64,000 nt of DNA from an uncultured Deferribacteres bacterium (lineage in GTDB: Bacteria; Zhuqueibacterota; JdFR-76; DREG01). Under the pieces are notes generated by a model. That model made no database searches. It was not told the origin of the DNA and saw nothing but the letters and a program-made list of their open reading frames with translations. The stretch's first letter is position 1. Every line of letters begins with the position of its first letter. Below, one piece after another: positions 1 through 64,000 of this stretch. A program made the translations under genes and the position numbers. The stretch covers positions 1-64,000 of the forward strand of contig CAJVYQ010000009.1 in assembly GCA_913009825.1 (NCBI GenBank), given 5' to 3'.

Positions 1-129
1 GGCAAGTGTTCAAAATGGTTTTCTTTTCGGGCCGGTCTGAGTCTTTCGTCAAGCTCAGGATAAGTTCCGTCGAAGGTTGCTTTGGTTACTGTTTTAATTT
101 GTCTTTCATATAGGAAATAAAACGAAAAA
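1..129. repeat. Leader region with a CTCAGG-type dispersed repeat
   Basis: Spacer before the first gene. Positions 36-77 hold a copy of a dispersed inverted repeat whose core is AAGCTCAGGA followed by TCCGTCGAAGG. Related copies lie near 6757-6803, 14802-14848 and 16162-16207. The region is cut by the window edge, so any upstream gene is unseen. I see no convincing promoter. Confidence 0.6.
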
Positions 130-1659
130 ATGATGTTTTACGATTATCCGAACCTGGTTAGACTTTTGGAAAGAACCGTTGCCCGGAACGGAAATAGCGC
201 TGCTCTCCGGATTGAAGAGCGAACTATATCCTATTTTGAATTTTGGAATTTGGCGGAGAAATTTGCCGCCGGATTATTGAGTAAAAATATTCAACCCGGG
301 GACAGGGTTGCCGTTCTTCTGCCGAATATTCCTGAATTTGTGATCTCTTATTACGGAGCACAGATGGCCGGCGCTATTGTGGTGCCCATCAATAATCAGT
401 TTAAATATCAGGAGATTCAGTTTATCCTGGAGGATTCCGAAAGTAAATTCGTTGTTTTTTCCGAGAATTTACAAAATGAAATTAGCGGTGTTCTTAACCA
501 ACACGATCCTCGGTTGACGGCAATCATTTTCAAAAAAAGTAGTTCCGGCGATTTTATTAACTGGGATGATTTTCTATCACAACAGACTTCGTTTGTGCCC
601 ATTCATCGTGTCGATCCCGGGAAGCCGGCTGTAATTCTGTACACTTCCGGGACAACCGGCCGTCCCCGCGGCGTTGTTTTATCCCATCAAAATCTGTCTT
701 CCAATGCGCTGGCATGTGAGGAGTCAGGTGCGGTTACCCCCCATGATATTTGTTTGGGTGTGCTGCCGTTCTATCATTCCTTTGGCCAGACGGCGGTGAT
801 GAATAATTGCATTGCCAGTGGTGCGCTTAATGTGATGATGCCAAAATTTGATCCTAAAGAGGTACTGCAAACGCTGCGGGAAAATGAGATCACCATTTTT
901 GCTGCGGTCCCGACGATGTTCAAAATGCTGCTTGATTATCAAAAGGAACCGGTCCAACTTTCTTCTGTTCGTATCTGTCTTTCCGGCGGGGCTAAATTAG
1001 ATGTAAATGTCTACCGCGAATTCAAAGAAAAATTCGGGCTGCATATCTATGAAGGATACGGCCTGACCGAAGCGGCGCCGGTGGTTTGCTTCAATCCCAT
1101 GGATTACCGCAGCAAAGTGGGTTCGGTTGGCCTGCCATTGTCGGGGATCAAAGTAAAAATTGTTGATGAAGAGGATCATGAATTGACACCCGGCCATGCC
1201 GGCGAAATTGTTATTGAAGGTCCCAATGTGATGCAGGGTTATTTGAACCGGCCGGAAGCGACGAAAGAGGTTCTGCGGGATGGGAAATTATACACCGGCG
1301 ATATCGGCACTTTCGATGATGACGGCTATATTTTCATCCTCGACCGGAAAGGCGATCTGATCATCAAAGGTGGTTTTAATGTTTATCCCAAAGAAGTGGA
1401 ACAGGTTATTACGTATCATCCAAAAGTGAAAGATGTCGCTGTAATCGGTGTGCCGGATCCCGTCCAGGGCGAGGAAGTAAAAGCCTATATCAGCCTGAAG
1501 CCGGGAAAAAGAGTGAGTAAAAAAGAAATTTTTGAATATTGCAAAGAACACCTGGCCAATTACAAATGTCCCAAATATATTACATTTTTGCATACTCTGC
1601 CTAAGAGTTCGGCCGGGAAAATTTTAAAAAGAAAACTTTATATTCAAAAATCGAAATAG
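130..1659 (+). CDS. Long-chain fatty-acid/acyl-CoA synthetase (AMP-forming, FadD-like)
   Basis: Adenylate-forming enzyme of the ANL superfamily, 509 residues, the usual length for FadD-type acyl-CoA ligases. It would activate a carboxylic acid with ATP and load it on CoA in the cytoplasm. The P-loop-like motif YTSGTTGRPRG is at residues 171-181. The A5-type motif is YGLTEAAP. The A7/A8 hinge reads YTGDIG, then DRKGDLIIKGGFNVYP. The C-terminal catalytic lysine lies in SSAGKILKRK. No signal peptide is seen. Two ATG codons are adjacent at 130 and 133; an AGGAA lies about 12 bases upstream, so the exact start is not firm. It appears monocistronic, flanked by repeat-rich spacers. The substrate chain length cannot be told from sequence alone; related o-succinylbenzoate or aryl-CoA ligases are less likely alternatives. 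Confidence 0.88.
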   Translation: MMFYDYPNLVRLLERTVARNGNSAALRIEERTISYFEFWNLAEKFAAGLLSKNIQPGDRVAVLLPNIPEFVISYYGAQMAGAIVVPINNQFKYQEIQFILEDSESKFVVFSENLQNEISGVLNQHDPRLTAIIFKKSSSGDFINWDDFLSQQTSFVPIHRVDPGKPAVILYTSGTTGRPRGVVLSHQNLSSNALACEESGAVTPHDICLGVLPFYHSFGQTAVMNNCIASGALNVMMPKFDPKEVLQTLRENEITIFAAVPTMFKMLLDYQKEPVQLSSVRICLSGGAKLDVNVYREFKEKFGLHIYEGYGLTEAAPVVCFNPMDYRSKVGSVGLPLSGIKVKIVDEEDHELTPGHAGEIVIEGPNVMQGYLNRPEATKEVLRDGKLYTGDIGTFDDDGYIFILDRKGDLIIKGGFNVYPKEVEQVITYHPKVKDVAVIGVPDPVQGEEVKAYISLKPGKRVSKKEIFEYCKEHLANYKCPKYITFLHTLPKSSAGKILKRKLYIQKSK

Positions 1660-1907
1660 GGAGGAATTGGACTGCCTGCCGGATACGTTATTACATGGCA
1701 GGGAAATTGTAACCAATCATAGGGATCTTCGCAATACTACTGAGGATAAATCCTCAGGCTCAAAAGTGAAAGGACGCTAAAGCGCCCTTTAGGGTGCTTC
1801 CATATTTAAGCCTGTTGCTTCAGCTTCAGGCGAGTGTTAATTTTTACTCCTGTGACCGGTTACGGGAAATTGGATGATCCGGAATTTTATTTGGATATTT
1901 CGGGTGT

Positions 1908-2058
1908 TAATTAGTGTCTGTCCGAAAATACCCCACGATATTGTCATTCCGGCAATCTTTAGACCGCCTGCCTGTTGCAGACAGGGAATCTATTTGAAGG
2001 CGGCAATGGATTCCCGCTTAAAGCATGCGGGAATGACAATATCGGACAGACGCTAATT
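1908..2058. repeat. MITE-like element, family B copy 1
   Basis: About 150 bp bounded by terminal inverted repeats TTAGTGTCTGTCCGAAAA (left) and its near-complement CGGACAGACGCTAATTA (right). The interior contains nested palindromes built on TCATTCCCGC and CTGCCTGTTGCAGACAGG. Read in reverse it is very similar to the copy at 35363-35533. There is no transposase inside, so it would need help in trans. Confidence 0.75.
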
Positions 2059-2217
2059 AGTGCCTGAGCGAAAACTATGAAATAGCAACTTATGTGTCAT
2101 TCCTGCGAAAGCAGCCTGCCCGTCCGCAGGCGAGGAATCTAATAAAAGCAAGATATTATGGATTCCCGCTTTCGCTGGAATGACGGAAAAAGGGAGTTTT
2201 CGGACAGACGCTAATTA
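2054..2217. repeat. MITE-like element, family B copy 2
   Basis: Shares the TAATTA junction with copy 1, so the two elements sit in tandem. The left end TTAGTGCCTGAGCGAAAAC pairs with the right end GTTTTCGGACAGACGCTAA after complementing. The interior has TGTCATTCCTGCGAAAGC at one side and GCTTTCGCTGGAATGACG at the other, giving a long hairpin. Confidence 0.72.
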
Positions 2218-2266
2218 AGTTGAATCGATACAAATTGGGATTAATTTTAACTGTATGGAGGTAATT

Positions 2267-4357
2267 GTGAGTGACGTTGGCATCGACAAAATTAGAAATG
2301 TAGGATTGATTTCTCATGGAGGTGTGGGAAAAACCTCTCTGGCCGAAGCGTTGGCATTCACCGCCGGTGTAACCAATCGGTTAGGAAAGGTTGATGAAGG
2401 ACAAACAATCTCTGATTTTCATCCCGATGAAATTACTCGGAAAATCTCTATTATCACATCTCTTTTAAATTTTGATTGGAAAGGCCACAAAATAAATTTG
2501 CTCGATACTCCGGGATATTCCGATTTTTTGGGTGAAGTGATCGGCGCGCTGACGGTAGTTGAGACCAGCGTTGTTTTGATTAGCGCCGTCTCCGGTATTG
2601 AAGTAGGCACCGAGCAGGTGATGAAGAGTGCGGATGAAGCCGGCGTATCTAAAATATTTTTTGTCAACCGGATGAACAATGAAAACACCAATTACAACGA
2701 AGTTTTAGCATCATTACAAAAAACTTACGGCAATCAGGTAGTTGCGGTGCAATTCCCTGTAAACAACGGCGAACATTTCAACTCTTTTGTTGATCTGATT
2801 AAGATGAAATTTGTTACGTACACAAAAGACGGCTCCGGAGAACGCAGCGAATCCGATATTCCTGCGGAGCATCGGGGCAGGGCGGATGAATTACGGGAAC
2901 GCCTGGTGGAAGCGGCCGCCGAAAGCGATGACGGAATTTTGGAAAAATATTTTGAAGCCGGAGAACTTACCGAAAAAGAATTTCAAACCGGTTTGGCTAC
3001 CGGCATTAAAAACGGTTCAATATTACCGGTTTTGTGCGGCGCGGCCACCGAAAATATCGGTTCTCACGAATTGTTGGATTTTTTAATTCAGTATGCCCCT
3101 TCCCCGGAGCAAAGAGAAAAAGTTGAAGGGATGAATCCCAATGACGAGGAATCGAAAACACTGGCTGTTTCTGTCTCCGAACCTTTGGCGGCGCTGGTTT
3201 TTAAAACAGAATCCGAACACCATGTTGGTGACTTCTCTTATTTCCGGGTGTTTAGCGGTGAATTGAAATCGGGTGACGACGCTTACAACCCCAATCGTAA
3301 AAGTTCAGAAAAGATAGGCCAGGTTTTTGTCATCAACGGTAAACAACGGGTCGATGCAGGCGTTGTGAAAGCAGGCGAAATTGGCGGCGTCGTAAAACTG
3401 AAAAATACACATACCAGCGACACGTTATGCAGCAAAAAAAATCCCATTCAACTGCCGCAGATAAAATTTCCGGATCCGGTAATCCGCGTGGCCATCCAGA
3501 CCAAAACCAGGGGAGACGAGGAGAAAATTTCAACCGGCCTTACCACATTACATGAAGAGGATCCGACCTTTGTGGCTGGATTTGATCCCGAACTACGCCA
3601 GACCATTATCCAGGGACAGGGGGAAATGCACCTGGATATTGTAGTGAAACGTTTGAAAGATAAATTCGGCGTGGATGTGGAACTGGTCGAGCCGAAAATA
3701 CCGTACCGGGAAACAGTCAAAAAAACAGTGGAAGTTCGGGGGAAATACAAGAAACAGTCAGGTGGCCGGGGCCAGTATGGTGATGTCTGGATTAAACTGG
3801 AACCCAGGAATCGCACGGAAGGCTACGAATTTGTTAATGCCGTCGTCGGCGGGGCTGTACCCGGTAAATATATACCCGCAGTAGATAAAGGGATTCAGGA
3901 AGCCATGGCGGCCGGGGTTTTGGCTGGTTTTCCTGTGGTCGATGTGAGAGTAACTATTTATGACGGATCGTACCATCCGGTTGATTCTTCGGATATGGCG
4001 TTTAAAATAGCCGGTTCCATGGCATTCAAAAAAGCCTTTATGGAAGCCAGACCGGCGCTGCTGGAACCGATTTATGATGTGGAAGTGCGTGTGCCGGAAG
4101 ATTATCTGGGCGATGTGATGGGTGATCTTTCCAGCCGGCGTGGTAAAATTATGGGTATCGATTCCGAAGGGAATTTCCAGGTAATCAAAGCCAAAACACC
4201 ATTGGCCGAAATGTATCGCTATTCCACCGGTTTGCGTTCGATCACACAGGGACGCGGCATTTATCGCAGAAAATTCTCCCATTATGAGGAAGTTCCCGCC
4301 GAAATTGCGGAAAAACTGATTGCAGCGGTCAGGAAGGAAAAAGAGGAAGAAAAGTAG
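2267..4357 (+). CDS. EF-G-like translational GTPase (FusA family, non-canonical)
   Basis: A 696-residue EF-G-like protein of the FusA2/PRK12740 type rather than the ribosomal-operon EF-G. The GTG at 2267 is preferred because GGAGG at 2257-2261 sits five bases upstream; the in-frame ATG at 2255 overlaps that site and has none of its own. From the GTG, the P-loop SHGGVGKTS is at residues 16-24 and DTPG at 80-83. The guanine-specificity motif reads NRMN (134-137) instead of NKxD, and the switch I region reads RKISI instead of RGITI. Domains II to V follow, ending in a normal EF-G C-terminus (GRGIYRRKFSHYEEVP). It is followed six bases later by the HIT gene. The role is probably translocation- or ribosome-related, but unproven for this subfamily. 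Confidence 0.85.
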   Translation: MSDVGIDKIRNVGLISHGGVGKTSLAEALAFTAGVTNRLGKVDEGQTISDFHPDEITRKISIITSLLNFDWKGHKINLLDTPGYSDFLGEVIGALTVVETSVVLISAVSGIEVGTEQVMKSADEAGVSKIFFVNRMNNENTNYNEVLASLQKTYGNQVVAVQFPVNNGEHFNSFVDLIKMKFVTYTKDGSGERSESDIPAEHRGRADELRERLVEAAAESDDGILEKYFEAGELTEKEFQTGLATGIKNGSILPVLCGAATENIGSHELLDFLIQYAPSPEQREKVEGMNPNDEESKTLAVSVSEPLAALVFKTESEHHVGDFSYFRVFSGELKSGDDAYNPNRKSSEKIGQVFVINGKQRVDAGVVKAGEIGGVVKLKNTHTSDTLCSKKNPIQLPQIKFPDPVIRVAIQTKTRGDEEKISTGLTTLHEEDPTFVAGFDPELRQTIIQGQGEMHLDIVVKRLKDKFGVDVELVEPKIPYRETVKKTVEVRGKYKKQSGGRGQYGDVWIKLEPRNRTEGYEFVNAVVGGAVPGKYIPAVDKGIQEAMAAGVLAGFPVVDVRVTIYDGSYHPVDSSDMAFKIAGSMAFKKAFMEARPALLEPIYDVEVRVPEDYLGDVMGDLSSRRGKIMGIDSEGNFQVIKAKTPLAEMYRYSTGLRSITQGRGIYRRKFSHYEEVPAEIAEKLIAAVRKEKEEEK

Positions 4358-4363
4358 GAAAAC

Positions 4364-4858
4364 ATGAAGAAGCTTTGGGCCCCCTGGCGACTGCGATATA
4401 TTGAGATAGCTGAAGATATCAACAAACAAGGGTGCATTTTTTGTGATCTGCCCCGTGATAAAGCGGAAAATGACCGGAAGAATCTGATCCTTTTTCACGG
4501 TGAGAAAGCGTTTATCATCATGAACAAGTACCCTTACAACAATGGTCATCTCATGGTGGTTCCGTATCAGCATACCGACACGATGGAAAAATTATCTTCC
4601 GCCGAACGATTGGAGTTGATGGATCTGCTGCAGAAATCGATTGACACCTTGAATAAATGCTGTTCCCCGCATGGATTTAATGTGGGGATGAATTTAGGAC
4701 GTGTCGCCGGGGCCGGAATTGATGAACATCTGCATTTTCATATCGTACCCCGGTGGAGCGGTGACACCAATTTCATGCCGGTGACAGCCGAGTTAAAAGT
4801 CATCTCCGCCGGGATCATGGAAACCTACGACAACCTTTATCCCCTGTTGAACCGGTAA
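4364..4858 (+). CDS. HIT-family nucleotide hydrolase/phosphorylase (AP4A type)
   Basis: A 164-residue histidine-triad protein. The catalytic triad HLHFHIVPRW lies at residues 122-131 (H122, H124, H126). The N-terminus MKKLWAPWRLRYI and the CIFC pair (24-27) are typical of the bacterial AP4A-like branch of the HIT family, which cleaves dinucleoside polyphosphates or nucleotidyl-amides. It starts six bases after the EF-G-like stop with GGAAAAC just upstream, so the two are very likely co-transcribed. No regulatory signal is visible. Confidence 0.88.
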   Translation: MKKLWAPWRLRYIEIAEDINKQGCIFCDLPRDKAENDRKNLILFHGEKAFIIMNKYPYNNGHLMVVPYQHTDTMEKLSSAERLELMDLLQKSIDTLNKCCSPHGFNVGMNLGRVAGAGIDEHLHFHIVPRWSGDTNFMPVTAELKVISAGIMETYDNLYPLLNR

Positions 4859-5155
4859 GGAGGAATTAGGTACACTTTATCCTTTTATCATTCAAGAATT
4901 CTCATACCGGGAAGCCATTTTTTACTTAATGTAGATCCCCGGCGATGATATTTTCATAAACGTTTCCCACCTCTCGTTACGTTAATATTGTTTCCGAATT
5001 TGATATCCCTTCGGTAAAACCGAAGTAAGTCGATTAGGCGAATCGACAGGTCTAATATCTTCTCACTCTTATTGCAAGAGGGTTTCACAAAACTCCTAAT
5101 CCATTGATACTAATGATGTCAAAAATGGCAAAAAATATTACCATCAATCAACAAT

Positions 5156-5226
5156 CTCGTTAGAGACGATATGTTTATAGAAAAAATGTACTCTCGGTTT
5201 TAACAGTCCCGTCAGAGACGATATGT
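5156..5226. repeat. Two direct copies of a GAGACGATATGT unit
   Basis: CTCGTTAGAGACGATATGT and CCCGTCAGAGACGATATGT start 52 bases apart. The unit resembles widespread short genomic repeats of the CCGTCAGAGACG type rather than CRISPR: only two copies, diverged, with no spacer structure and no cas gene in the window. Confidence 0.55.
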
Positions 5227-5480
5227 AGATTTTAGGCAGCATCTTTTATATATGACCTAAACTGAGCGATTCTCATGTCATTCAGCCTGCCGGATGCAGG
5301 CGGGGAGGCCAAATAACTTATTGTTGATATTTTACTCAAGTTTCGCATATTGTTAAGATTCATAAAATCGAGTCGTCGAGAATATCATTATTACTATTTT
5401 TTGATGTTTATCATCCTATGAATAAAATAATGAACCGTATTTTTCCGGAACAACCCCTTATTCATCAATGATTCTCGCAT

Positions 5481-5541
5481 GAGTCCTGAAAGGGCGGGAT
5501 ATGATAGCCCAGGGCGTTGCCCCGGGCACTCCGGTGGGGTG
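5481..5541. repeat. GC-rich palindromic repeat (CCTGAAAGGGC / GCCCAGGGC type)
   Basis: Contains CCTGAAAGGGCGG, then ATGATAGCCC, then GCCCAGGGCGTTGCCCCGGGC, which folds as a strong hairpin. From memory, similar sequences recur as intergenic repeats in several bacterial phyla. Only one copy is seen in this window. Confidence 0.5.
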
Positions 5542-5728
5542 ATTGAAAAAGCGTCATTTAAATTTAAAATAAAAGGGATGCTCCTGAAACTATTTTTTAA
5601 TAAGAACCCGATTTGTATTTTTTGGAAAAACGGGCTGATTTCTATAAAATATAAGATATTATCTACGACTAAAAAATTGAGCATGTATTGTTTTTATTCA
5701 AATTCTATAAGTGCGAAACTTAAGTATT

Positions 5729-6526
5729 TTAAATTAAACCGTTACGTTCTTTTTTGATATCTTCCCAAATTTCATCCATCTCCTTCAGCGTGGACTCATC
5801 CGGGTTTTTGCCGCGTTTTTTTAATTCGGTTTCCACTTTTTGAAAGCGGTCGTTAAATTTTTCGATGGTTTGGCGCAGCGCATCTTCCGGATTTGTGTGT
5901 AAAAATCTGGACAAATTCACTAATGAAAACAACAAGTCCCCCATCTCTTCATCAATTTTTTGCTGATCTTTGAGCTGTGTTGCCTCTTTTAATTCTGCCA
6001 TCTCTTCATCTACTTTGGCCCAGACATCTTTGATCTCGGACCAATCGAATCCGACCGTTGCGACTTTGGCTTGAATTCGATGGGCGCGCAGCAGAGCGGG
6101 TAGTTCTTTGGGTACTCCGCTAATCGTGGATCCTCGTCCTTCCTTTTTCTTCAATTTTTCCCAATTAACCGTTTGTTCTTCGGCGGTCTTTATTTCAACA
6201 TCGCCGAAAACATTGGGATGGCGGAAAATCAACTTTTTATTGATGCTGTTCATAACATCGTTGATGTCGAATTCATGGTTCTCACTGGCAATCTGGGCGT
6301 GAAAAACGACTTGCAACAGCAAATCGCCCAATTCTTCTTTGAGTGCGCTCACATCATTTTTATCCAGTGTTTCCAGCACCTCGTATGTCTCTTCCAGTAA
6401 ATATTGCCGCAGAGATCGATGAGTCTGCTTCCTGTCCCAGGGACACCCGCCATCACTCCGTAATTTTTCCATGATACCGATTAATTTTTCAAAAGGTGTA
6501 GTCGGCAACTTTTTCTCCTCAGTCAT
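5729..6526 (-). CDS. mazG: Nucleoside triphosphate pyrophosphohydrolase MazG
   Basis: All-alpha NTP pyrophosphohydrolase that converts (d)NTPs to monophosphates and PPi. It carries the duplicated MazG domain: first copy GGCPWDRKQTHRSLRQYLLE with EETYEVLE and EELGDLLLQVVFHA; second copy EEMAELKEA with EEMGDLLFSLVNLSRF. These Glu/Asp clusters bind Mg2+. I take the ATG at 6526 (MTEEKKLP), giving 265 residues, close to the family norm. In-frame upstream codons would add an atypical hydrophobic stretch. The ribosome site is weak (GGAA ten bases upstream). It is a lone minus-strand gene between repeat-rich spacers. Confidence 0.92.
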   Translation of the reverse strand: MTEEKKLPTTPFEKLIGIMEKLRSDGGCPWDRKQTHRSLRQYLLEETYEVLETLDKNDVSALKEELGDLLLQVVFHAQIASENHEFDINDVMNSINKKLIFRHPNVFGDVEIKTAEEQTVNWEKLKKKEGRGSTISGVPKELPALLRAHRIQAKVATVGFDWSEIKDVWAKVDEEMAELKEATQLKDQQKIDEEMGDLLFSLVNLSRFLHTNPEDALRQTIEKFNDRFQKVETELKKRGKNPDESTLKEMDEIWEDIKKERNGLI

Positions 6527-6881
6527 TTTAGGTTCCGTTTTTCTCTCCACTTGCATGGTACTATTTGATATATAAAAGTAAGAAATAAATGAAGAAAGTA
6601 GCAAGGATTTTCACTCCGCGGCGGCCAAAAATAACTTGATTTTTAGGGTGAAATTAATTATAATTACGATTATTTATCAAACTGGTAACTATTCAGCTAT
6701 GCTCTCTAACTATGAAGGAATCGCACTTCGACTCCGATCAGTGTGGCTGGTTTGTCCACCCTGAGCCCTTCGACAAGCTCAGGAAAAACTCAGTCGAAGG
6801 CTTATGGTGCAACCAAAATTAACAAACATAATTGAATAGTTACACAAACTGAATGAATACGAAAAACAGATTAAAAAAACA
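6527..6881. repeat. Intergenic region with a family A MITE-like element
   Basis: Between divergent mazG and the epimerase gene. An element of about 160 bp at 6685-6843 is bounded by GTAACTATTCAG and TTGAATAGTTAC, which are complementary at 11 of 12 positions. Inside is the conserved block CCCTTCGACAAGCTCAGG then CTCAGTCGAAGG (6757-6803). No gene seen. Confidence 0.65.
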
Positions 6882-7910
6882 ATGGAAATAGCTTTTATAG
6901 AATACACACTGCAATTTAATCATACATTTCGTGTTGCCGGTGCAGCAGACCGGGATTTTACCAACATCGGGATTTTACGGATTCAATCGGACAAACAGGT
7001 TGGCTACGGTGAAGCTGCTCCGTCCAAATTTTGGAGTGAAAATTTACACATGGTTCAGGATGCTGCGGCAAAAATTAACCTGGACAAACATGCCACACCC
7101 CTGGTTTACGAACTGATTTTGCGCGAAGTAAAAGAAGAGATCAATCCGCCGCAGGCTCTTTTAGCCGCGCTGGATATGGCTCTTTTCGATTGTATCGGTA
7201 AAAAGATGAATATCCCGGTGACAAGATTTCTGGGTTTGGACAACCTGAATGTGCCACAGACTTCTTTCACCATCGGCTTCGCCGATCTGGACGTTATTCA
7301 GGAAAAAGTGGAGTTGGCTAAAGATTTTGCCATTCTTAAATTGAAATTGGGTACCAGCTACGATATCGAAATCGTTGAAAAAGTCCGCTCACTAACCGAT
7401 AAACCGATTCGTGTAGATGCCAATGAAGGATGGGAGCGGGAAGAGGCCGCGGAAAAAATTAAATGGCTGGAAACTCAAAATGTGGAATTGGTGGAACAGC
7501 CTCTCAAAAGCGACAGAATTGAAGATACTTTGTGGATCAAAGAACGCGTGAATATGCCCATCATTGCTGATGAAAGCGTGAAAGACAGTTCCGATATTGA
7601 AAAAATTACCGGCGCTTTTGATGGGATCAATATAAAATTAATGAAAAGCGGCGGTATCTTAGAAGCGATAAAAATGATCAGAATTGCCCGGCAGCACCAG
7701 TTGAAAGTGATGATTGGCTGCATGATGGAAAGTTCACTGGGAATTGCCGCAGCCTGTAATCTGCAATCAATGGTGGATTATGTCGATTTGGATAGTCATC
7801 TTTTGATGAAGAATGACCCATTTCAGGGATTATCGCTCATCAATGGAAAGATCATCCGTGCCGGTTCAGCCGGGTTAGGCGTGCAACCGGTGGCCGGATT
7901 GTTTGAATAA
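6882..7910 (+). CDS. L-Ala-D/L-Glu-type dipeptide epimerase (enolase superfamily)
   Basis: A 342-residue enolase-superfamily enzyme of the muconate-cycloisomerase branch. The base pair KxK appears as LKLKLG. Metal ligands sit in VDANEGW, VEQPL and ADES, and the second catalytic lysine in INIKLMKSGG. The C-terminal DLDSHLL matches the DxD signature that binds the substrate amino group in dipeptide epimerases. The expected reaction is epimerisation of L-Ala-L/D-Glu or a related dipeptide from murein turnover. The next gene encodes a PBP4-type D-Ala-D-Ala enzyme 16 bases on, which supports a peptidoglycan recycling role. Dipeptide specificity cannot be fixed by eye. No strong ribosome site precedes the ATG. 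Confidence 0.85.
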   Translation: MEIAFIEYTLQFNHTFRVAGAADRDFTNIGILRIQSDKQVGYGEAAPSKFWSENLHMVQDAAAKINLDKHATPLVYELILREVKEEINPPQALLAALDMALFDCIGKKMNIPVTRFLGLDNLNVPQTSFTIGFADLDVIQEKVELAKDFAILKLKLGTSYDIEIVEKVRSLTDKPIRVDANEGWEREEAAEKIKWLETQNVELVEQPLKSDRIEDTLWIKERVNMPIIADESVKDSSDIEKITGAFDGINIKLMKSGGILEAIKMIRIARQHQLKVMIGCMMESSLGIAAACNLQSMVDYVDLDSHLLMKNDPFQGLSLINGKIIRAGSAGLGVQPVAGLFE

Positions 7911-7926
7911 ATAAAATCAGGTGATC

Positions 7927-9435
7927 ATGAAAATAAGAAAAGTCGTTGTTATGTTGCTGTTTCCGCTTCTGGTACTTTCCGGCTGCGGGCCAAAACCTCC
8001 GTTGCACCCTGCGTTTTTTACAACAGATTTATTACACCGGGAGTTGGATGATATCTTTTCCGATCCGGCATTTGATACGGCAACCTGGGGTGTTGTCATT
8101 CAATCGCTGGACAATGGCGAATATCTATACCGCCGCAATGAAAACAAAGGGTTCATGCCTGCTTCCAACATGAAACTTTACACCACTGCAGTTTCTCTGA
8201 TGAAATTAGGGCCAGAGTACCGTTATCGAACCACTTTACTGACCAATGGTAAAATAGAAAACGGCGTTTTGCAGGGAGATTTGATCCTGCATGGTAGCGG
8301 TGATCCCAGTATATGTGCCCGTTTTCATGAGGGGAATCCGTTGGCTGTTTTCCGGGATTGGGCGGATAGTTTAAAGGAAAAGGGGATTACGAAAATTGCC
8401 GGCCGGATCATTGGCGACGATAATTATTTTGAAGATGAAATTATGGGATACGGTTGGGAGTGGGATGATCAGTCGGATTGGTATGCGGCTCAGATCAGCG
8501 CTCTCACATTTAACGACAATTGTGTGGATATTCTGTTTGTTCCCGGAGAAAAAACCGGCGACTCAGCACGCTACCAACTCAGACCGAATACCGGCTTTGT
8601 CAGAATCCACAACCGTGTGGCAACCGTCCGTCCCGGTCTTGAAACCGGCATTGTTTTTAAACGGAAACGAGCCTTTAATGATGTGACCATCACCGGATCG
8701 ATCGCCCTGGGCTCCCGGCCCGGATGGGATTCTTTCTCCGTTGAAAATCCCACTCGTTACGCAGTGTATGTTCTCCGGGAATTGCTGCAGAAGGAGGGAA
8801 TTGAAGTCTACGGCAATGCCTTTGATATCGACAGTCTGAATAGTTACACATATTTACCGGACAGTGCTGCTGTTTTGGCAAGTTACCAGTCACCGCCGCT
8901 GCGCGAAATTGTGAGGACGGTGAATAAAAGAAGTCAGAATTTGTATGCGGAACTGCTGTTAAGGACATTGGCAAAACAGTTTACAGATGTTGGCGATGGT
9001 GCCCACGGTGTGAAGGTGGTAAAGAATGTTCTGGCGCAATACGGCATCGATCCGGACCGCTTCGGCATGGTGGACGGTTCCGGTCTTTCCCGTTTTGATT
9101 TGATTACGCCCATGCAAACATCGTATCTTTTGCGGGCAATGCATCGCCACAGCGCCGGCAGCTATTTTTATGATTCCCTGCCTATCGCCGGTGTGGATGG
9201 AACCATCCGGAACCGGATGCGCGGTACTGCGGCGGAAAATAATGTGCATGCGAAAACGGGTTATATCGGTCGTGTGCGGTCACTTTCCGGTTACGTTACC
9301 ACGCGGGACGGTGAGAAATTAAGTTTTGTGATGATGGTAAATAATTATTTTGTTCCTACATCTAAAGCAAACGCAATCCAGGATCTGGTTTGTGAGAGAC
9401 TGGCTAATTTTTCCAGAAAATTATTGTTCAGATAA
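7927..9435 (+). CDS. dacB: D-alanyl-D-alanine carboxypeptidase/endopeptidase PBP4 (DacB, S13), lipoprotein
   Basis: Class C penicillin-binding protein, 502 residues. The ATG at 7927 follows AGGTGAT closely and is preferred over the GTG six bases earlier. The signal peptide ends in a lipobox LSGC (Cys20), so it is probably membrane-anchored on the periplasmic side. The catalytic SxxK is ASNMK (Ser80-Lys83), SxN is SQN in KRSQNLYAELLL, and KTG is HAKTG (Lys443). The large insertion between SxxK and SxN is typical of S13 enzymes. The role is trimming or hydrolysing peptide cross-links. It is likely in an operon with the upstream epimerase and the following 82-residue membrane protein. Confidence 0.93.
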   Translation: MKIRKVVVMLLFPLLVLSGCGPKPPLHPAFFTTDLLHRELDDIFSDPAFDTATWGVVIQSLDNGEYLYRRNENKGFMPASNMKLYTTAVSLMKLGPEYRYRTTLLTNGKIENGVLQGDLILHGSGDPSICARFHEGNPLAVFRDWADSLKEKGITKIAGRIIGDDNYFEDEIMGYGWEWDDQSDWYAAQISALTFNDNCVDILFVPGEKTGDSARYQLRPNTGFVRIHNRVATVRPGLETGIVFKRKRAFNDVTITGSIALGSRPGWDSFSVENPTRYAVYVLRELLQKEGIEVYGNAFDIDSLNSYTYLPDSAAVLASYQSPPLREIVRTVNKRSQNLYAELLLRTLAKQFTDVGDGAHGVKVVKNVLAQYGIDPDRFGMVDGSGLSRFDLITPMQTSYLLRAMHRHSAGSYFYDSLPIAGVDGTIRNRMRGTAAENNVHAKTGYIGRVRSLSGYVTTRDGEKLSFVMMVNNYFVPTSKANAIQDLVCERLANFSRKLLFR

Positions 9436-9440
9436 AACAA

Positions 9441-9689
9441 ATGCTTTTTAGGGTAGCAAAAACAAGAAAATTTGAATACAAACCGTCGTTTTATAACGAG
9501 AAAAAAGATCAGGAACCTGACAGGCGTATCTCATTCAGGCGTGATAAGTTTTCCATGCGAAAGAAAAAATCTTTTTTGGGCCTGATTATTCTGATGATTA
9601 TCGCAATTTTACTCATGATCAATTTGAATAAAATGCGCCATGAAGTACCCCAAAATATCGAGCTGGATAATATGAAAGTAGTGAAATAA
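9441..9689 (+). CDS. Small basic single-pass membrane protein
   Basis: An 82-residue protein starting six bases after dacB. Residues 1-42 are charged and include FEYKPSFYNEKKD and RRISFRRDKF. Residues 45-63 form one hydrophobic helix (FLGLIILMIIAILLMINL), followed by a short tail. From memory, the N-terminal YKPxFY...RRIxFRR pattern resembles small conserved proteins of FCB bacteria with no established function. The positive-inside rule suggests the N-terminus is cytoplasmic. It is probably a real gene because of its spacing and composition, but the function is unknown. Confidence 0.6.
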   Translation: MLFRVAKTRKFEYKPSFYNEKKDQEPDRRISFRRDKFSMRKKKSFLGLIILMIIAILLMINLNKMRHEVPQNIELDNMKVVK

Positions 9690-9758
9690 TTTTGGCGCAG
9701 CGACGCTGTTCTGACTGCAGTAATTAAAGTTAAATTTATTCAAATAAATGAGGAAAAT

Positions 9759-10241
9759 ATGGCTGAAAATTTTAACATGTTCGAAGTGAAGCAGATCGCA
9801 CTGCATCTGGAAGAGGATGGCTTTGCATTTTATATGGCCATGGCCGATGCAGCCAAATCGGCAAAAGCAAAGGCAATATTTTTAAAACTTGCTTCCGACG
9901 AAAAAGAGCACATCAAATGGATCGATGGGTTAGCTATTGACGATATCCAGGTAGGCAGCGACGCGGATATGGACATCATCAATGATTATATTAGAAATGT
10001 TATAAAAAGCGGTATTTTCCCCAATCCGGAAAAAGCTCCGGAAGCCATGAAGGAGATTAAAAATGACAGCGATGGCATCAGGATTGGCATGAATGCGGAG
10101 AGCAAATCGGTAAAATTTTTTGATCAGCTGCATAAAAATGTGTTGAATGAGAACAGTAAAGAAGTCCTGCTCAGGTTGAAAGATCAGGAAATTCAACATT
10201 ATAAATTATTAAAAGAATTTTTAGAACAATTAGAAAATTAA
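9759..10241 (+). CDS. Ferritin-like/rubrerythrin-family protein
   Basis: A 160-residue four-helix ferritin-like domain. Diiron motifs are visible: an N-terminal helix glutamate in LHLEEDGFAFY, ExxH in DEKEHIKW, and a final DQEIQHYKLLKEF helix. There is no C-terminal rubredoxin domain, so it is the short erythrin type. A role in peroxide reduction or iron handling in the cytoplasm is likely. GAGGAAAAT precedes the ATG. It is the first of three closely spaced genes (gaps of 26 and 14 bases), the third of which is another ferritin-like protein. Confidence 0.78.
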   Translation: MAENFNMFEVKQIALHLEEDGFAFYMAMADAAKSAKAKAIFLKLASDEKEHIKWIDGLAIDDIQVGSDADMDIINDYIRNVIKSGIFPNPEKAPEAMKEIKNDSDGIRIGMNAESKSVKFFDQLHKNVLNENSKEVLLRLKDQEIQHYKLLKEFLEQLEN

Positions 10242-10267
10242 GTTTAAGCAGCAGGGAGGAATGAGAC

Positions 10268-10516
10268 GTGCCGGCTAATGTATTGGTTTTGGAAAAAGAG
10301 ATCCCTCTTGAAATGGAAGGGATTCAAATTGGCAAATTGCAGGTACAGGTTTTCGAATCAGGTAGTCCGCATATCACCCAGGGAGATATGAATAAAAAAT
10401 ATCTAACCGCCAGAGGCGTTTACCATGATAAGACCTACGAAGTGAAAGGAATTCGCGGCGGAGTACAGTCTGTTCTCGACAGTTTAAAAAAAACGGTATT
10501 GGCAGATTTAAAATAA
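10268..10516 (+). CDS. Conserved-looking 82-residue protein between two ferritin-like genes
   Basis: Starts at GTG 10268, seven bases after GGGAGGA (10255-10261); the ATG at 10261 is in another frame and too close to that site. The protein is acidic to neutral, without cysteines, signal peptide or membrane segment. The pattern IQIGKLQVQVFESGSP, then YHDKTYEVKGIRGGV, then SVLDSLKKTVL suggests a small alpha/beta fold. I do not recognise the family. Its fixed place between two rubrerythrin-like genes suggests a partner in the same stress or iron function. Confidence 0.65.
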   Translation: MPANVLVLEKEIPLEMEGIQIGKLQVQVFESGSPHITQGDMNKKYLTARGVYHDKTYEVKGIRGGVQSVLDSLKKTVLADLK

Positions 10517-10530
10517 ATACGGAGTAAACA

Positions 10531-11037
10531 ATGGACTTCAATCCTGATTTATCGGTGCCGGAAATTTTAGCCATAGCAATAAAGGCGGAAATAAATGCAC
10601 AAGCCATCTATAAATTACTGGCGGAGCGTATTACAAACCAACTTGTCAAAGAAAAATTTCTTCACCTGGCAGAGGAAGAGAAAAAGCACCAGCAAATATT
10701 AGCGGGTAAATATGAAGAGGTTACCGAGGGCGAAAAACCGGTGATTCCGCAAACCGGCAGATCGGAAGCGGAGGGATCTTTACTGCAGGACTATTCCCAT
10801 GAAGCCGGACTTAAAATAGCGATCCAGGCCGAAGAGAACGCTACCAATTTCTACCTGAATGCTGCGAAAAAATCCCGGGATATCAACGGCAGGTTCATGT
10901 TCGAATACCTGGTGAATTTTGAACGCGGCCACAAGATTATTCTTGAGGATGAATTGCGTGCTCTGGAAACCAACCCCCACTGGTTCGATGTGGAAGGCAA
11001 TCCCTGGAGTGAGGAAACCATTCATGTCGGGCCGTAA
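10531..11037 (+). CDS. Ferritin-like/rubrerythrin-family protein, second copy
   Basis: A 168-residue protein with the ferritin-like four-helix pattern. ExxH motifs appear as EEEKKHQQIL in the first half and FERGHKIIL in the second, with glutamates in AEINAQAIY and AEENATNFY. The C-terminal segment NPHWFDVEGNPWSEE is Trp-rich. No rubredoxin cysteines. It differs substantially from the first ferritin-like protein of the operon, so this is not a recent duplication. It ends the operon; a strong terminator hairpin follows at 11104. Confidence 0.78.
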   Translation: MDFNPDLSVPEILAIAIKAEINAQAIYKLLAERITNQLVKEKFLHLAEEEKKHQQILAGKYEEVTEGEKPVIPQTGRSEAEGSLLQDYSHEAGLKIAIQAEENATNFYLNAAKKSRDINGRFMFEYLVNFERGHKIILEDELRALETNPHWFDVEGNPWSEETIHVGP

Positions 11038-11103
11038 GCTTTCGATATCTTGTATACTATTTTTTTTGCGAGAAGCAGATCATATTTTATGATGTTCAAT
11101 CTT

Positions 11104-11138
11104 ATCACCGCACCTGTTACCGTGCGGTGATTTTATTA
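11104..11138 (+). terminator. Rho-independent terminator after the rubrerythrin operon
   Basis: A 10-bp stem ATCACCGCAC / GTGCGGTGAT with an 8-base loop, followed by TTTTATT. It lies only 16 bases before the next start codon, so it could also act as an attenuator for the methyltransferase gene, but no obvious antiterminator or riboswitch core is seen in the 117-base gap. Confidence 0.8.
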
Positions 11139-11154
11139 GCAGGAAATCAAAACA

Positions 11155-13005
11155 ATGGAAAGTGTAAAATCGCGACAGGAATCCTTTTTTGAAGCGCTGA
11201 AACAGCAGATTATTGCTGCCGACGGCGCGATGGGAACCTTGCTTTATTCCCGCGGGATTCCGTTCTCTGCCTCATTCGAGGAATTAAATATTTCCCAACC
11301 GGATATAATCCGAACTATTCATCAGGAATATCTGAATGCCGGGGCGCAAATAATCGAAACCAATACGTTTGGCGGTAACAGGATCCGTTTGGAAGCTAAC
11401 GCTCTTGGCGGAAAAGTGGCGGATATTAACTACGCCGGTGCGAAAATTGCCCGGGAAGTATGCGGCCATAAAGCCTGGGTGGCCGGTTCTGTGGGCCCGT
11501 TGGGAAAACCGTTAAAACCGGCGGGTATGATCAGTCTGGATGAGGCGCGAGCTATATTTGCGGAACAGATAGCAGCCCTGGTAAAGGGCGGCAGCGATTT
11601 TATTCTGTTGGAAACATTCACCGATTTACGGGAAATTTCCCAGGCGCTTGCAGCTGCACGGGAAACAGTGGATGTTCCCGTCATTGCCCAGATGACATTT
11701 ACAGAGGATTTGAAAACGGTGATGGGCGACAAGCCGTTGGAAATTGTGCGACGACTGAAGGAATTGGGCGCCATCATGATCGGTGTCAACTGTTCCTACG
11801 GTCCGCAGGGAATTTACGAAGTAATGGAGCTGATCGCCGGACTTCCGGAAGCTGAAAATCTTTACCTTTCCGCCATGCCCAATGCGGGAATGCCCCGATT
11901 AATCGGCGGCAGATATATGTATCTTACGTCACCGGAATATATGGCCGATTATTCCAGGCGATTTGTTCAGTTGGGTGTCAATGTCATCGGTGGATGTTGC
12001 GGAACCACACCCGCTCATATTCAATTGATCCGCGAAGCAGTGAAGGGGCTCAAACCGGTACGCCGGGTGATTGGTAAATCTGGACTTCAGGTGGTTGAAG
12101 AAAAAAAACAGCCGGCAAAAGAGAAAGCTGAAGCCTCACATTTCGCACAACGATTGGGAAAGGAATTTTTGGCCAGTGTAGAGATCGATCCGCCGCGTGG
12201 TGTGGATGCTACCAAATTGATCGAAGGCGCCATCTTTCTCAAAAGCAAAGGTGTGGAATTTATCAATGTAGCCGATAGTCCGTTGGCGCGGGCGCGTATG
12301 AGTCCCCTGGTTTTATCCCAGTTGATCAAACAGGAAACCGGTATTGAAATCATTCTTCATCTGTCTTGCCGCGACCGGAATATTTTGGGGTTACAGGCAG
12401 AATTGATGGGCGCGCACGCGCTGGGAATGCGGAATATTCTTGCTGTAACCGGCGATCCGCCCAAGTTGGGCGATTACCCTACGGCCACCGGTGTTTTTGA
12501 TGTGAATTCAGTTGGATTGGTGAAGATCATTTCCAATCTGAATTCCGGAGTGGATCTGATGGGACGACAGATTAAGACTACAACCAATTTTACAGCAGGG
12601 GTGGCAGTGAATCCGGTCGCCATCGATATGGAAAGTGAGATCGACCGTTTGCAACAGAAAGTGGCGGCGGGAGCGCAATTCGCGTTTACTCAACCTGTCT
12701 ATGATTTAAAAATTCTGGAAAACCTGATAAAACTCATTCGGAGTTTTTCGATCCCCGTATTTGTGGGAATTTTGCCGTTAAGAAATGCCAAACATGCCGA
12801 ATTCCTGCACAATGAAGTACCGGAGATGTTCATCCCGGAAAAAATAAGGAAGCGAATGATCGGTGCAGGGGACAACGGCGCAGAGGAAGGGGTGAAAATC
12901 GGCCGGGAATTTCTACGTAAAGCAAAAGAGATGGTGCAGGGCGTTTACCTGATGCCGCCTTTCAACAAATTTGACATGGCTACACGGGTTTTAGAGATTT
13001 TGTAA
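11155..13005 (+). CDS. Bifunctional homocysteine S-methyltransferase / methylenetetrahydrofolate reductase
   Basis: A 616-residue fusion of the YitJ type. Residues 1 to about 300 are the homocysteine methyltransferase barrel: IIAADGAMGTLLYSRG near the N-terminus, with Zn ligands in GVNCSYGP and GGCCGTTPAH. After a charged linker (EEKKQPAKEKAE) residues about 330-616 are the MetF barrel, with VEIDPPRGVD, NILAVTGDPP and FTQPVYD. The fusion couples reduction of CH2-THF to methyl-THF with methyl transfer to homocysteine, but the cobalamin domain needed for MetH is absent, so the methyl donor for the first half may be different or supplied in trans. The ribosome site AGGAAATCAAAACA precedes the ATG. 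Possibly regulated through the hairpin just upstream. Confidence 0.88.
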   Translation: MESVKSRQESFFEALKQQIIAADGAMGTLLYSRGIPFSASFEELNISQPDIIRTIHQEYLNAGAQIIETNTFGGNRIRLEANALGGKVADINYAGAKIAREVCGHKAWVAGSVGPLGKPLKPAGMISLDEARAIFAEQIAALVKGGSDFILLETFTDLREISQALAAARETVDVPVIAQMTFTEDLKTVMGDKPLEIVRRLKELGAIMIGVNCSYGPQGIYEVMELIAGLPEAENLYLSAMPNAGMPRLIGGRYMYLTSPEYMADYSRRFVQLGVNVIGGCCGTTPAHIQLIREAVKGLKPVRRVIGKSGLQVVEEKKQPAKEKAEASHFAQRLGKEFLASVEIDPPRGVDATKLIEGAIFLKSKGVEFINVADSPLARARMSPLVLSQLIKQETGIEIILHLSCRDRNILGLQAELMGAHALGMRNILAVTGDPPKLGDYPTATGVFDVNSVGLVKIISNLNSGVDLMGRQIKTTTNFTAGVAVNPVAIDMESEIDRLQQKVAAGAQFAFTQPVYDLKILENLIKLIRSFSIPVFVGILPLRNAKHAEFLHNEVPEMFIPEKIRKRMIGAGDNGAEEGVKIGREFLRKAKEMVQGVYLMPPFNKFDMATRVLEIL

Positions 13006-13315
13006 AACTTTAATCCTTTGAAAAACAGTAAAGAATTATCGGCTTGTCTGCAAACCGGCAGGTCATATAAATCATTTGGGAATGACAGCCCTGCAATTGC
13101 CTGTTATTTCTCAAAGATCTAAAGTGTTACGTAGAAAAGTTACCCGATAGAGTGAATTGTTCTAATGCAATATTTTTTTATTTCACGGTTTTTAGGGAAG
13201 CTTTATTGCAAAACAGCAGATTTTTGCCTATATTTACCATCAATTTAATTGGCGGAAAATGTGTAATTTTACGCAAGAATTCGTGAAAAATGGGATTAAA
13301 ACCGGAGTTTATTTA
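13006..13315. other. Intergenic spacer before the nifU-domain gene
   Basis: About 310 bases with no gene. The last part holds a readable promoter (13206-13234), described separately. A short CCTGCCGG-like inverted segment near 13050 resembles fragments of the dispersed repeats. Frame extensions of the downstream gene into this region (from 13259) lack a ribosome site. Confidence 0.5.
13206..13234 (+). promoter_or_regulatory. Sigma70-like promoter for the nifU-domain/queG pair
   Basis: TTGCAA and TATATT separated by exactly 17 bases, about 80 bases upstream of the chosen start. It is the best -35/-10 pair in this spacer. No operator-like palindrome is visible. Confidence 0.5.
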
Positions 13316-13537
13316 ATGAAGGCAAAGGTTGAAGAAGCGTTAAACAAGATTCGCCCCTGGCTGCAAGCGGACGGTGGGGATGTAGAGTTAGTAGCGGTGT
13401 CGGAAGACAGCCAGGTAACGGTCAGATTGACGGGGGCCTGTCATGGGTGCCCCATGGCGCAGATGACGTTACTCATGGGTGTACGTAAAAATGTGATGGA
13501 AATGGTGCCCGAAGTATCCGATGTGATTGCTATTTAA
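13316..13537 (+). CDS. NifU C-terminal-domain Fe-S scaffold protein (Nfu type)
   Basis: A 73-residue Nfu domain. The ATG at 13316 is chosen because GGAG lies nine bases upstream and the protein then begins with the standard KVEEALNKIRPWLQADGGDV. The CxxC cluster ligand is CHGCP. It binds and transfers [4Fe-4S] clusters in the cytoplasm. Its stop codon directly abuts the start of queG, which encodes a [4Fe-4S] protein, so local delivery of clusters is plausible. Confidence 0.88.
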   Translation: MKAKVEEALNKIRPWLQADGGDVELVAVSEDSQVTVRLTGACHGCPMAQMTLLMGVRKNVMEMVPEVSDVIAI

Positions 13538-14560
13538 TTGCCTTCGGATTTGAAAAATACGGTGGGAACCTTGGCTCGCCAGATCGGCTTTGACCTGATT
13601 GGCGTTGCTGCGGCCCGGCCGCCGGTTGAAATCCGGTTTTTTAAGAATTGGCTGAACGCCGGTTATCATGCTTCAATGAACTACTTATCACGCAGAGCGG
13701 ATGCAAGATTTCATCCTGAAAAACTTTTGCCCGGTGTTCAATCGGTCATTGTCACCGGCTTGCTTTACAATACAAGCAGTGCGAAGTCCGGCGATCCGAA
13801 TGTGGATGAAACTGTCTGGATTTCCAGATACGCATGGGGTGACGATTATCATGAAATAATAGAAAAAATGCTGGACCGGTTCATCGCGTTACTGCAAGGG
13901 GAAATTGGGCGTTCTTTCCAGTTCAAACGCTATGTGGATGCCGGTCCTGTGCTGGAGAAATTGTACGCCTATTATGCCGGTCTTGGCTGGTTTGGGAAAA
14001 ACAGTTGTCTATTGAACGGAAAGGTGGGTTCTTATTTTTTCCTGGGTGAAATTCTGACCGATCTTGTGATTGAACCGGACTCGCCGCCGCTGGATTTTTG
14101 TTGTGACTGCACCGCTTGTATGGATGCCTGTCCCACCGGGGCCATTATCGCACCCAAAATAGTTGACAGCCGAAAATGTTTGTCTTATCAGACAATTGAA
14201 AATAGAGAAGACATTCCTGTTTCCGTTCGGGAAAAAACAGGACGGAATGTTTTCGGCTGTGATATTTGTCAGGAAGTTTGTCCCTGGAACCGCAAAGCGC
14301 CGCTTTCCCAAAAACAGGAATTTGCTGCACGAGACCCGTTTTTTCGACCAAAGGCTGGCAACTTTTTGAAAATGGTTCAGGAAAATTATCCGGCCGAATT
14401 TAAAAACAGTCCGTTAAAACGGGCAAAACAGAGGAGACTTTTAAGGAATTTGTTATTTGTCGCCGGTAACAACGGTTGGCGTCGCGTGTTGAGCCAGGTT
14501 GATTTAACCGGCCATGAAGAATTGGCTGAGGTGTATCGATGGGCTTTGGCGGTGAGTTAG
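13538..14560 (+). CDS. queG: Epoxyqueuosine reductase QueG
   Basis: A 340-residue reductase catalysing the last step of queuosine synthesis in tRNA. Two ferredoxin-type [4Fe-4S] sites: CCDCTACMDACPTGA, then CDICQEVCPWNRKAP. The cobalamin-binding N-terminal domain includes DLIGVAAARPP and the AGYHASMNYL segment. The start appears to be TTG at 13538, directly after the stop of the Nfu gene, without a visible ribosome site, so translation is probably coupled; a second TTG lies at 13550. No other queuosine gene is in the window. Confidence 0.9.
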   Translation: MPSDLKNTVGTLARQIGFDLIGVAAARPPVEIRFFKNWLNAGYHASMNYLSRRADARFHPEKLLPGVQSVIVTGLLYNTSSAKSGDPNVDETVWISRYAWGDDYHEIIEKMLDRFIALLQGEIGRSFQFKRYVDAGPVLEKLYAYYAGLGWFGKNSCLLNGKVGSYFFLGEILTDLVIEPDSPPLDFCCDCTACMDACPTGAIIAPKIVDSRKCLSYQTIENREDIPVSVREKTGRNVFGCDICQEVCPWNRKAPLSQKQEFAARDPFFRPKAGNFLKMVQENYPAEFKNSPLKRAKQRRLLRNLLFVAGNNGWRRVLSQVDLTGHEELAEVYRWALAVS

Positions 14561-14946
14561 GCAGATAATTCGGCATGATGAATTGTGAATCGATCTTTTC
14601 GATCTGATTTATTCCGATTGAAAATGATATTTTATCTGGTTTGTTGACTAAAAATCTGTTAGTTGTGGATGGTTCATCTTTTGTAACATTTTAGCTTGTT
14701 GGAATTGTTGATTCCGTTGTTTGTGTGGCATAAGAGATGTTTCGATTCCGTTCCGATAAAAACCATCAGAATTTTATTCAACATGACATAACCCGGTGCT
14801 GTCACCCTTAGCCCCTCAACAAGCTCAGGTTAAACTTAGTCGAGGGGTACTCATGTATGTTCCTCCTCATTGCAAGCCAGAAATTTTCAAAACCCTAAAA
14901 TGTTACGATTTTTAAATTTTGTGTGCACAATAGGAGTTTGTAAGTT
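14561..14946. repeat. Spacer with a degraded family A repeat
   Basis: Gene-free. A block at 14802-14848 (CCCTTAGCCCCTCAACAAGCTCAGG then TTAGTCGAGGGG, read with mismatches) matches the family A core. A GTTTCGATTCCGTTC segment near 14738 also recurs near 16131. The last 25 bases carry AGGAG (14932-14936), the probable ribosome site of the antiporter. Confidence 0.55.
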
Positions 14947-15954
14947 ATTTCTTTATTATTTTTATTTCTTGTCGGAATTATCACGCTCTATCTGGGTGCG
15001 GAAACGCTGGTTCGCAGCGCGGTACAAATAGCTAAAATGCTCAAAATTTCACCTTTAATTATCGGATTAACGGTTGTCTCCTTTGGCACCTCCGCACCTG
15101 AATTTATGGTAAGCATTGTGGCTGCCCTGCAAAACAGCAAAGAGATCGCTGTTGGCAATATCATCGGCAGCAACATTGCCAATATCGGTCTGATCATCGG
15201 ATTGTCGGCGCTCTTTAAGCCTCTTCGTGTGAACCGCCGTTTATTAAATTGGCAAGTGCCGCTGCTGTTCGTTTCTTCTCTTCTTGTATTCTATTTTTTT
15301 CACGATCTTTATTTCTCGCATCTCGAAGGGATCGTTTTTCTTATTTTGATGTTTCTTTTCATCGGCTCCCTGCTGATTGTGGCTCGCAAAGAACAAAAAT
15401 CAGGTGCGGCATCTGACCGGGTACCTGAAGTGGAAGTTGTTGATTCCGAATATTCCATGTCTCTTCTCCGGCGGCTGAATGCCCGGTTTCTGAAAAGTGA
15501 GTCCTACCGGATAAATGGAATCTTGCTGGGAACAGGAATCATTTTTCTTGCATTAGGTTCCAAATGGTTGATCGATGCTGCGATTCAATTTGCCAGAATC
15601 ATCGGAATCAGTGACGTAGTAATTGGAATCTCCGTTGTTGCTTTGGGAACCTCTCTACCGGAACTGGCAACTTCTGTGGTTAGCGCCATCAAAAAAGAGG
15701 CGGATATTTCGGTGGGAAATATTGTCGGCAGTAACCTGTTCAATACGCTTTTTATTCTTGGTTTCATCGGAACCGTGAATCCGCTTGCTATAGATAATCA
15801 GACAGCTTTTCTGATGGTACCGATCATGATTTTTTTCACACTTGTTTTTTCAATTGTGATGTGGACAAAGGAAGAAATTCAACGTTGGGAAGCAGGGTTT
15901 CTGTTTGGCGCCTATTTCGTTTTTATTTTTTATCTGTATTATATCAATATTTGA
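14947..15954 (+). CDS. Calcium/sodium (or K+-dependent) antiporter, CaCA family (YrbG-like)
   Basis: Inner-membrane cation exchanger with the two inverted alpha repeats of the family: GTSAPEFMVSIVAAL...GNIIGSNIANIG and GTSLPELATSVVSAI...GNIVGSNLFNT. About ten helices are visible. The first ATG (15037) would remove most of helix 1, yet the frame stays open upstream and encodes a normal first helix (SLLLFLFLVGIITLYLG, then AETLVRSA). The only start-like codon between the TAA at 14941 and that helix is ATT at 14947, ten bases after AGGAG. I therefore propose an ATT start and 335 residues. A sequencing error creating the stop is the main alternative. Confidence 0.75.
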   Translation: MSLLFLFLVGIITLYLGAETLVRSAVQIAKMLKISPLIIGLTVVSFGTSAPEFMVSIVAALQNSKEIAVGNIIGSNIANIGLIIGLSALFKPLRVNRRLLNWQVPLLFVSSLLVFYFFHDLYFSHLEGIVFLILMFLFIGSLLIVARKEQKSGAASDRVPEVEVVDSEYSMSLLRRLNARFLKSESYRINGILLGTGIIFLALGSKWLIDAAIQFARIIGISDVVIGISVVALGTSLPELATSVVSAIKKEADISVGNIVGSNLFNTLFILGFIGTVNPLAIDNQTAFLMVPIMIFFTLVFSIVMWTKEEIQRWEAGFLFGAYFVFIFYLYYINI

Positions 15955-16311
15955 ACAGGTTTTTTGGGCGAATGAAGAGAGTTTTGTTCTACCCCTAACG
16001 GTTGCCGGATTACATCTGTGCCTTCTAATTTTAACCGGGATAAAAAGGTTGATTTATATTCCTGATTGAATTATTTTATAAATCGATTGTAATTACTCGG
16101 GTATGCTCCATAAAATAGCTGTAATCATGTTTCGATTCCGTTCAGTATGGCTACTTAAGCCAGCCTGAATCCTTTGTCATGCTCAGGATAAACTCAGTCG
16201 AAGGCTTTTCTGCACATCGAATGATTAGCACATCCGAGTAGTTATAATTGCTTATGAAACAGGTAAAAATTGCCGATTGATAAGTAGAAAATAAAAATAA
16301 AGGTATTATAA
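15955..16311. repeat. Spacer with a family A element
   Basis: No gene. The element spans roughly 16086-16250, with short inverted ends TACTCGG (16094-16100) and CCGAGTA (16234-16240) extended imperfectly. The core block CCTTTGTCATGCTCAGG then CTCAGTCGAAGG lies at 16162-16207. The flank TTTCGATTCCGTTCAGTATGGCT is close to that of the copy near 6730. Confidence 0.6.
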
Positions 16312-16854
16312 ATGGCGTTGCGCAGGGTGAGAATTTATGGCGATCCGGTTTTGCGCGAACAGGCGGAACCGGTGATTGAAATTGATAAAGAGATCGAAGA
16401 GATCGCAGCCGATATGATTGAAACCCTGTATGCCAACGATGGTGTTGGATTGGCAGCAAATCAGGTGGGATTTACAAAACAAATTTTTGTCGTCAATCCT
16501 CATGAAGATGATCAAAAAGGAGCGATGGTTTTTTTGAACCCCGTGATCAGGATGCCCAAAGAAACTTCCGTTATGGAAGAAGGTTGTTTGAGTATCCCGG
16601 ATATTCGTGCCGATGTGAAAAGAGCGAAGGAATTCGATTTTGAAGCAATGGATTTGGACGGCAATAAAATATCTTTCCACGCAGAAGGGCTTCTCGCCAG
16701 AATTATTCTGCATGAATCGGATCATTTGAGAGGCGTATTGTTTGTCGATTATCTCTCACCGGTACGAAAACTGATGTTGAAGGATCAGTTGAAAGAGTTG
16801 GAGAAACGATCCCACATTGTGAGAGAACGATTTCTGCAATCTGCTCTGGGGTAA
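16312..16854 (+). CDS. def: Peptide deformylase
   Basis: A 180-residue metalloenzyme removing the N-formyl group from nascent chains. All three signature motifs are present: GVGLAANQVG, EGCLSIP (metal Cys) and HESDHLRGV (HExxH). The N-terminus MALRRVRIYGDPVLREQAEP is typical. It is expected to be cytoplasmic and ribosome-associated. No clear ribosome site (AAAGGTATTATAA). It is followed 57 bases later by rny; no fmt neighbour is seen, unlike in many genomes. Confidence 0.95.
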   Translation: MALRRVRIYGDPVLREQAEPVIEIDKEIEEIAADMIETLYANDGVGLAANQVGFTKQIFVVNPHEDDQKGAMVFLNPVIRMPKETSVMEEGCLSIPDIRADVKRAKEFDFEAMDLDGNKISFHAEGLLARIILHESDHLRGVLFVDYLSPVRKLMLKDQLKELEKRSHIVRERFLQSALG

Positions 16855-16911
16855 CGGCTACTTTCTTTTCTCTTTCCAATTTTATGAAAATTCAGTATGG
16901 AGAATTACAGA

Positions 16912-18462
16912 ATGTTGCATATTATTTTGAATATAGGCATTGCATTGGTGGCGCTGTTGGCCGGTTGGTTTATCAATGATTTTTATCGCAAGAAAAAAAT
17001 TCAGAATGCCATTTACCGTGCGGAGGATATTGAGAAACAGGCGCTTAAAGAGGCAAATAAAAAGAAAAATGAAATTTTATTGAAAGCTAAAGAGGAGATG
17101 TATCGCCTGCGGGAGAACCTTGAGAAAGAATATCACCAGCGTCACGAATATTTAGAACGCCTTGAAAATAAACTTCAAAATCGTGAAAAATCCCTTGAAG
17201 AGCGGGAAATACTAGTTAATACTCAACAGAGCCGGTTGACAAAACAGGAATATCGTCTGAATCAGCAAAATCAGGAATTTCAGAAAAAACATGAAGAGTT
17301 GGGGAAGATTATTACCCGGCAAAATAAAAAATTAGAAACAATTTCCCAAATGAGTCTCGAAGATGCAAAAAAAATGCTGTTGACTAATATCGAGCATGAT
17401 ACTAAATTGGAAGCGGTGCGAATCAATAAAAATATTATCGACCAGGCGAAAGAGAATGCGGTGCGCCGGGCCAAGAGCATTCTTATCGAAACTATCGAAA
17501 AAATTGCTTCCGATCACACTGTTGAGACGACCATTTCCGTTGTGAATTTGGCATCGGAAGATATTAAGGGACGTATCATCGGTCGTGACGGCCGGAATAT
17601 CAAAACGTTTGAGACCCTGTCTGGTGTGAAAGTGATTGTGGATGATACGCCGGAAGCGGTGGTTCTGTCCAGTTTTGATCCGGTCAAGCGGGAGACGGCC
17701 AGATTGGCGCTGGAACGGTTGATCAAAAACGGAAAGATCAATCCGCAGCGGGTGGAGGAGATAATCCGAAAATCCGAAAAAGAGATGGAGCAGTTGATCT
17801 GGAAAGCCGGCACGGAAGCGGTGAAAGAGGTGAATATCGACCGGGTTCATCCTGAATTGATTAAAATGTTAGGACGCCTGCGTTACCGCACAAGTTATGG
17901 CCAGAATGTTTTACAGCATTCGAAGGAAGTAGCGTTTTTAACCGGGGCGATGGCTGCAGAGTTGGGACTGGACGTAAAACTGGCGAAACGGGCTGGTATG
18001 CTTCACGATATCGGTAAGGCTATCAGTCAGAATTCCGAGAATACCCATACACAAATTGGTGTAGAGCTGGCAAAAGAATACAAAGAACACCCGGTTGTTA
18101 TAAATGCCATCGCTTCCCATCATGAGGATGAAGCAGCCGATCACCCTATTTCTATTTTGGTGTCTGCCGCAGATTCCATTTCCGGGTCGAGGCCGGGAGC
18201 AAGACGTGAAACATTGGAAGGGTATGTCCGTCGCATCGACAGCCTGGAAAAATTAGCGGATTCATTCGACGGTGTTACCAAAGCTTATGCCATTTCGGCG
18301 GGTCGTGAAATCCGCGTCATCGTGAAGCCGGAAAAAATAAAAGATGATGAAGCATTTCTGTTAGCATCGGAGATCGCCAAAAAAATTCAATCCGAGATGG
18401 AATATCCGGGCCATATAAAAGTAACTGTGATGCGGGAGACCCGTTCCATCCAGTATGTTTGA
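16912..18462 (+). CDS. rny: Ribonuclease Y
   Basis: Membrane-anchored endoribonuclease starting mRNA decay. I choose the ATG at 16912 because GGAG (16899-16902) sits nine bases upstream; the earlier ATG at 16897 overlaps that site. The 516-residue protein has one N-terminal membrane helix (HIILNIGIALVALLAGWFI), a long coiled coil of about 150 residues rich in Glu, Lys and Arg, a KH domain with GRIIGRDGRNIKTFE, and an HD domain with QHSKEVAFLTG and MLHDIGKAIS. Order and length match the family. Confidence 0.95.
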   Translation: MLHIILNIGIALVALLAGWFINDFYRKKKIQNAIYRAEDIEKQALKEANKKKNEILLKAKEEMYRLRENLEKEYHQRHEYLERLENKLQNREKSLEEREILVNTQQSRLTKQEYRLNQQNQEFQKKHEELGKIITRQNKKLETISQMSLEDAKKMLLTNIEHDTKLEAVRINKNIIDQAKENAVRRAKSILIETIEKIASDHTVETTISVVNLASEDIKGRIIGRDGRNIKTFETLSGVKVIVDDTPEAVVLSSFDPVKRETARLALERLIKNGKINPQRVEEIIRKSEKEMEQLIWKAGTEAVKEVNIDRVHPELIKMLGRLRYRTSYGQNVLQHSKEVAFLTGAMAAELGLDVKLAKRAGMLHDIGKAISQNSENTHTQIGVELAKEYKEHPVVINAIASHHEDEAADHPISILVSAADSISGSRPGARRETLEGYVRRIDSLEKLADSFDGVTKAYAISAGREIRVIVKPEKIKDDEAFLLASEIAKKIQSEMEYPGHIKVTVMRETRSIQYV

Positions 18463-19106
18463 TGATTTCACCGGAAGGGGGATTTAGTGTTTGAAGGATA
18501 ACGGGAATTTGGCTTCGCCGTCATGAATAGTCATTCATGGTCATTCGCTTTAAATGATAGAAAAAGAGAGTTTTTGTTCAAGCACTATTTAAGCAAACCC
18601 GGCCTCTGTTCCTGTCACATTACCTCCACAGGCAATTTATTAAAATCTCTCCGGGTCTCTGCGATATCTGCATTTTCGTCTTTTCCGTCCATCCGCAATT
18701 TTCTAACTTGACTATTTGCTAAAAAGTCGTTACCATATTTTGCCAATACTGATCTTGTATAAGTGTGAATCGCATTAAATATTTGACTCAATGATGAATT
18801 TGATGTTAAGCAATATTGAAAATCAATTCGGTAGCAAAGTATCCTCTCTGAATTAAACGATTACCGGGCGGCTTGTAGAATAGCCAATCGAATTGATACT
18901 AAAAAAATGATAACGTGTTCGGGAACAGCAAGAAGTTTAAAGACAAAAGAAGATCTCACTTCTGGTGCCCATCAGAAGGTTAGCGCTGTTAATCATATCG
19001 ATAGGCACAATTTTTTTAAAAACATCTTGTTTATAGAGTAAAAAATTTACATTTTTATTTGGGTCTTCAAAATAGAATGAAAAACTAAAATAATAGAGAG
19101 CATGAT
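18463..19106. other. Gene-free spacer of about 640 bases
   Basis: I see no gene with a ribosome site or recognisable product. A small palindrome ATGAATAGTCATTCAT lies near 18522. A TCTCTCCGGGTCTCTGCG string near 18648 resembles the CTCCGTGT-type strings found in other spacers. The second half is AT-rich and may hold the promoter for the antitoxin gene, but no clean -35/-10 pair stands out. Confidence 0.4.
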
Positions 19107-19292
19107 ATGAAATCTGTAAAAGAATATTTTATTAGTGTCATCAAAGATCAACCTGAAGATAGTAGTTACGATGAAATATTGCGGGAATTGGTCTTTGCTA
19201 AAATGATAGAGCGAGGTATCGAAGATTCAGACCAGGGAAAAACAATAAGCAATGAGGAAATGAACAGGAGAATAAAAACTTGGCAAAAATAA
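19107..19292 (+). CDS. Putative antitoxin of a damaged ParE-type toxin-antitoxin pair
   Basis: A 61-residue acidic protein: QPEDSSYDEILRELVFAKMIERGIEDSD then GKTISNEEMNRRIKTWQK. The size, the charged helical make-up and the C-terminal EEMNRRIKTWQK helix match small antitoxins found directly before ParE/RelE toxins. The toxin frame starts inside its last codons (overlap of 13 bases), as in intact pairs. Because the toxin is broken, this antitoxin may be a relic or may still bind DNA. Confidence 0.65.
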   Translation: MKSVKEYFISVIKDQPEDSSYDEILRELVFAKMIERGIEDSDQGKTISNEEMNRRIKTWQK

Positions 19293-19429
19293 ACTGGATA
19301 GCTGAAGCAGAAACTTGGCTTAAAGATATATTTGACTATATTTCCGGGGATAATCGGGAAGCTGCCATTCGAACGATCGAAGCTATTTATAATAAAGTGA
19401 CCGGCAAAATCAGTTTAGTATTCGAATAA
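19280..19429 (+). pseudogene. ParE-family toxin, N-terminal fragment
   Basis: Reads from TTG 19280 as AKINWIAEAETWLKDIFDYI then SGDNREAAIRTIEAIYNKV, a clear ParE/RelE-superfamily N-terminus. ParE similarity stops after about 39 residues; the frame then continues as unrelated TGKISLVFE to a stop at 19427. The family needs about 95 residues, so the catalytic-type C-terminal half is missing. The loss coincides with the start of HigB-type sequence in another frame. Confidence 0.75.
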
Positions 19430-19503
19430 ATGATCAATGGCGAGTCCGTTTTGAGTGGAAGAATAATGATTCTTTTAATGTTGAAATAGTTGATTATCAT
19501 TAA
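19396..19503 (+). pseudogene. HigB-family toxin, C-terminal fragment
   Basis: In a frame shifted relative to the ParE fragment the DNA encodes DRQNQFSIRINDQWRVRFEW then KNNDSFNVEIVDYH and stop. This is the conserved C-terminal third of HigB (RelE superfamily) toxins. There is no start or N-terminal half. It ends two bases before the AAGGAGG of the intact higA gene, exactly as an intact higB would. It was left by a deletion joining two neighbouring toxin genes near 19396. Confidence 0.8.
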
Positions 19504-19516
19504 GGAGGTGTTTTAA

Positions 19517-19825
19517 TTGAAAAATAATAATATTGCACCAATACATCCGGGAGAGATTTTACTGGAAGAATTTTTAAAACCGATAGAATTAAGTCAAAAT
19601 CAATTAGCTCTAAGCATAGGAGTACCTGCGCGAAGAATAAATGAAATTGTTCACGGAAAACGTAGAATTACAGCGGATACAGCTCTACGTTTAGCAAAAT
19701 ATTTTAGAATGTCGCCGCAATTTTGGCTTGGTTTACAAATGGATTATGATCTTGATATTGCTGAAGACAATTTGTCCGATCGAATTGATATAGAAGTTCG
19801 GGGTTATGCCCCAAGGCTAGTATAG
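19517..19825 (+). CDS. higA: HigA-family antitoxin (XRE helix-turn-helix)
   Basis: A 102-residue HigA/VapI-type antitoxin: IHPGEILLEEFLKPIELSQN, then ALSIGVPARRINEIVHGKRR, then ITADTALRLAKYF and MSPQFWLGLQMDYD. The helix-turn-helix is at about residues 22-45. The start is TTG at 19517, behind a strong AAGGAGGTG. The gene looks intact although its partner toxin is reduced to a C-terminal stub, so it is probably an orphan repressor. Confidence 0.88.
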   Translation: MKNNNIAPIHPGEILLEEFLKPIELSQNQLALSIGVPARRINEIVHGKRRITADTALRLAKYFRMSPQFWLGLQMDYDLDIAEDNLSDRIDIEVRGYAPRLV

Positions 19826-20009
19826 ATTATTTTCTTGGTAATTATTTTGTATTTTTACATCATTTTTTGACACAACCAATTCATTATATTTCTGTATAAT
19901 AATTCTATGCAAGTTAAAATTATTGCGCAAAACGCTAACCGGTCATTCCACCCGACCGCCTACAGTTGATAATCTCGTTGTGCACAGGTATGGTTTTTAA
20001 GGGTCTGAG

Positions 20010-22049
20010 ATGAAAAATAAGTTAAAAATATTCTTACTGCTTGTACTAATACCAGCGCTGCTTTCCTGTGAAAAAAGACCATCAAATTTACAGAGCAATT
20101 CATATTTCTATCCTACCTCCAAACCCAATACCCGCTACTGGTGGTTCGCTTCCATAATGAAAAAAGACGACATTAGGCATCAATTGAACTGGGCAAAAGA
20201 GAAAAATTTTGGCGGCGTGGAGATCGCCTGGGTTTATCCGGTGAATCGCCGCAGGTATACCAATGAAAGGGAAACCAATAAAACTCCCATCAATAGACAG
20301 GAATGGCTCAGTCCGGCATGGACTGAAATAGTGGCCTTTACCAAGCAATATTGCGACAGTATCGGGTTATCTTGCGATTTTACTTTTGGCACCGGCTGGC
20401 CTTTTGGTGACACTCATGTTAAATATGATCACGCTACTTGCCGCTACAATGAGAAAGATGAAAGCTATAAAGAGACCTATGTAACCGTATCCTGGGAATA
20501 TCCGCAGAAAGGCTACATTATTAATCATTTGGATAAAGCGGCTTTTGAGGCGTACGCCCAACGGTTGGGTAAAGCGCTTCAACCCGCTTTACAGGGGAGC
20601 AGATCGGCTCTGTTTTGTGATTCCTGGGAAGTGCCCACCCGCAGAATCTGGACACACGGTTTTGCCCATACATTCAAACAAATTTACGGCTACGACATTA
20701 CTCGGTTCATGGACAATATTTATGACCGTAAATACGCCGATGAATATTATGATTACATGAAACTGGTTTCCGACTATGTGATCAACCGGTTTTACCGGCC
20801 GTTCACGGAATTTTGCCATGCTAATAATGCAGTATCCCGGGTGCAAATTTGCGGTGCGCCGGTAGATCTGCTCACAGCAAATGCAAGTGTGGATATTCCG
20901 GAAAGTGAAGCTATGTTGTACGAGCCAAAATATGCACAAATTCCTGCTTCGGCCGCCTGTCTTTCCGGAAAAAGAGAGATCACTTCGGAAACATTTACCT
21001 GCATTTATGGTTTCCCCAAAAGAGATAAAAAGGGAAAAACCGTCGATTTCAAGCACCGCGGCGAGGAGCAAACCGCCGATCTGAAATTAGTAGCGGACGC
21101 TCTCTTTGCCAACGGCGTTAATCAGATTATCTGGCATGGGATGCCGCACAATCCGGTCGGTGTGGACAGCATCATGTTTTATGCTACGGTGCATGTGGGC
21201 AGCAGGGGAAAACTGGCAAAAGAACTTGCTCCTTTCAACCGCTACATGCAAAAAGTTTCTGCTTTCATGAAAAAGGGCACGACCTATTCTGATATAGCCG
21301 TTTATATTCCTCAGGAAGATGCGTGGGAGGGACAGGAGATGCGGCATCCCGATCCACAACAACCCTGGGCCTGGGGCGAATATGAAATGCGCACCGTAAA
21401 TTTTCCCGCCGAATTGAAAGGCTACCGTCCGCTGTGGGTCAACCACGATTTTCTGAAAAAGGCAACCTTTGTTAACGGCCTCCTGAAAATCGGCGATGTT
21501 TCCTTTTCGTCCCTTTACATCGATGTGGATTTTGTGGATGATGCCGCACTTACCACCATTTTGAATTTGGCGCGCAAAGGGTTGTCAATCTGTCTGAAAA
21601 AAGATTTTGCGCAACCGGGTTATATGAAAGATGCAACGTACGCCCAACGTTTTACTGAACTGAAAAGCCTGCAAAATGTTCGTGCCGATTTTTCCGCCAC
21701 GGCGGTGAAAAAACCGCTGGTTCACGGAGAGGGATTGCCCGATTTTTGGTGCCGGGTTGATCTTGGCAATTATTACATTTTCTTTGCTAATCCAAAAGCA
21801 CAAAATCTGCATCTGCCGTTACAATATGGACAGGGTTTGCAGAAGGAGGCGATCATCCGCAATGTGGTGGTTGCTACTCCCGGCAAAACGCAGGAAGTTC
21901 AACTTAAGTTCGAGCCGTATCAATCCCTTCTGCTTAAAATCGATAGAAAGGGAAAGATAGAATTTGAGGATATCTATTTCCGGCCTGAGGATCCGGATGC
22001 AGACACTAGTGTTGTATCAAAAATTACAAAAAATGATATTAATCTTTAA
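20010..22049 (+). CDS. Secreted lipoprotein glycoside hydrolase, alpha-L-rhamnosidase (GH106)-like
   Basis: A 679-residue protein with a signal peptide ending in LLSC (lipobox Cys20), so probably lipid-anchored. The N-terminal barrel begins RYWWFASIMKKDDIRHQLNW and has FGGVEIAWVYP, FTFGTGWPFGD, then FCDSWEVP. These resemble the TIM-barrel part of GH106-like and related large bacterial glycosidases, in which an Asp/Glu follows the CDSWE strand. The length is shorter than full GH106 enzymes (about 900-1100), so a C-terminal galactose-binding domain may be missing. The substrate cannot be assigned. It stands alone between two damaged toxin-antitoxin loci. Confidence 0.6.
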   Translation: MKNKLKIFLLLVLIPALLSCEKRPSNLQSNSYFYPTSKPNTRYWWFASIMKKDDIRHQLNWAKEKNFGGVEIAWVYPVNRRRYTNERETNKTPINRQEWLSPAWTEIVAFTKQYCDSIGLSCDFTFGTGWPFGDTHVKYDHATCRYNEKDESYKETYVTVSWEYPQKGYIINHLDKAAFEAYAQRLGKALQPALQGSRSALFCDSWEVPTRRIWTHGFAHTFKQIYGYDITRFMDNIYDRKYADEYYDYMKLVSDYVINRFYRPFTEFCHANNAVSRVQICGAPVDLLTANASVDIPESEAMLYEPKYAQIPASAACLSGKREITSETFTCIYGFPKRDKKGKTVDFKHRGEEQTADLKLVADALFANGVNQIIWHGMPHNPVGVDSIMFYATVHVGSRGKLAKELAPFNRYMQKVSAFMKKGTTYSDIAVYIPQEDAWEGQEMRHPDPQQPWAWGEYEMRTVNFPAELKGYRPLWVNHDFLKKATFVNGLLKIGDVSFSSLYIDVDFVDDAALTTILNLARKGLSICLKKDFAQPGYMKDATYAQRFTELKSLQNVRADFSATAVKKPLVHGEGLPDFWCRVDLGNYYIFFANPKAQNLHLPLQYGQGLQKEAIIRNVVVATPGKTQEVQLKFEPYQSLLLKIDRKGKIEFEDIYFRPEDPDADTSVVSKITKNDINL

Positions 22050-22181
22050 TAGATAACATGCTATGTATGAGTTTGTTGATTTAAACCCGCCCGCAGATTT
22101 TTCCTGATAAATAATTCAACTAATCAAGCCCAAATTAATCAATTCAAATGAACCTGCGGGAGGGTGTTCGGAGAATTATAA
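22050..22181. other. Short spacer before the DUF4258 fragment
   Basis: It contains an imperfect inverted pair CCCGCCCGCAG (near 22086) and CTGCGGGAGGG (near 22155), which could act as a long hairpin downstream of the glycosidase. GGAG at 22170 serves the next frame. Confidence 0.4.
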
Positions 22182-22343
22182 ATGTTTCCGGGGATATTGA
22201 TAAAGATAAAAGAAAAAATAAGAAGGCGTGAATATGTAGTAACTTCACACGCAAGAATTGAAATGAACATCGACAATTTCACTATATATGATATAGAGCG
22301 TGGGGTGCTTACCGGTGATATTTTAGAAAGACGGAAAAAATGA
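22182..22343 (+). pseudogene. DUF4258-type putative toxin, truncated
   Basis: Encodes 53 residues: IKIKEKIRRREYVVTSHARI, then EMNIDNFTIYDIERGVLTGD, then ILERRKK. The SHAxxxM motif followed by (F)TIYDIExxVLTGxIxER is the N-terminal half of DUF4258 proteins, which are usually 80-100 residues and carry a C-terminal half ending in a TVY-like strand. That half is absent. GGAG lies eight bases upstream of the ATG. The stop overlaps the next start (ATGA), so the pair is still arranged as an operon. Confidence 0.65.
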
Positions 22344-22501
22344 TTTGTGATATCTGTGGTAAACAGGTTGCGTACATACGCAAAGTAACGGAGGCTTATG
22401 GCAAAGGAAAGGATATATTATTAATAAAAGATATTCCGATAGTGATTTGTCCAAATTGTGGGGAAAATTACTTTGCGGCAGATTTACCCGAAGTCAATTA
22501 A
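22340..22501 (+). CDS. YgiT/MqsA-type zinc-finger protein, short
   Basis: A 53-residue protein with two CxxC pairs, CDICGK and CPNCGE, around IRKVTEAYGKGKDILLIKDI. This is the zinc-binding N-terminal part of MqsA/YgiT-type antitoxins that pair with DUF4258 or MqsR toxins. Relatives usually run 15-25 residues further. Its ATG overlaps the stop of the DUF4258 fragment. It may be functional as a zinc domain but is probably a remnant. Confidence 0.7.
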   Translation: MICDICGKQVAYIRKVTEAYGKGKDILLIKDIPIVICPNCGENYFAADLPEVN

Positions 22502-22580
22502 TAAAATCATGAATGATTCGAAATCTACAAGATACTGTCCGGTTAAATTAATCGTTTGAAAAAGCTAAAGTGAGGTGAAT

Positions 22581-24578
22581 ATGAATCCAACAGGAACTGT
22601 TTTCGGCTATCTGATTTTTGCTGTTATCGTCATCGCATTCATCGCTGTATTCGCTTATCTGATTTATCAGCGCTTTAAAATGCTGAAAATCGCGCAGCCC
22701 ATCGACCGATTCGACCAGCCCTGGAAACGGATTTTGGGATTGTTAAAATTTTTTATCGGGCAAAAACGTATTTTAAATTACCGGTTTTTGGATGCCGGTA
22801 TTATGCATGCCTTTATTTTCTGGGGATTTTTAGCCGTTGCATTAAATTCCTTTCATTTTGTCATGGGCGGTTTTTTTCACGGTTTCCATCTGCCGGGATT
22901 CGGGCCTGAGCAGAGTCTGGGCATCTTTTATATTTATTTCCGTGATATTTTTGAGGCGCTGGTAATTGTGATGGTGCTGTATGCTTATATCAGAAGATTG
23001 ATCATCAAACCCGACAGAATTACCCGATCCATCGACGCGCTGTTCATTCTTACTTTAATCCTGATTTTAATGGTAACCGATTTCCTAATGAGCGGTGCGG
23101 AATGGAGTCTGCATGAAGCCACGGTTTCGCCCGCCGGATTGTTTCTGATCCACTGGTTCCCGGGGCTGTGGGGAAAACCGGAAGCCGTTTTTCCGGTCTC
23201 CTGGTGGCTGCATCTGGTGTCACTTTTTGTGTTTCTGGTCTTTCTGCCCCTGTCCAAACATTTTCATGTGGTCACCGCAATTTTAAGTATCTATACCAGG
23301 AAATATGGTGTCAGTGCTCTGCCTAAACTGGATATCGAAAACAGTGAAAATTTCGGCGTCTCCAAATTGCACCATTTCTCCTGGAAGGACATTTTGGATG
23401 TCTATTCCTGCACCGAATGCGGTCGCTGCACCTCAGTTTGTCCCGCTTATGCAACGGACAAACCGCTGTCACCCAAGAATATTAACGAAGAAATTCGCAG
23501 CTACATGTTTCACAATTTAAAAACCATGGTCGGTGCGGAACCGGACAAATTGGATGAGATCGAGTTGAAAGGCGATCCAATGGCAGGGAATGTGATCAAG
23601 GACGATGTGCTATGGTCTTGCACTACCTGCGGCGCATGCGAGGATGCTTGTCCGCTGTTCATCGAGTATATCGACCGGATTGTCGGCATGCGCCGGCATC
23701 TGGTTTTGGAGGAAAGCCGTTTTCCGAAAGAATTGACGGCTACTTTCAAGAATCTGGAAAATAATTCCAATCCGTGGGGAATCGGCGCCAGCGAGCGGGA
23801 AAACTGGACGGAAGGGCTCGATGTGCCGCGCATGCGGGATATGGACGGCGAAGCGGATGTCCTGTTCTGGGTTGGCTGTGCCGGCGCTTTCGATGACCGG
23901 AACAAGAAAATATCCAAAGATTTGGTTAAAATACTGCACGCAGCCAATGTGAAATTTGGTATTCTGGGCACGGAAGAAAACTGTACCGGAGATTCCGCCC
24001 GGCGAGCCGGCAATGAATATCTGTTCCAGATGCTGGCCGAAACCAATGTGGAGACGTTTAAACAGTACAAATTCAAAAGAATTCTTACTCAGTGCCCGCA
24101 CTGTTTAAACACGCTGAAAAATGAATATCCGCAATTTGGCGGCAAGTACGAAGTAGTGCATCACACCGAATTCATTCGTGAATTGATTAGCCGGGGAAAG
24201 TTGAAGCTGAAATCCAACGGCGCGGAGGGCAAAACAATTACGTACCATGATTCCTGTTATCTGGGACGGCATAACGATATTTACGAAGCGCCGCGCGAGG
24301 TGATTAAATCTGTTCCCGGGATAAATTTTAGAGAGATGCCGAGAAATCACAACAACGGATTTTGCTGCGGCGCCGGCGGCGCCCGCATGTGGATGGAGGA
24401 AAATACCGGCACACGAATCAATTTGAACCGTGTGGAGGAAGCCATCCAGGTTCAACCGGATGTGGTGGCAACTGCCTGTCCTTTCTGTATGACCATGATC
24501 GACGACGGATTGAAAGATAAAGAGCAGGAGAATATCAAAGCGCTGGATATTGCAGAAATTGTGGCAGCTTCGCTGTGA
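22581..24578 (+). CDS. Membrane-bound Fe-S oxidoreductase, heterodisulfide reductase (HdrD/GlpC)-like
   Basis: A 665-residue fusion of a membrane b-type-like N-terminus with an HdrD-like C-terminus. Residues 1 to about 250 carry five to six membrane helices (NarI/DUF-type, with histidines in DAGIMHAFIFWGF and HLVSLFVF). Two [4Fe-4S] sites follow: CTECGRCTSVCP and CTTCGACEDACP. Two CCG-type domains follow, with ENCTGDSARR, QCPHCLNTLKNEYP, HDSCYLGRHNDIYEAP, GFCCGAGGARMW and TACPFCMTM. The GAGGTG before the ATG at 22581 sets the start. It probably passes electrons between the quinone pool and a soluble donor such as ETF; no etfAB is adjacent in the window. Confidence 0.87.
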   Translation: MNPTGTVFGYLIFAVIVIAFIAVFAYLIYQRFKMLKIAQPIDRFDQPWKRILGLLKFFIGQKRILNYRFLDAGIMHAFIFWGFLAVALNSFHFVMGGFFHGFHLPGFGPEQSLGIFYIYFRDIFEALVIVMVLYAYIRRLIIKPDRITRSIDALFILTLILILMVTDFLMSGAEWSLHEATVSPAGLFLIHWFPGLWGKPEAVFPVSWWLHLVSLFVFLVFLPLSKHFHVVTAILSIYTRKYGVSALPKLDIENSENFGVSKLHHFSWKDILDVYSCTECGRCTSVCPAYATDKPLSPKNINEEIRSYMFHNLKTMVGAEPDKLDEIELKGDPMAGNVIKDDVLWSCTTCGACEDACPLFIEYIDRIVGMRRHLVLEESRFPKELTATFKNLENNSNPWGIGASERENWTEGLDVPRMRDMDGEADVLFWVGCAGAFDDRNKKISKDLVKILHAANVKFGILGTEENCTGDSARRAGNEYLFQMLAETNVETFKQYKFKRILTQCPHCLNTLKNEYPQFGGKYEVVHHTEFIRELISRGKLKLKSNGAEGKTITYHDSCYLGRHNDIYEAPREVIKSVPGINFREMPRNHNNGFCCGAGGARMWMEENTGTRINLNRVEEAIQVQPDVVATACPFCMTMIDDGLKDKEQENIKALDIAEIVAASL

Positions 24579-24614
24579 ATGGTTTATTTTTTAGTATATG
24601 CAAATTTTTTATTA

Positions 24615-24648
24615 TTCCGAATTTTCCATAAAAATCGGGGATTCGGAA
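24615..24648. repeat. Inverted repeat downstream of the Fe-S oxidoreductase
   Basis: TTCCGAAT (24615-24622) and ATTCGGAA (24641-24648) form an 8-bp stem with an 18-base loop. There is no T-run, so it is not a standard terminator. Confidence 0.5.
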
Positions 24649-24723
24649 CAACATCTAAAAATTTAACTTTGTTTTTGTAACACCATTTACTCAATTGTTC
24701 GCATCGGTTTGGTGCATGATAAA

Positions 24724-24756
24724 AAAGGCGTGCGTTTACAGGTACGCCTTTGTTTA
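24724..24756 (+). terminator. Hairpin with T-rich tail upstream of thyX
   Basis: AAAGGCGT pairs with ACGCCTTT, leaving a 12-base loop, followed by TGTTT and preceded by AAA. It looks like a bidirectional terminator for the oxidoreductase transcript, but it lies only 19 bases before the thyX start, so thyX would need either read-through or a promoter inside the hairpin region. Confidence 0.6.
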
Positions 24757-24774
24757 ATATGGGAGAGCTGAAAA

Positions 24775-25455
24775 ATGCAATTCGATATTTTGGATCACGG
24801 TTTTTTGCGACTGGTTGATTTTATGGGAGATGATGTGGCCATTGTTCAGGCCGCCAGGGTCTCTTTCGGTCAGGGTTCAAAAGGAGAGAAAATGGACCGG
24901 AAACTAATCGATTACCTGATTGCCAACCGCCACGAAACTCCCTTCGAGCAGGCCATTTTTAAATATCATGTAAAATGTCCCATCTTTGTTGCCCGGCAGT
25001 GGTTTCGCCATCGCTGGTCCAGTTTCAATGAAATTTCCGCCCGTTACACGGAGATGACTGACGAATTCTATCTGCCTGAGACGTTCCGGACTCAAAAGTC
25101 AAGAAATTACCGGTATAACGATTTACCTGACGAAGTGAACGAACGGCTGCGTGGAAAAGTGGAATCTTTTTACCGGGAGATGTACCAATTGTATGAATCG
25201 CTGATAGCAGAAGGTGTGGCAAAAGAACAGGCCCGGATTGTGCTGCCCATGGGGCTCTACACGCAGTTTTACTGGACGATCAACGCCCGCTCGTTAATGA
25301 ATTTTCTCTCGCTGCGGCTGGAAATTCATGCGCAGAAAGAGATCCGTCTGTATGCGCAGGCCATTGAAAAAATATTCCGGGAAAAACTTCCCTGGACGTA
25401 CGATGCCTTTGAAAAGTATTTTTTGGCAAAAATCACGGTGGATGAGAAAAACTAA
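24775..25455 (+). CDS. thyX: Flavin-dependent thymidylate synthase ThyX
   Basis: Converts dUMP to dTMP using CH2-THF, FAD and NADPH. The ThyX signature RHRWSSFNEISARY is at residues 78-91. Further conserved parts are VQAARVSFGQG, HETPFEQ and the C-terminal ARIVLPMGLYTQFYWTINAR with LRLEIHAQKEIR. 226 residues, normal length. GGAGAG lies eight bases before the ATG. No thyA is seen in the window. Confidence 0.96.
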   Translation: MQFDILDHGFLRLVDFMGDDVAIVQAARVSFGQGSKGEKMDRKLIDYLIANRHETPFEQAIFKYHVKCPIFVARQWFRHRWSSFNEISARYTEMTDEFYLPETFRTQKSRNYRYNDLPDEVNERLRGKVESFYREMYQLYESLIAEGVAKEQARIVLPMGLYTQFYWTINARSLMNFLSLRLEIHAQKEIRLYAQAIEKIFREKLPWTYDAFEKYFLAKITVDEKN

Positions 25456-25513
25456 CAACTGGTGTGGGGGAAAAATGATATGCTTGAAAGAATTCTGTAG
25501 TGAAAGATTGTCA

Positions 25514-25657
25514 ATTAGTTAGTGCCTGAACGAAAAGTGGAAAACGTGCATTTTGCCTGTTTTATAAACTGTTTAGTTTCCTGCTTTTCAATAAGATCAT
25601 AATTCGAACAAGATGTTTGATATACAATTTAGATACTTTTCGTTCAGCCTCTAGTTA
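25514..25657. repeat. MITE-like element, family B copy 3
   Basis: Ends TTAGTGCCTGAACGAAAAG (left) and CTTTTCGTTCAGCCTCTAGTTAA (right, complementary with few mismatches). The interior is AT-rich and unlike copies 1, 4 and 5, so only the terminal inverted repeats are shared. It lies between thyX and the metallo-hydrolase gene. Confidence 0.65.
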
Positions 25658-25694
25658 ATCTTTGCTTCTAACATATAAAAGGAATATCCGGAAA

Positions 25695-26549
25695 ATGAAA
25701 ATTGGCAAGATACGGATCGAACCGATGGAGTACGGACGGTTCAAATTAGATGGCGGCGCCATGTACGGCGTGGTGCCCAAAGTGCTCTGGGAAAAATATT
25801 CACCGGCCAACGACAGAAACCAGATACAGATGGCGCTGCGGGGCATGATCATCAAAACAGAATCAAGAAATATTTTAGTAGATACCGGCGTGGGGAACAA
25901 AATGTCGGAAAAGCTGAATAAAATTTATGCGGTAGATTTTTCACACTATTCTCTGGCCGATTCGCTGCATAAGCTGAATCTGAATTTTGGTGACATCACC
26001 GATGTAATTCTCACTCATCTTCATTTCGATCATACCGGCGGCGCAACCGGGAAAAAGGAAGATGGCTCCATTGTTCCCACTTTTCCCAATGCAACCTATT
26101 ATGTGCAGAAAAAACAGTACGATTGGGCAATTTCCCCGTCCGACCGGGACCTGGCCAGTTATTTCCCGGAAAATTTTGTTCCGTTAAACGAAGCAAATGT
26201 CTTACAAATTTTGGCTGGTGAGGAAGAACTTTTCCCCGGAATTTTCCTGATTCCCATTCATGGTCACACGCCCGGTCAGCAGTTGGTGAAGATATCTCAG
26301 GCGGGCGAAACCCTGCTCTACTGCGGTGATTTAATCCCCACTGCGTCGCACATTCCGCTGCCCTGGATTATGGGATATGATCTGCAGCCTTTAGTAACGT
26401 TGGACGAAAAGAAAAATATCCTGCCGGTTGCAGCAGCGGAAAACTGGCTTCTCTTTTTTGAACACGATCCTCACATAGCAGCCGCCAAAGTGGAAAAGAC
26501 GGAGAAAGGGTTTCTGATGGGAGAAAAAATATTGGTTTGCCATGACTGA
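25695..26549 (+). CDS. MBL-fold metallo-hydrolase
   Basis: Metallo-beta-lactamase-fold hydrolase of 284 residues from the ATG at 25695, preceded by CCGGAAA. The zinc motif HLHFDHTGG puts ligands at His108, His110, Asp112 and His113. IPIHGHTPGQ and CGDLIPTASH supply the remaining ligands. Overall layout (VDTGVGNKM, YYVQKKQYDWA) is like AttM/AHL-lactonase-type or thiol-ester hydrolases; the substrate is unknown. Its last codons overlap the mutL start by eight bases, so it is translationally coupled to the mutL-miaA operon. Confidence 0.85.
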   Translation: MKIGKIRIEPMEYGRFKLDGGAMYGVVPKVLWEKYSPANDRNQIQMALRGMIIKTESRNILVDTGVGNKMSEKLNKIYAVDFSHYSLADSLHKLNLNFGDITDVILTHLHFDHTGGATGKKEDGSIVPTFPNATYYVQKKQYDWAISPSDRDLASYFPENFVPLNEANVLQILAGEEELFPGIFLIPIHGHTPGQQLVKISQAGETLLYCGDLIPTASHIPLPWIMGYDLQPLVTLDEKKNILPVAAAENWLLFFEHDPHIAAAKVEKTEKGFLMGEKILVCHD

Positions 26550-28338
26550 AGGGAAAATAAAAGTTCTCTCCGAAAGCCTGAGCAATAAAATTGCGGCGGG
26601 CGAGGTGATTGACCGGCCGTCATCGGTGGTGAAAGAGTTGGTGGAAAACGCCATCGATGCTGAGGCGATCAGCATCACCGTCATTGTCCGGGACGGCGGC
26701 AAGTCGCTGATACAGGTGATCGACAACGGCAGCGGTATGATTGAGACGGATGCGATTCTGGCATTCGAACGTCATTCTACCAGCAAAATTTCCCGGGTGG
26801 AAGATCTGAACCGGATAGAAACCATGGGATTTCGCGGCGAAGCGCTGGCCTCTATCGGCTCTGTATCCCGTATCGAACTGAAAGCCTGCATTGCCGGCGA
26901 AGCCGCCGCTACGAGTCTGGAACTGGAAGGCGGGATCATCAAAAATGTAGGGAAAGCGGCGGGCAAACAGGGCACATCGCTGGCAATTAAAAATCTGTTT
27001 TTCAACACGCCGGCGAGAAGAAAATTTTTAAAAAGTGATATTGCCGAATATCGCCACATTCTGCAGGTGATGCATCGCTATTTTTTATCCTATCCGGAAA
27101 TTTCTTTTCACTTTTTCAAAAATGATGACGAGATTTTTAACTTACCCGCTACCGGTTTACGCCAGCGTGTCATCCAGGTTTACGGCGACCGGGTGAGAGA
27201 ACATTTGGTTGAGGTGAAATTTGAACACGCCAATGGAACGGTTACCGGATTAATTGGTGACATGGACCTGTTCAGAAGGAGCCGCGGCGACCAGTTTCTG
27301 TTCCTTAACAGAAGGTTCATTCAGAATAAAAGCATCAGCTGGTCGGTGATCAATGCCTACCATACCATGCTGCCCAAGGGGAGCTATCCGTTTTATGCTC
27401 TGTTTCTACAGGTAAATCCGGAAGTCATCGATGTGAACGTACATCCGTCGAAGATAGAGGTTCGATTTGAAAATGAACGGGCTATTTTCGGCATGGTGTA
27501 CCGTGCGGTGAAAGAAGCTTTGTTGTCCAATTCGGTTATTCCGGTGTTGCATACGGATCCGGTACGGCAGGAATTTGAGACCATCTCTATGGAAAAACCA
27601 TCGACCAGGCAACATACGGCGCCGGAAAGGCCGAACAAACAATCTTCGCCGCAAAAGAAAATGGCGTTTCAATTCGAATTCAGGAAAGAGAAACGGGCGT
27701 TGGGTTTTATTCCCGGTCAAAATGAAGTTGATTCTGCTCCATCTGCAGCACCGGAGCCGCCGTCCGGGGCGATGTTGGAAACTGTGTCTGTATGGCAGTT
27801 GCACAACAAATTTATTTTTTCACAAATTAAAAGCGGGCTGATTATCATCGATCAACATTTGGCGCATGAGCGGGTACTATACGAAAAAGCGTTGCAGTCG
27901 TTTGAGAATATGCGCCCGGTTGCCCAACAACAGCTATTTCCCAAAACGGTGGAATTGAGCCCTGATGATTTTGAAACACTGTTAGAAATGCAGTTTTACT
28001 TAACCAAACTGGGATTTGTGGTACGGGAGTTTGGCAAGTTCACGGTCATCATCGAAGCGGTTCCGGCCGAGCTTCATCTCCGCAACGAAGAGAAGGTACT
28101 GCGCGAAATGATCGATGATTTTAAAGAGAGTAAAGAACCCGATATCCGCGAGAGAATTGCCGCTACATTTTCATGTAAAAGCGCAATCAAAGCAGGGGAT
28201 AAGTTGAAAACCGGGGAAATCATCGCCCTCATCGATAACCTGTTCGCGACAAAAAATCCCTATTTCTGTCCCCATGGCCGGCCCATTATCGTGACTGTAC
28301 CCATGGAAGAGTTGGACCGCCGCTTTTTACGTACTTAG
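26542..28338 (+). CDS. mutL: DNA mismatch repair protein MutL
   Basis: 598 residues. The GHKL ATPase N-terminus shows KIAAGEVIDRPSSVVKELVE, DAEA, DNGSGM, RHSTSKI and GFRGEALASI. After a Pro/Lys-rich linker (about residues 345-405), the C-terminal endonuclease domain carries DQHLAHERVLYE, with Leu where DQHA(x)2E(x)4E has Ala; metal-binding Asp, Glu and His are kept. The zinc-site partners FSCKSAIKAGD and CPHGRP are present, so this is the nicking type found where mutH is absent. It overlaps the MBL gene and precedes miaA by six bases. Confidence 0.95.
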   Translation: MTEGKIKVLSESLSNKIAAGEVIDRPSSVVKELVENAIDAEAISITVIVRDGGKSLIQVIDNGSGMIETDAILAFERHSTSKISRVEDLNRIETMGFRGEALASIGSVSRIELKACIAGEAAATSLELEGGIIKNVGKAAGKQGTSLAIKNLFFNTPARRKFLKSDIAEYRHILQVMHRYFLSYPEISFHFFKNDDEIFNLPATGLRQRVIQVYGDRVREHLVEVKFEHANGTVTGLIGDMDLFRRSRGDQFLFLNRRFIQNKSISWSVINAYHTMLPKGSYPFYALFLQVNPEVIDVNVHPSKIEVRFENERAIFGMVYRAVKEALLSNSVIPVLHTDPVRQEFETISMEKPSTRQHTAPERPNKQSSPQKKMAFQFEFRKEKRALGFIPGQNEVDSAPSAAPEPPSGAMLETVSVWQLHNKFIFSQIKSGLIIIDQHLAHERVLYEKALQSFENMRPVAQQQLFPKTVELSPDDFETLLEMQFYLTKLGFVVREFGKFTVIIEAVPAELHLRNEEKVLREMIDDFKESKEPDIRERIAATFSCKSAIKAGDKLKTGEIIALIDNLFATKNPYFCPHGRPIIVTVPMEELDRRFLRT

Positions 28339-28344
28339 TTTACC

Positions 28345-29304
28345 GTGATACTCTCTCAAAAGAAATCCATCATTGTTATTTTGGGTCCTACTGCGGTTGG
28401 CAAAACCCGGATGGCACTGGAATTAAAAGAATCTTTCCCGCAAATAGAAGTGATTTCGGCCGATTCCCGGCAGATATTTCGTTTGATGAATATCGGCACC
28501 GCCAAACCTTCTCCGGCTGAACTGTCCGTACTGCCGCATCATTTCATCGATATTAAAAATCCGGACGAAAATATTAACGCCGGTGAATTTGGCGTTGCCG
28601 GCAGAGATATGTACCGGCAATTGCGAAAACAGCAAAAAATCCCCATTGTTGTCGGTGGTTCCGGTCTTTACATCCGTTCTTTGATTGACGGATTATTCCA
28701 GGGCAGGGTAAGCGATCCCGAAGTAAAAAGCATGCTGCAGCAGCGGGCGGATAAGGAAGGTCTGGCCGGTCTCTTCGCCGAAATGATGAAAATCGACCCG
28801 GAAGCAGCCCCAAAAATTCATCCCAACGACCGGCAAAGAATTGTGCGCGCTCTGGAAGTATGGCGTGTGACCGGACAATCTGTTTCGCAATTGCGGAAAA
28901 AATTACACCCCAAAATTGATCTCACACCTGTTTTCATCGGTTTGAACCGTGAACGCGAAAAACTTTACCAAATAATAAACGCCCGGGTGGGACGGATGAT
29001 TACGGACGGACTGATTGAAGAAGTGCAGCGTATGCGCATGCACGGTTACAACCGGAAACTGCAATCGCAAAAAACGGTTGGGTATCAGGAAATTCATGAT
29101 TATCTGGATAAAAATATTTCTCTGCCCGAAGCGGTGGAACTGATCAAACGAAATACCCGCCGGTTTGCCAAGCGGCAGCTCACCTGGTTCAACCGGGATG
29201 AACGAATTACATGGTTCAAAATTGATGATGAGAGTGGCTGGCGGAAAGCGAAAGAGGAACTGACTGTTGCAATAGAAAAGTACTTAGCTGATTTTGTTGC
29301 GTAG
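28345..29304 (+). CDS. miaA: tRNA dimethylallyltransferase MiaA
   Basis: Adds the isopentenyl group to A37 of tRNAs reading U-starting codons. The P-loop GPTAVGKT is at residues 14-21. ISADSRQIFR, GGSGLYIRSLIDGL, RIVRALEVWRVTG and VGYQEIHDYLD are family motifs. 319 residues, normal length. Start GTG at 28345, six bases after the mutL stop. The mutL-miaA order is common in bacteria. Confidence 0.95.
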   Translation: MILSQKKSIIVILGPTAVGKTRMALELKESFPQIEVISADSRQIFRLMNIGTAKPSPAELSVLPHHFIDIKNPDENINAGEFGVAGRDMYRQLRKQQKIPIVVGGSGLYIRSLIDGLFQGRVSDPEVKSMLQQRADKEGLAGLFAEMMKIDPEAAPKIHPNDRQRIVRALEVWRVTGQSVSQLRKKLHPKIDLTPVFIGLNREREKLYQIINARVGRMITDGLIEEVQRMRMHGYNRKLQSQKTVGYQEIHDYLDKNISLPEAVELIKRNTRRFAKRQLTWFNRDERITWFKIDDESGWRKAKEELTVAIEKYLADFVA

Positions 29305-29676
29305 TCGGAATTATTCTACAATCATATTTCAATTTGCGGGCCTGAATTAGAAAATCCTCATCGAACTCAACGTCGCCGGTTGCAGAAGTTCGTAATCGCT
29401 AAAACCTTGCCGGTCCACAAAAACGCGTCGGATATTTTCCTCCCTGATTTTTCTTTCACCACTTTTCTACTACCATCAGCCCATTGCCGCTCACTTTCAA
29501 ATTCCATATTTTTTCTCACAAGCGGCCTTTCTTTGTTTTATTCGATAAATTGGCAGAAATGCTTGATAGATTGTGGATGCGGAAAATATGTTATCTGATT
29601 AGGTGAGCCGATTGGATTTATAAATTTTTCAGTTGACATTTAAAAGAAATCAGACTATTTTTAATAAAAATAATTT
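29305..29676. other. Spacer before the tRNA
   Basis: No convincing gene. One minus-strand frame near 29345-29440 reads VFVDRQGFSDYELLQPATLS but lacks a start and may be a fragment of a decayed gene. The final part carries the tRNA promoter. Confidence 0.4.
29633..29661 (+). promoter_or_regulatory. Sigma70-like promoter of tRNA-Gly
   Basis: TTGACA (29633-29638), a 17-base spacer, then TATTTT (29656-29661), placing the start of transcription about eight bases before the mature tRNA 5' end. It supports TTGACA-type promoters in this organism. Confidence 0.65.
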
Positions 29677-29749
29677 GCGAGCGTAGCTCAGTTGGTAGAG
29701 CCCTGGCTTCCCAAGCCAGCTGTCACGGGTTCGAGTCCCGTCGCTCGCT
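29677..29749 (+). tRNA. tRNA-Gly (anticodon CCC)
   Basis: A full cloverleaf of 73 bases: acceptor GCGAGCG / CGCTCGC, D-arm GCTC...GAGC, anticodon stem CTGGC / GCCAG with loop TTCCCAA (anticodon CCC), and T-arm ACGGG-TTCGAGT-CCCGT. The discriminator is T and CCA is not encoded. It is isolated, with its own promoter and a terminator 32 bases downstream. Confidence 0.95.
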
Positions 29750-29780
29750 CAAGTTCAAATTCATGAATAATCTGAGAATT

Positions 29781-29806
29781 AAGCTCCATAGGAATGGGGC
29801 TTTTCC
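29781..29806 (+). terminator. Terminator after tRNA-Gly
   Basis: AAGCTCCAT / ATGGGGCTT forms a 9-bp stem (one G-U pair) with an AGGA loop, followed by TTTTCC. It may also slow transcription arriving from the minus-strand locus on the other side. Confidence 0.65.
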
Positions 29807-29928
29807 ATTTGAGATTAAACCAAATATTCCCGTATTGAGACAAAAAAAGCGTACAATAAACGAGCAGCAGAAGAAATCACTGGATAGATATTTCAGAATT
29901 AATTGTTTTCAACTCATTGAGCAACTTT

Positions 29929-31443
29929 TCAACGTTCCATCTTTTTACCATAATCTAATTTGTGATTAGTAGTAACCAAGGGGAAGTCAGGAACGAGCAC
30001 AGGAAACGGCATATTTTTTTCGATTGCCAGAAGATCAACTCTTGTCAGCTTAAGTTTTTCAAACAGAGATAGATCGATTTCAATGTCATTATTGTATTTT
30101 TTTTGCAACGTTTCGATATATGGATTCAAATCATTTTTAATGACCGATAAATAATCAGAAGAATATTTTTTCGCCTGGTTGATAGATTGTAGATATTGAT
30201 TTTTTTGATAGGAAGCGAGTAAATAATCTCTCCACATGGTTACAGTTCTTCGAACGACATTCACTTTCTCATAGCCATTTTTATAGGCTTCTCCGGTGAC
30301 ATATTTATCTTGAATCAAATTTATAACGGCAAGTTTGAATTGTTCAGCAAAATTACCCTTGTTAATCCGTTCCCCGAAAACCAACGGGTGTACATTTAGC
30401 TCTTTTTCAAAATCCCGGACTGTCCAAACATCTTTATCGATGGTTAAAAATGACAAATCACCAATCCGCTCAAGCCCACTACGAACAGAACTGATCATTT
30501 TTTCTTGGCTCTTTTGCTGCCCCAAATCATTGTTGAACAAATTTGTATTGTTCTGCTGCAGGCCGACGTAGAGAGGTTGCAATAAATTCAATAATTTGGT
30601 AAATATCTTTCCGTTAAATTCAACTCGTCTCCCTTTCATCAATTTAAGAACAAAATTCTTATACGCCTCAGCAGCATATCTCTCTTTCAATCTTCTTTCA
30701 ATCCTGAACATTTTTTTTTGAACATCCTGATCAGAAATTAACAATCGATCTGTCCAACTGCAAATTTTAATCAGCAAAAAGGAATTGTTGTCAAATTTAA
30801 GAGGACCAATTATTTGATTTTGATACAGGGGCTCACGGAATAAAGCCTCATGAATTACTTCCGGTTCGGGATCATCCCATTTGATTTCTTTCCGGGAGAT
30901 TGTATGGGACGCTGTAGATTGAGGAAATAAGTCTCTATCTATACTTCCCCTTTTCCAATGATCTTTAATGATTTTAACCTTTTCGGTGTCTGTTACCGAA
31001 GTATATTCGATCTGATAGGTTCGATTGGCAAATCTGTATTCATTTTTTAAATCACCGCTGTCCAATTCAACTTTTTTATAGAAATCTTTGGAGAACAGAT
31101 ACTGACGCATTGCCTGCTCTTTTCTGCCCCTCACATAGTCCTGAAATCGCTCATTTTGCGCAAGTTCACTATTCTCGCCAAGTTCCAATGCCAAAAGTTT
31201 TTCAGCCACCAGAGAATTCAGGACTATTTTTCGATGGATATAATTGTCACCCTTGCAATAACTGGGTCTCAACGTCAATTCGGCACGGCTAATAAATTCA
31301 TTTTTTGAAATGGTTTTATTGCCAATCCGGACAAGTATTTCTTCTTTAGGTTGATCTGTTGCCTCTTTTCCGCAAAAAAATAGTTGAGAAAAAGATAATA
31401 CAGCTAAAGGGAAAATGATTTTTTTTAGACAAATTGAAAGCAT
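29929..31443 (-). CDS. Helical lipoprotein with SurA-N-like organisation, function unknown
   Basis: A 504-residue predicted lipoprotein: signal sequence IIFPLAVLSFSQLFFC (Cys24, a loose lipobox), then IGNKTISKNEFISRAELTLR, a pattern seen in SurA/PpiD-type chaperone N-terminal helices. The rest is mainly charged helices; I see no parvulin PPIase motif. It begins directly after the stop of the GH5-like gene (TAA then ATG), so it is the last gene of the mannoside locus and probably translationally coupled. A periplasmic chaperone for the exported proteins of the locus is a reasonable guess, not shown by sequence. Confidence 0.6.
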   Translation of the reverse strand: MLSICLKKIIFPLAVLSFSQLFFCGKEATDQPKEEILVRIGNKTISKNEFISRAELTLRPSYCKGDNYIHRKIVLNSLVAEKLLALELGENSELAQNERFQDYVRGRKEQAMRQYLFSKDFYKKVELDSGDLKNEYRFANRTYQIEYTSVTDTEKVKIIKDHWKRGSIDRDLFPQSTASHTISRKEIKWDDPEPEVIHEALFREPLYQNQIIGPLKFDNNSFLLIKICSWTDRLLISDQDVQKKMFRIERRLKERYAAEAYKNFVLKLMKGRRVEFNGKIFTKLLNLLQPLYVGLQQNNTNLFNNDLGQQKSQEKMISSVRSGLERIGDLSFLTIDKDVWTVRDFEKELNVHPLVFGERINKGNFAEQFKLAVINLIQDKYVTGEAYKNGYEKVNVVRRTVTMWRDYLLASYQKNQYLQSINQAKKYSSDYLSVIKNDLNPYIETLQKKYNNDIEIDLSLFEKLKLTRVDLLAIEKNMPFPVLVPDFPLVTTNHKLDYGKKMER

Positions 31444-32664
31444 TTAAACAAAGTTATGATACAATTCCAGAGCATACTTTAGTGGATTTGCATAGAAATC
31501 CTCAGAGGTCATTTCGAGAGAAAGACTCTTTGTTGCCTTCTTGACCACAGGATTTGTCCCGGCAAATTTTTTTATGATCTCCGCATGAGGTTTTAACGAT
31601 CCATCGCGCCCGACCAAACCGAAGAAACGTTCATGATGGGATTGGTCACAGGGAGGCAGATGGTACAAACTTGGGTGATAATCAGCAAAACACCAAATTA
31701 GAGCGCCTAATGCGCCAACTTCAACTAATTTCGGCAGAACCTGCTCAATGTAATAGGCAAAATCATCTTCAGACGTCATAAATATTTTGTAATCTCTGCC
31801 GTAACCAATCCATTCCCAGGTAGTCGACTTCTTGCCGTCAGGAACAGTGCAGCCGCCGAACTCTTCCATTAAAACGGGCTTCCCACACAGGGCTGATGTC
31901 AAAGCACAAGTGTAAGGGACAAAATTCGGATCCAGCGGACTAATTGCCCAGTCTACATACATGGGATAAGCATGCATAACAGCCATGTCGACTTCATTAA
32001 AGATATCAGATACGCGAAGGCCATTATCTTCAAACAAATTTTCTGTGTGTAAACCACAGGTAACGGAATGATTGGGATCGATCTCCTTGATAAGGTTGAA
32101 CATATTTTTTGCCCAAATCCGGCCATTTTCAGCGTCTTTGGGCCAGGCCATAAAATCCGGTTCATTCCCCAGATTCCAAATCCCAATTCCAGGATGGTCA
32201 TAAAAATTTGACACCACTTTCTGTAAGAGTAACTTCTCCGCGTCCAACACCAATCGATCAACATAAGGATTTAAATAGCCGCAATCCACGATCTGTTCTC
32301 CTGAAACAACCTGTCGCACACTTTTGGGTTTAGGCAGATGTTTTTGCAGCATCCATTCAGGAACCCAGTTGGGTCCGCTCATGTGTCCCGTAAAAAAAGT
32401 AACATCAAGCTGCAACTTATTCTCATTCGCTATATTGCAAACTTTTTCAAAATTATTTAAACAAGCCGAACTTACATCATTGGGTTTGGGTTGCCAATCA
32501 TCCCATAACAGAAAGATTCGAACCAGGTTCAAACCAATTGAACGGATAATCTCGAATTCTTCTTTTACTTCGTTTTCATCAAAATTGGCCCACCAATACA
32601 TCGCTTTTTTGCGCGGCCAGTAATTTACACCTAAAATGAAAGGTCGTGGCTTCTTTTTCTTCAT
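31444..32664 (-). CDS. GH5-like (clan GH-A) glycoside hydrolase, possible beta-mannanase/mannosidase
   Basis: A 406-residue TIM barrel. The start ATG at 32664 is favoured by AGGTGA just upstream, which overlaps the stop of the preceding GH130 gene. Motifs: GVNYWPRKKAMYWWANFDEN at the N-terminus, IRSIGLNLVRIFLLWDDWQP, WNLGNEPDFMAWP (acid/base Glu in NEP) and GKPVLMEEFGG (nucleophile Glu). No signal peptide, so it probably acts in the cytoplasm on imported oligosaccharides. Clan GH-A is clear; the family (GH5, or a near relative) and mannan specificity are inferred from GH130 neighbours. Confidence 0.75.
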   Translation of the reverse strand: MKKKKPRPFILGVNYWPRKKAMYWWANFDENEVKEEFEIIRSIGLNLVRIFLLWDDWQPKPNDVSSACLNNFEKVCNIANENKLQLDVTFFTGHMSGPNWVPEWMLQKHLPKPKSVRQVVSGEQIVDCGYLNPYVDRLVLDAEKLLLQKVVSNFYDHPGIGIWNLGNEPDFMAWPKDAENGRIWAKNMFNLIKEIDPNHSVTCGLHTENLFEDNGLRVSDIFNEVDMAVMHAYPMYVDWAISPLDPNFVPYTCALTSALCGKPVLMEEFGGCTVPDGKKSTTWEWIGYGRDYKIFMTSEDDFAYYIEQVLPKLVEVGALGALIWCFADYHPSLYHLPPCDQSHHERFFGLVGRDGSLKPHAEIIKKFAGTNPVVKKATKSLSLEMTSEDFYANPLKYALELYHNFV

Positions 32665-32670
32665 TTTCAC

Positions 32671-34119
32671 CTAAGACGTAAGTTCATTTAACAATTCACT
32701 AAGATTAACTGTAGCAAATGTACTGGCGTAATCAGATATTCCGTAAGGTAAAATCAATTCATTTTCATGAATTAATGATCCGCAGCTATAAACAACGTTT
32801 GGAACATAACCTTCGCGCTCATTTATATTTGAGCTTAGTAAAGGTTCTTTTAATCGGCCAATTACTTTCGTTGGATCATTTAAATCAAGTAAAAATGCTC
32901 CTATTACATACTTTCGCATCGGGCCAACTCCATGGCTTAGTACAAGCCATCCTGCTTCAGTTTCAATTGGTGATCCGCAATTACCTAACTGGACAAATTC
33001 CCATGGAAATGTAGGTTTTAAAATATTTATTTTTGAATACCAAAACTGGATTTGCTCTGAAAACATGATAAAAATGTTTTCATTGTCTTGTCTTGAAATC
33101 ATTGCGTATAGACCATTAATTTTGCGCGGGAATAATGCCATTCCCTTATTTTGAACCTCCGGACCATTTAATGTGCTAATTTTGAATGTAACAAAGTCTT
33201 CCGTCTCTAAAAGTTGTGGAAGAATTACTTGCCCATCGTAAGCTGTATATAAGGCGTAATACTTGACTCGATTATATTCATCATGAAACTCAACAAAACG
33301 GGCATCTTCTATCCCGTTACGTTCTGCTGGTGAATAGGGGAAAATAACCCTTTCGGAAATATCTTGTTTTGAGGAGTAAGATATTTCATAATTGGATTTT
33401 GCCAAAGATAAAATCCCTCGTGCTACAATTTTGTTCTTACCATCTCTACTCCTACTTTGGCGGAGTGCATAATTAATATTTTCCTCTAAATCTTTTAATG
33501 TAAAATATTCTTCCAGTCCAGCTAAAATCCGGGATGAAAAATCATTATCAAGTTCCAATTCGATGAGCTTCTTTTCAAACAAAGCTTTGTCGTATGAATG
33601 ATCAGGATGGACATCCGGAACTGTAACATAGGGTGACGGTTCTTCTATTGTAATAACATTATCTTTATCAATCATTCCGGATCGAAATGTAATCGAAGAT
33701 ATGTGCCCTTCCCCGGTTGCCCTTAAACTAACAATGACACGTTGACAACCTTCAGGCAAGTTCGATTGATCAGGATGCCAAACAATAGAAGGATTAAATA
33801 GCGCCGCGGATTCTAAGGAATATTCCTGAGTAAAGTATGCTCCAATCAGCATTTTTCGCTCTTCACTCAGCAATTGATCTGTAATTAAGAATTCTTGTAA
33901 TTGGTTAAATCTTTTGAGAAAAAATTGTTGTAACTTGTGATGTCTGTCTTTGAATTCCGACAACACTTTTTTGAATTCTTTCTTAACTTCATTCTCAGTG
34001 AGCGACATAATTCTTGCGATTATTTTAAGAGTCCGGCCTTCTCCATAAGGAGTAAAAGGTTGAAATAAAACTCTCTTGTAGTCAGACCTTAAGACAATCC
34101 CGGTTCTTTTAACATTCAT
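32671..34119 (-). CDS. GH130-family protein, large form (mannoside phosphorylase or mannosidase)
   Basis: A 482-residue five-bladed propeller of GH130 type with an extra helical N-terminus of about 110 residues (SLTENEVKKEFKKVLSEFKD, then HHKLQQFFLKRFNQ). The catalytic-type Asp is in GIEDARFVEF, compared with EDPRI in the third copy. The phosphate-site region reads NKGMALFPRKING and ISRQDNENIFIMFS. YVPNVVYSCG and LSHGVGPM match the blade motifs. No signal peptide. GH130 enzymes cleave beta-mannosides by phosphorolysis or, in some subfamilies, hydrolysis; which applies is open. It is followed by the GH5-like gene with overlap of signals. Confidence 0.8.
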   Translation of the reverse strand: MNVKRTGIVLRSDYKRVLFQPFTPYGEGRTLKIIARIMSLTENEVKKEFKKVLSEFKDRHHKLQQFFLKRFNQLQEFLITDQLLSEERKMLIGAYFTQEYSLESAALFNPSIVWHPDQSNLPEGCQRVIVSLRATGEGHISSITFRSGMIDKDNVITIEEPSPYVTVPDVHPDHSYDKALFEKKLIELELDNDFSSRILAGLEEYFTLKDLEENINYALRQSRSRDGKNKIVARGILSLAKSNYEISYSSKQDISERVIFPYSPAERNGIEDARFVEFHDEYNRVKYYALYTAYDGQVILPQLLETEDFVTFKISTLNGPEVQNKGMALFPRKINGLYAMISRQDNENIFIMFSEQIQFWYSKINILKPTFPWEFVQLGNCGSPIETEAGWLVLSHGVGPMRKYVIGAFLLDLNDPTKVIGRLKEPLLSSNINEREGYVPNVVYSCGSLIHENELILPYGISDYASTFATVNLSELLNELTS

Positions 34120-34380
34120 TTTAAAAGCCCACTCTTTATATTACAAATTGTAACTGTCTACCGAATCTACGCCTCAAACCGACAAGAAGTTTCATCGCAG
34201 GGAACACACACCGGAACGTATCCCTTTGGGAGAGTTCGCTGAGATTCTTTTTCTTTTTGATAAGAGCATCAATTTGTGCAGTTGTTAAACATACAAATGT
34301 ATCGGCAGTGTTATAAAAAATTCTTACCTCGACAATATTTTATAGAACCATTCCCATTTGAAAATAATATTTTCCCTTTC
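34120..34380. other. Spacer inside the locus between two GH130 genes
   Basis: About 260 bases. The minus strand holds an open stretch without a normal start (TFVCLTTAQIDALIKKKKNL, then FRCVFPAMKLLVGLRRRFG), which may be the end of a decayed gene. This gap and the one at 35323-35648 are the largest inside the locus and could hold an internal promoter. Confidence 0.4.
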
Positions 34381-35322
34381 TTACAACGCCGGCCTGGTAT
34401 TTGTCAGACATAATTGTACCAGGTCATCGATCAGTGCAGTGCCGGCGCACATGACGGTATCAGCGCCGCCCCAATATATTTTTACCATCCCGTCATCTTC
34501 AGGAACAGCACCACAGGTAAAAACAACGTTGGGCACATAACCATTTACCTCCCAGGGATCTTCTGGCTGCAGTATCCACTGATCGGAAACGCCAATGGTT
34601 TTTGCCGGATCATTAAGATCGTGCAGAGCAATGCCAAGGCGATACACCGCCCCGGCCATAGTTTTAAAGACTCCATGGTAAATATGCAGCCAGCCTTTGT
34701 TGGTTTTGAATGGCGGTGCGCCGGGTCCGATTTTCATTTCATCCCAGTGATAAGGAACCGGCTTCATAATCACCCGTGAATCGCCCCAATGAACCAGGTC
34801 GGGGGAATAGGAAATCCAGATTGACCAGGGTGATATTTCGGAATGCGGCCGGTCAAGACGCACATACCGGCCAGCGAACTTTTCAGGAAAAATGACGACA
34901 TTGCGCAGGTCGGCCTGGGTAATAAGCGCAATGCGTTCAACTTTTTCAAAATCCCTGGTGCGTGCAAGGGCAATCCGAACGCCGTGACGGGAATATGCGC
35001 TGTAGGTAAGCAGGTAGTCGTCCTCAACCGGACAGATTCTAAGGTCCTCAATTCCGAACTCTTCATATTCCGCAAAAATGTTGTCTGTTGCGGGTGTGAG
35101 AAAGGGTTTGGGATGAACCGTAAAGGAAAATCCATCTTCGCTATCGGCTCTGCCAATGATAGAGCGCCCGTTGTGTCTGTGCGATCTGAAAAGCATTATG
35201 TAACGGCCGTTGTGCTTGACAATACCGGCATTATGAACCGTAGCTACAGGATATGGGACATCTTCCTTAGTGAGAATAGGATTTTTAGGGTAACGTGTTA
35301 TTATCTTATTTTTAGTAGTCAT
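34381..35322 (-). CDS. GH130 phosphorylase-type protein (mannosyl-glycoside phosphorylase)
   Basis: A 313-residue GH130 protein. The start ATG 35322 (MTTKNKIITRYPKNPIL) is chosen over an upstream TTG. The NPIL entry motif, EFGIEDLRI (Asp93 in the catalytic position), DLRNVVIFPEKF (Arg140-Asn141), DRPHS (157-161) and IYHGVFKTMAGAVYRLG are visible. Adjacent Arg-Asn and the later Arg/His match the phosphate-binding set described for mannosyl-glucose and mannooligosaccharide phosphorylases, so phosphorolysis giving mannose-1-phosphate is likely. Leu replaces the usual Pro after Glu-Asp. Cytoplasmic. It has no clear ribosome site. Confidence 0.87.
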   Translation of the reverse strand: MTTKNKIITRYPKNPILTKEDVPYPVATVHNAGIVKHNGRYIMLFRSHRHNGRSIIGRADSEDGFSFTVHPKPFLTPATDNIFAEYEEFGIEDLRICPVEDDYLLTYSAYSRHGVRIALARTRDFEKVERIALITQADLRNVVIFPEKFAGRYVRLDRPHSEISPWSIWISYSPDLVHWGDSRVIMKPVPYHWDEMKIGPGAPPFKTNKGWLHIYHGVFKTMAGAVYRLGIALHDLNDPAKTIGVSDQWILQPEDPWEVNGYVPNVVFTCGAVPEDDGMVKIYWGGADTVMCAGTALIDDLVQLCLTNTRPAL

Positions 35323-35648
35323 AATTGTTAACAAAAGTTAAAAGTTAGTAGTAAACAGTGACTAAGTAGTGTCCGTCCGAATTTGTCATTCCCGCATGTT
35401 TTTAGCGGGAATCCATTGCTGTCCTCAAGTAGATTCCCTGTCTGCAACAGGCATGCGGCTTAAAGATTGCCTGCCTGTTGCAGACAGGCCGGAATGACAA
35501 TATCGTGGATATTTTCGGACAAACACTAAGTACATGAATTAATAAACAGGAGACCTTATAAACTCCAAAATAATCTGCAATGAAAACGCTTGCCAAAACT
35601 TAAGATACATCAAACCGGTATTCACTTTATTTCATTTCTCTATCTGTT
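35323..35648. repeat. Spacer holding a family B element
   Basis: Interrupts the mannoside locus. Positions 35363-35533 are a MITE-like element (next entry). The remainder is AT-rich without a gene. The insertion may separate the GH130 pair downstream from the GT4 genes upstream transcriptionally. Confidence 0.6.
35363..35533. repeat. MITE-like element, family B copy 4
   Basis: Left end AGTGTCCGTCCGAATTTG, right end ATTTTCGGACAAACACT. The interior TCATTCCCGCATG, then GCGGGAATCCATTGCTG, AGATTCCCTGTCTGC and GGAATGACAATATCG matches copy 1 in reverse and copy 5 directly. Confidence 0.75.
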
Positions 35649-37001
35649 TCAGGATCTTCCGAAATCATCTTCAAAACGCTCAATATCATCCTCCCCAAAA
35701 TAATCGCCGGTTTGTACTTCGATGAAACGAATATTTTTAGAACCCGGATTAGCGATTCGATGCCGGGCGCCTTTGGGAATGTCTATGGACTGCCCCGGCG
35801 CAAGTACAAATGTTTTATCGTTGAGAGTTATTTGGGCCCGACCGTTAATGATATACCAGTGTTCTGACCGGTGTTGGTGCCGCTGTAAGCTGAGACGCTT
35901 GTGGGGAAAAACAACTATCTCTTTACTTTTATATACATCATCGTCCGCCAGGATTTTATAATAGCCCCAGGGGCGGTGGTCTTCACGTTTCGTTTTTTCA
36001 AGAACCGTTTTGTAGACCTGAATATATTCTGCAACCATGCGGTCGATTGTGAAAAACTGTTCAACATGGCGGCGGCAGCATGCCCGGTCAATATCATCGA
36101 CATGTGCAACAGCGTCTATTGCCTCACTTACTGTTTGTACGAGAAAACCGTTTTTGCCGTTTTCTATAATTTCAGGCATACTGCCCCGGTTAAAGGCGAT
36201 CACAGGGGTCCCGCAGGCCATGGATTCTACAACAGACAGGCCAAAAGGCTCATTAAAATTTATGGGATGCAGAAGCGAGTATGCCTTACCAAGCAGTTGG
36301 TTACGCTGAACCGGCCTGACGCTGCCGATATAGACCGCATTGTAGTTGTCCAGGTGGGGTTCAATCTGCCGGTGATAGTAGTCTTCATCCTGAATGATTC
36401 CCGCCAATATTAGCTTTTTGTTGCAGGCTCCGGCAATTTCAATGGCCTCTCTGGCGCCCTTGTCAGGGTGAATACGCCCGAAAAAAAGCAAGTAATCATC
36501 CGGTTCGGATTGAAAATCAAACAGCTTTATATCTATGCCGTGACGGACGGTTTTGATATAATCAAGATCCGGTGAACGATCGGCATCGCTGATGGAAACA
36601 TAGAATTCTTTGCGGTTGTATTTTTTGAAAACCGGTAATATTCCGGGCGATGAAAAGCCATGAATGGTGGTGACGACAGGAGTGGTGACAAGTCCGGTAT
36701 AAGTCAAAGGCAAAAAGTCAAAATTATTATGGATAAGATCAAACTCATCGGCATGCTCAAAAAGTTCCGAAATGTGCAGGCACTCCCATACTTTTGGTAT
36801 AATGGAACGGTCTTCTTCATAGCCCCGCGCACAAACGGCATGCAGCTTACCGCTTGTTTCCGAGTCACCGGTTGCGAATAGCGTAACATTATAACCACGA
36901 GAGACCAATCCCTCGGTCAACAGAGAGACCACGCTTTCCCATGGCCCGTAGTGCCGCGGCGGCGTGCGCCATGCAATTGGTGAAAGCATTGCAATATGCA
37001 T
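35649..37001 (-). CDS. GT4 glycosyltransferase fused to a type II mannose-6-phosphate isomerase-like cupin
   Basis: A 450-residue fusion. Residues 1 to about 335 are a GT-B fold GT4 transferase: HYGPWESVVSLLTEGLVSRG, FGRIHPDKGA, and the donor-site NEPFGLSVVESMACGTPVIA. Residues 343-448 are a cupin of the AlgA/ManC C-terminal type: RPWGYYKIL, then RLSLQRHQHRSEHWYIINGR with metal ligands at about His375, His377, Glu380 or His381 and His414, and PGQSIDIPKGARHRI. It may link mannose-6-phosphate/fructose-6-phosphate conversion or sugar sensing to mannosyl transfer. It starts two bases after the stop of the upstream GT4 gene, so the two are coupled. Cytoplasmic. Confidence 0.85.
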   Translation of the reverse strand: MHIAMLSPIAWRTPPRHYGPWESVVSLLTEGLVSRGYNVTLFATGDSETSGKLHAVCARGYEEDRSIIPKVWECLHISELFEHADEFDLIHNNFDFLPLTYTGLVTTPVVTTIHGFSSPGILPVFKKYNRKEFYVSISDADRSPDLDYIKTVRHGIDIKLFDFQSEPDDYLLFFGRIHPDKGAREAIEIAGACNKKLILAGIIQDEDYYHRQIEPHLDNYNAVYIGSVRPVQRNQLLGKAYSLLHPINFNEPFGLSVVESMACGTPVIAFNRGSMPEIIENGKNGFLVQTVSEAIDAVAHVDDIDRACCRRHVEQFFTIDRMVAEYIQVYKTVLEKTKREDHRPWGYYKILADDDVYKSKEIVVFPHKRLSLQRHQHRSEHWYIINGRAQITLNDKTFVLAPGQSIDIPKGARHRIANPGSKNIRFIEVQTGDYFGEDDIERFEDDFGRS

Positions 37002-37003
37002 GA

Positions 37004-39319
37004 TTAACTCTTTACCTTATCCGTTTGATTGGATGGTTGTTTTAAAATTTCGTCGGCATAAAGCTTTTGCAATGTCATAAGCGAGAGCAGCCAGGCAAGC
37101 GTCGATTCGGCGCCTTCATTTTGGTTAATACCATCAGCCATCAACCCATCGCGGCAGCCACCGGTCTTAGCATCATAGAGCGGCATATTCAAATCGTTGT
37201 GTCCGAGAAACCATTGAAAGCACATGACCGCATTGTCGATCCATGTTTTATCCCGCGTGATATTAAAAGCTTCGACACAAGCTTCGATCGTGGCATCAGC
37301 TTCGATGGGCTGCTGGTCGAAACGGGCCTTGGCACCGCCTTGTTCATACCATCCGTTATTGCCGATCGGTACAAAGTGACCATTTTCGGTCTGGATGTTG
37401 AGCAACCACTTGAGGGCTCTTAGCCCCATTTCGATCATATCACTGCGCTGCATCCATTGTCCGGACAGGAGCAGTGCATGGGGCAGCTTGCCGTTGGCAT
37501 AGTATAAACTATTTTCAAGCCATATCCAGTTTTTTGATGCATTATTCTTGAACTGCTTAAAAAGTCTGTCTGCAAGATCTTCCCGCACCCTGTGCACTTC
37601 ATGGTCGCCTGAAAATTTTTGCAGATAGGCATGAATGCCCACCAAGGTAAAAGCGATAGCACGGGGCGAATTAAAGTGTTCCACTGCTTTCACCGCCTGG
37701 TTGAAAAGTGTCGTGCTCATTGCCAACTGGCCGGGATTGTCAAGAAAAGCCACAGCTTTGCCGAGGCTCCAGAGCGCTCTGCCGTGAGCATCCTCGGACC
37801 CTACATCTTCAGTCCATTGCCGGGCATAGTTCATAAAATTACGAAACCGTCCGTTCTCAACATTAAAGGCATATCGCAGAAAGCTGAGATACAGGCTGCT
37901 GAAAGAATCGAAGTCCACAGTATCTGTGATTAAATATTTCCTACCCATGGCAACAACCATTAACGCTCTGGCATTATCATCGGTACAGTAACCATGGAAA
38001 CGATCGGGGATGGTGTGGGTGGCATGTTGCAAAATGCCCGTATCATCGGTAAGGGTTTTCAGGTGATCAAGCTTCATTTCCGGAAGTTCAAAATTTGTGA
38101 TGGATTTGATGTTTTCAACATATAAGTGCCGCGGGCGGGGGTGCTGAGAACGGTTTCTCTTCCCTTCACTGAAAACCTCGAGATATTTCCGGGATACCTC
38201 TTTCCAGATCGCATCGCGACAGAACGTATACGCTTTTTTACGAATGGTATGCCGGTTGACATCATTGTCCAGAAGGTAGACAATTTGTTCCGCCACGGCA
38301 TCAGGGTTTTTGAATGGAACAATTATACCCCTTCCTTCGGCAAGCATCTCAGTTGCATACCAGTACGGAGTTGAAATGACGGCTTTGCCGGTCCCCATGG
38401 CATAGGCCAGCGTTCCGGAAGTAATCTGGGCTTCTTCAAGATAGGGGGTTATATAGATATCAGCGGTACCGAGAAACTCACATAATTCTTTCAGCTCCAC
38501 AAACCGGTTTTGAAAAATGACATGATCACTGATATTAAGTTTGCGTACAAGCTGCTGCAGGCTGATACGGTATTCTTCTCCATGTGCCTTCAATATATTC
38601 GGATGGGTTGCTCCCAAGACAATGTATGTGACATCAGGATGTTTTCTAATAACGGACGGAAGCGCCTGCAGCACATTTTCAATTCCCTTATTGGGTGAAA
38701 GCAAGCCGAATGTGAGAAGCACCTTTTTACCTTCCACACCGAACTGATCTTTGTAGAAGTTGGGATCAATAAAAGGCGTATCCGGAATGCCGTGATGGAT
38801 AAACGCAATTTTCTCCTCCGGAACGGCATAGATATCTTTGAGGAAATCAAAAGCCTTCCAGCTCATTACGATAAGTTTGTCGGACAGATCACACAGCTTG
38901 CGCATGACTTCACGATATTCCGGGGCGGGATCTTTCAGAACCGTATGCAGTGTTGTTACCACCGGCATGCGCAGATTGGCGAGAAGTTTCAGGATATGGC
39001 TGCCAGCCGGACCGCCAAAAATACCGTACTCATGCTGAACACAGACAATATCAATCTGGCTGATATTGAGAAATTCCGATGCGACATTGTAATCGGTAAG
39101 TTTATTCTGGTTGATCTCAAATCGCACTTTTTCCGGATATGGATATCCCTCGGGTTTATCATTCATGACAACCGCCCTACAGTTAATGTCGGGCGCTTCT
39201 ATCGATAAAGCCTCAACAAGATCAGTTGTAAATGTTGCAATACCGCACCGGCGGGGTAAATAGTTACCGATTACAGCAACCGAATTAATTCCCTCATAAT
39301 ACTGAATAACAGATGCCAT
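37004..39319 (-). CDS. GT4 glycosyltransferase fused to an (alpha/alpha)6-type glycosidase-like domain
   Basis: A 771-residue protein. Residues 1-385 are a GT4 transferase: YLPRRCGIATFTTDLVEAL, HEYGIFGG, FGLLSPNKG (204-212) and TPYLEEAQITSGTLAYAMG with TPYW and ATEML. Residues about 415-760 are helical repeats with CTDDNARALMVV (Asp447, Asp448, Arg451) and YDAKTGGCRDGLMADGINQN-EGAEST, like (alpha/alpha)6 barrels. The same two signatures occur in the lipoprotein encoded at 40431-41909. GAGGAT five bases before the ATG sets the start. GT and glycosidase-like parts on one chain suggest synthesis with trimming or a sugar-binding platform. Cytoplasmic. Confidence 0.83.
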   Translation of the reverse strand: MASVIQYYEGINSVAVIGNYLPRRCGIATFTTDLVEALSIEAPDINCRAVVMNDKPEGYPYPEKVRFEINQNKLTDYNVASEFLNISQIDIVCVQHEYGIFGGPAGSHILKLLANLRMPVVTTLHTVLKDPAPEYREVMRKLCDLSDKLIVMSWKAFDFLKDIYAVPEEKIAFIHHGIPDTPFIDPNFYKDQFGVEGKKVLLTFGLLSPNKGIENVLQALPSVIRKHPDVTYIVLGATHPNILKAHGEEYRISLQQLVRKLNISDHVIFQNRFVELKELCEFLGTADIYITPYLEEAQITSGTLAYAMGTGKAVISTPYWYATEMLAEGRGIIVPFKNPDAVAEQIVYLLDNDVNRHTIRKKAYTFCRDAIWKEVSRKYLEVFSEGKRNRSQHPRPRHLYVENIKSITNFELPEMKLDHLKTLTDDTGILQHATHTIPDRFHGYCTDDNARALMVVAMGRKYLITDTVDFDSFSSLYLSFLRYAFNVENGRFRNFMNYARQWTEDVGSEDAHGRALWSLGKAVAFLDNPGQLAMSTTLFNQAVKAVEHFNSPRAIAFTLVGIHAYLQKFSGDHEVHRVREDLADRLFKQFKNNASKNWIWLENSLYYANGKLPHALLLSGQWMQRSDMIEMGLRALKWLLNIQTENGHFVPIGNNGWYEQGGAKARFDQQPIEADATIEACVEAFNITRDKTWIDNAVMCFQWFLGHNDLNMPLYDAKTGGCRDGLMADGINQNEGAESTLAWLLSLMTLQKLYADEILKQPSNQTDKVKS

Positions 39320-39421
39320 ATTATCCTCACATACAGAAAAAAACCATATTTTAGGTCATTTCAACTTCATTAAACGTCGTAGTTAATTTTTATTTTTTTT
39401 CTTCATCACTAATTTCACACG

Positions 39422-40393
39422 CTACTCTAATTCCGGCTCTTTTACTTTTGGGCACTGTAAAATATAATCCCTTAAATCTTTTATATGAGCAATTGCCAGG
39501 GCTATTGAAGTGTCGGCGGAACCGTAATACAGCCTGACTTGATCATTTTCCAGAATCCAGCCACAAGGAAAAACTACATTATTCACGTCACCCTGTCTTT
39601 CATAGTTTTCACTGGGTCCCATAACCCATTCATTCGCCCGGCGAATTAGTTTCGTAGGATCGTTTAAATCAAGAAGGGCTAAACCAAGACGATACAACGC
39701 TCCTTCGGCAGTCTTTTTGACACCATGATACAAAACAAGCCAGCCTTCCGGGATTCGTAAAGGCGGCGGCGAAATGCCTACTTTCCCTGCATCCCACCAG
39801 GCTCCGGTTCGCGCCATGAGCAGGATTCGGTGTTTTCCCCAATGAACCAAATCCGGTGATAATGCAATCCAAATGTGATGGCCCGACTCCATTATGGAAC
39901 CGGCAGGTCGATGAATCATTGCCCATTGATTATTGAATCGCACAGGGAACAACGCTGCATCCTTGTTTTCAGGGGGTAGAACTGCGCCAATTTTATCAAA
40001 GGTTTTAAAATCCGCTGTCTTGGCTAATGAAACAAGCGGACCGCCTCTGGAAAAAGCTGTATAAGTAATGTAATACTCTTTTAATTCGGGGATATAGGTA
40101 ATTCTTGGATCCTCGACGCCCCAAATTTCTTCAGGATATTTTTCGGGTTCAGAAAAAAGAGCAGGTTTGGATTCAATTTTCCAATTTTTAACGCCATCTG
40201 TGCTTTTTGCTATCGCAAGATGAGACAACCCGGTTCGATCTTCCACACGCACGAGCAGTACAGTTTGTCCATTCAATAATGTCGCGCCACAATTAAAAGC
40301 TGAGTTTACCGGATATGGCCAATCGTTAATTGTGATTATTGGATTCCCAGGGTGCCTTTTGAAAAGTTCCCGGAAAGAGGTCTTTACACGCAT
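39422..40393 (-). CDS. GH130 phosphorylase-type protein (mannooligosaccharide/mannosyl-GlcNAc type)
   Basis: A 323-residue GH130 protein with canonical motifs: HPGNPIIT (entry), GVEDPRITYI (Asp95), ENKDAALFPVRF, IHRPAGSIMESGHHIWIALS and LYHGVKKTAEGALYRLG. The NKDAALFP form is that of the GH130 branch with mannosyl-N-acetylglucosamine and beta-mannooligosaccharide phosphorylases, whereas the second copy has RNVVIFP, so the three GH130 proteins in the locus should have different substrates. GGAG about ten bases before the ATG. No signal peptide, so it works on imported sugars in the cytoplasm. Confidence 0.88.
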   Translation of the reverse strand: MRVKTSFRELFKRHPGNPIITINDWPYPVNSAFNCGATLLNGQTVLLVRVEDRTGLSHLAIAKSTDGVKNWKIESKPALFSEPEKYPEEIWGVEDPRITYIPELKEYYITYTAFSRGGPLVSLAKTADFKTFDKIGAVLPPENKDAALFPVRFNNQWAMIHRPAGSIMESGHHIWIALSPDLVHWGKHRILLMARTGAWWDAGKVGISPPPLRIPEGWLVLYHGVKKTAEGALYRLGLALLDLNDPTKLIRRANEWVMGPSENYERQGDVNNVVFPCGWILENDQVRLYYGSADTSIALAIAHIKDLRDYILQCPKVKEPELE

Positions 40394-40430
40394 AAAACCA
40401 ATTCTCCTTAAAATATCTTTGGTTATCCAT

Positions 40431-41909
40431 TCAATTGGTCTCGATAAAATGTTGCCACTTTATTTCCGACATTAGATAAAAGGTACGGCTTTTCCATGAA
40501 TAAACCAATACATATCTTCTGCGATCCTTTAATCCATAAATTCTAAATTGACAAAATCCAAAATTTGATAATTGAATATTCTTAGTCGCTTGAATAAGTT
40601 TTGCTTGGAGAAAAGGTTTGGCCAACGGTTCTTGTTCTATTTCTATGAGAGTGAGAAGAGCCTCAATCGTTGATTCTGCTCCGGCATTCAGATTAATTTC
40701 ATTTTCATTCACGATTCCATCATAGCATCGCCCAGTGCGTGAATCGTACATTGCCTTTTTTGCCGGATTGTTGCCGAAAAGCCAAGAAGCTAATAAACCG
40801 GCCAATCGTGCTTGACGTTGTTCGCCGGTTACCTGATAATTTTTTAACGCCGCTAAAGCCGCACAGCGAATACCATAAGCAATTTGGGGAAACTGCATCT
40901 CGTCTTCCCGGGATAGCCGAAATTCATGTAACCAATCTTTTAGTATCAATCGTGGATAAAATTGCTGTACCTCTTTTCGCGCTGAATTCAACCATAAATT
41001 ATTTTTCAATTGCGGAGTTAATAGACTCATACTAACAGACTGAGAATTTCCCCATGCGTGCCATAAATCAGGGAATGACAGAAATGCACCGGGAAATTTT
41101 GATTCCCGGTCACACTGCATGCTGACAATTCCTTCGGCGAGTTGACAGGCGTAATCCTTCAATTCGGCATCTTCATCAGATTGTAAGTAGGAAACAATTG
41201 CTTGAAGCAGAACTGCTGTGGCATCGGCAGCATAGAGATTAACTAACCATTTAGGGTAGAATCTTTCATTAACCTTTTCAGTTTTGTGATAATTCTTTAA
41301 AAGATTTCTAATTGGATTTTTACACCTTAAAAAATGCTGTTTTAATTGTTGAGCAAATATGCGGTCTTTATTTTGAAGAATTCTGTACCCTTCTGCTAAC
41401 GCCCAGTAACCTCGAACTGCCCACCAACCAAAGGATTTAAAACTAGTGTTTCCGCTTCTATTAATTTCGTAACTCTTATCAATAAAATTAAAAAACTCAC
41501 CGTCATTCGTTTGCATTTTCACAACAAATTTCAAATAGTAACGTGCCCACTGCAGCGAACCTTCATCTTTTGTCCACTCATAATGATGTAATCTAAGAAC
41601 AGCGGCTCGCGCAACATCATCCACACAAGCGATTCCCTCTTTATTAGCGTCAACCCATTTATATTCCGGATATTCCGAATAAATGTGGACAATTCCGACT
41701 GAATCTCCTTGAAATTCGATAATTTCTGAAAGTTGTTCGAGATGAGTAAAATTTATTAATGATTGATTTGATGAAGAACAATTTAAAAGTGAAACATGAA
41801 AAATAAAAAATGAAACGATTAAAAAGAAATATTTCACGACTTTCAGGTTAAATATATTTCCCTTTATATTTGAATTTGCACATTTTAATTCTAATTTAGA
41901 ACTTTTCAT
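40431..41909 (-). CDS. Lipoprotein with an (alpha/alpha)6-type domain, paralogous to the GT4-fused domain
   Basis: A 492-residue predicted lipoprotein: hydrophobic segment VVKYFFLIVSFFIFHVSLLN then Cys44. The mature part is helical, with IACVDDVARAAVLRLHHYEW (Asp97, Asp98, Arg101) and YDSRTGRCYDGIVNENEINL then NAGAEST near the C-terminus. These match DDNARA and YDAKTGGCRDG...EGAEST in the GT4 fusion at 37004-39319. It may be a periplasmic or surface glycosidase or lyase. The last permease gene stops three bases upstream, so coupling is likely. An export version and a cytoplasmic version of one domain in one locus is unusual. Confidence 0.72.
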   Translation of the reverse strand: MKSSKLELKCANSNIKGNIFNLKVVKYFFLIVSFFIFHVSLLNCSSSNQSLINFTHLEQLSEIIEFQGDSVGIVHIYSEYPEYKWVDANKEGIACVDDVARAAVLRLHHYEWTKDEGSLQWARYYLKFVVKMQTNDGEFFNFIDKSYEINRSGNTSFKSFGWWAVRGYWALAEGYRILQNKDRIFAQQLKQHFLRCKNPIRNLLKNYHKTEKVNERFYPKWLVNLYAADATAVLLQAIVSYLQSDEDAELKDYACQLAEGIVSMQCDRESKFPGAFLSFPDLWHAWGNSQSVSMSLLTPQLKNNLWLNSARKEVQQFYPRLILKDWLHEFRLSREDEMQFPQIAYGIRCAALAALKNYQVTGEQRQARLAGLLASWLFGNNPAKKAMYDSRTGRCYDGIVNENEINLNAGAESTIEALLTLIEIEQEPLAKPFLQAKLIQATKNIQLSNFGFCQFRIYGLKDRRRYVLVYSWKSRTFYLMSEIKWQHFIETN

Positions 41910-41912
41910 GTT

Positions 41913-42725
41913 TTACGATTTTAGTCCCGATGTTGCCATACTTTCAATAAAATAACGCTGGAAAAAGCTGTAGGCAACTACAATTGGCAGCGCTAATAAA
42001 GTTGCCGATGCCAGTTTCAAACCAAGCAATCCTTCCGCACGGCCGCCCACGGCAAACAGAGTAACCAGTTGCGGCATAGTCATTAAATCCTGATTACGGA
42101 TGACGATGATTGGCCAGAGCACGTCATTCCAGATAGTCATAAAGGTTAATATCCCGACTGTAACCAGAGTGGGAACCGACAACGGCCACAAGATGCGAAA
42201 CAGGATATGCATCTCCGAGCAGCCGTCGATTCTGGCGGCATCGATTAAATCCTGAGGAATAGTTAAAAAATGTTGGCGAAACAGAATAATTCCAAAAGCG
42301 CTCATGGTAAACGGAATAATAAGGGCTAAATAAGTATTCACCCAATGGAATTTTACCATGAGTAAATATTGGGGAATTAATGTGATCTGAAACGGCAGCA
42401 TCATAGTGAAAAGGATGAGAAAAAATATTGCGTTTCTACCGCGAAATTTTAATCGGGAAAGGGCATACCCTGCCATCGAACAGAAAGCCAACACACCGGC
42501 CGTTACACTGACAGAAACCAAAAGACTGTTAAAAAATGCCCGTAGAATAGGTATCTTGCGAAAAACTGCGATGTAGTTTTCCAGAGTTACTCGAGCAGGC
42601 AAGATGCTTAAGGCACCAATATCCGCTTCGGGACGAAATGTAGTGACAACCATCCAAAGAAAAGGATAAAAGAAAAAAACAGCGAAAATGATTAATGCTG
42701 AATATAACAGAAGGCGCTTAGTCAA
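41913..42725 (-). CDS. Carbohydrate ABC transporter permease, MalG type
   Basis: Inner-membrane subunit with six helices and the EAA loop DAARIDGCSEMHILFRILWP that contacts the ATPase. The TTG at 42725 is chosen since GGAG lies five bases before it, giving 270 residues starting TKRLLLYSALIIFAVFFFYP, as usual for this family. A longer form from TTG 42776 adds 17 charged residues. It works with the next permease and the solute-binding lipoprotein encoded just upstream. No ATP-binding subunit is present in the locus. Confidence 0.9.
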   Translation of the reverse strand: MTKRLLLYSALIIFAVFFFYPFLWMVVTTFRPEADIGALSILPARVTLENYIAVFRKIPILRAFFNSLLVSVSVTAGVLAFCSMAGYALSRLKFRGRNAIFFLILFTMMLPFQITLIPQYLLMVKFHWVNTYLALIIPFTMSAFGIILFRQHFLTIPQDLIDAARIDGCSEMHILFRILWPLSVPTLVTVGILTFMTIWNDVLWPIIVIRNQDLMTMPQLVTLFAVGGRAEGLLGLKLASATLLALPIVVAYSFFQRYFIESMATSGLKS

Positions 42726-42776
42726 ATATTCTCCAAAATTTTTTCGTTCAAACTCTATTTCCCGGTAGCTGGGCAA

Positions 42777-42889
42777 TCATAAATGAAGAGTACTCTGATA
42801 ATTCTATCACACAGAGAAATACTGAGAAAATCTCTGCGATCCTCCGTGTCTGCTTTATGAATCTCCGTGTAAAAAACACCGTAATTTTT
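42777..42889. repeat. CTCCGTGT-type dispersed string between the two permease genes
   Basis: CACAGAGAAATACTGAGAAA, then TCTCTGCGATCCTCCGTGTC, then ATCTCCGTGT. Similar strings lie at about 45135-45205 (CACAGAGATTTTTTCCGTGC, CTTCGTGTTTCTCCGTGT), 58478-58500 and 63690-63715. No gene. Confidence 0.5.
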
Positions 42890-43750
42890 TTAATAACCAA
42901 CATCCCGTTCCAATACTTTTCGTTGAATCAAAACCACGGTAAACAAAATTATGGCAAACACAAAACCCAGTGTGGCGGCATAACCCATGTGGTAAAAATT
43001 GAATGCTTGTTTATAAATATACAAAACCGCAGATAACGTGCTGTTCATAGGGCCTCCTCCAGTCATAATGTAGGGTTCAATAAACAATGAAAATCCGCTA
43101 ATGGTTGACAGGATAACCACCATAAAAAAAGTTGAGTTGATCATGGGTAGTGTAATTTTTCTGAATTTTTGCCATTCGGATGCTCCTTCAATATCAGCCG
43201 CCTCATACATACTTTTTGGCACACTTTGTAAACCAACCAGAAACAAAACCACATACAGCCCAACATTTTTCCAGGTGGCCATAATCGCGATACTTGGCAT
43301 CGCTAACTTAGGACTGGTTAACCATGCAACTCTTGGCAATCCAATAGACTGAATGAGCTGATTTAACAAGCCGCTGTTTAGATTGTATAATTGATTCCAC
43401 AGCATTGTAATCACAACACCAGACACAACCACGGGTAAAAAGTAAACCGCTCTGAAGAATCCACGAAATTTTATCTTACGATTTAAAATCACAGCCAAAA
43501 GAAGCGCAACAATGATTTGCAACGGGATATGAATGATCAGGAAATAGAACGTATTAAACAAGGCTTTGAAAAATAGTTTATCCTGAAAAACTTTTGTAAA
43601 ATTTTGCAGACCTACAAATTTCAAAGGAGAAACCACATCCCACTGGTGAAACAGCAGCACCAGTGAAAAGACAATTGGAAATGCCAAAAACACAGCAAAA
43701 TGAATTAAATAAGGAGAAAGAAATAACCAGCCTATTCGGTTCTGTTTCAA
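42890..43750 (-). CDS. Carbohydrate ABC transporter permease, MalF type
   Basis: A 286-residue permease starting at TTG 43750 (AAGGATC upstream), opening with GWLFLSPYLIHFAVFLAFPI and carrying the EAA loop EAADIEGASEWQKFRKITLP. The pattern is that of the first permease of CUT1-family oligosaccharide importers. Eleven bases separate it from the solute-binding gene. It would form the channel with the MalG-type subunit and borrow a shared ATPase from elsewhere. Confidence 0.9.
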   Translation of the reverse strand: MKQNRIGWLFLSPYLIHFAVFLAFPIVFSLVLLFHQWDVVSPLKFVGLQNFTKVFQDKLFFKALFNTFYFLIIHIPLQIIVALLLAVILNRKIKFRGFFRAVYFLPVVVSGVVITMLWNQLYNLNSGLLNQLIQSIGLPRVAWLTSPKLAMPSIAIMATWKNVGLYVVLFLVGLQSVPKSMYEAADIEGASEWQKFRKITLPMINSTFFMVVILSTISGFSLFIEPYIMTGGGPMNSTLSAVLYIYKQAFNFYHMGYAATLGFVFAIILFTVVLIQRKVLERDVGY

Positions 43751-43761
43751 AGCAGTGATCC

Positions 43762-45060
43762 TTACTGTAAAACCAGTTTCATTCGATTTATCATGTCTTC
43801 AACTGCCTTCTCTGGAGTTTTAGCCTGATAAAGCACACAAGCTTCAAATTCTTGAGATATGGCATCGAACAATTCTTTTAAGACGGGTGTGGAATCAGTA
43901 GCACGGGTATAATTTGCCTGCTCGGCAAACCGGATCATCAGAGGATTTTTTTTAAAGTAACTTTTGAACAAAGTGTCGGATAAAATTCCTCTTCTATATG
44001 GTAACTGACTTGTTAAATCCAACAAATAAAAATCACTCTGTTTCCTTATGAGAAATTGCGCGAACTTCCATGATTCTTTTGGAAATTTTGTGGTTGAAAA
44101 GATCACAATACTTTTGGGATCAGCATAGGTGTAAGACGGCCCGTTTTGATTGTCTGGTACCGGCAGGGAAGAAAAGTCATAACGAAATCCTTCTGGCTTC
44201 AATTTCTCGGCGTGAGTAATTTCCCAGGGACCCGTAATTCGTGAAGCCACATCACCGTAAAGAAAGACATCGTGCGAACCGCTTGGGACAAGGTATGGGA
44301 AATAGTCATTTTTAAAACAGCTTTGAAAAAATGAAAACACTTTGATTGCAGCCTTTTTATCGACAGCCAATCGTCCTTTTTTCAAGAAAGTTTTACCACC
44401 CGAAGCCGAAATATAAAAAGGATAAAAATCGAATAACCGGTCACGCCAGCGGGCGCGAATATCGGTTACTCCGATCCAACGATCGTTATGACCGTTCCCA
44501 TCACGGTCGATACTAATTTTATCGGCCGCCTGCAAAAATTCGGAATACGAAGAGGGGAATGATGAATAACCTGCTTCCTCAAAGATCGTTTTATTGTAAA
44601 TCATCAGAATTGGATTTGTCTTCCACAACAGTTGATAAACGCCTCCATCCGGGGAGCGCATTTGTTCAATAACATCGTCTGAGAAGCGTTCTGCAGCCAC
44701 AGAATCGAAATCAGAAAATTGATCGAGTTGCAAAAGTTTGTTTGCCCTCACATAAAATTCAACGTCGCCTGCCCACATGTTTGAATAAATATCCGGCGTG
44801 GTTTTACCAACTACAGCCGCTAAAATCATTTCTTCGCTGGATTCCCCTTCCGGAACGGGTTGATATCGGACTGGAATATCAGGGTGTAGCTGATTCCACT
44901 CTGAAACAATTGCTTTTGCCAGATTAATCTCATACTGGTTGTTGGCACACCAGTAGGTAATTTGGATTTGCCCGGCATCATTATGGGAATGATTACTGCA
45001 GTTGAAAGAGCAAAGTAAAAGAAATAAAAAACCGGAATATTTATTTTTGAACATTTTCAT
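43762..45060 (-). CDS. Extracellular sugar-binding lipoprotein (ABC importer component)
   Basis: A 432-residue solute-binding protein from the ATG at 45060: signal FLFLLLCSFNC (Cys near 21, loose lipobox), then QIQITYWCANNQYEINLAKA, the usual start of CUT1 sugar-binding proteins. Typical features follow: VGKTTPDIYSNMWAGDVEFY, VYQLLWKTNPILMIYNKTIF and DVASRITGPWEITHAEK. It delivers oligosaccharides in the periplasm to the two permeases encoded next. The upstream 155 bases to the T9SS gene include a CTCCGTGT-type string, so an internal promoter is possible. Confidence 0.87.
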   Translation of the reverse strand: MKMFKNKYSGFLFLLLCSFNCSNHSHNDAGQIQITYWCANNQYEINLAKAIVSEWNQLHPDIPVRYQPVPEGESSEEMILAAVVGKTTPDIYSNMWAGDVEFYVRANKLLQLDQFSDFDSVAAERFSDDVIEQMRSPDGGVYQLLWKTNPILMIYNKTIFEEAGYSSFPSSYSEFLQAADKISIDRDGNGHNDRWIGVTDIRARWRDRLFDFYPFYISASGGKTFLKKGRLAVDKKAAIKVFSFFQSCFKNDYFPYLVPSGSHDVFLYGDVASRITGPWEITHAEKLKPEGFRYDFSSLPVPDNQNGPSYTYADPKSIVIFSTTKFPKESWKFAQFLIRKQSDFYLLDLTSQLPYRRGILSDTLFKSYFKKNPLMIRFAEQANYTRATDSTPVLKELFDAISQEFEACVLYQAKTPEKAVEDMINRMKLVLQ

Positions 45061-45102
45061 AAAGTTAAAGTCTAATTGATCACAGAGTCTGATTCTATTC
45101 AC

Positions 45103-45215
45103 GCAAGATTATTTTTTATTCGGAGTTTCCCGAAGTAGACACACCGAATCACAGAGATTTTTTCCGTGCGGTTCTGTGCTTTCTTCGTGTTTCTCCGTGT
45201 AACAACTTATTCATT
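45103..45215. repeat. CTCCGTGT-type dispersed string before the binding-protein gene
   Basis: Contains ATCACAGAGATTTTTTCCGT and TTCTTCGTGTTTCTCCGTGT. It belongs to the same loose family as 42777-42889. Both copies flank the transporter genes. No gene. Confidence 0.5.
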
Positions 45216-48200
45216 CTACTTCATCAATATTAGCTTTTTTCTTTGGGAAAATTCGTCTGCGGTAATCTCATAAAAATAGATTCCGGAAGGAACAGGGCTG
45301 CCAAATTGATTCTCTCCGTTCCATTCAATTGCATAAATTCCAGGTGATTGCTGTTGATCAACAAGTCGAATAAGCTGTTTTCCCAGCATATCATAAATGA
45401 CTAAATGCACTTTCCCGCTCTTTTTAAGATGATAAATGATGTTCGTGCTTTGATTGAATGGATTGGGAAAATTCTGTGCCAGATTATTTTGTTCAGGTAA
45501 GTGATTCCTCTCATCAGCTTGCGTTGAGGTTACTATGGAATAGAGATCAAATATTTCCAGATCGGTTAAAGCAGTGTTGTAAATGCGCACATCATCCAGG
45601 ACGCCATTAAAATTGTAATTTGGATTATTTGGCAGCACCTGGCCGATGGTCAGATCAAGAGACGTCGGTAAAATTTTCCCCGACCAGTTTGAAGATGCGT
45701 CCGGTTTTCCATCAATAAAAATATCAAACTTGCTGCCATCAAATCTCGCTGCGATGTAGTAAAAATGATGGGTGACAAATTTGGTTTTAGAATCCAGGTC
45801 TTTGATACCTGCGGTGGTTTTAACCGTCCAGCGCATACCTTTGCCGGTAATGGAAAGTTTCCAACGGTTTTCCCAATTGCCGTGAGAAAGCGGGTAAGCC
45901 TCTCTGGAAAAAAATTTGTTAATTTTCATATCGAATGCAACTGTAATTCCATCCTGAAAATTCAAACTGGGGTGATTGTTAACTTTGATAAAATCATTAG
46001 AGCCATCGAAATAAAAAGCGCTGTTAGTGTTTCCCAAACGATCTGCTGTTAAAGAAGCGCCCAAAACCGAGCCGTGGTTGGCAAAGCCGCTCTCATCATT
46101 GGCATTGCCATTGAAAGGGAAATAAACAACTAACTTACCCACAGAAACTCCAATGCTGTCCGTTACTCCACAGGAATAATCATCATAAACAGTACAATAA
46201 ATTTTATAATAGCCTGGATTTTGTGGGGCAGTCCAGTAGACAGTTGCGCCTGTTCCTGACAAGATTCCGCTTTCACTTGACCATGAAAAATACAATGTAT
46301 CGCCATCGGGGTCTTTGACGTTACAAAAAAGTGAAACACTCCCGGCAGGATCAATTTGTTTGGGAGTGGCGGTAAGACTTAAAATTTGTGGTTTCTGGTT
46401 GTCGATTACTGCAATAACAAGACTGTCTCTGGCAACACCGCCGTTTCCGTCATCAACTGAACAGAAGAGATTAAAAGTCCCTGCGGAATCGGGGGCAGTC
46501 CAAATCACCGGAGAACCGTTCCCAATAAAAGCACCATCTGAAGCATTCCAATTGTAAGTGAGTGGATTATTTTCCCGGTCAAAAGCCGTGCAGTAAATTG
46601 CTACATTTTCACCGCATAAGATTAAGCTTTTTAAGGCGGTCAGGCTTTTAATTCTGGGCAGGTAGTTCTGCACGGGCTGGCCGGAAGAGTAATCGGCCAC
46701 AACTCCATTCACCAACATTTTGTCCAGGTCATATTCAATATTTGCTCCGGAAGGAAGAAGAACCGGTAAAACAGCCTGATTAGCAGGGATTTTAAAATCA
46801 GCAATTCCGCTAACGTTTGTTTTCAAAAATTGATTGGAGACGGCATCGTACAAATCATAAACTCCCGTTCCCACATCAATTTGTAAGTTCTTTTCTTCAC
46901 CATAAGGATTAAAATAGAGATAAGTAGAAAATGTATCTTTTTGAAAATAGTCGGTTTTTCGGGTGTTCAGTTTGAGGATCATTTTTACATTTGTGGTATC
47001 GATGATTCCTCCGAAAATACCCACATGAGAAGAGCCATATAATGCCAGATTGGTTTGCGCCCAGCCGCTGCGCATAGCGTCACCTGTGGCAAAGGGTCTA
47101 ATTGTATTAGTCTGATTATATTCCCATTCTTTTAAGGCTTCATAAGCAATGTAGGAATTGGGATCATAAGTATGCGACCAGTTTTCACTATCCTGATTAT
47201 CATCCGGCAAAAAGTTAGCATAAAATAACCGGGAAGCATTGGCCAGATTTAATATCCATTTGCCAATTGCCCGTGCGAAACGATCATCATACCGGACCAT
47301 CGGCGCTAAAGCACCAGCCATTTCAAAACCATTCATAATAAATGCATAACCTCTGCTCTGAGCTTCGCCAATTAAACCGTAACAGTCATAATCACCCCAT
47401 CTGCCCAGCGTGGCGCCCCAACCTCGCACATTATCGTCAGGTTCAAAACACCAGTTCAGCATCTTTTCGATGTTGTAATTTGTGCCCAATTCGGCATTCA
47501 TTCTTGCTGCCGTATAAACGCCGTAAGGGAGTTGTAGTTCATAAGAAGGATTTTTGCTTAATCCATTCAGAAATTCCAGGCACCATTCCGCACCAATTCT
47601 ATACTTTCTTTCTCCAGTTTGGATGAAAGCGTTGTAAAGAATCCAGGCTATCGCTCCAGCCGCTTCAGGCTCTTTTACTCCGGATTCCAGCGGTGTCATG
47701 GGTGAAAGTTTCCAGGCTCTGTAATTCATAGATGGTTTTTTCCACGGCGTCGTACTTCCGCCCATCACGGAAACCGCTTCGAGCCAGCGGTCTGCTACGG
47801 TAGTGAATTGATAAGCAAAATCACCCGCTTTTGGATATAGATTATAAAGCTGATAGAAAAACAGGTTAGGCATAGTATCGTACCACCAGTCGCTTCCGCT
47901 TGATGCAACGGTATTGTTCAGATAGACATTTTCTTCCGGCCGTCGGTTGAAAAATTCTTCGCACATCAGAACCCAGTCGTTGCTATTTTGGTTACTTTTA
48001 TCGATTCCAACCAGAGATGCGCCAATGACAGCAGGGAGTAAGTTGATAGCCTCTGCGCCTGATGGAGGATTTATACCAACATAAGAAGGCAGGCCAAAAC
48101 CGTCATGATTTGGATAATTAGTGGTGTTTGAATTAAGCCATGCTAAAGGCAAAAATTGTCCTGTTCGATTCAAATCGAAAACGAGGGAATCATAGCCACG

Positions 48201-48359
48201 GGCTACCAGTTTCCAATCCCGTATTTTATAAGGAAATGGGGTATTGGGCATTTGTTCAATTCTGGTGATATTGATTTGCTGGGCGACTAATAATTGTATA
48301 TTTGAAAATGAGAAGAAAATTAAAATCGTAAATAAGCGCCAGTTATTTTTCAACGTCAC
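45216..48359 (-). CDS. Multidomain T9SS-secreted protein with a helical catalytic-like N-terminus, Ig-like repeats and LamG
   Basis: A 1047-residue exported protein. Signal LFTILIFFSFSNIQLLVAQ. Residues about 30-480 are helix-rich with many Trp, Asp and Tyr (WYDTMPNLFFYQLYNLYP, EPEAAGAIAWILYNAF, YDDRFARAIGKWILNLANAS, DNQDSENWSHTYDPN), like an (alpha/alpha)6 barrel but not a family I can name. Two Ig/PKD-like repeats follow (NPLTYNWNASDGAF and GDTLYFSWSSESGIL), then a LamG domain (ADRLGNTNSAFYFDGSNDFI) and a type IX C-terminal domain (QNFPNPFNQST ... GIYFYEITADEFSQRKKLIL). The start is GTG 48359 or, better spaced from GAGAGG, TTG 48353. Probable cell-surface glycan-active enzyme. Confidence 0.75.
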   Translation of the reverse strand: MTLKNNWRLFTILIFFSFSNIQLLVAQQINITRIEQMPNTPFPYKIRDWKLVARGYDSLVFDLNRTGQFLPLAWLNSNTTNYPNHDGFGLPSYVGINPPSGAEAINLLPAVIGASLVGIDKSNQNSNDWVLMCEEFFNRRPEENVYLNNTVASSGSDWWYDTMPNLFFYQLYNLYPKAGDFAYQFTTVADRWLEAVSVMGGSTTPWKKPSMNYRAWKLSPMTPLESGVKEPEAAGAIAWILYNAFIQTGERKYRIGAEWCLEFLNGLSKNPSYELQLPYGVYTAARMNAELGTNYNIEKMLNWCFEPDDNVRGWGATLGRWGDYDCYGLIGEAQSRGYAFIMNGFEMAGALAPMVRYDDRFARAIGKWILNLANASRLFYANFLPDDNQDSENWSHTYDPNSYIAYEALKEWEYNQTNTIRPFATGDAMRSGWAQTNLALYGSSHVGIFGGIIDTTNVKMILKLNTRKTDYFQKDTFSTYLYFNPYGEEKNLQIDVGTGVYDLYDAVSNQFLKTNVSGIADFKIPANQAVLPVLLPSGANIEYDLDKMLVNGVVADYSSGQPVQNYLPRIKSLTALKSLILCGENVAIYCTAFDRENNPLTYNWNASDGAFIGNGSPVIWTAPDSAGTFNLFCSVDDGNGGVARDSLVIAVIDNQKPQILSLTATPKQIDPAGSVSLFCNVKDPDGDTLYFSWSSESGILSGTGATVYWTAPQNPGYYKIYCTVYDDYSCGVTDSIGVSVGKLVVYFPFNGNANDESGFANHGSVLGASLTADRLGNTNSAFYFDGSNDFIKVNNHPSLNFQDGITVAFDMKINKFFSREAYPLSHGNWENRWKLSITGKGMRWTVKTTAGIKDLDSKTKFVTHHFYYIAARFDGSKFDIFIDGKPDASSNWSGKILPTSLDLTIGQVLPNNPNYNFNGVLDDVRIYNTALTDLEIFDLYSIVTSTQADERNHLPEQNNLAQNFPNPFNQSTNIIYHLKKSGKVHLVIYDMLGKQLIRLVDQQQSPGIYAIEWNGENQFGSPVPSGIYFYEITADEFSQRKKLILMK

Positions 48360-48419
48360 AACCTCTCATAGAAAACCCAATGAAATAACCGCATTAAAAA
48401 GAAGCACCAAAAATCAAAC

Positions 48420-49445
48420 TTAAAAAACCATCCTCAAAGTAATTCGCTGAGTGTTCTGTAATCTGCCAAAATCAGCATAAGCATAATCTAAACAAACCTT
48501 CATATTTCCTAAAAATCGCTGGGTGAAACCTGCCCCAACTGTTAAACCTTCCTCGGTGTCCCTTTGAAACAGATTGTGATACCCACCTCTAAACACAAAC
48601 ATCTCATGAAAAGCGTATTCTGCACCTATATTTATGCTTTCTGTGTTGTCACTGGGATGCATGGCATCCACAGCTATGGTCAATCGATGATCGTCTGATT
48701 TATATGGTTCCATGGCCAGGCCGAATTGGAATGTAAGAGGAAGCGGCCAGGAGTCGGTATGGAGATCAGCAAAAATACGATCATTATTTCCGAGTTTGTT
48801 AGGATCGATGTCATGATAAACCAACAGATCTTTGCCATCCATTCGCATATCGGTTCCGAAATTTGAGAGTACTGCGCCAATTCGCATTCCATGTAAACCG
48901 GTTGTGAAAATTGTTCCGATATCTAGTGCAAATCCATGAGCGGTTTCTTTCCAGATATTTTGTTGAATGTAGCGCCCGGAAAAGCCGATGGCAAAACGAT
49001 CCGTCAGATTTCTGGCATAACTTAAGGCCAATGACATATCTCCTGCACTAAAAAATTCACCAGTTCCTTCCGGCCTTTCCACGGTCCGAACCATCATGTC
49101 ATCCATGCTAAGTGTAGTAACGCTTACTCCTATACTGCCGAGAGCCCCAAGCGGAAGTGTAATTCCGGCAAAATCGAATTTCATATCTGCGATCCATTCA
49201 GTGTGAACGAGCAGTACTTCCGGCTGTGGCAGTTGGGCGATACCGGCAACATTCCAGTACAAAGCGCTGGCATCGTCCGCTGTACCAACAAAAGCGCCAC
49301 CCATCCCCAAAGCTCGTGCTCCCACACCAATCTCTAGAAAATTAGCGGCCGTTATTCCTGTTTTTGATACATTAGTTACTAGTTGAGCATTTGATGTGGA
49401 AAATATCAGACTAAGAATAAATATTATTGCAAATAGTCTCTTCAT
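48420..49445 (-). CDS. PorV/PorQ-family outer-membrane beta-barrel
   Basis: A 341-residue barrel. The ATG at 49445 has GGAG seven bases upstream. A signal peptide (LFAIIFILSLIFSTSNAQ) is followed by the PorV hallmark FLEIGVGARALGMGGAFVGT and DDASALYWNVAGIA; the C-terminus RITLRMVF ends in Phe, as in outer-membrane proteins. PorV shuttles T9SS cargo to the surface attachment complex in Bacteroidota. Here it sits between the Asp-rich protein and the T9SS cargo gene, so it is probably dedicated to this locus. The gap to the preceding gene is about 30 bases. Confidence 0.85.
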   Translation of the reverse strand: MKRLFAIIFILSLIFSTSNAQLVTNVSKTGITAANFLEIGVGARALGMGGAFVGTADDASALYWNVAGIAQLPQPEVLLVHTEWIADMKFDFAGITLPLGALGSIGVSVTTLSMDDMMVRTVERPEGTGEFFSAGDMSLALSYARNLTDRFAIGFSGRYIQQNIWKETAHGFALDIGTIFTTGLHGMRIGAVLSNFGTDMRMDGKDLLVYHDIDPNKLGNNDRIFADLHTDSWPLPLTFQFGLAMEPYKSDDHRLTIAVDAMHPSDNTESINIGAEYAFHEMFVFRGGYHNLFQRDTEEGLTVGAGFTQRFLGNMKVCLDYAYADFGRLQNTQRITLRMVF

Positions 49446-49474
49446 ACTGAACTCCAACAAAATTGGTTTATTTT

Positions 49475-52400
49475 TCATTTAATGACTGCAAACTTGCCAA
49501 TTTTTTCCCCAATATTGGGCGCTTCGATATGGTAAATATAAATTCCATAAGCGATGTCCATGCCATCTTTGGAAACTAAATCCCATGAAGCGGCGCTATT
49601 ACTTTCTGTACCGGAATGTTCAATAGTATCGATAAGATAACCACGGGTTGTATAAATTCGGATCGTACACTCCGGCGGCAGGTTCATAAACCACAACCTT
49701 CGTTCCCCTCTGCCAAATCGAAATGGACTTTTAGGCTCCCACGATGCGCCTACAACGTAAGGATTTGGTACAACAATAATATCATCCAATTCTTGCTTTG
49801 CCAGTTCATTATTAAAGCTGGCACCTTTTACTTTAAATCTAAACTTCTCATTCGTTCTAAAAGGTTTATAAGTTGAAATTCTATAGATATCTCCAGGTTG
49901 GGGAACTCTTTGTTCTGAAGCCAGGGTATCTGTTTCAAAGTAGATCCGCCAAGTTGTGGATACTTTCAAATTGTTATCCGGATTATCTACGTAAAGTAAA
50001 ATATATTCAGTTGTATCCGGGGATAAAGTTTGATCGGCGATAAAGTCTTTAAACAAAAAACTGGCAGGTTTATCCTCTGTCATATTCCATATTTTAAATT
50101 TAACCGGTGTTGCGGGAAATCCAATTTTATTATCCGAGGTATCACTAACAGCATTAGTAAAGGTGATCTCAAAATCCGCAGGATAAGAAATATTTATATT
50201 AAAAAGAGGAATAGTTTCACTTGTAAACCGGGGATCAAAATCAATAAAAACTTTATAGTTACTATTTCCAATCAACCAGCCGGTTTTAAATGGATTTAAT
50301 TTTACACGAGGTTCATTATTTATGCGCACTACCATGCCATCGTACAAAGGACTTTCTGTTTCTTCAAAGAGTTGAGTTTTGGGAACAACCTCGATTGGAG
50401 GATTATTGGTCACATTCATAATTTTATACCAGACAGCTCCTTCATGATGAAACAGTGAAGTGTCCTCAAAAATAACTTCATAAGTATTTTTATTTTTCAC
50501 AGAATCAGGAACAATAAACTCCATTTTTAAAGTACCGGTACCAGGGCCCAGACGTCCATTAGGGCCAATATGTTCGATGTCATCAATTAACTCCGGCGGT
50601 CTATAACCTGCTGAGGCGGGATTCGGAGTGACAACGGCAGTATTGATATCAGTTTCAATATTTCCGGCGATATCTTGTTTGATGATACTTCCACATTCGG
50701 CAGGTGTTATTCCTTCAATTTCACCGGTTGCACTAGTGTCTACATCTCCTTGATCGTAGGATACTACAGCATAATAGTAGGTTTGTCCATTTTGGACATT
50801 TTCATCAATAAATATGTGTCTTAATCCGGAATCAGTACCCAAATTGTATTTTACACCCTCTACATCCATAGGGTGTAATCCTTTGATGTTATCTTTTAAA
50901 TCGAACTGAGCTAATGGTTTGCGAAATGTTTTTCTGCCGTAGGAATCGGTGATTAAACGAGTTTCTAAAAACTCAGGTTCTGTACTCCGATAGATACGAT
51001 ACCCTTCAAAATCAAATTTTTGCAAAAACGGATCCCAAGATTGCTCGGCGCGGTCGTCCCAAATTAAGACAACTTTTTTATCTCCAGGTATAGCGGTGAG
51101 AATCGGTTTTTCCGGGGGTTTTGCGAAACGGTAATCAGCGTTATAAATTTGCTGAACCGTTTTTTTGGTTCTGGCTAAATCGTTTGCATCTTCGGCAAAA
51201 ATCAAAGCCATCGAGTAATTTTCTGTTTGTCCTGCTTTAAGCGGAAAAGGTCCCGAGGAAAAAAACATACCCAAATTTGCCGTCACTTGTAACCCTTCTC
51301 TCGGAGGTAAAGCCTTCCGCCAAACATCCCAATCCTGGGTTTCATTCCATAATTCATATTTATGAACTGGAAAAATTTCGAACCCGGTTAATCCGATTTG
51401 ATCTGATTCATCCTTGTCCAGAAAATCGAAATTGGATTCACCAGGTGTTGGTATCCCATCAGCTTCACCCTCGTCAGGACCTTGATAATTTAATTCATAG
51501 GGGCCAATTCCATCTTTACCCACATCATCATGAAGCGGCTCTCCAGAATCCCAGACACCATTTTGATTTAGATCTTCAAAGCCAACCCAATCACCATCTT
51601 CATCCCCGGACCAATGTGGAACAGGTTCACGTTCATAATAATTTCGATAGGCATCAACATCTATCACGCCATAAGGATAGGAATCAAGAAACACGCCGGG
51701 GCCGCTGTCTTTTCTCTCATCAACAAGCCCATCATCATCATTGTCTTTGGCGTCGTTCTGAATACCCGGGCTTTCCAAAAATGCAAAACCGCAAACGCCT
51801 ACAGGCGACCAGCGGCCGGGAGTGCCAAAACCATCATAGTCCCAGGCCCAGGCAATATCAAGCATTTTATTATAATCACCGGAGTCATCCGAAGAATCAT
51901 CTGTTCCACCGATACCCCAATCTATATAAAATGAATAATACGTGCTATCGTAATCAGTTTTTCCTTCGTTTGTGATAAAATAGATAGCAAATATCACATC
52001 TTCCGCCAGCACTTGCGACCACTGGAAATAACGACCAGAAACCTCCAGTCCTAATCCTCTCCGGGTTGTATCAGCAGGATCTGGGAAAAAGTTCCATTCT
52101 TCATCCGGATCATCGTCAAAAACCATATAGGTTTCCAAATCTGCATTTCGAACACCTTTGCCAAAAAATCCGTTCCAGAAGACAATATCATCGATCATGC
52201 CATTTTTATCATCATCTATACCATTAAGGATTTCATTGGGATTTACCCATTCCGGTTTATCCGGCCATTTATCCGGCCAGGTATTCGGGTCATCACTCAT
52301 GGCGGGTTCATTCTGCCGGGGATTAAAATAGCCGGGCAAAGGCGCCCAACCCCAAAGTTCATCATTTGGCCCTTTATCGACAAATTCTCGATACTGAGTT

Positions 52401-52702
52401 TCTAACGGATAAATAACATTACCATTGTTGTCTATTGTCTTGGCCTGAACAATCAAAGCAACACCATCGACATATTGGTGTCCGGTTCCTTTGGGCCATT
52501 CTCCGGAAGGTTGATCCGGCCAATGAGCAATTTCACCCCAATTTATGAAGATTGTCCGGACTAAATTTCCATCCATAATACCCTGACGCCTGAATGATAT
52601 TTTGCCGGTATTGGGGTCAGGAATTCGCTGGGCATAAATATAGGGTGATAAAACGATTAATCCAAAAAGTATGATAAAAGAGGAAGTGATTTTACTTCTC
52701 AT
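49475..52702 (-). CDS. Very large Asp-rich exported protein, receptor partner candidate
   Basis: A 1075-residue protein starting at ATG 52702 behind GAGGTG. Signal SSFIILFGLIVLSPYIYAQ. Calcium-type Asp repeats: NGIDDDKNGMIDD (about 163-174), DAKDNDDDGLVDER, and SGDEDGDWVGFEDLNQNGVW. The middle has a fibronectin type III-like segment (PEKPILTAIPGDKKVVLIWD). The C-terminus has VVPNPYVVGASW and ERRLWFMNLPPECTIRIYTT then GIYIYHIEAPNIGEKIGKFA, similar in logic to a T9SS domain though not canonical. It is not SusD-like (no TPR/SusD-type helices or lipobox). Order directly after the TonB receptor suggests it is the surface glycan-binding partner. Confidence 0.7.
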   Translation of the reverse strand: MRSKITSSFIILFGLIVLSPYIYAQRIPDPNTGKISFRRQGIMDGNLVRTIFINWGEIAHWPDQPSGEWPKGTGHQYVDGVALIVQAKTIDNNGNVIYPLETQYREFVDKGPNDELWGWAPLPGYFNPRQNEPAMSDDPNTWPDKWPDKPEWVNPNEILNGIDDDKNGMIDDIVFWNGFFGKGVRNADLETYMVFDDDPDEEWNFFPDPADTTRRGLGLEVSGRYFQWSQVLAEDVIFAIYFITNEGKTDYDSTYYSFYIDWGIGGTDDSSDDSGDYNKMLDIAWAWDYDGFGTPGRWSPVGVCGFAFLESPGIQNDAKDNDDDGLVDERKDSGPGVFLDSYPYGVIDVDAYRNYYEREPVPHWSGDEDGDWVGFEDLNQNGVWDSGEPLHDDVGKDGIGPYELNYQGPDEGEADGIPTPGESNFDFLDKDESDQIGLTGFEIFPVHKYELWNETQDWDVWRKALPPREGLQVTANLGMFFSSGPFPLKAGQTENYSMALIFAEDANDLARTKKTVQQIYNADYRFAKPPEKPILTAIPGDKKVVLIWDDRAEQSWDPFLQKFDFEGYRIYRSTEPEFLETRLITDSYGRKTFRKPLAQFDLKDNIKGLHPMDVEGVKYNLGTDSGLRHIFIDENVQNGQTYYYAVVSYDQGDVDTSATGEIEGITPAECGSIIKQDIAGNIETDINTAVVTPNPASAGYRPPELIDDIEHIGPNGRLGPGTGTLKMEFIVPDSVKNKNTYEVIFEDTSLFHHEGAVWYKIMNVTNNPPIEVVPKTQLFEETESPLYDGMVVRINNEPRVKLNPFKTGWLIGNSNYKVFIDFDPRFTSETIPLFNINISYPADFEITFTNAVSDTSDNKIGFPATPVKFKIWNMTEDKPASFLFKDFIADQTLSPDTTEYILLYVDNPDNNLKVSTTWRIYFETDTLASEQRVPQPGDIYRISTYKPFRTNEKFRFKVKGASFNNELAKQELDDIIVVPNPYVVGASWEPKSPFRFGRGERRLWFMNLPPECTIRIYTTRGYLIDTIEHSGTESNSAASWDLVSKDGMDIAYGIYIYHIEAPNIGEKIGKFAVIK

Positions 52703-52717
52703 TTTCACCTCGAATTA

Positions 52718-55426
52718 TTAAAAATTTACAGAAAAGCCCAATTGAATTTCGCGGGGACGGTTGTAAAAATCTGGTCTTACAAAATAACTTTTTAATGTAT
52801 TTATTCCTTGGGGCCGAAGTCCACCAGAGTAAATGGGCGCCAGTGAATAACCGGCCCGGCCGGTATCGGAAAAAACATTCAATTCGTTTAGACGGTCGAA
52901 TAGATTAAATATTCTTAGAAAGAGAGAATAGTGTAACGGTCCTAATTTGAAACTTTTATAAGCGTAGATATCAACATTATAAATATTTGGTTTTCTATCG
53001 CTGTTTTCCACAGCAGTTGGAATATTTTGGAAGGAGGGTGTATAGGGAAATCCGGTGCCAAAACGTGCAATGAGACTTAGAGCGTAGTTTCCCGGATCAC
53101 CAAAAGTAACTGAACAATTTATCTGATGACGCCGATCCCAATTTAAAGGTACCATCTGTTTTTCACTTTCTGTGGGGGGATCGGTCTGTTGATCTAAAAA
53201 CACATTATTGGGATCGGAGGCGTTTCCCTTCGCAATTTGAAAGGTATAATCTATTGTGGCAGCTATTCCGTTCGTCGGCCGTTTTTCAAGCGCTATAGTA
53301 ATTCCCCGAATATTGCCGTAATCCCGATTAATATACCTCCCATAGCGAATCCCTTGCAGAGTCATTTTTACTTCAGTACCCAGTAAATTTCGAATATCTT
53401 TGTAGAATACAGTAACATCCAGAGCAAACTCTTCCCCCAATTGTTGTTGCAATCCGATTTCATAAATAACCGTTTTTTGAGGTTTTAGTGATGCATTTCC
53501 AACTGTATTTAATAAACTATTTGGCGGCGGCGACGGAGTACTTTGTAACGGGAAAATATCAAATTCAGGGTTTGTGTATAAAAATTCAAAAGTAGGAACC
53601 TGGAAAAAATGACCATAAGAGACATGGATGACTCCTTGATCTGTAATGGGGTAGGCCAATCCAATTCTTGGGCTGATTTGCGTGCTGGTTTCCGCTTTTT
53701 TTGTCACCGAAGCATCCGGCTCAAGAAAATTGGTTTGCAGGAAGCCATCAGGTTCAAAATAGTCAAATCGGATTCCCGCATTTACGATCATATAATCAAG
53801 CTCTATTTTGTCTTGAAAAAAAGCCGAAACTTCGATAGGCTTATGTTGATATTGATTATTATTGTAGGATGTTAACGGGGGAATGCGACCAGCCAATTCC
53901 GGCACAACTTCGTATTCTCGCAGCCAAAGGCGATGTTTTTTAGCCTCCATTCCGAATTTAAGTTGATGAACATTTGTAATTTGATAGGTCATATCCATTT
54001 TTAACAGATTTGATGTGGTACTTCGTTGAAAATTCCACATTTGCATTCCACCGGTCAGGAACGCATTTGCGCCGGAATCTTGTAGACGCCGGCTGCTCAC
54101 ATAATTTTTATCATTTGGATTTTCGAAGGTATATTGTTTAAATTTTATGTAAAAATTGGCCAGCCGCACGGTAAAAAAAGCTCTTTCATTTAAGATATGA
54201 TTCCAGATTAGGATATTATTGTAGCTGTTTTGAAAATAGTTATAATTGCCATCTGGATTTAAACGAAATTTATGGTTGTAGCTATTCCATTCATTTTTTT
54301 GGATCAGGGTTTCGTAACTGATTTTATCCATGCCCGATAACTTATATGCTAATTTAACCTGTCCTGTCCAGCGCAAATTACCATTGAGTGATACGGCTTC
54401 AGCTTCATCTATAAGCTTTTTTGCGTTTTCTTCGGAAAATGGGATATTTTCGCCATGCGATTGAATAATCCAGCCGGAAGGGTTATCCGGCCCACCTGAT
54501 GTAAAATCAGAGTGATCTGACGGCTGAAAAACATTTTTCCCATAAATATAACCATCACTGTCCAAATAGCGGCCAGAAGCATAAAAACTAAGCTTATCGC
54601 CAAATATGGGGAACGGCCCGCTTAAATTTCCTTGAATATTGGCTGTTAAATTTAACTTGTTTATGTTCCAAAATATATTTTTATGATTACTCACAAAATC
54701 GCTAAAATAGGTTGAGAGTTCCCCCGTGTAAAAATCACTGCCCTCTTTTGTGACAATATTCACGATGCCGGACATCGCCTGACCATATTCCGCATTGAAT
54801 GTACCACTGATAACCTGTAATTCCTGAATCGCATTGATTTCAACCTGAAGTGCAAAATTGCCGGAATAAACATCATTTACGGAAATCCCATCAATCATGT
54901 ACATTACTTCACCAATTCTTCCCCCTCGGAAATGCCCATCAATTACCCCTGCTTGCAAATTTACGACTTCATCAAAATTTTGAACGGGCATCTGTGCAAT
55001 GGCATCGGCATCCACCACCGATTCAGTCGATGTCAAATCTCGTTGAATTAATGGGCGTTCTGCAATAACGGTTACGGTACCACCCACTTCTAAAACCGTC
55101 ATTGATAATGGGAACTCCACTGTAGTTGTTTTATCCGTATTTACTTTGACATTTTCAATACGATAAGGTGTATAGCCCATCATCTCAGCTTTTACCGTAT
55201 AAGTTCCCGGTGGTATACCAATAATAATGAACTGACCGTCAAGATTACTTGCAGCTCCCATTGTTGTGCCTTCAATGATCACATTCACTCCCGGTAATGG
55301 ATCTTTACTAGTGGAATCAAAAACTTTTCCAACAATTTTCCCGGTTTGACCTGCAAATGTAAAATTTGACAACATAAAAAGAACAAATAGTAAAAATACT
55401 ACCTGTCGTAACAAAGATGGTCTCAT
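52718..55426 (-). CDS. TonB-dependent receptor with carboxypeptidase-regulatory N-terminal domain (SusC-like)
   Basis: A 902-residue outer-membrane receptor from ATG 55426 (GAGGT five bases upstream). Signal QVVFLLFVLFMLSNFTFAG. The CarboxypepD_reg domain is GKIVGKVFDSTSKDPLPGVN then GQFIIIGIPPGTYTVKAEMM. The plug is DADAIAQMPVQNFDEVVNLQ, MYMIDGISVNDV and NAEYGQAMSGIVNIVTKEG. About 650 residues of barrel strands follow, ending GFSVNF. Energised by TonB-ExbBD (not in window) it would import oligosaccharides over the outer membrane. It lacks the neighbouring SusD seen in Bacteroidota. Confidence 0.9.
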   Translation of the reverse strand: MRPSLLRQVVFLLFVLFMLSNFTFAGQTGKIVGKVFDSTSKDPLPGVNVIIEGTTMGAASNLDGQFIIIGIPPGTYTVKAEMMGYTPYRIENVKVNTDKTTTVEFPLSMTVLEVGGTVTVIAERPLIQRDLTSTESVVDADAIAQMPVQNFDEVVNLQAGVIDGHFRGGRIGEVMYMIDGISVNDVYSGNFALQVEINAIQELQVISGTFNAEYGQAMSGIVNIVTKEGSDFYTGELSTYFSDFVSNHKNIFWNINKLNLTANIQGNLSGPFPIFGDKLSFYASGRYLDSDGYIYGKNVFQPSDHSDFTSGGPDNPSGWIIQSHGENIPFSEENAKKLIDEAEAVSLNGNLRWTGQVKLAYKLSGMDKISYETLIQKNEWNSYNHKFRLNPDGNYNYFQNSYNNILIWNHILNERAFFTVRLANFYIKFKQYTFENPNDKNYVSSRRLQDSGANAFLTGGMQMWNFQRSTTSNLLKMDMTYQITNVHQLKFGMEAKKHRLWLREYEVVPELAGRIPPLTSYNNNQYQHKPIEVSAFFQDKIELDYMIVNAGIRFDYFEPDGFLQTNFLEPDASVTKKAETSTQISPRIGLAYPITDQGVIHVSYGHFFQVPTFEFLYTNPEFDIFPLQSTPSPPPNSLLNTVGNASLKPQKTVIYEIGLQQQLGEEFALDVTVFYKDIRNLLGTEVKMTLQGIRYGRYINRDYGNIRGITIALEKRPTNGIAATIDYTFQIAKGNASDPNNVFLDQQTDPPTESEKQMVPLNWDRRHQINCSVTFGDPGNYALSLIARFGTGFPYTPSFQNIPTAVENSDRKPNIYNVDIYAYKSFKLGPLHYSLFLRIFNLFDRLNELNVFSDTGRAGYSLAPIYSGGLRPQGINTLKSYFVRPDFYNRPREIQLGFSVNF

Positions 55427-55507
55427 ACCGACCTCTTCATTTTTCAAAGTGAAATTAAATAGGAACTGCCCGGATGGAATACACCCAGGCAGTTTCTTTT
55501 GAACAAA

Positions 55508-56953
55508 TTACTTCATTAGAATCATCTTTTTCATGGATATAAAATCACCAACTTTAAGACGATAAAAATAAATTCCGGTCGGAACTTTTTGACCAAAATC
55601 ATCATTTGCATCCCAGAGAAGTTTGAAAGTACCAGCCGGATAAAAACCACCAACTAGAGTTCTAACTTTTTGGCCAATTACGTTAAAGATATCAAGAGTT
55701 ACCTGACCGGCTTTTGGTAACCGGAATTCAACCATGGTTGTGGGGTTAAACGGATTTGGATAATTTTGCCTCAATTCATATTCCGATGGAATTAATTCTT
55801 GAATAAGTATATCAGCATCTTCTACACCGGTCACTAAAATTTCAACCGGTTCAATAGAGAAGTCATCATACCAGGCATAACCCATGGTCATACTATTAAA
55901 ACGAGCACGCATTGATAATCCGGAAGCATCCGGAGGAGATTTGGAGATGATCGTATAATAAGTCCAATCTGAGCTGCTATCTCGTTGATCAAAATAAACA
56001 AACTGATCACCTTCCGTCAAATCCCAGGCTTTACCTATCGGATCTCGGTGATAGAAAAAGTTAATACCCATACGATCCTTATCATAATCTTTCGTCACAT
56101 TCGATCCAAACCAACCGGCTCCTGTATTCACACTATCCAACTTTGCCCATACACTGATCTTATACCATTTATCCGGTTCTACCGTTACCGGCCGGGAGTA
56201 AAATACCATCTCATCATCGTTGGTATCACGCTCTCGTTGTAAAACCGCATAGTCACCACTATGTGCATTCGTAGTATCCAAATTGGCAAATCCTATCTTG
56301 TCTCCACTTGCCCAGTTCAGCCAACCAACCGGCGTCTCGGCATTGCCATTGAATAAACCCATCGACCAATCCGGACTGGTACCACAGTTCACATTGTCAA
56401 AATAGGCCTTCCCTGTGGCATCCTTACCAAACATGATCATCGCTACGACACTGTCCGGCTCATCTGCCCCTATCGCAACACCGCCGGTATACTTCGTCCA
56501 ATCCTTCGTGTCTACCGTCTGATCTACCCAAACATACCCATCCGACAATAATGTACCATTCTTGAATATCTCATAATGGACTCCAATCTTTGCATCATCA
56601 TTCGCCGGAGTGATGTTCACACCTTCCGTTTTTGCCCAGAAACTGAAATTATACAGCTCATTCGCTTTCGCATTATTCCAGTATAAATCAGCATTGTTCA
56701 CACTCATCCAGCCTACTGCCGCACTACCTGCATTGGGCTTCATGATCTCAAAGGATCGCTCACTATTATAACCCATCCAGGGCCAACTCAAGGTGCTGTT
56801 ACCATCACCTTCGTTTACCTTCATCCAAAAACCCGGCTCAATTAACTCTAAATTGCCGTTGGTTAAAAGGTTTTGGGAGATTGAAAGCTGCGGTAAAACC
56901 AATACCGATACAACTGCTACAACTAATAGCACACTCACAAATTTTCTTTTCAT
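55508..56953 (-). CDS. Secreted carbohydrate-binding protein with type IX C-terminal domain
   Basis: A 481-residue protein from ATG 56953, behind the strong AAGGAGAG. Signal FVSVLLVVAVVSVLVLPQLSI. Two CBM4/CenC-like jelly-roll modules follow: the first from LLTNGNLELIEPGFWMKVNE to AYFDNVNCG, the second from GLFNGNAETPVGWLNWASGD to AWYDDFSIEP. Each pairs an N-terminal NGN/E start with a D(N/D)F/V ending. The C-terminus is a clear T9SS domain: LRQNYPNPFNPTTMVEFRLP and GIYFYRLKVGDFISMKKMIL. No catalytic domain. It is the first structural gene after lacI and may be abundantly expressed, binding substrate at the surface. Confidence 0.83.
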   Translation of the reverse strand: MKRKFVSVLLVVAVVSVLVLPQLSISQNLLTNGNLELIEPGFWMKVNEGDGNSTLSWPWMGYNSERSFEIMKPNAGSAAVGWMSVNNADLYWNNAKANELYNFSFWAKTEGVNITPANDDAKIGVHYEIFKNGTLLSDGYVWVDQTVDTKDWTKYTGGVAIGADEPDSVVAMIMFGKDATGKAYFDNVNCGTSPDWSMGLFNGNAETPVGWLNWASGDKIGFANLDTTNAHSGDYAVLQRERDTNDDEMVFYSRPVTVEPDKWYKISVWAKLDSVNTGAGWFGSNVTKDYDKDRMGINFFYHRDPIGKAWDLTEGDQFVYFDQRDSSSDWTYYTIISKSPPDASGLSMRARFNSMTMGYAWYDDFSIEPVEILVTGVEDADILIQELIPSEYELRQNYPNPFNPTTMVEFRLPKAGQVTLDIFNVIGQKVRTLVGGFYPAGTFKLLWDANDDFGQKVPTGIYFYRLKVGDFISMKKMILMK

Positions 56954-56993
56954 TGCACTCTCCTTTTTTTGATTTTTATGCAATTATTTACTT

Positions 56994-57029
56994 TTACACC
57001 CCTGAAAAGCTGAAATCTAAGTAAACCAT
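56994..57029 (-). promoter_or_regulatory. Possible 11-residue leader ORF between lacI and the CBM gene
   Basis: ATG preceded by a perfect AAAGGAGGTGGT, encoding MVYLDFSFSGV and stop. It lies 40 bases before the CBM gene start and just behind the lacI stop, over a CTTTCGAAAG palindrome. It could be a leader peptide, or only a stray ribosome-like site. Confidence 0.35.
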
Positions 57030-57050
57030 ACCACCTCCTTTCGAAAGATT

Positions 57051-58079
57051 TTAAAGATTACTGTTACTTTTAGTAGATGCCCGTACAATCAAGTCTGTCG
57101 GAGCCAAAATTTTCTCCGATATATGCTTTTTATTCTTAATCATAGTCACCACCTGTTTGGCAGCAATTGCGCCCATCTCCTCTTTTTTTACTCGTATTGA
57201 AGATAGATGGGGTTCAATTTGAATATCTGCATCAATGTCATCAAATCCAATTATCGCAACTTGTTCAGGAATCCTAATTTTTTCCTCTTTTAGACGTTTC
57301 ATGCAACCGATTGCCATGGCATCGTTTGCCGCAAAAATAGCAGTGGGCCAATCTCCCTTCTTCAAGATTTCATGCATGGCATTATATCCCGTAGGGATCG
57401 ATGTGTTTAGCTCATGGGTTACAACAAAATTTTTATTAAGCGAAATGTTATTGTCCATGAGTGCTTTTTTATATCCATCATATCTATCGGCTATACTTGG
57501 ATGTTTCAGATCCCCGCCTATAAAGCCAATTTTTTTATGTTTAGAATGAATCAGGTGATTGACAGCTTGATAAGCGCCCTCGATATTATCGATCAAAACG
57601 GCAGCAGTTTTAAAACGCCTGTTATAATAGTCTACTAAAATAACAGGTAACTCCATTTCAATTATAATTTCAATCAATCTTTCCGGAACTCTGCCGGCCA
57701 TAATAACTGCATCAACATTCTTTTCCAATAAAAATCTCGGGATCGATTTTTTTTGATCAAATTTCGTTGGTACTGTAGTGAGTAAAATATAATAGTTATG
57801 TTTTCTGGCCTCAAATTCAGTACCGAGAAAGATTTTTGTGTAAAATGGCTCCACCAAAGAAAAGTGGTCATCTGTCAGAATAAATCCAATATTCCCCGTT
57901 GTATGAGAAGCCAGACCTCTTGCAATTCTGCGGGGATAATAATTCAATTCTTTAATTGCAATCTGAATCTTGGTTTTAGTCTTTTCACTAACCGATGTCT
58001 TTTCATTTATGACAAGTGAAACCGTTGAAACAGAAACCTGGGCTAATCGTGCAACATCTTTGATAGTTGGTTTTTTCAT
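57051..58079 (-). CDS. LacI-family transcriptional regulator
   Basis: A 342-residue LacI/GalR-type repressor from ATG 58079. The helix-turn-helix TIKDVARLAQVSVSTVSLVI is followed by hinge helix NYYPRRIARGLAS. The periplasmic-binding-like sensor domain includes TGNIGFILTDD, AVLIDNIEGAYQAVNHLIHS, HKKIGFIGGDLKHPS and IIGFDDIDADIQIEP. It is first gene of the minus-strand locus. Its own promoter carries the perfect operator TCGAAACGTTTCGA at the transcription start, so it is probably autoregulated and controls the locus. The ligand is likely a mannoside or sugar phosphate. Confidence 0.92.
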   Translation of the reverse strand: MKKPTIKDVARLAQVSVSTVSLVINEKTSVSEKTKTKIQIAIKELNYYPRRIARGLASHTTGNIGFILTDDHFSLVEPFYTKIFLGTEFEARKHNYYILLTTVPTKFDQKKSIPRFLLEKNVDAVIMAGRVPERLIEIIIEMELPVILVDYYNRRFKTAAVLIDNIEGAYQAVNHLIHSKHKKIGFIGGDLKHPSIADRYDGYKKALMDNNISLNKNFVVTHELNTSIPTGYNAMHEILKKGDWPTAIFAANDAMAIGCMKRLKEEKIRIPEQVAIIGFDDIDADIQIEPHLSSIRVKKEEMGAIAAKQVVTMIKNKKHISEKILAPTDLIVRASTKSNSNL

Positions 58080-58081
58080 CA

Positions 58082-58094
58082 AAACGTTTCGATT
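58082..58094. promoter_or_regulatory. LacI-type operator half, proximal
   Basis: AAACGTTTCGATT contains the AAACGTTT palindrome just upstream of the lacI start codon, 119 bases centre-to-centre from the distal operator. Looping between the two is possible. Confidence 0.55.
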
Positions 58095-58197
58095 ATTTTA
58101 GAATTTCTTTGTTAATAAAGCCAAGATGATTTAAGTAACTATTATTTTGATATACTAACAAATGATCGAGAGTTAAAATTTATAAGAAAATTTATTA

Positions 58198-58211
58198 TCG
58201 AAACGTTTCGA
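58198..58211. promoter_or_regulatory. LacI-type operator, distal, overlapping the transcription start
   Basis: A perfect 14-bp palindrome TCGAAACGTTTCGA with the central CG typical of LacI/GalR operators. It lies a few bases downstream of the -10 element on the minus strand, so bound repressor would block transcription initiation. Confidence 0.75.
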
Positions 58212-58214
58212 AAC

Positions 58215-58243
58215 ATATTAATATAAAAAAATCAGTTTGTCAA
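58215..58243 (-). promoter_or_regulatory. Sigma70-like promoter of lacI and the mannoside locus
   Basis: Reading the minus strand: TTGACA (58243-58238), 17-base spacer, TAATAT (58220-58215), then the operator. The spacing is ideal. It is the only strong promoter I can find for the locus; the next gene has no readable one in its 97-base gap. Confidence 0.7.
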
Positions 58244-58850
58244 GATATTTCTATATATGCAAAACAATTATGCCTAATTGTCCATATATTTACTGAAGTT
58301 GTTCGAAAATTATAGGGATTTTATTTTCTTACTTAGTCCGCATTATTCACAAATTTTTGCCACAAAGGCACTAAGTCACTAAAAATATATAAATTAGAAC
58401 AAGTTGGTAATTTAAACTCAGTTTGTTTCCCAAATTCTTTTTTTTAAGTGACTATCCAGCCACAAGTTCGCGGAGGCACGAAGAAGCACAAAGAAAAAGA
58501 AATGAATCGAATTACCACTGCCGGCGGGGTGTCTTCATGGCAAAAAGAAACCAAGCTGAATAGTTCTTTTTCTAACTATTCATTAATTATTTTTACCTGA
58601 ATTGAGCAATTCTCTTGTTTTTTGGCTTGTTGCCGTTACAAAACGGGCTTTCATTTTTTAGTGTAAATTCTGTTGGCGATTCGGCGAATCGCCCTGCAAT
58701 CGCTCGATTAAAACACTTGTTACAGGATTTTAATTTGCATCTGAAATGTAAAATTAATATTATTATTTAATTTAAAAAACACGCGATTTAGTAAAAAATC
58801 ATATCGAACGTACTATTTTTTATTCACCAATACTTAAGGAGGATTCAACC
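58244..58850. repeat. Divergent spacer between lacI and the CnaB-repeat gene
   Basis: No gene. It contains a GCACGAAGAAGCACAAAG string near 58477 and a near-perfect palindrome GGCGATTCGGCGAATCGCC at 58675-58693, whose type also occurs as GTCGATT/AATCGAC near 5029-5047. The plus-strand gene has AAGGAGG at its end, but I see no clear -35/-10 pair. Confidence 0.5.
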
Positions 58851-61800
58851 ATGTCCAGAAAAGTTGTAGCCATTTTACAGATCATGTTTATTTTCACCCT
58901 GTTTTCTTTATTCGCCTTTTCCGTTCAGGCGGCGGATAAGAAGAAAACGGATCGAACCTTTAAAATTGAAAAGGTGCGAAAAGCAGTCAACACATCTATT
59001 CTTTCCGCCGATCCTTCCTATCGGTTGTCCCATGAGTATAAACAATTGAAAAACAAGCAAGATAAAATTAACCAGGCGCTGCGTAAAACGGTTCAGAGCA
59101 AACAGAAAGCGATGTTGTTGCAAAAATCTGCGGACAGTTATCTCACCGGCGCCGACCGTATCAAATATTTCATGCTGGAAATTAAAAGGATGCGCGCCGC
59201 GGGAAGCACGACTGCCGGCATTCAGCATACACTGCAGCAGCGATTTTCATTGCAAAAATCGCCTGGTTCCGGTTCCATTTCCGGTATCATTACCATGGGT
59301 GGAGCCATTCCAAATGTGGATGTTCTGATTTTTGCTTTTGATCTTTACGGCTATTACATAGCTGAAACGCAGGCCAATTTCAGCGATGGAACTTATGAAT
59401 TGGACAATCTTCCGGCCGGCTCGTACTATATTTTAACAGAAAGCAATCTGGCCGATGAATTCTACAACAATGTTCCATTCAATAATTATAAAGGCTGGCG
59501 GAATGCGGACCATGTTGCCGTGACATCCGCTCAGGTTACTCCGGATGTTAACTTCGATCTCGACAGCGGCGCGGTCATTTCCGGTAAGGTTTTTGATGAA
59601 ACCACCGGTTCGCCTTTGGTGTTTTTTGTTATCAATGTTTACGATATGGAAAACAGTTCCGAACCGCTCTATACAGACTATCTATTTCCTAATATCATAA
59701 CCGGTGAGTACTCTTTTAATTTTGGCAAAACCGGCTATTTTAAAATCTCCGCCGAATTCAGCGGCTATAAAACCGAATTTTACCATGAGCAACCGGATTG
59801 GAACAGCGCCGATCCGGTTTTTATCGCCAGTCCGACCGATACGATTAGAAACATCGATTTTACACTGGTACTGGACACGGGCACAAACGAGGTTGATTCC
59901 AGCAGTATGATCTCCGGCTCCGTCATTGCCGAGGATAACGGTGCACCGTTGCTTTTTGTGCTGCTATTTGCGTTTGATACATCCGATACCAGCATCGCCG
60001 GGTTCACTATCTCCATGCCGTTTTTGGGTAAAAGGAGCACACAGGCACCGCGAGCTCCCAACTATCAGATCACCGGTTTGGCGCCTGGCAATTATATTGT
60101 AATGGCTACCGATCTGCTGCAGGGATATTCACGGGAATTCTATCGGGAGAGTCCAACTCCGGACGGCGCCGCGCCGGTTTCGCTTGCCAAAGCGGACACG
60201 GCAACAGCGATCGATTTTACGCTGGACCGGGGTGCTTCCATCTCCGGAACCGTTACGAATGAAGCCGGTGAACCGCTGTCCAATGTAGCTGTTCTGGCCA
60301 TCAAAGGGGATTTGGAAAATTTTGACGGATTTTTTACAAATATCGATGTGGGTTTTGATACCACCGATGACGCCGGTCGGTACCAGATCACCGGCATCTC
60401 CGATGGCGATTACCTGATTCGTACTATTTCCCTGATGAATGACAATTACAATGGGATGTATCTGGATGAGTGGTACAGCGATGTTCATTCCATTTTTGCG
60501 TTTGGACAGGCGAATAAAGTTTCCGTAACTGTACCGGATACTACCGGCGGAATCGATTTTGTCCTGGAAAAAGCGAGTGTGATCAGCGGAAAAATTCTGG
60601 CTGCCGACGGCGTGACGCCGGTGGAAGATGTGACAATGGTTGTAGCCATCGACACGGCCACTTATTTGCCCCAGTTGGCGCCTTTTGAATATGGCGGTGG
60701 CAACGACGGCAGCTACACCATCTCCATGCTGGAACCGGGTGAATATACCTTGTTTGCTTTGGTCGATCCGAGTAGAGATAATATGTACATTTCGGAATTT
60801 TATGATGGCAAAGCATCAATCGGGTCGGCTGATGTCGTTGCGGTCGCATTTGGAGATACCACAAAAAATATCAATTTCACACTGGAACAGGGTGGTGTAA
60901 TTCAGGGTTTTGTCAATTTAGCAGCGCAATATCACGCCGGCGCCGATACCGTTTCGGATATCCCGGTTGTCGCTTACGAGGTTGCCACCGGCCGTTTTGC
61001 CGGCGCCGCCGCGGTTACCTTCAGCGGCGGCTACAGAATAATAGGAATTCCACCAGGCAGCTACAAATTGGCGGTGCTTCCTGTTCTTTCTCCTCATGCG
61101 GTGACCTATTTCGGCGGTGGCAATACTTTCGATGATCCCAATAGTCAGCCGGTTGTTGTTGTGCCGGGGAATACTCAGGATATTGATTTTCAATTGGAAC
61201 AGGCCCAGGGCGCCATTCGCGGTATCTGCCGGTATGCGGAAGATGGTACACCGCTCAATCAGGCGTTGGTTTTTGCCTACGATGCAACCGGCCACGCCGT
61301 TGGCGTAGGGATGGCGGGGGTGGATATCATGAGCCATTTACCCACAGAAAATCCCGGCATGTATGAAATTCCAAATTTACGCACGGGCAGCTACTATGTT
61401 CGTACTTTCGCTTTGTTTTCGATACTAAACAATTTGACCAATCCTGATTTAGCTTCCGGCGATATCAGCAATCCGTTTTCAATCCTGGGCGGATTCGGCG
61501 ATCTGTTCGGGCCGGTCGCCAAAGATGAATGGTACGATGGCGTTGTTGTCGATCTCCCCGATCTCAGTTTTGATTCTGTCTTTGGTTTCCTGCAGACGAT
61601 CAAATATGATATTTTCGGCTTTATGCCTTTCTTTGATACACCGCCTGCCGGAGCTCAAATGGTGAGTGTAGTGGATGGCGGGTCCGCTACGGAGAATATC
61701 AACTTCAGTTTGGGAACATTTTCTTTTGCCGATGTTTCTGTCTCCGTGGAAGATTCAGATTTGAAGACCACGCCGCACTCTTTCCAACTGGGGCAGAGTT

Positions 61801-62072
61801 ATCCAAATCCGGTAGCAAGACAGAATCTGGCAAAAGGTGTAACCATTCGTTTTCAGGTGCCGGAGCGGAGTTTTATCTCCGTTTCAATTTATAATATTCT
61901 GGGCCAAAAGATTGCCACTTTGCTGAACAAGCATATCGTCGCCGGTTCACATAATCTTCACTGGAACGGCCGGGATAACCGCGGCAGTCTGCTGCCATCC
62001 GGTATCTATTTTTACTCTCTGCAGACGGATACCGGCATGAAACAGATGAAAAAACTGGTGGTCTTAAAGTAG
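58851..62072 (+). CDS. Large secreted protein of tandem CnaB/carboxypeptidase-regulatory-like repeats with type IX C-terminal domain
   Basis: A 1073-residue protein with AAGGAGG nine bases before ATG. Signal IMFIFTLFSLFAFSVQAAD. Residues about 30-140 are charged helix (KTVQSKQKAMLLQKSADSYL). About eight beta-rich units of 85-110 residues follow, each opening with a phrase like SGSISGIITMGGAIPNVDVL, GAVISGKVFDETTGSPL, GASISGTVTNEAGEPLSNVA or GAIRGICRYAEDGTPLNQA and closing with (I/V)(D/N)F(T/V/D)L. The C-terminus is a T9SS domain: QSYPNPV then GIYFYSLQTDTGMKQMKKLV. No catalytic motif. It is likely a fibrous surface or matrix protein. An LPP20-like gene follows nine bases later. Confidence 0.82.
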   Translation: MSRKVVAILQIMFIFTLFSLFAFSVQAADKKKTDRTFKIEKVRKAVNTSILSADPSYRLSHEYKQLKNKQDKINQALRKTVQSKQKAMLLQKSADSYLTGADRIKYFMLEIKRMRAAGSTTAGIQHTLQQRFSLQKSPGSGSISGIITMGGAIPNVDVLIFAFDLYGYYIAETQANFSDGTYELDNLPAGSYYILTESNLADEFYNNVPFNNYKGWRNADHVAVTSAQVTPDVNFDLDSGAVISGKVFDETTGSPLVFFVINVYDMENSSEPLYTDYLFPNIITGEYSFNFGKTGYFKISAEFSGYKTEFYHEQPDWNSADPVFIASPTDTIRNIDFTLVLDTGTNEVDSSSMISGSVIAEDNGAPLLFVLLFAFDTSDTSIAGFTISMPFLGKRSTQAPRAPNYQITGLAPGNYIVMATDLLQGYSREFYRESPTPDGAAPVSLAKADTATAIDFTLDRGASISGTVTNEAGEPLSNVAVLAIKGDLENFDGFFTNIDVGFDTTDDAGRYQITGISDGDYLIRTISLMNDNYNGMYLDEWYSDVHSIFAFGQANKVSVTVPDTTGGIDFVLEKASVISGKILAADGVTPVEDVTMVVAIDTATYLPQLAPFEYGGGNDGSYTISMLEPGEYTLFALVDPSRDNMYISEFYDGKASIGSADVVAVAFGDTTKNINFTLEQGGVIQGFVNLAAQYHAGADTVSDIPVVAYEVATGRFAGAAAVTFSGGYRIIGIPPGSYKLAVLPVLSPHAVTYFGGGNTFDDPNSQPVVVVPGNTQDIDFQLEQAQGAIRGICRYAEDGTPLNQALVFAYDATGHAVGVGMAGVDIMSHLPTENPGMYEIPNLRTGSYYVRTFALFSILNNLTNPDLASGDISNPFSILGGFGDLFGPVAKDEWYDGVVVDLPDLSFDSVFGFLQTIKYDIFGFMPFFDTPPAGAQMVSVVDGGSATENINFSLGTFSFADVSVSVEDSDLKTTPHSFQLGQSYPNPVARQNLAKGVTIRFQVPERSFISVSIYNILGQKIATLLNKHIVAGSHNLHWNGRDNRGSLLPSGIYFYSLQTDTGMKQMKKLVVLK

Positions 62073-62081
62073 GATGCAAAG

Positions 62082-63029
62082 ATGCGGAAATCCGTTTCCC
62101 CGGTATTTGCTTTTAAGCTGAACTTGTTGAAAACAGGATGGCTAACTTTGGCCGTCCTGTTTTTATTTTACAACGTAGCAACCGCACAAGATGTTATTCG
62201 AACCATTGATGAAACCTGTTTTATCAACTGGACCGAGCAGGAAATTTACGCTGCCGGCGTTGGAAAAATCAATCCGGAGCTGCCGGAAGGCGCTCGCAAA
62301 ACGGCTGCTACGGAAGCCGCCAAAAAAGCTGCCGGCAGGAATATCATGGAAAAAATCGGCGCGCTTGCCGTCACCGGTGAAGTCTGTTTAACGGATCGGT
62401 TTGAGAAGGATCCATCCCTGCGCGGCAGAATTGAAAATGTGGTGCGCAACTTAGAAGTTTTAAAAATTGAACCGCAGTCACCCGATGAAATTGTCGTTAA
62501 AGTATCACTTCCGTTGATTGGCGCTTTTTCGGACATTTTGCTGCCGCAAAAATTTAGTCGGGGGAAATTGCTGCAAATCGATAAACCTTTGTGCCCCTGC
62601 TGCGGCCAGCCCTGGCCGGAAGGAAAACCTGTGCCGGATAATATTCACCTGATCATGCCGGCCGATTCCATCAATTACAATTCATCACAAAAATATACCG
62701 GTCTGATCATCGATGCCAGAGGACTCCATGTTTCTCCCGCGTTGGCGCCTAAAATTTTGGATGAATTGGGTAACGAAATTTATGGTGAAATGTTTGCCAA
62801 CCGTGATTATGCTGTTGATATTGGATTGGTTGGCTATCTAACCGATCCCGGTTCAGCCCGGATAGACAGCCGGGTGAGAGACAATCCCCTTATCGTGAAG
62901 GCCGTCAAAAACAGTGGCGCACAAAATGCGGATATTGTGGTTTCAACACAAGACGGGTTACTGATCCATGCGGCTGTGCGGCGTTTCGATTTTTTCCAAC
63001 GCTGCCGGGTTATTATTTTGGTGGAGTAA
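62082..63029 (+). CDS. Exported LPP20-like protein with a CPCCG motif
   Basis: A 315-residue protein with an N-terminal export segment (TGWLTLAVLFLFYNVATAQ). Residues about 60-160 resemble the LPP20/archaellum-like helical fold: AATEAAKKAAGRNIMEKIGA and IENVVRNLEVLKIEPQSPDE. A CPCCGQPWPEG zinc-like motif lies near residue 172. The C-terminal part has YTGLIIDARGLHVSPALAPK, VRDNPLIVKAVKNSGA and DIVVSTQDGLLI, a pattern common in proteins found with CsgG/LpoB-like genes. No lipobox Cys is evident. A CsgG-like gene begins 740 bases downstream. Function is unknown. Confidence 0.65.
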   Translation: MRKSVSPVFAFKLNLLKTGWLTLAVLFLFYNVATAQDVIRTIDETCFINWTEQEIYAAGVGKINPELPEGARKTAATEAAKKAAGRNIMEKIGALAVTGEVCLTDRFEKDPSLRGRIENVVRNLEVLKIEPQSPDEIVVKVSLPLIGAFSDILLPQKFSRGKLLQIDKPLCPCCGQPWPEGKPVPDNIHLIMPADSINYNSSQKYTGLIIDARGLHVSPALAPKILDELGNEIYGEMFANRDYAVDIGLVGYLTDPGSARIDSRVRDNPLIVKAVKNSGAQNADIVVSTQDGLLIHAAVRRFDFFQRCRVIILVE

Positions 63030-63766
63030 CGTGGAGATGAGTTTGAAGTTTTAAGTGACTAAAGTGAACTAAAGTTTAAAAGAATGTGCCGGCGTAGTTT
63101 TAAAGTTTGTCTGTATCCAAAATTGAATAATTTTCAGGTAGATTATTAACCTGACTTCGATTTTTATCTTGTATATTTATGAATTATGCCACCAGAACTT
63201 GAAGACACTGAAACAATTCGGTCCTTTGATTAAAATCTGTGTCTCTGCATTTCAGAGCGCCTGTTTTTTAACGATCGAGTAGAGTACTGACTTAGCCGAC
63301 TTTCAGGACAGCTTGACCACATTCATCGCTGAATGCAGCCTGTCCACAACTTCGTGGTGAACGGCGAATTGCCACGGTGGGATTTTTAACCCACTGGTTA
63401 TTGTGCGCCTCTTAGCGCACTAGAGGACGCAGAGAAATTGAAAAAATCGAGTGACTATTTAGTGTCTGTCCGAATTTATCATTCCCGCATGCTTTTAGCG
63501 GGAATCCATTGCTGCTCTCAAGTAGATTCCCTGCCTGCCTTGCTGCAGACAAGCCGATAAAGTATTCGGAAAGGTTACTTGATGATCGTCGTTTTTCAAA
63601 GAAATAAAATGTTACAAGACAGTAAGAATATATAACTCAAAAAAAACCGTGACTAAAATCAATTTTCTTCTTATTCTTTAATGCTTTGTGCCTTCGTGTC
63701 TTAGTGGCTATAAATATTCCGGCCTAAATAACAAGTTCAGATTCTTCGAAAAAAAAGGAGGAGAAA
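63030..63766. repeat. Spacer with a truncated family B element and other repeats
   Basis: No gene. It holds GTTTTTAACG-type and GTGCGCCTCTTAGCGCACTA hairpins near 63400-63425, family B copy 5 (next entry), and a TTTGTGCCTTCGTGTCTTAG string near 63690. The final AAGGAGGAGAAA serves the last gene. Confidence 0.5.
63458..63575. repeat. MITE-like element, family B copy 5, truncated
   Basis: Left end TTAGTGTCTGTCCGAATTTA and interior TCATTCCCGCATGC, GCGGGAATCCATTGCTG and AGATTCCCTGCCTGC match copy 4. The right end stops at TATTCGGA without the CAGACGCTAA part, so this copy is incomplete. Confidence 0.65.
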
Positions 63767-64000
63767 ATGGGAAAGCAAAAAACATTGGCGTCCGTCGTGG
63801 TTAGCCTTTTGGTGATTTTTAGTGTTCTGCCGGTAGTAGCACAGCAGAAGCGGGTTGCCGTCTTTGATTTTGAAGATAAAACCACCGGCTCCTTCCACTG
63901 GTGGCATGGGAAAAGCGTTGGTTACGGGATGTCGGATATGCTAGTGACGGCGCTGGTTAAATCGAAGAATTTTAAGGTGTATGAGCGCAGCGCGCTGGAC
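63767..64000 (+). CDS. CsgG-family (curli assembly/LpoB-like) protein, N-terminal part
   Basis: Runs off the window; 78 residues are seen. Strong GGAGGAG before the ATG. A signal peptide LASVVVSLLVIFSVLPVVAQ is followed by KRVAVFDFEDKTTGSF, then VGYGMSDMLVTALVKSKNFK and VYERSALD. These are the strand-helix-strand features of the CsgG/penicillin-binding-protein activator fold. It has no lipobox Cys. It probably forms or gates an outer-membrane secretion complex with the LPP20-like protein encoded before it. Confidence 0.75.
   Translation, partial: MGKQKTLASVVVSLLVIFSVLPVVAQQKRVAVFDFEDKTTGSFHWWHGKSVGYGMSDMLVTALVKSKNFKVYERSALD

Follow-up and report, generated by a model that had tools for sequence, protein, structure and literature searches.

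The locus described here raises the question whether one (alpha/alpha)6-type domain is used both inside the cell, within a glycosyltransferase fusion, and outside the cytoplasm, as a lipoprotein. The window, i.e., the whole stretch of 64,000 nucleotides that was analysed, contains a gene (37004..39319) for a 771-aa protein lacking an export signal and composed of a GT4-like glycosyltransferase (residues 1-~395) and an (alpha/alpha)6 domain (residues ~412-760; 37007..38116) that has residues in common with the lipoprotein family. A second gene (40431..41909) encodes a 492-aa lipoprotein with the same domain and the lipobox LLNC (Cys44). They are separated by a single gene (39422..40393) for a GH130 protein of the beta-mannoside phosphorylase type (PF04041, E 6e-59; best PDB match 1vkd, TM1225). 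All these genes, like the other features of the locus between 31444 and 58082 discussed below, are on the minus strand. The preliminary description had pointed to two distant strings shared by the proteins, and these were found as described. In the fusion, DDNARA occupies residues 447-452 and YDAKTGGCRDG...GAEST residues 715-740; in the lipoprotein, DDVARA occupies residues 97-102 and YDSRTGRCYDG...GAEST lies near 388-415. The lipobox in one protein and the lack of an export signal in the other are likewise consistent with its assignment of the lipoprotein to the outside and of the fusion to the inside of the cell.

Homology and fold of the two domains

The matching strings reflect real homology, but the resemblance is not limited to them. 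BLASTP aligned the C-terminal stretches of the two proteins with E 5e-10 and added a weak collinear piece at DD-ARA. Profile-profile comparison of the fused and exported families covered 329 columns with a probability of 99.7% (E 3.7e-27, ~20% identity; 19 and 20 sequences), and with deeper alignments (24 and 91 sequences) the probability was 99.9% (E 3.5e-34; 329-333 columns over the two comparisons), while the GT4 half, used as a negative control, gave 0.4%. Thus, the similarity extends over the whole domain of ~380 aa, and the C-terminal half of the GT4 fusion and the lipoprotein are confirmed as full-length homologues. A chance match of short motifs is ruled out by the same BLASTP and profile values. 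When the fused domain was searched against the window's own genome, only itself and the lipoprotein were matched.

The model of the lipoprotein (mean pLDDT 91.5, pTM 0.92) had 7TEM as its best structural match (TMq 0.82 / TMt 0.91), followed by cellobiose 2-epimerases, AGE epimerases and GH9. In the model of the GT4 fusion (pLDDT 84.3, pTM 0.56) the first half matched GT4 structures and the second half 7TEM, which appeared at rank 12 among the GT4 structures with TMt 0.70; because of the low pTM, the relative placement of the two fusion domains is uncertain. Both models were built on shallow alignments (19-20 sequences). At the sequence level, 7TEM was the sole significant PDB match for either domain, with phmmer E-values of 2e-66 for the lipoprotein (residues 40-438) and 5e-10 for the fused domain. 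It corresponds to YPO2471, a putative exported protein of the same family as the lipoprotein that, unlike the fusion, has no glycosyltransferase part. No published function of YPO2471/7TEM was found in the open-access literature searched, nor was anything on a beta-1,2-mannanase, and no Pfam or NCBIfam model names either the fused or the exported domain. The modelled structures therefore support the presence of one (alpha/alpha)6-type domain in both proteins, since both match one solved structure; the structural comparison that the preliminary description had suggested did not separate them into different folds.

Comparison of the two subfamilies revealed 45 columns with a conservation of 90% or more in each of them, where independence would predict 21. 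In 33 of them the residue is identical, and these 33, which include both quoted strings, lie mostly on the loop face of the barrel. Among them are (fusion/lipoprotein, the latter in the numbering of alignment A2, where the lipoprotein residue equals the A2 number + 44) H432/H31, D447/D53, D448/D54, R451/R57, N494/N97, R514/R122, W600/W235, N609/N244, Q669/Q298, N708/N337, Y715/Y344, D724/D353, N732/N362, N734/N364 and GAES 736-739/366-369. Hence D97, D98 and E412 of the lipoprotein (A2: D53, D54, E368) correspond to D447, D448 and E738 of the fusion. Invariant positions made up 36/168 and 51/201 of the loops leading into odd-numbered helices and 0/59 and 1/55 of the opposite loops. In (alpha/alpha)6 enzymes the former loops form the face that holds the active site. 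Judged from loop topology, both strings are thus placed on the active-site-bearing face and not outside the cleft, and at this level of fold and loop face the idea of different folds or peripheral strings is ruled out. The conserved residues suggest that the probable active site has been retained in both versions.

In a tree of 74 rows the fused and exported domains were reciprocally monophyletic with 100/100 support, and the pair is therefore not a recent duplication; a recent local duplication of one domain is ruled out by this old split. The connecting branch is long, ~4 changes per column, and no recent exchange between compartments was seen. Members of the family occur in at least Calditrichota/KSB1, Bacteroidota, Ignavibacteriota, Chloroflexota, Bacillota, Fusobacteriota and Proteobacteria; phage records gave no match. 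By a simple heuristic, a hydrophobic signal or lipobox was present in 85 of 93 exported-branch ORFs, several of the other eight being truncated or mis-started. Chloroflexota copies of the exported domain carry CBM9, and in a same-family genome a second copy, a T9SS-tailed protein of 1022 aa (L181:10476-13541, minus strand), lies beside a lipoprotein copy, GH130 and a GH2 mannosidase-type protein. As a feature of the window's lipoprotein itself, a C-terminal extension of ~50 residues (40431-40590), not present in its relatives, was modelled as beta strands.

Gene neighbourhoods and the GT4 half

A sugar ABC importer (two permeases and a solute-binding protein, 41913..45102) lies 3 bp upstream of the lipoprotein gene, and beyond it are T9SS-tailed proteins, a PorV-like protein, a TonB receptor and a LacI regulator (45216..58082), which recur around exported homologues. 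On the other side, 2 bp from the GT4 fusion, a second GT4 is fused to a ManC-type mannose-6-phosphate isomerase cupin (35649..37001). Next to it are two further GH130 proteins, at 34381..35334 and, with an N-terminal extension, at 32671..34119, and a GH5-like protein (31444..32670) whose nearest solved relatives are a beta-mannanase/beta-mannosidase. With GH130 and an importer nearby, the window resembles a beta-mannoside utilisation cluster in gene content. As to linkage, the GH130 sequence points both to beta-1,4 and to beta-1,2: its closest match in the PDB, TM1225, is listed as a beta-1,4 enzyme, and Lin0857, which comes second, as a beta-1,2 enzyme. It should be added that 29929-31443 encodes a 504-aa protein without a family match; its relative in L181, which resembles PPIC-type prolyl isomerases, recurs near exported homologues.

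Both branches were found in similar surroundings elsewhere. In a genome-wide scan of the exported branch, GH130 lay within 8 kb in 66 of 80 named loci and importer genes were present in 66 of 80; for the 42 loci flanked by no less than 8 kb in either direction the numbers were 39 (GH130), 38 (importer) and 36 (both). GH130 was the immediate neighbour of the GT4 fusion in 12 of 20 phylum relatives and adjoined it in all nine plasmid records (Fusobacteriota, Alphaproteobacteria), several of which also had PMI, ManC or PMM. The neighbourhood counts for both branches take in related genomes and are thus not independent events. For comparison, 25 relatives contain 53 GH130 genes in 103 Mb, so that chance proximity within 3 kb would be ~0.4% per gene. 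The remaining eight relatives had no GH130 within 1 kb of the fusion, two of them having the fusion beside rhamnosidase or arabinofuranosidase genes, and nothing consistent was found as an alternative partner where GH130 is missing. The proposal that the domain is a mannoside module thus holds as far as gene neighbourhoods tie both copies to beta-mannoside (GH130) metabolism.

On Sphingobium and Sphingomonas plasmids the gene order is ManC, mannose-6-phosphate isomerase, GT4 fusion, GH130, phosphomannomutase. Three conjugative Sphingomonadaceae plasmids (L178, L184, L185) have the order groES-groEL-manC-PMI-GT4 fusion-GH130-phosphomannomutase-response regulator, a set that is possibly stress-related. 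A Sphingomonas hankookensis plasmid (L179:9881-16412) contains an exported-domain protein, an importer, GH130 and DUF1861 in a single cluster, and DUF1861 may belong to the same pathway.

The GT4 half of the fusion is recognised by PF00534 (E 2e-19), and GT4 structures of the GT-B fold are its best matches. Within residues 199-306 it has GL...KG for GR...KG and Q-x7-Y (in one case Q-x7-C) for EX7E in all fusions with this region intact, unlike the neighbouring GT4 at 35649-37001, which keeps both canonical motifs. That the changed residues are constant speaks for a specialised donor site and against decay.

One may suppose that the two copies act on unrelated substrates and have only an old fold and a structural core in common. 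The length of the branch between the clades means that substrates may differ, and in most genomes the two are at separate loci. Together with the very old split, this gives the 'same domain' the meaning of one family with probably one chemistry, not of the same enzyme twice. Still, we regard wholly unrelated substrates as unlikely: the conserved identical residues are gathered on the face that putatively holds the active site, both branches are linked to GH130, and the fusion and an exported copy lie in a single cluster in the window and in L071 and, with the genes ordered differently, in L110 and L125.

Probable function of the family and its known counterparts

A parallel in the placement of carboxylates is offered by GH9. 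The Asp-Asp pair opens the first barrel helix and the Glu of GAEST the last, which is topologically similar to GH9. The GH9 model PF00759 did not match the window proteins; it matched 6 of 20 exported relatives (best 1.6e-10) and exceeded the cut-off on two exported relatives in the genome search. Profile alignment to GH9 reached 95.4% (E 1.7e-8) over 235 core columns, with Asp-Asp and the last Glu outside them, so that the putative catalytic residues are assigned from their place in the fold; the fused domains barely match the GH9 profile (9%). GH9 shares with the family the (alpha/alpha)6 fold, detectable profile similarity and carboxylates at the first and last barrel helices, and differs in that there is no full-length match and its catalytic signatures (DAGD Asp, NE Glu) are not recovered by alignment.

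For catalysis, mechanism, linkage and physiological direction we infer the following scheme. The domain would represent a hitherto uncharacterised family of (alpha/alpha)6 enzymes, most probably GH9-like glycoside hydrolases, with Asp-Asp and the GAEST Glu as putative catalytic carboxylates and a beta-mannoside as the likely substrate. The exported branch would cleave the glycan outside the cytoplasm; the ABC importer would bring in the fragments, from which GH130 phosphorylases would yield mannose-1-phosphate. The cytoplasmic branch with its atypical GT4 would, together with GH130 and mannose-phosphate enzymes, make, trim or recycle an intracellular mannose glycan. That the family is a GH9-like hydrolase of beta-mannosides outside and inside the cell is our best explanation, and we put the chances for and against it at about equal.

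A different role for the domain, transglycosylation in a mannan synthase module, is suggested by analogy with the GT84-GH189-GH94 system, which has GT84, GH189 and GH94 regions (PMC10834661). It likewise combines a glycosyltransferase, an (alpha/alpha)6 domain and an inverting phosphorylase, a combination found here too, and on Sphingobium plasmids a full mannose-phosphate route adjoins the fusion. The two systems differ, however, in GT family, sugar, phosphorylase family and polypeptide arrangement, and GH189 is not close structurally: GH144/162/189 were absent from the 50 best structural matches. Moreover, given the exported branch, it is unlikely that the whole family serves synthesis only, and we consider this alternative rather improbable.

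A non-catalytic mannoside-binding module has a still smaller chance. The fusion to another catalytic-type domain would suit it, as would the fact that no reported activity of 7TEM was found in the open-access literature searched; yet polar loop residues are densely conserved, the stand-alone exported proteins bear separate CBMs, and the domain is related only to catalytic folds.

In AGE epimerases the catalytic histidines sit in the second half of the barrel. In the family studied here just two histidines are conserved across the two branches, H419/H12 and H432/H31; they precede the barrel or stand where it starts, and none is conserved in both beyond the first barrel helix, so an AGE-type pair is absent. 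The AGE HMM found three other proteins in the window's genome, neither the GT4 fusion nor the lipoprotein, and this search result speaks against an AGE epimerase as the family identity. On two Rhizobium plasmids (L182:3789-8591, L183:3789-8594) a gene for an AGE epimerase/isomerase comes after those for the GT4 fusion and GH130. Although AGE and cellobiose 2-epimerases share the fold, rank next after 7TEM and partner GH130 in known mannan pathways (PMC4264767), an AGE-related epimerase or isomerase (cellobiose 2-epimerase, mannose isomerase) acting on manno-oligosaccharides ahead of phosphorolysis is the least probable of the readings, given these histidines, these HMM hits and a separate AGE protein beside the fusion in Rhizobium.

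Returning to the GH9-like hydrolase, the shared probable active site and the association with mannose-glycan genes indicate that beta-mannoside metabolism probably includes a new enzyme family here. A widespread family that is known from one orphan crystal structure and that neither Pfam nor NCBIfam models now has a testable role and, if the explanation is true, would add a new family to the carbohydrate-active enzymes. In addition, the constant pairing of the GT4-like fusion with GH130, which conjugative plasmids carry too, suggests that bacteria have an intracellular mannose glycan not yet described.

A known counterpart of the locus is found in Thermoanaerobacter, where characterised beta-1,2-mannoside phosphorylases lie amid a similar gene set; the cluster of strain X-514 likewise includes an ABC importer, a GH130 pair, GH5, GT4 and mannose activation genes (PMC4264767). 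It can also be speculated, as a rather improbable extension, that GT4-(alpha/alpha)6 and GH130 form a mobile bacterial module of mannan synthesis and recycling, with a new GT4 subtype (altered donor site), a new (alpha/alpha)6 glycosidase or transglycosylase family and, within that family, an exported branch that consumes the same glycan from the environment. Such a module would be a counterpart, in bacteria, of the mannogen metabolism of Leishmania, or else would itself be a cyclic glucan synthase in a mannose version.
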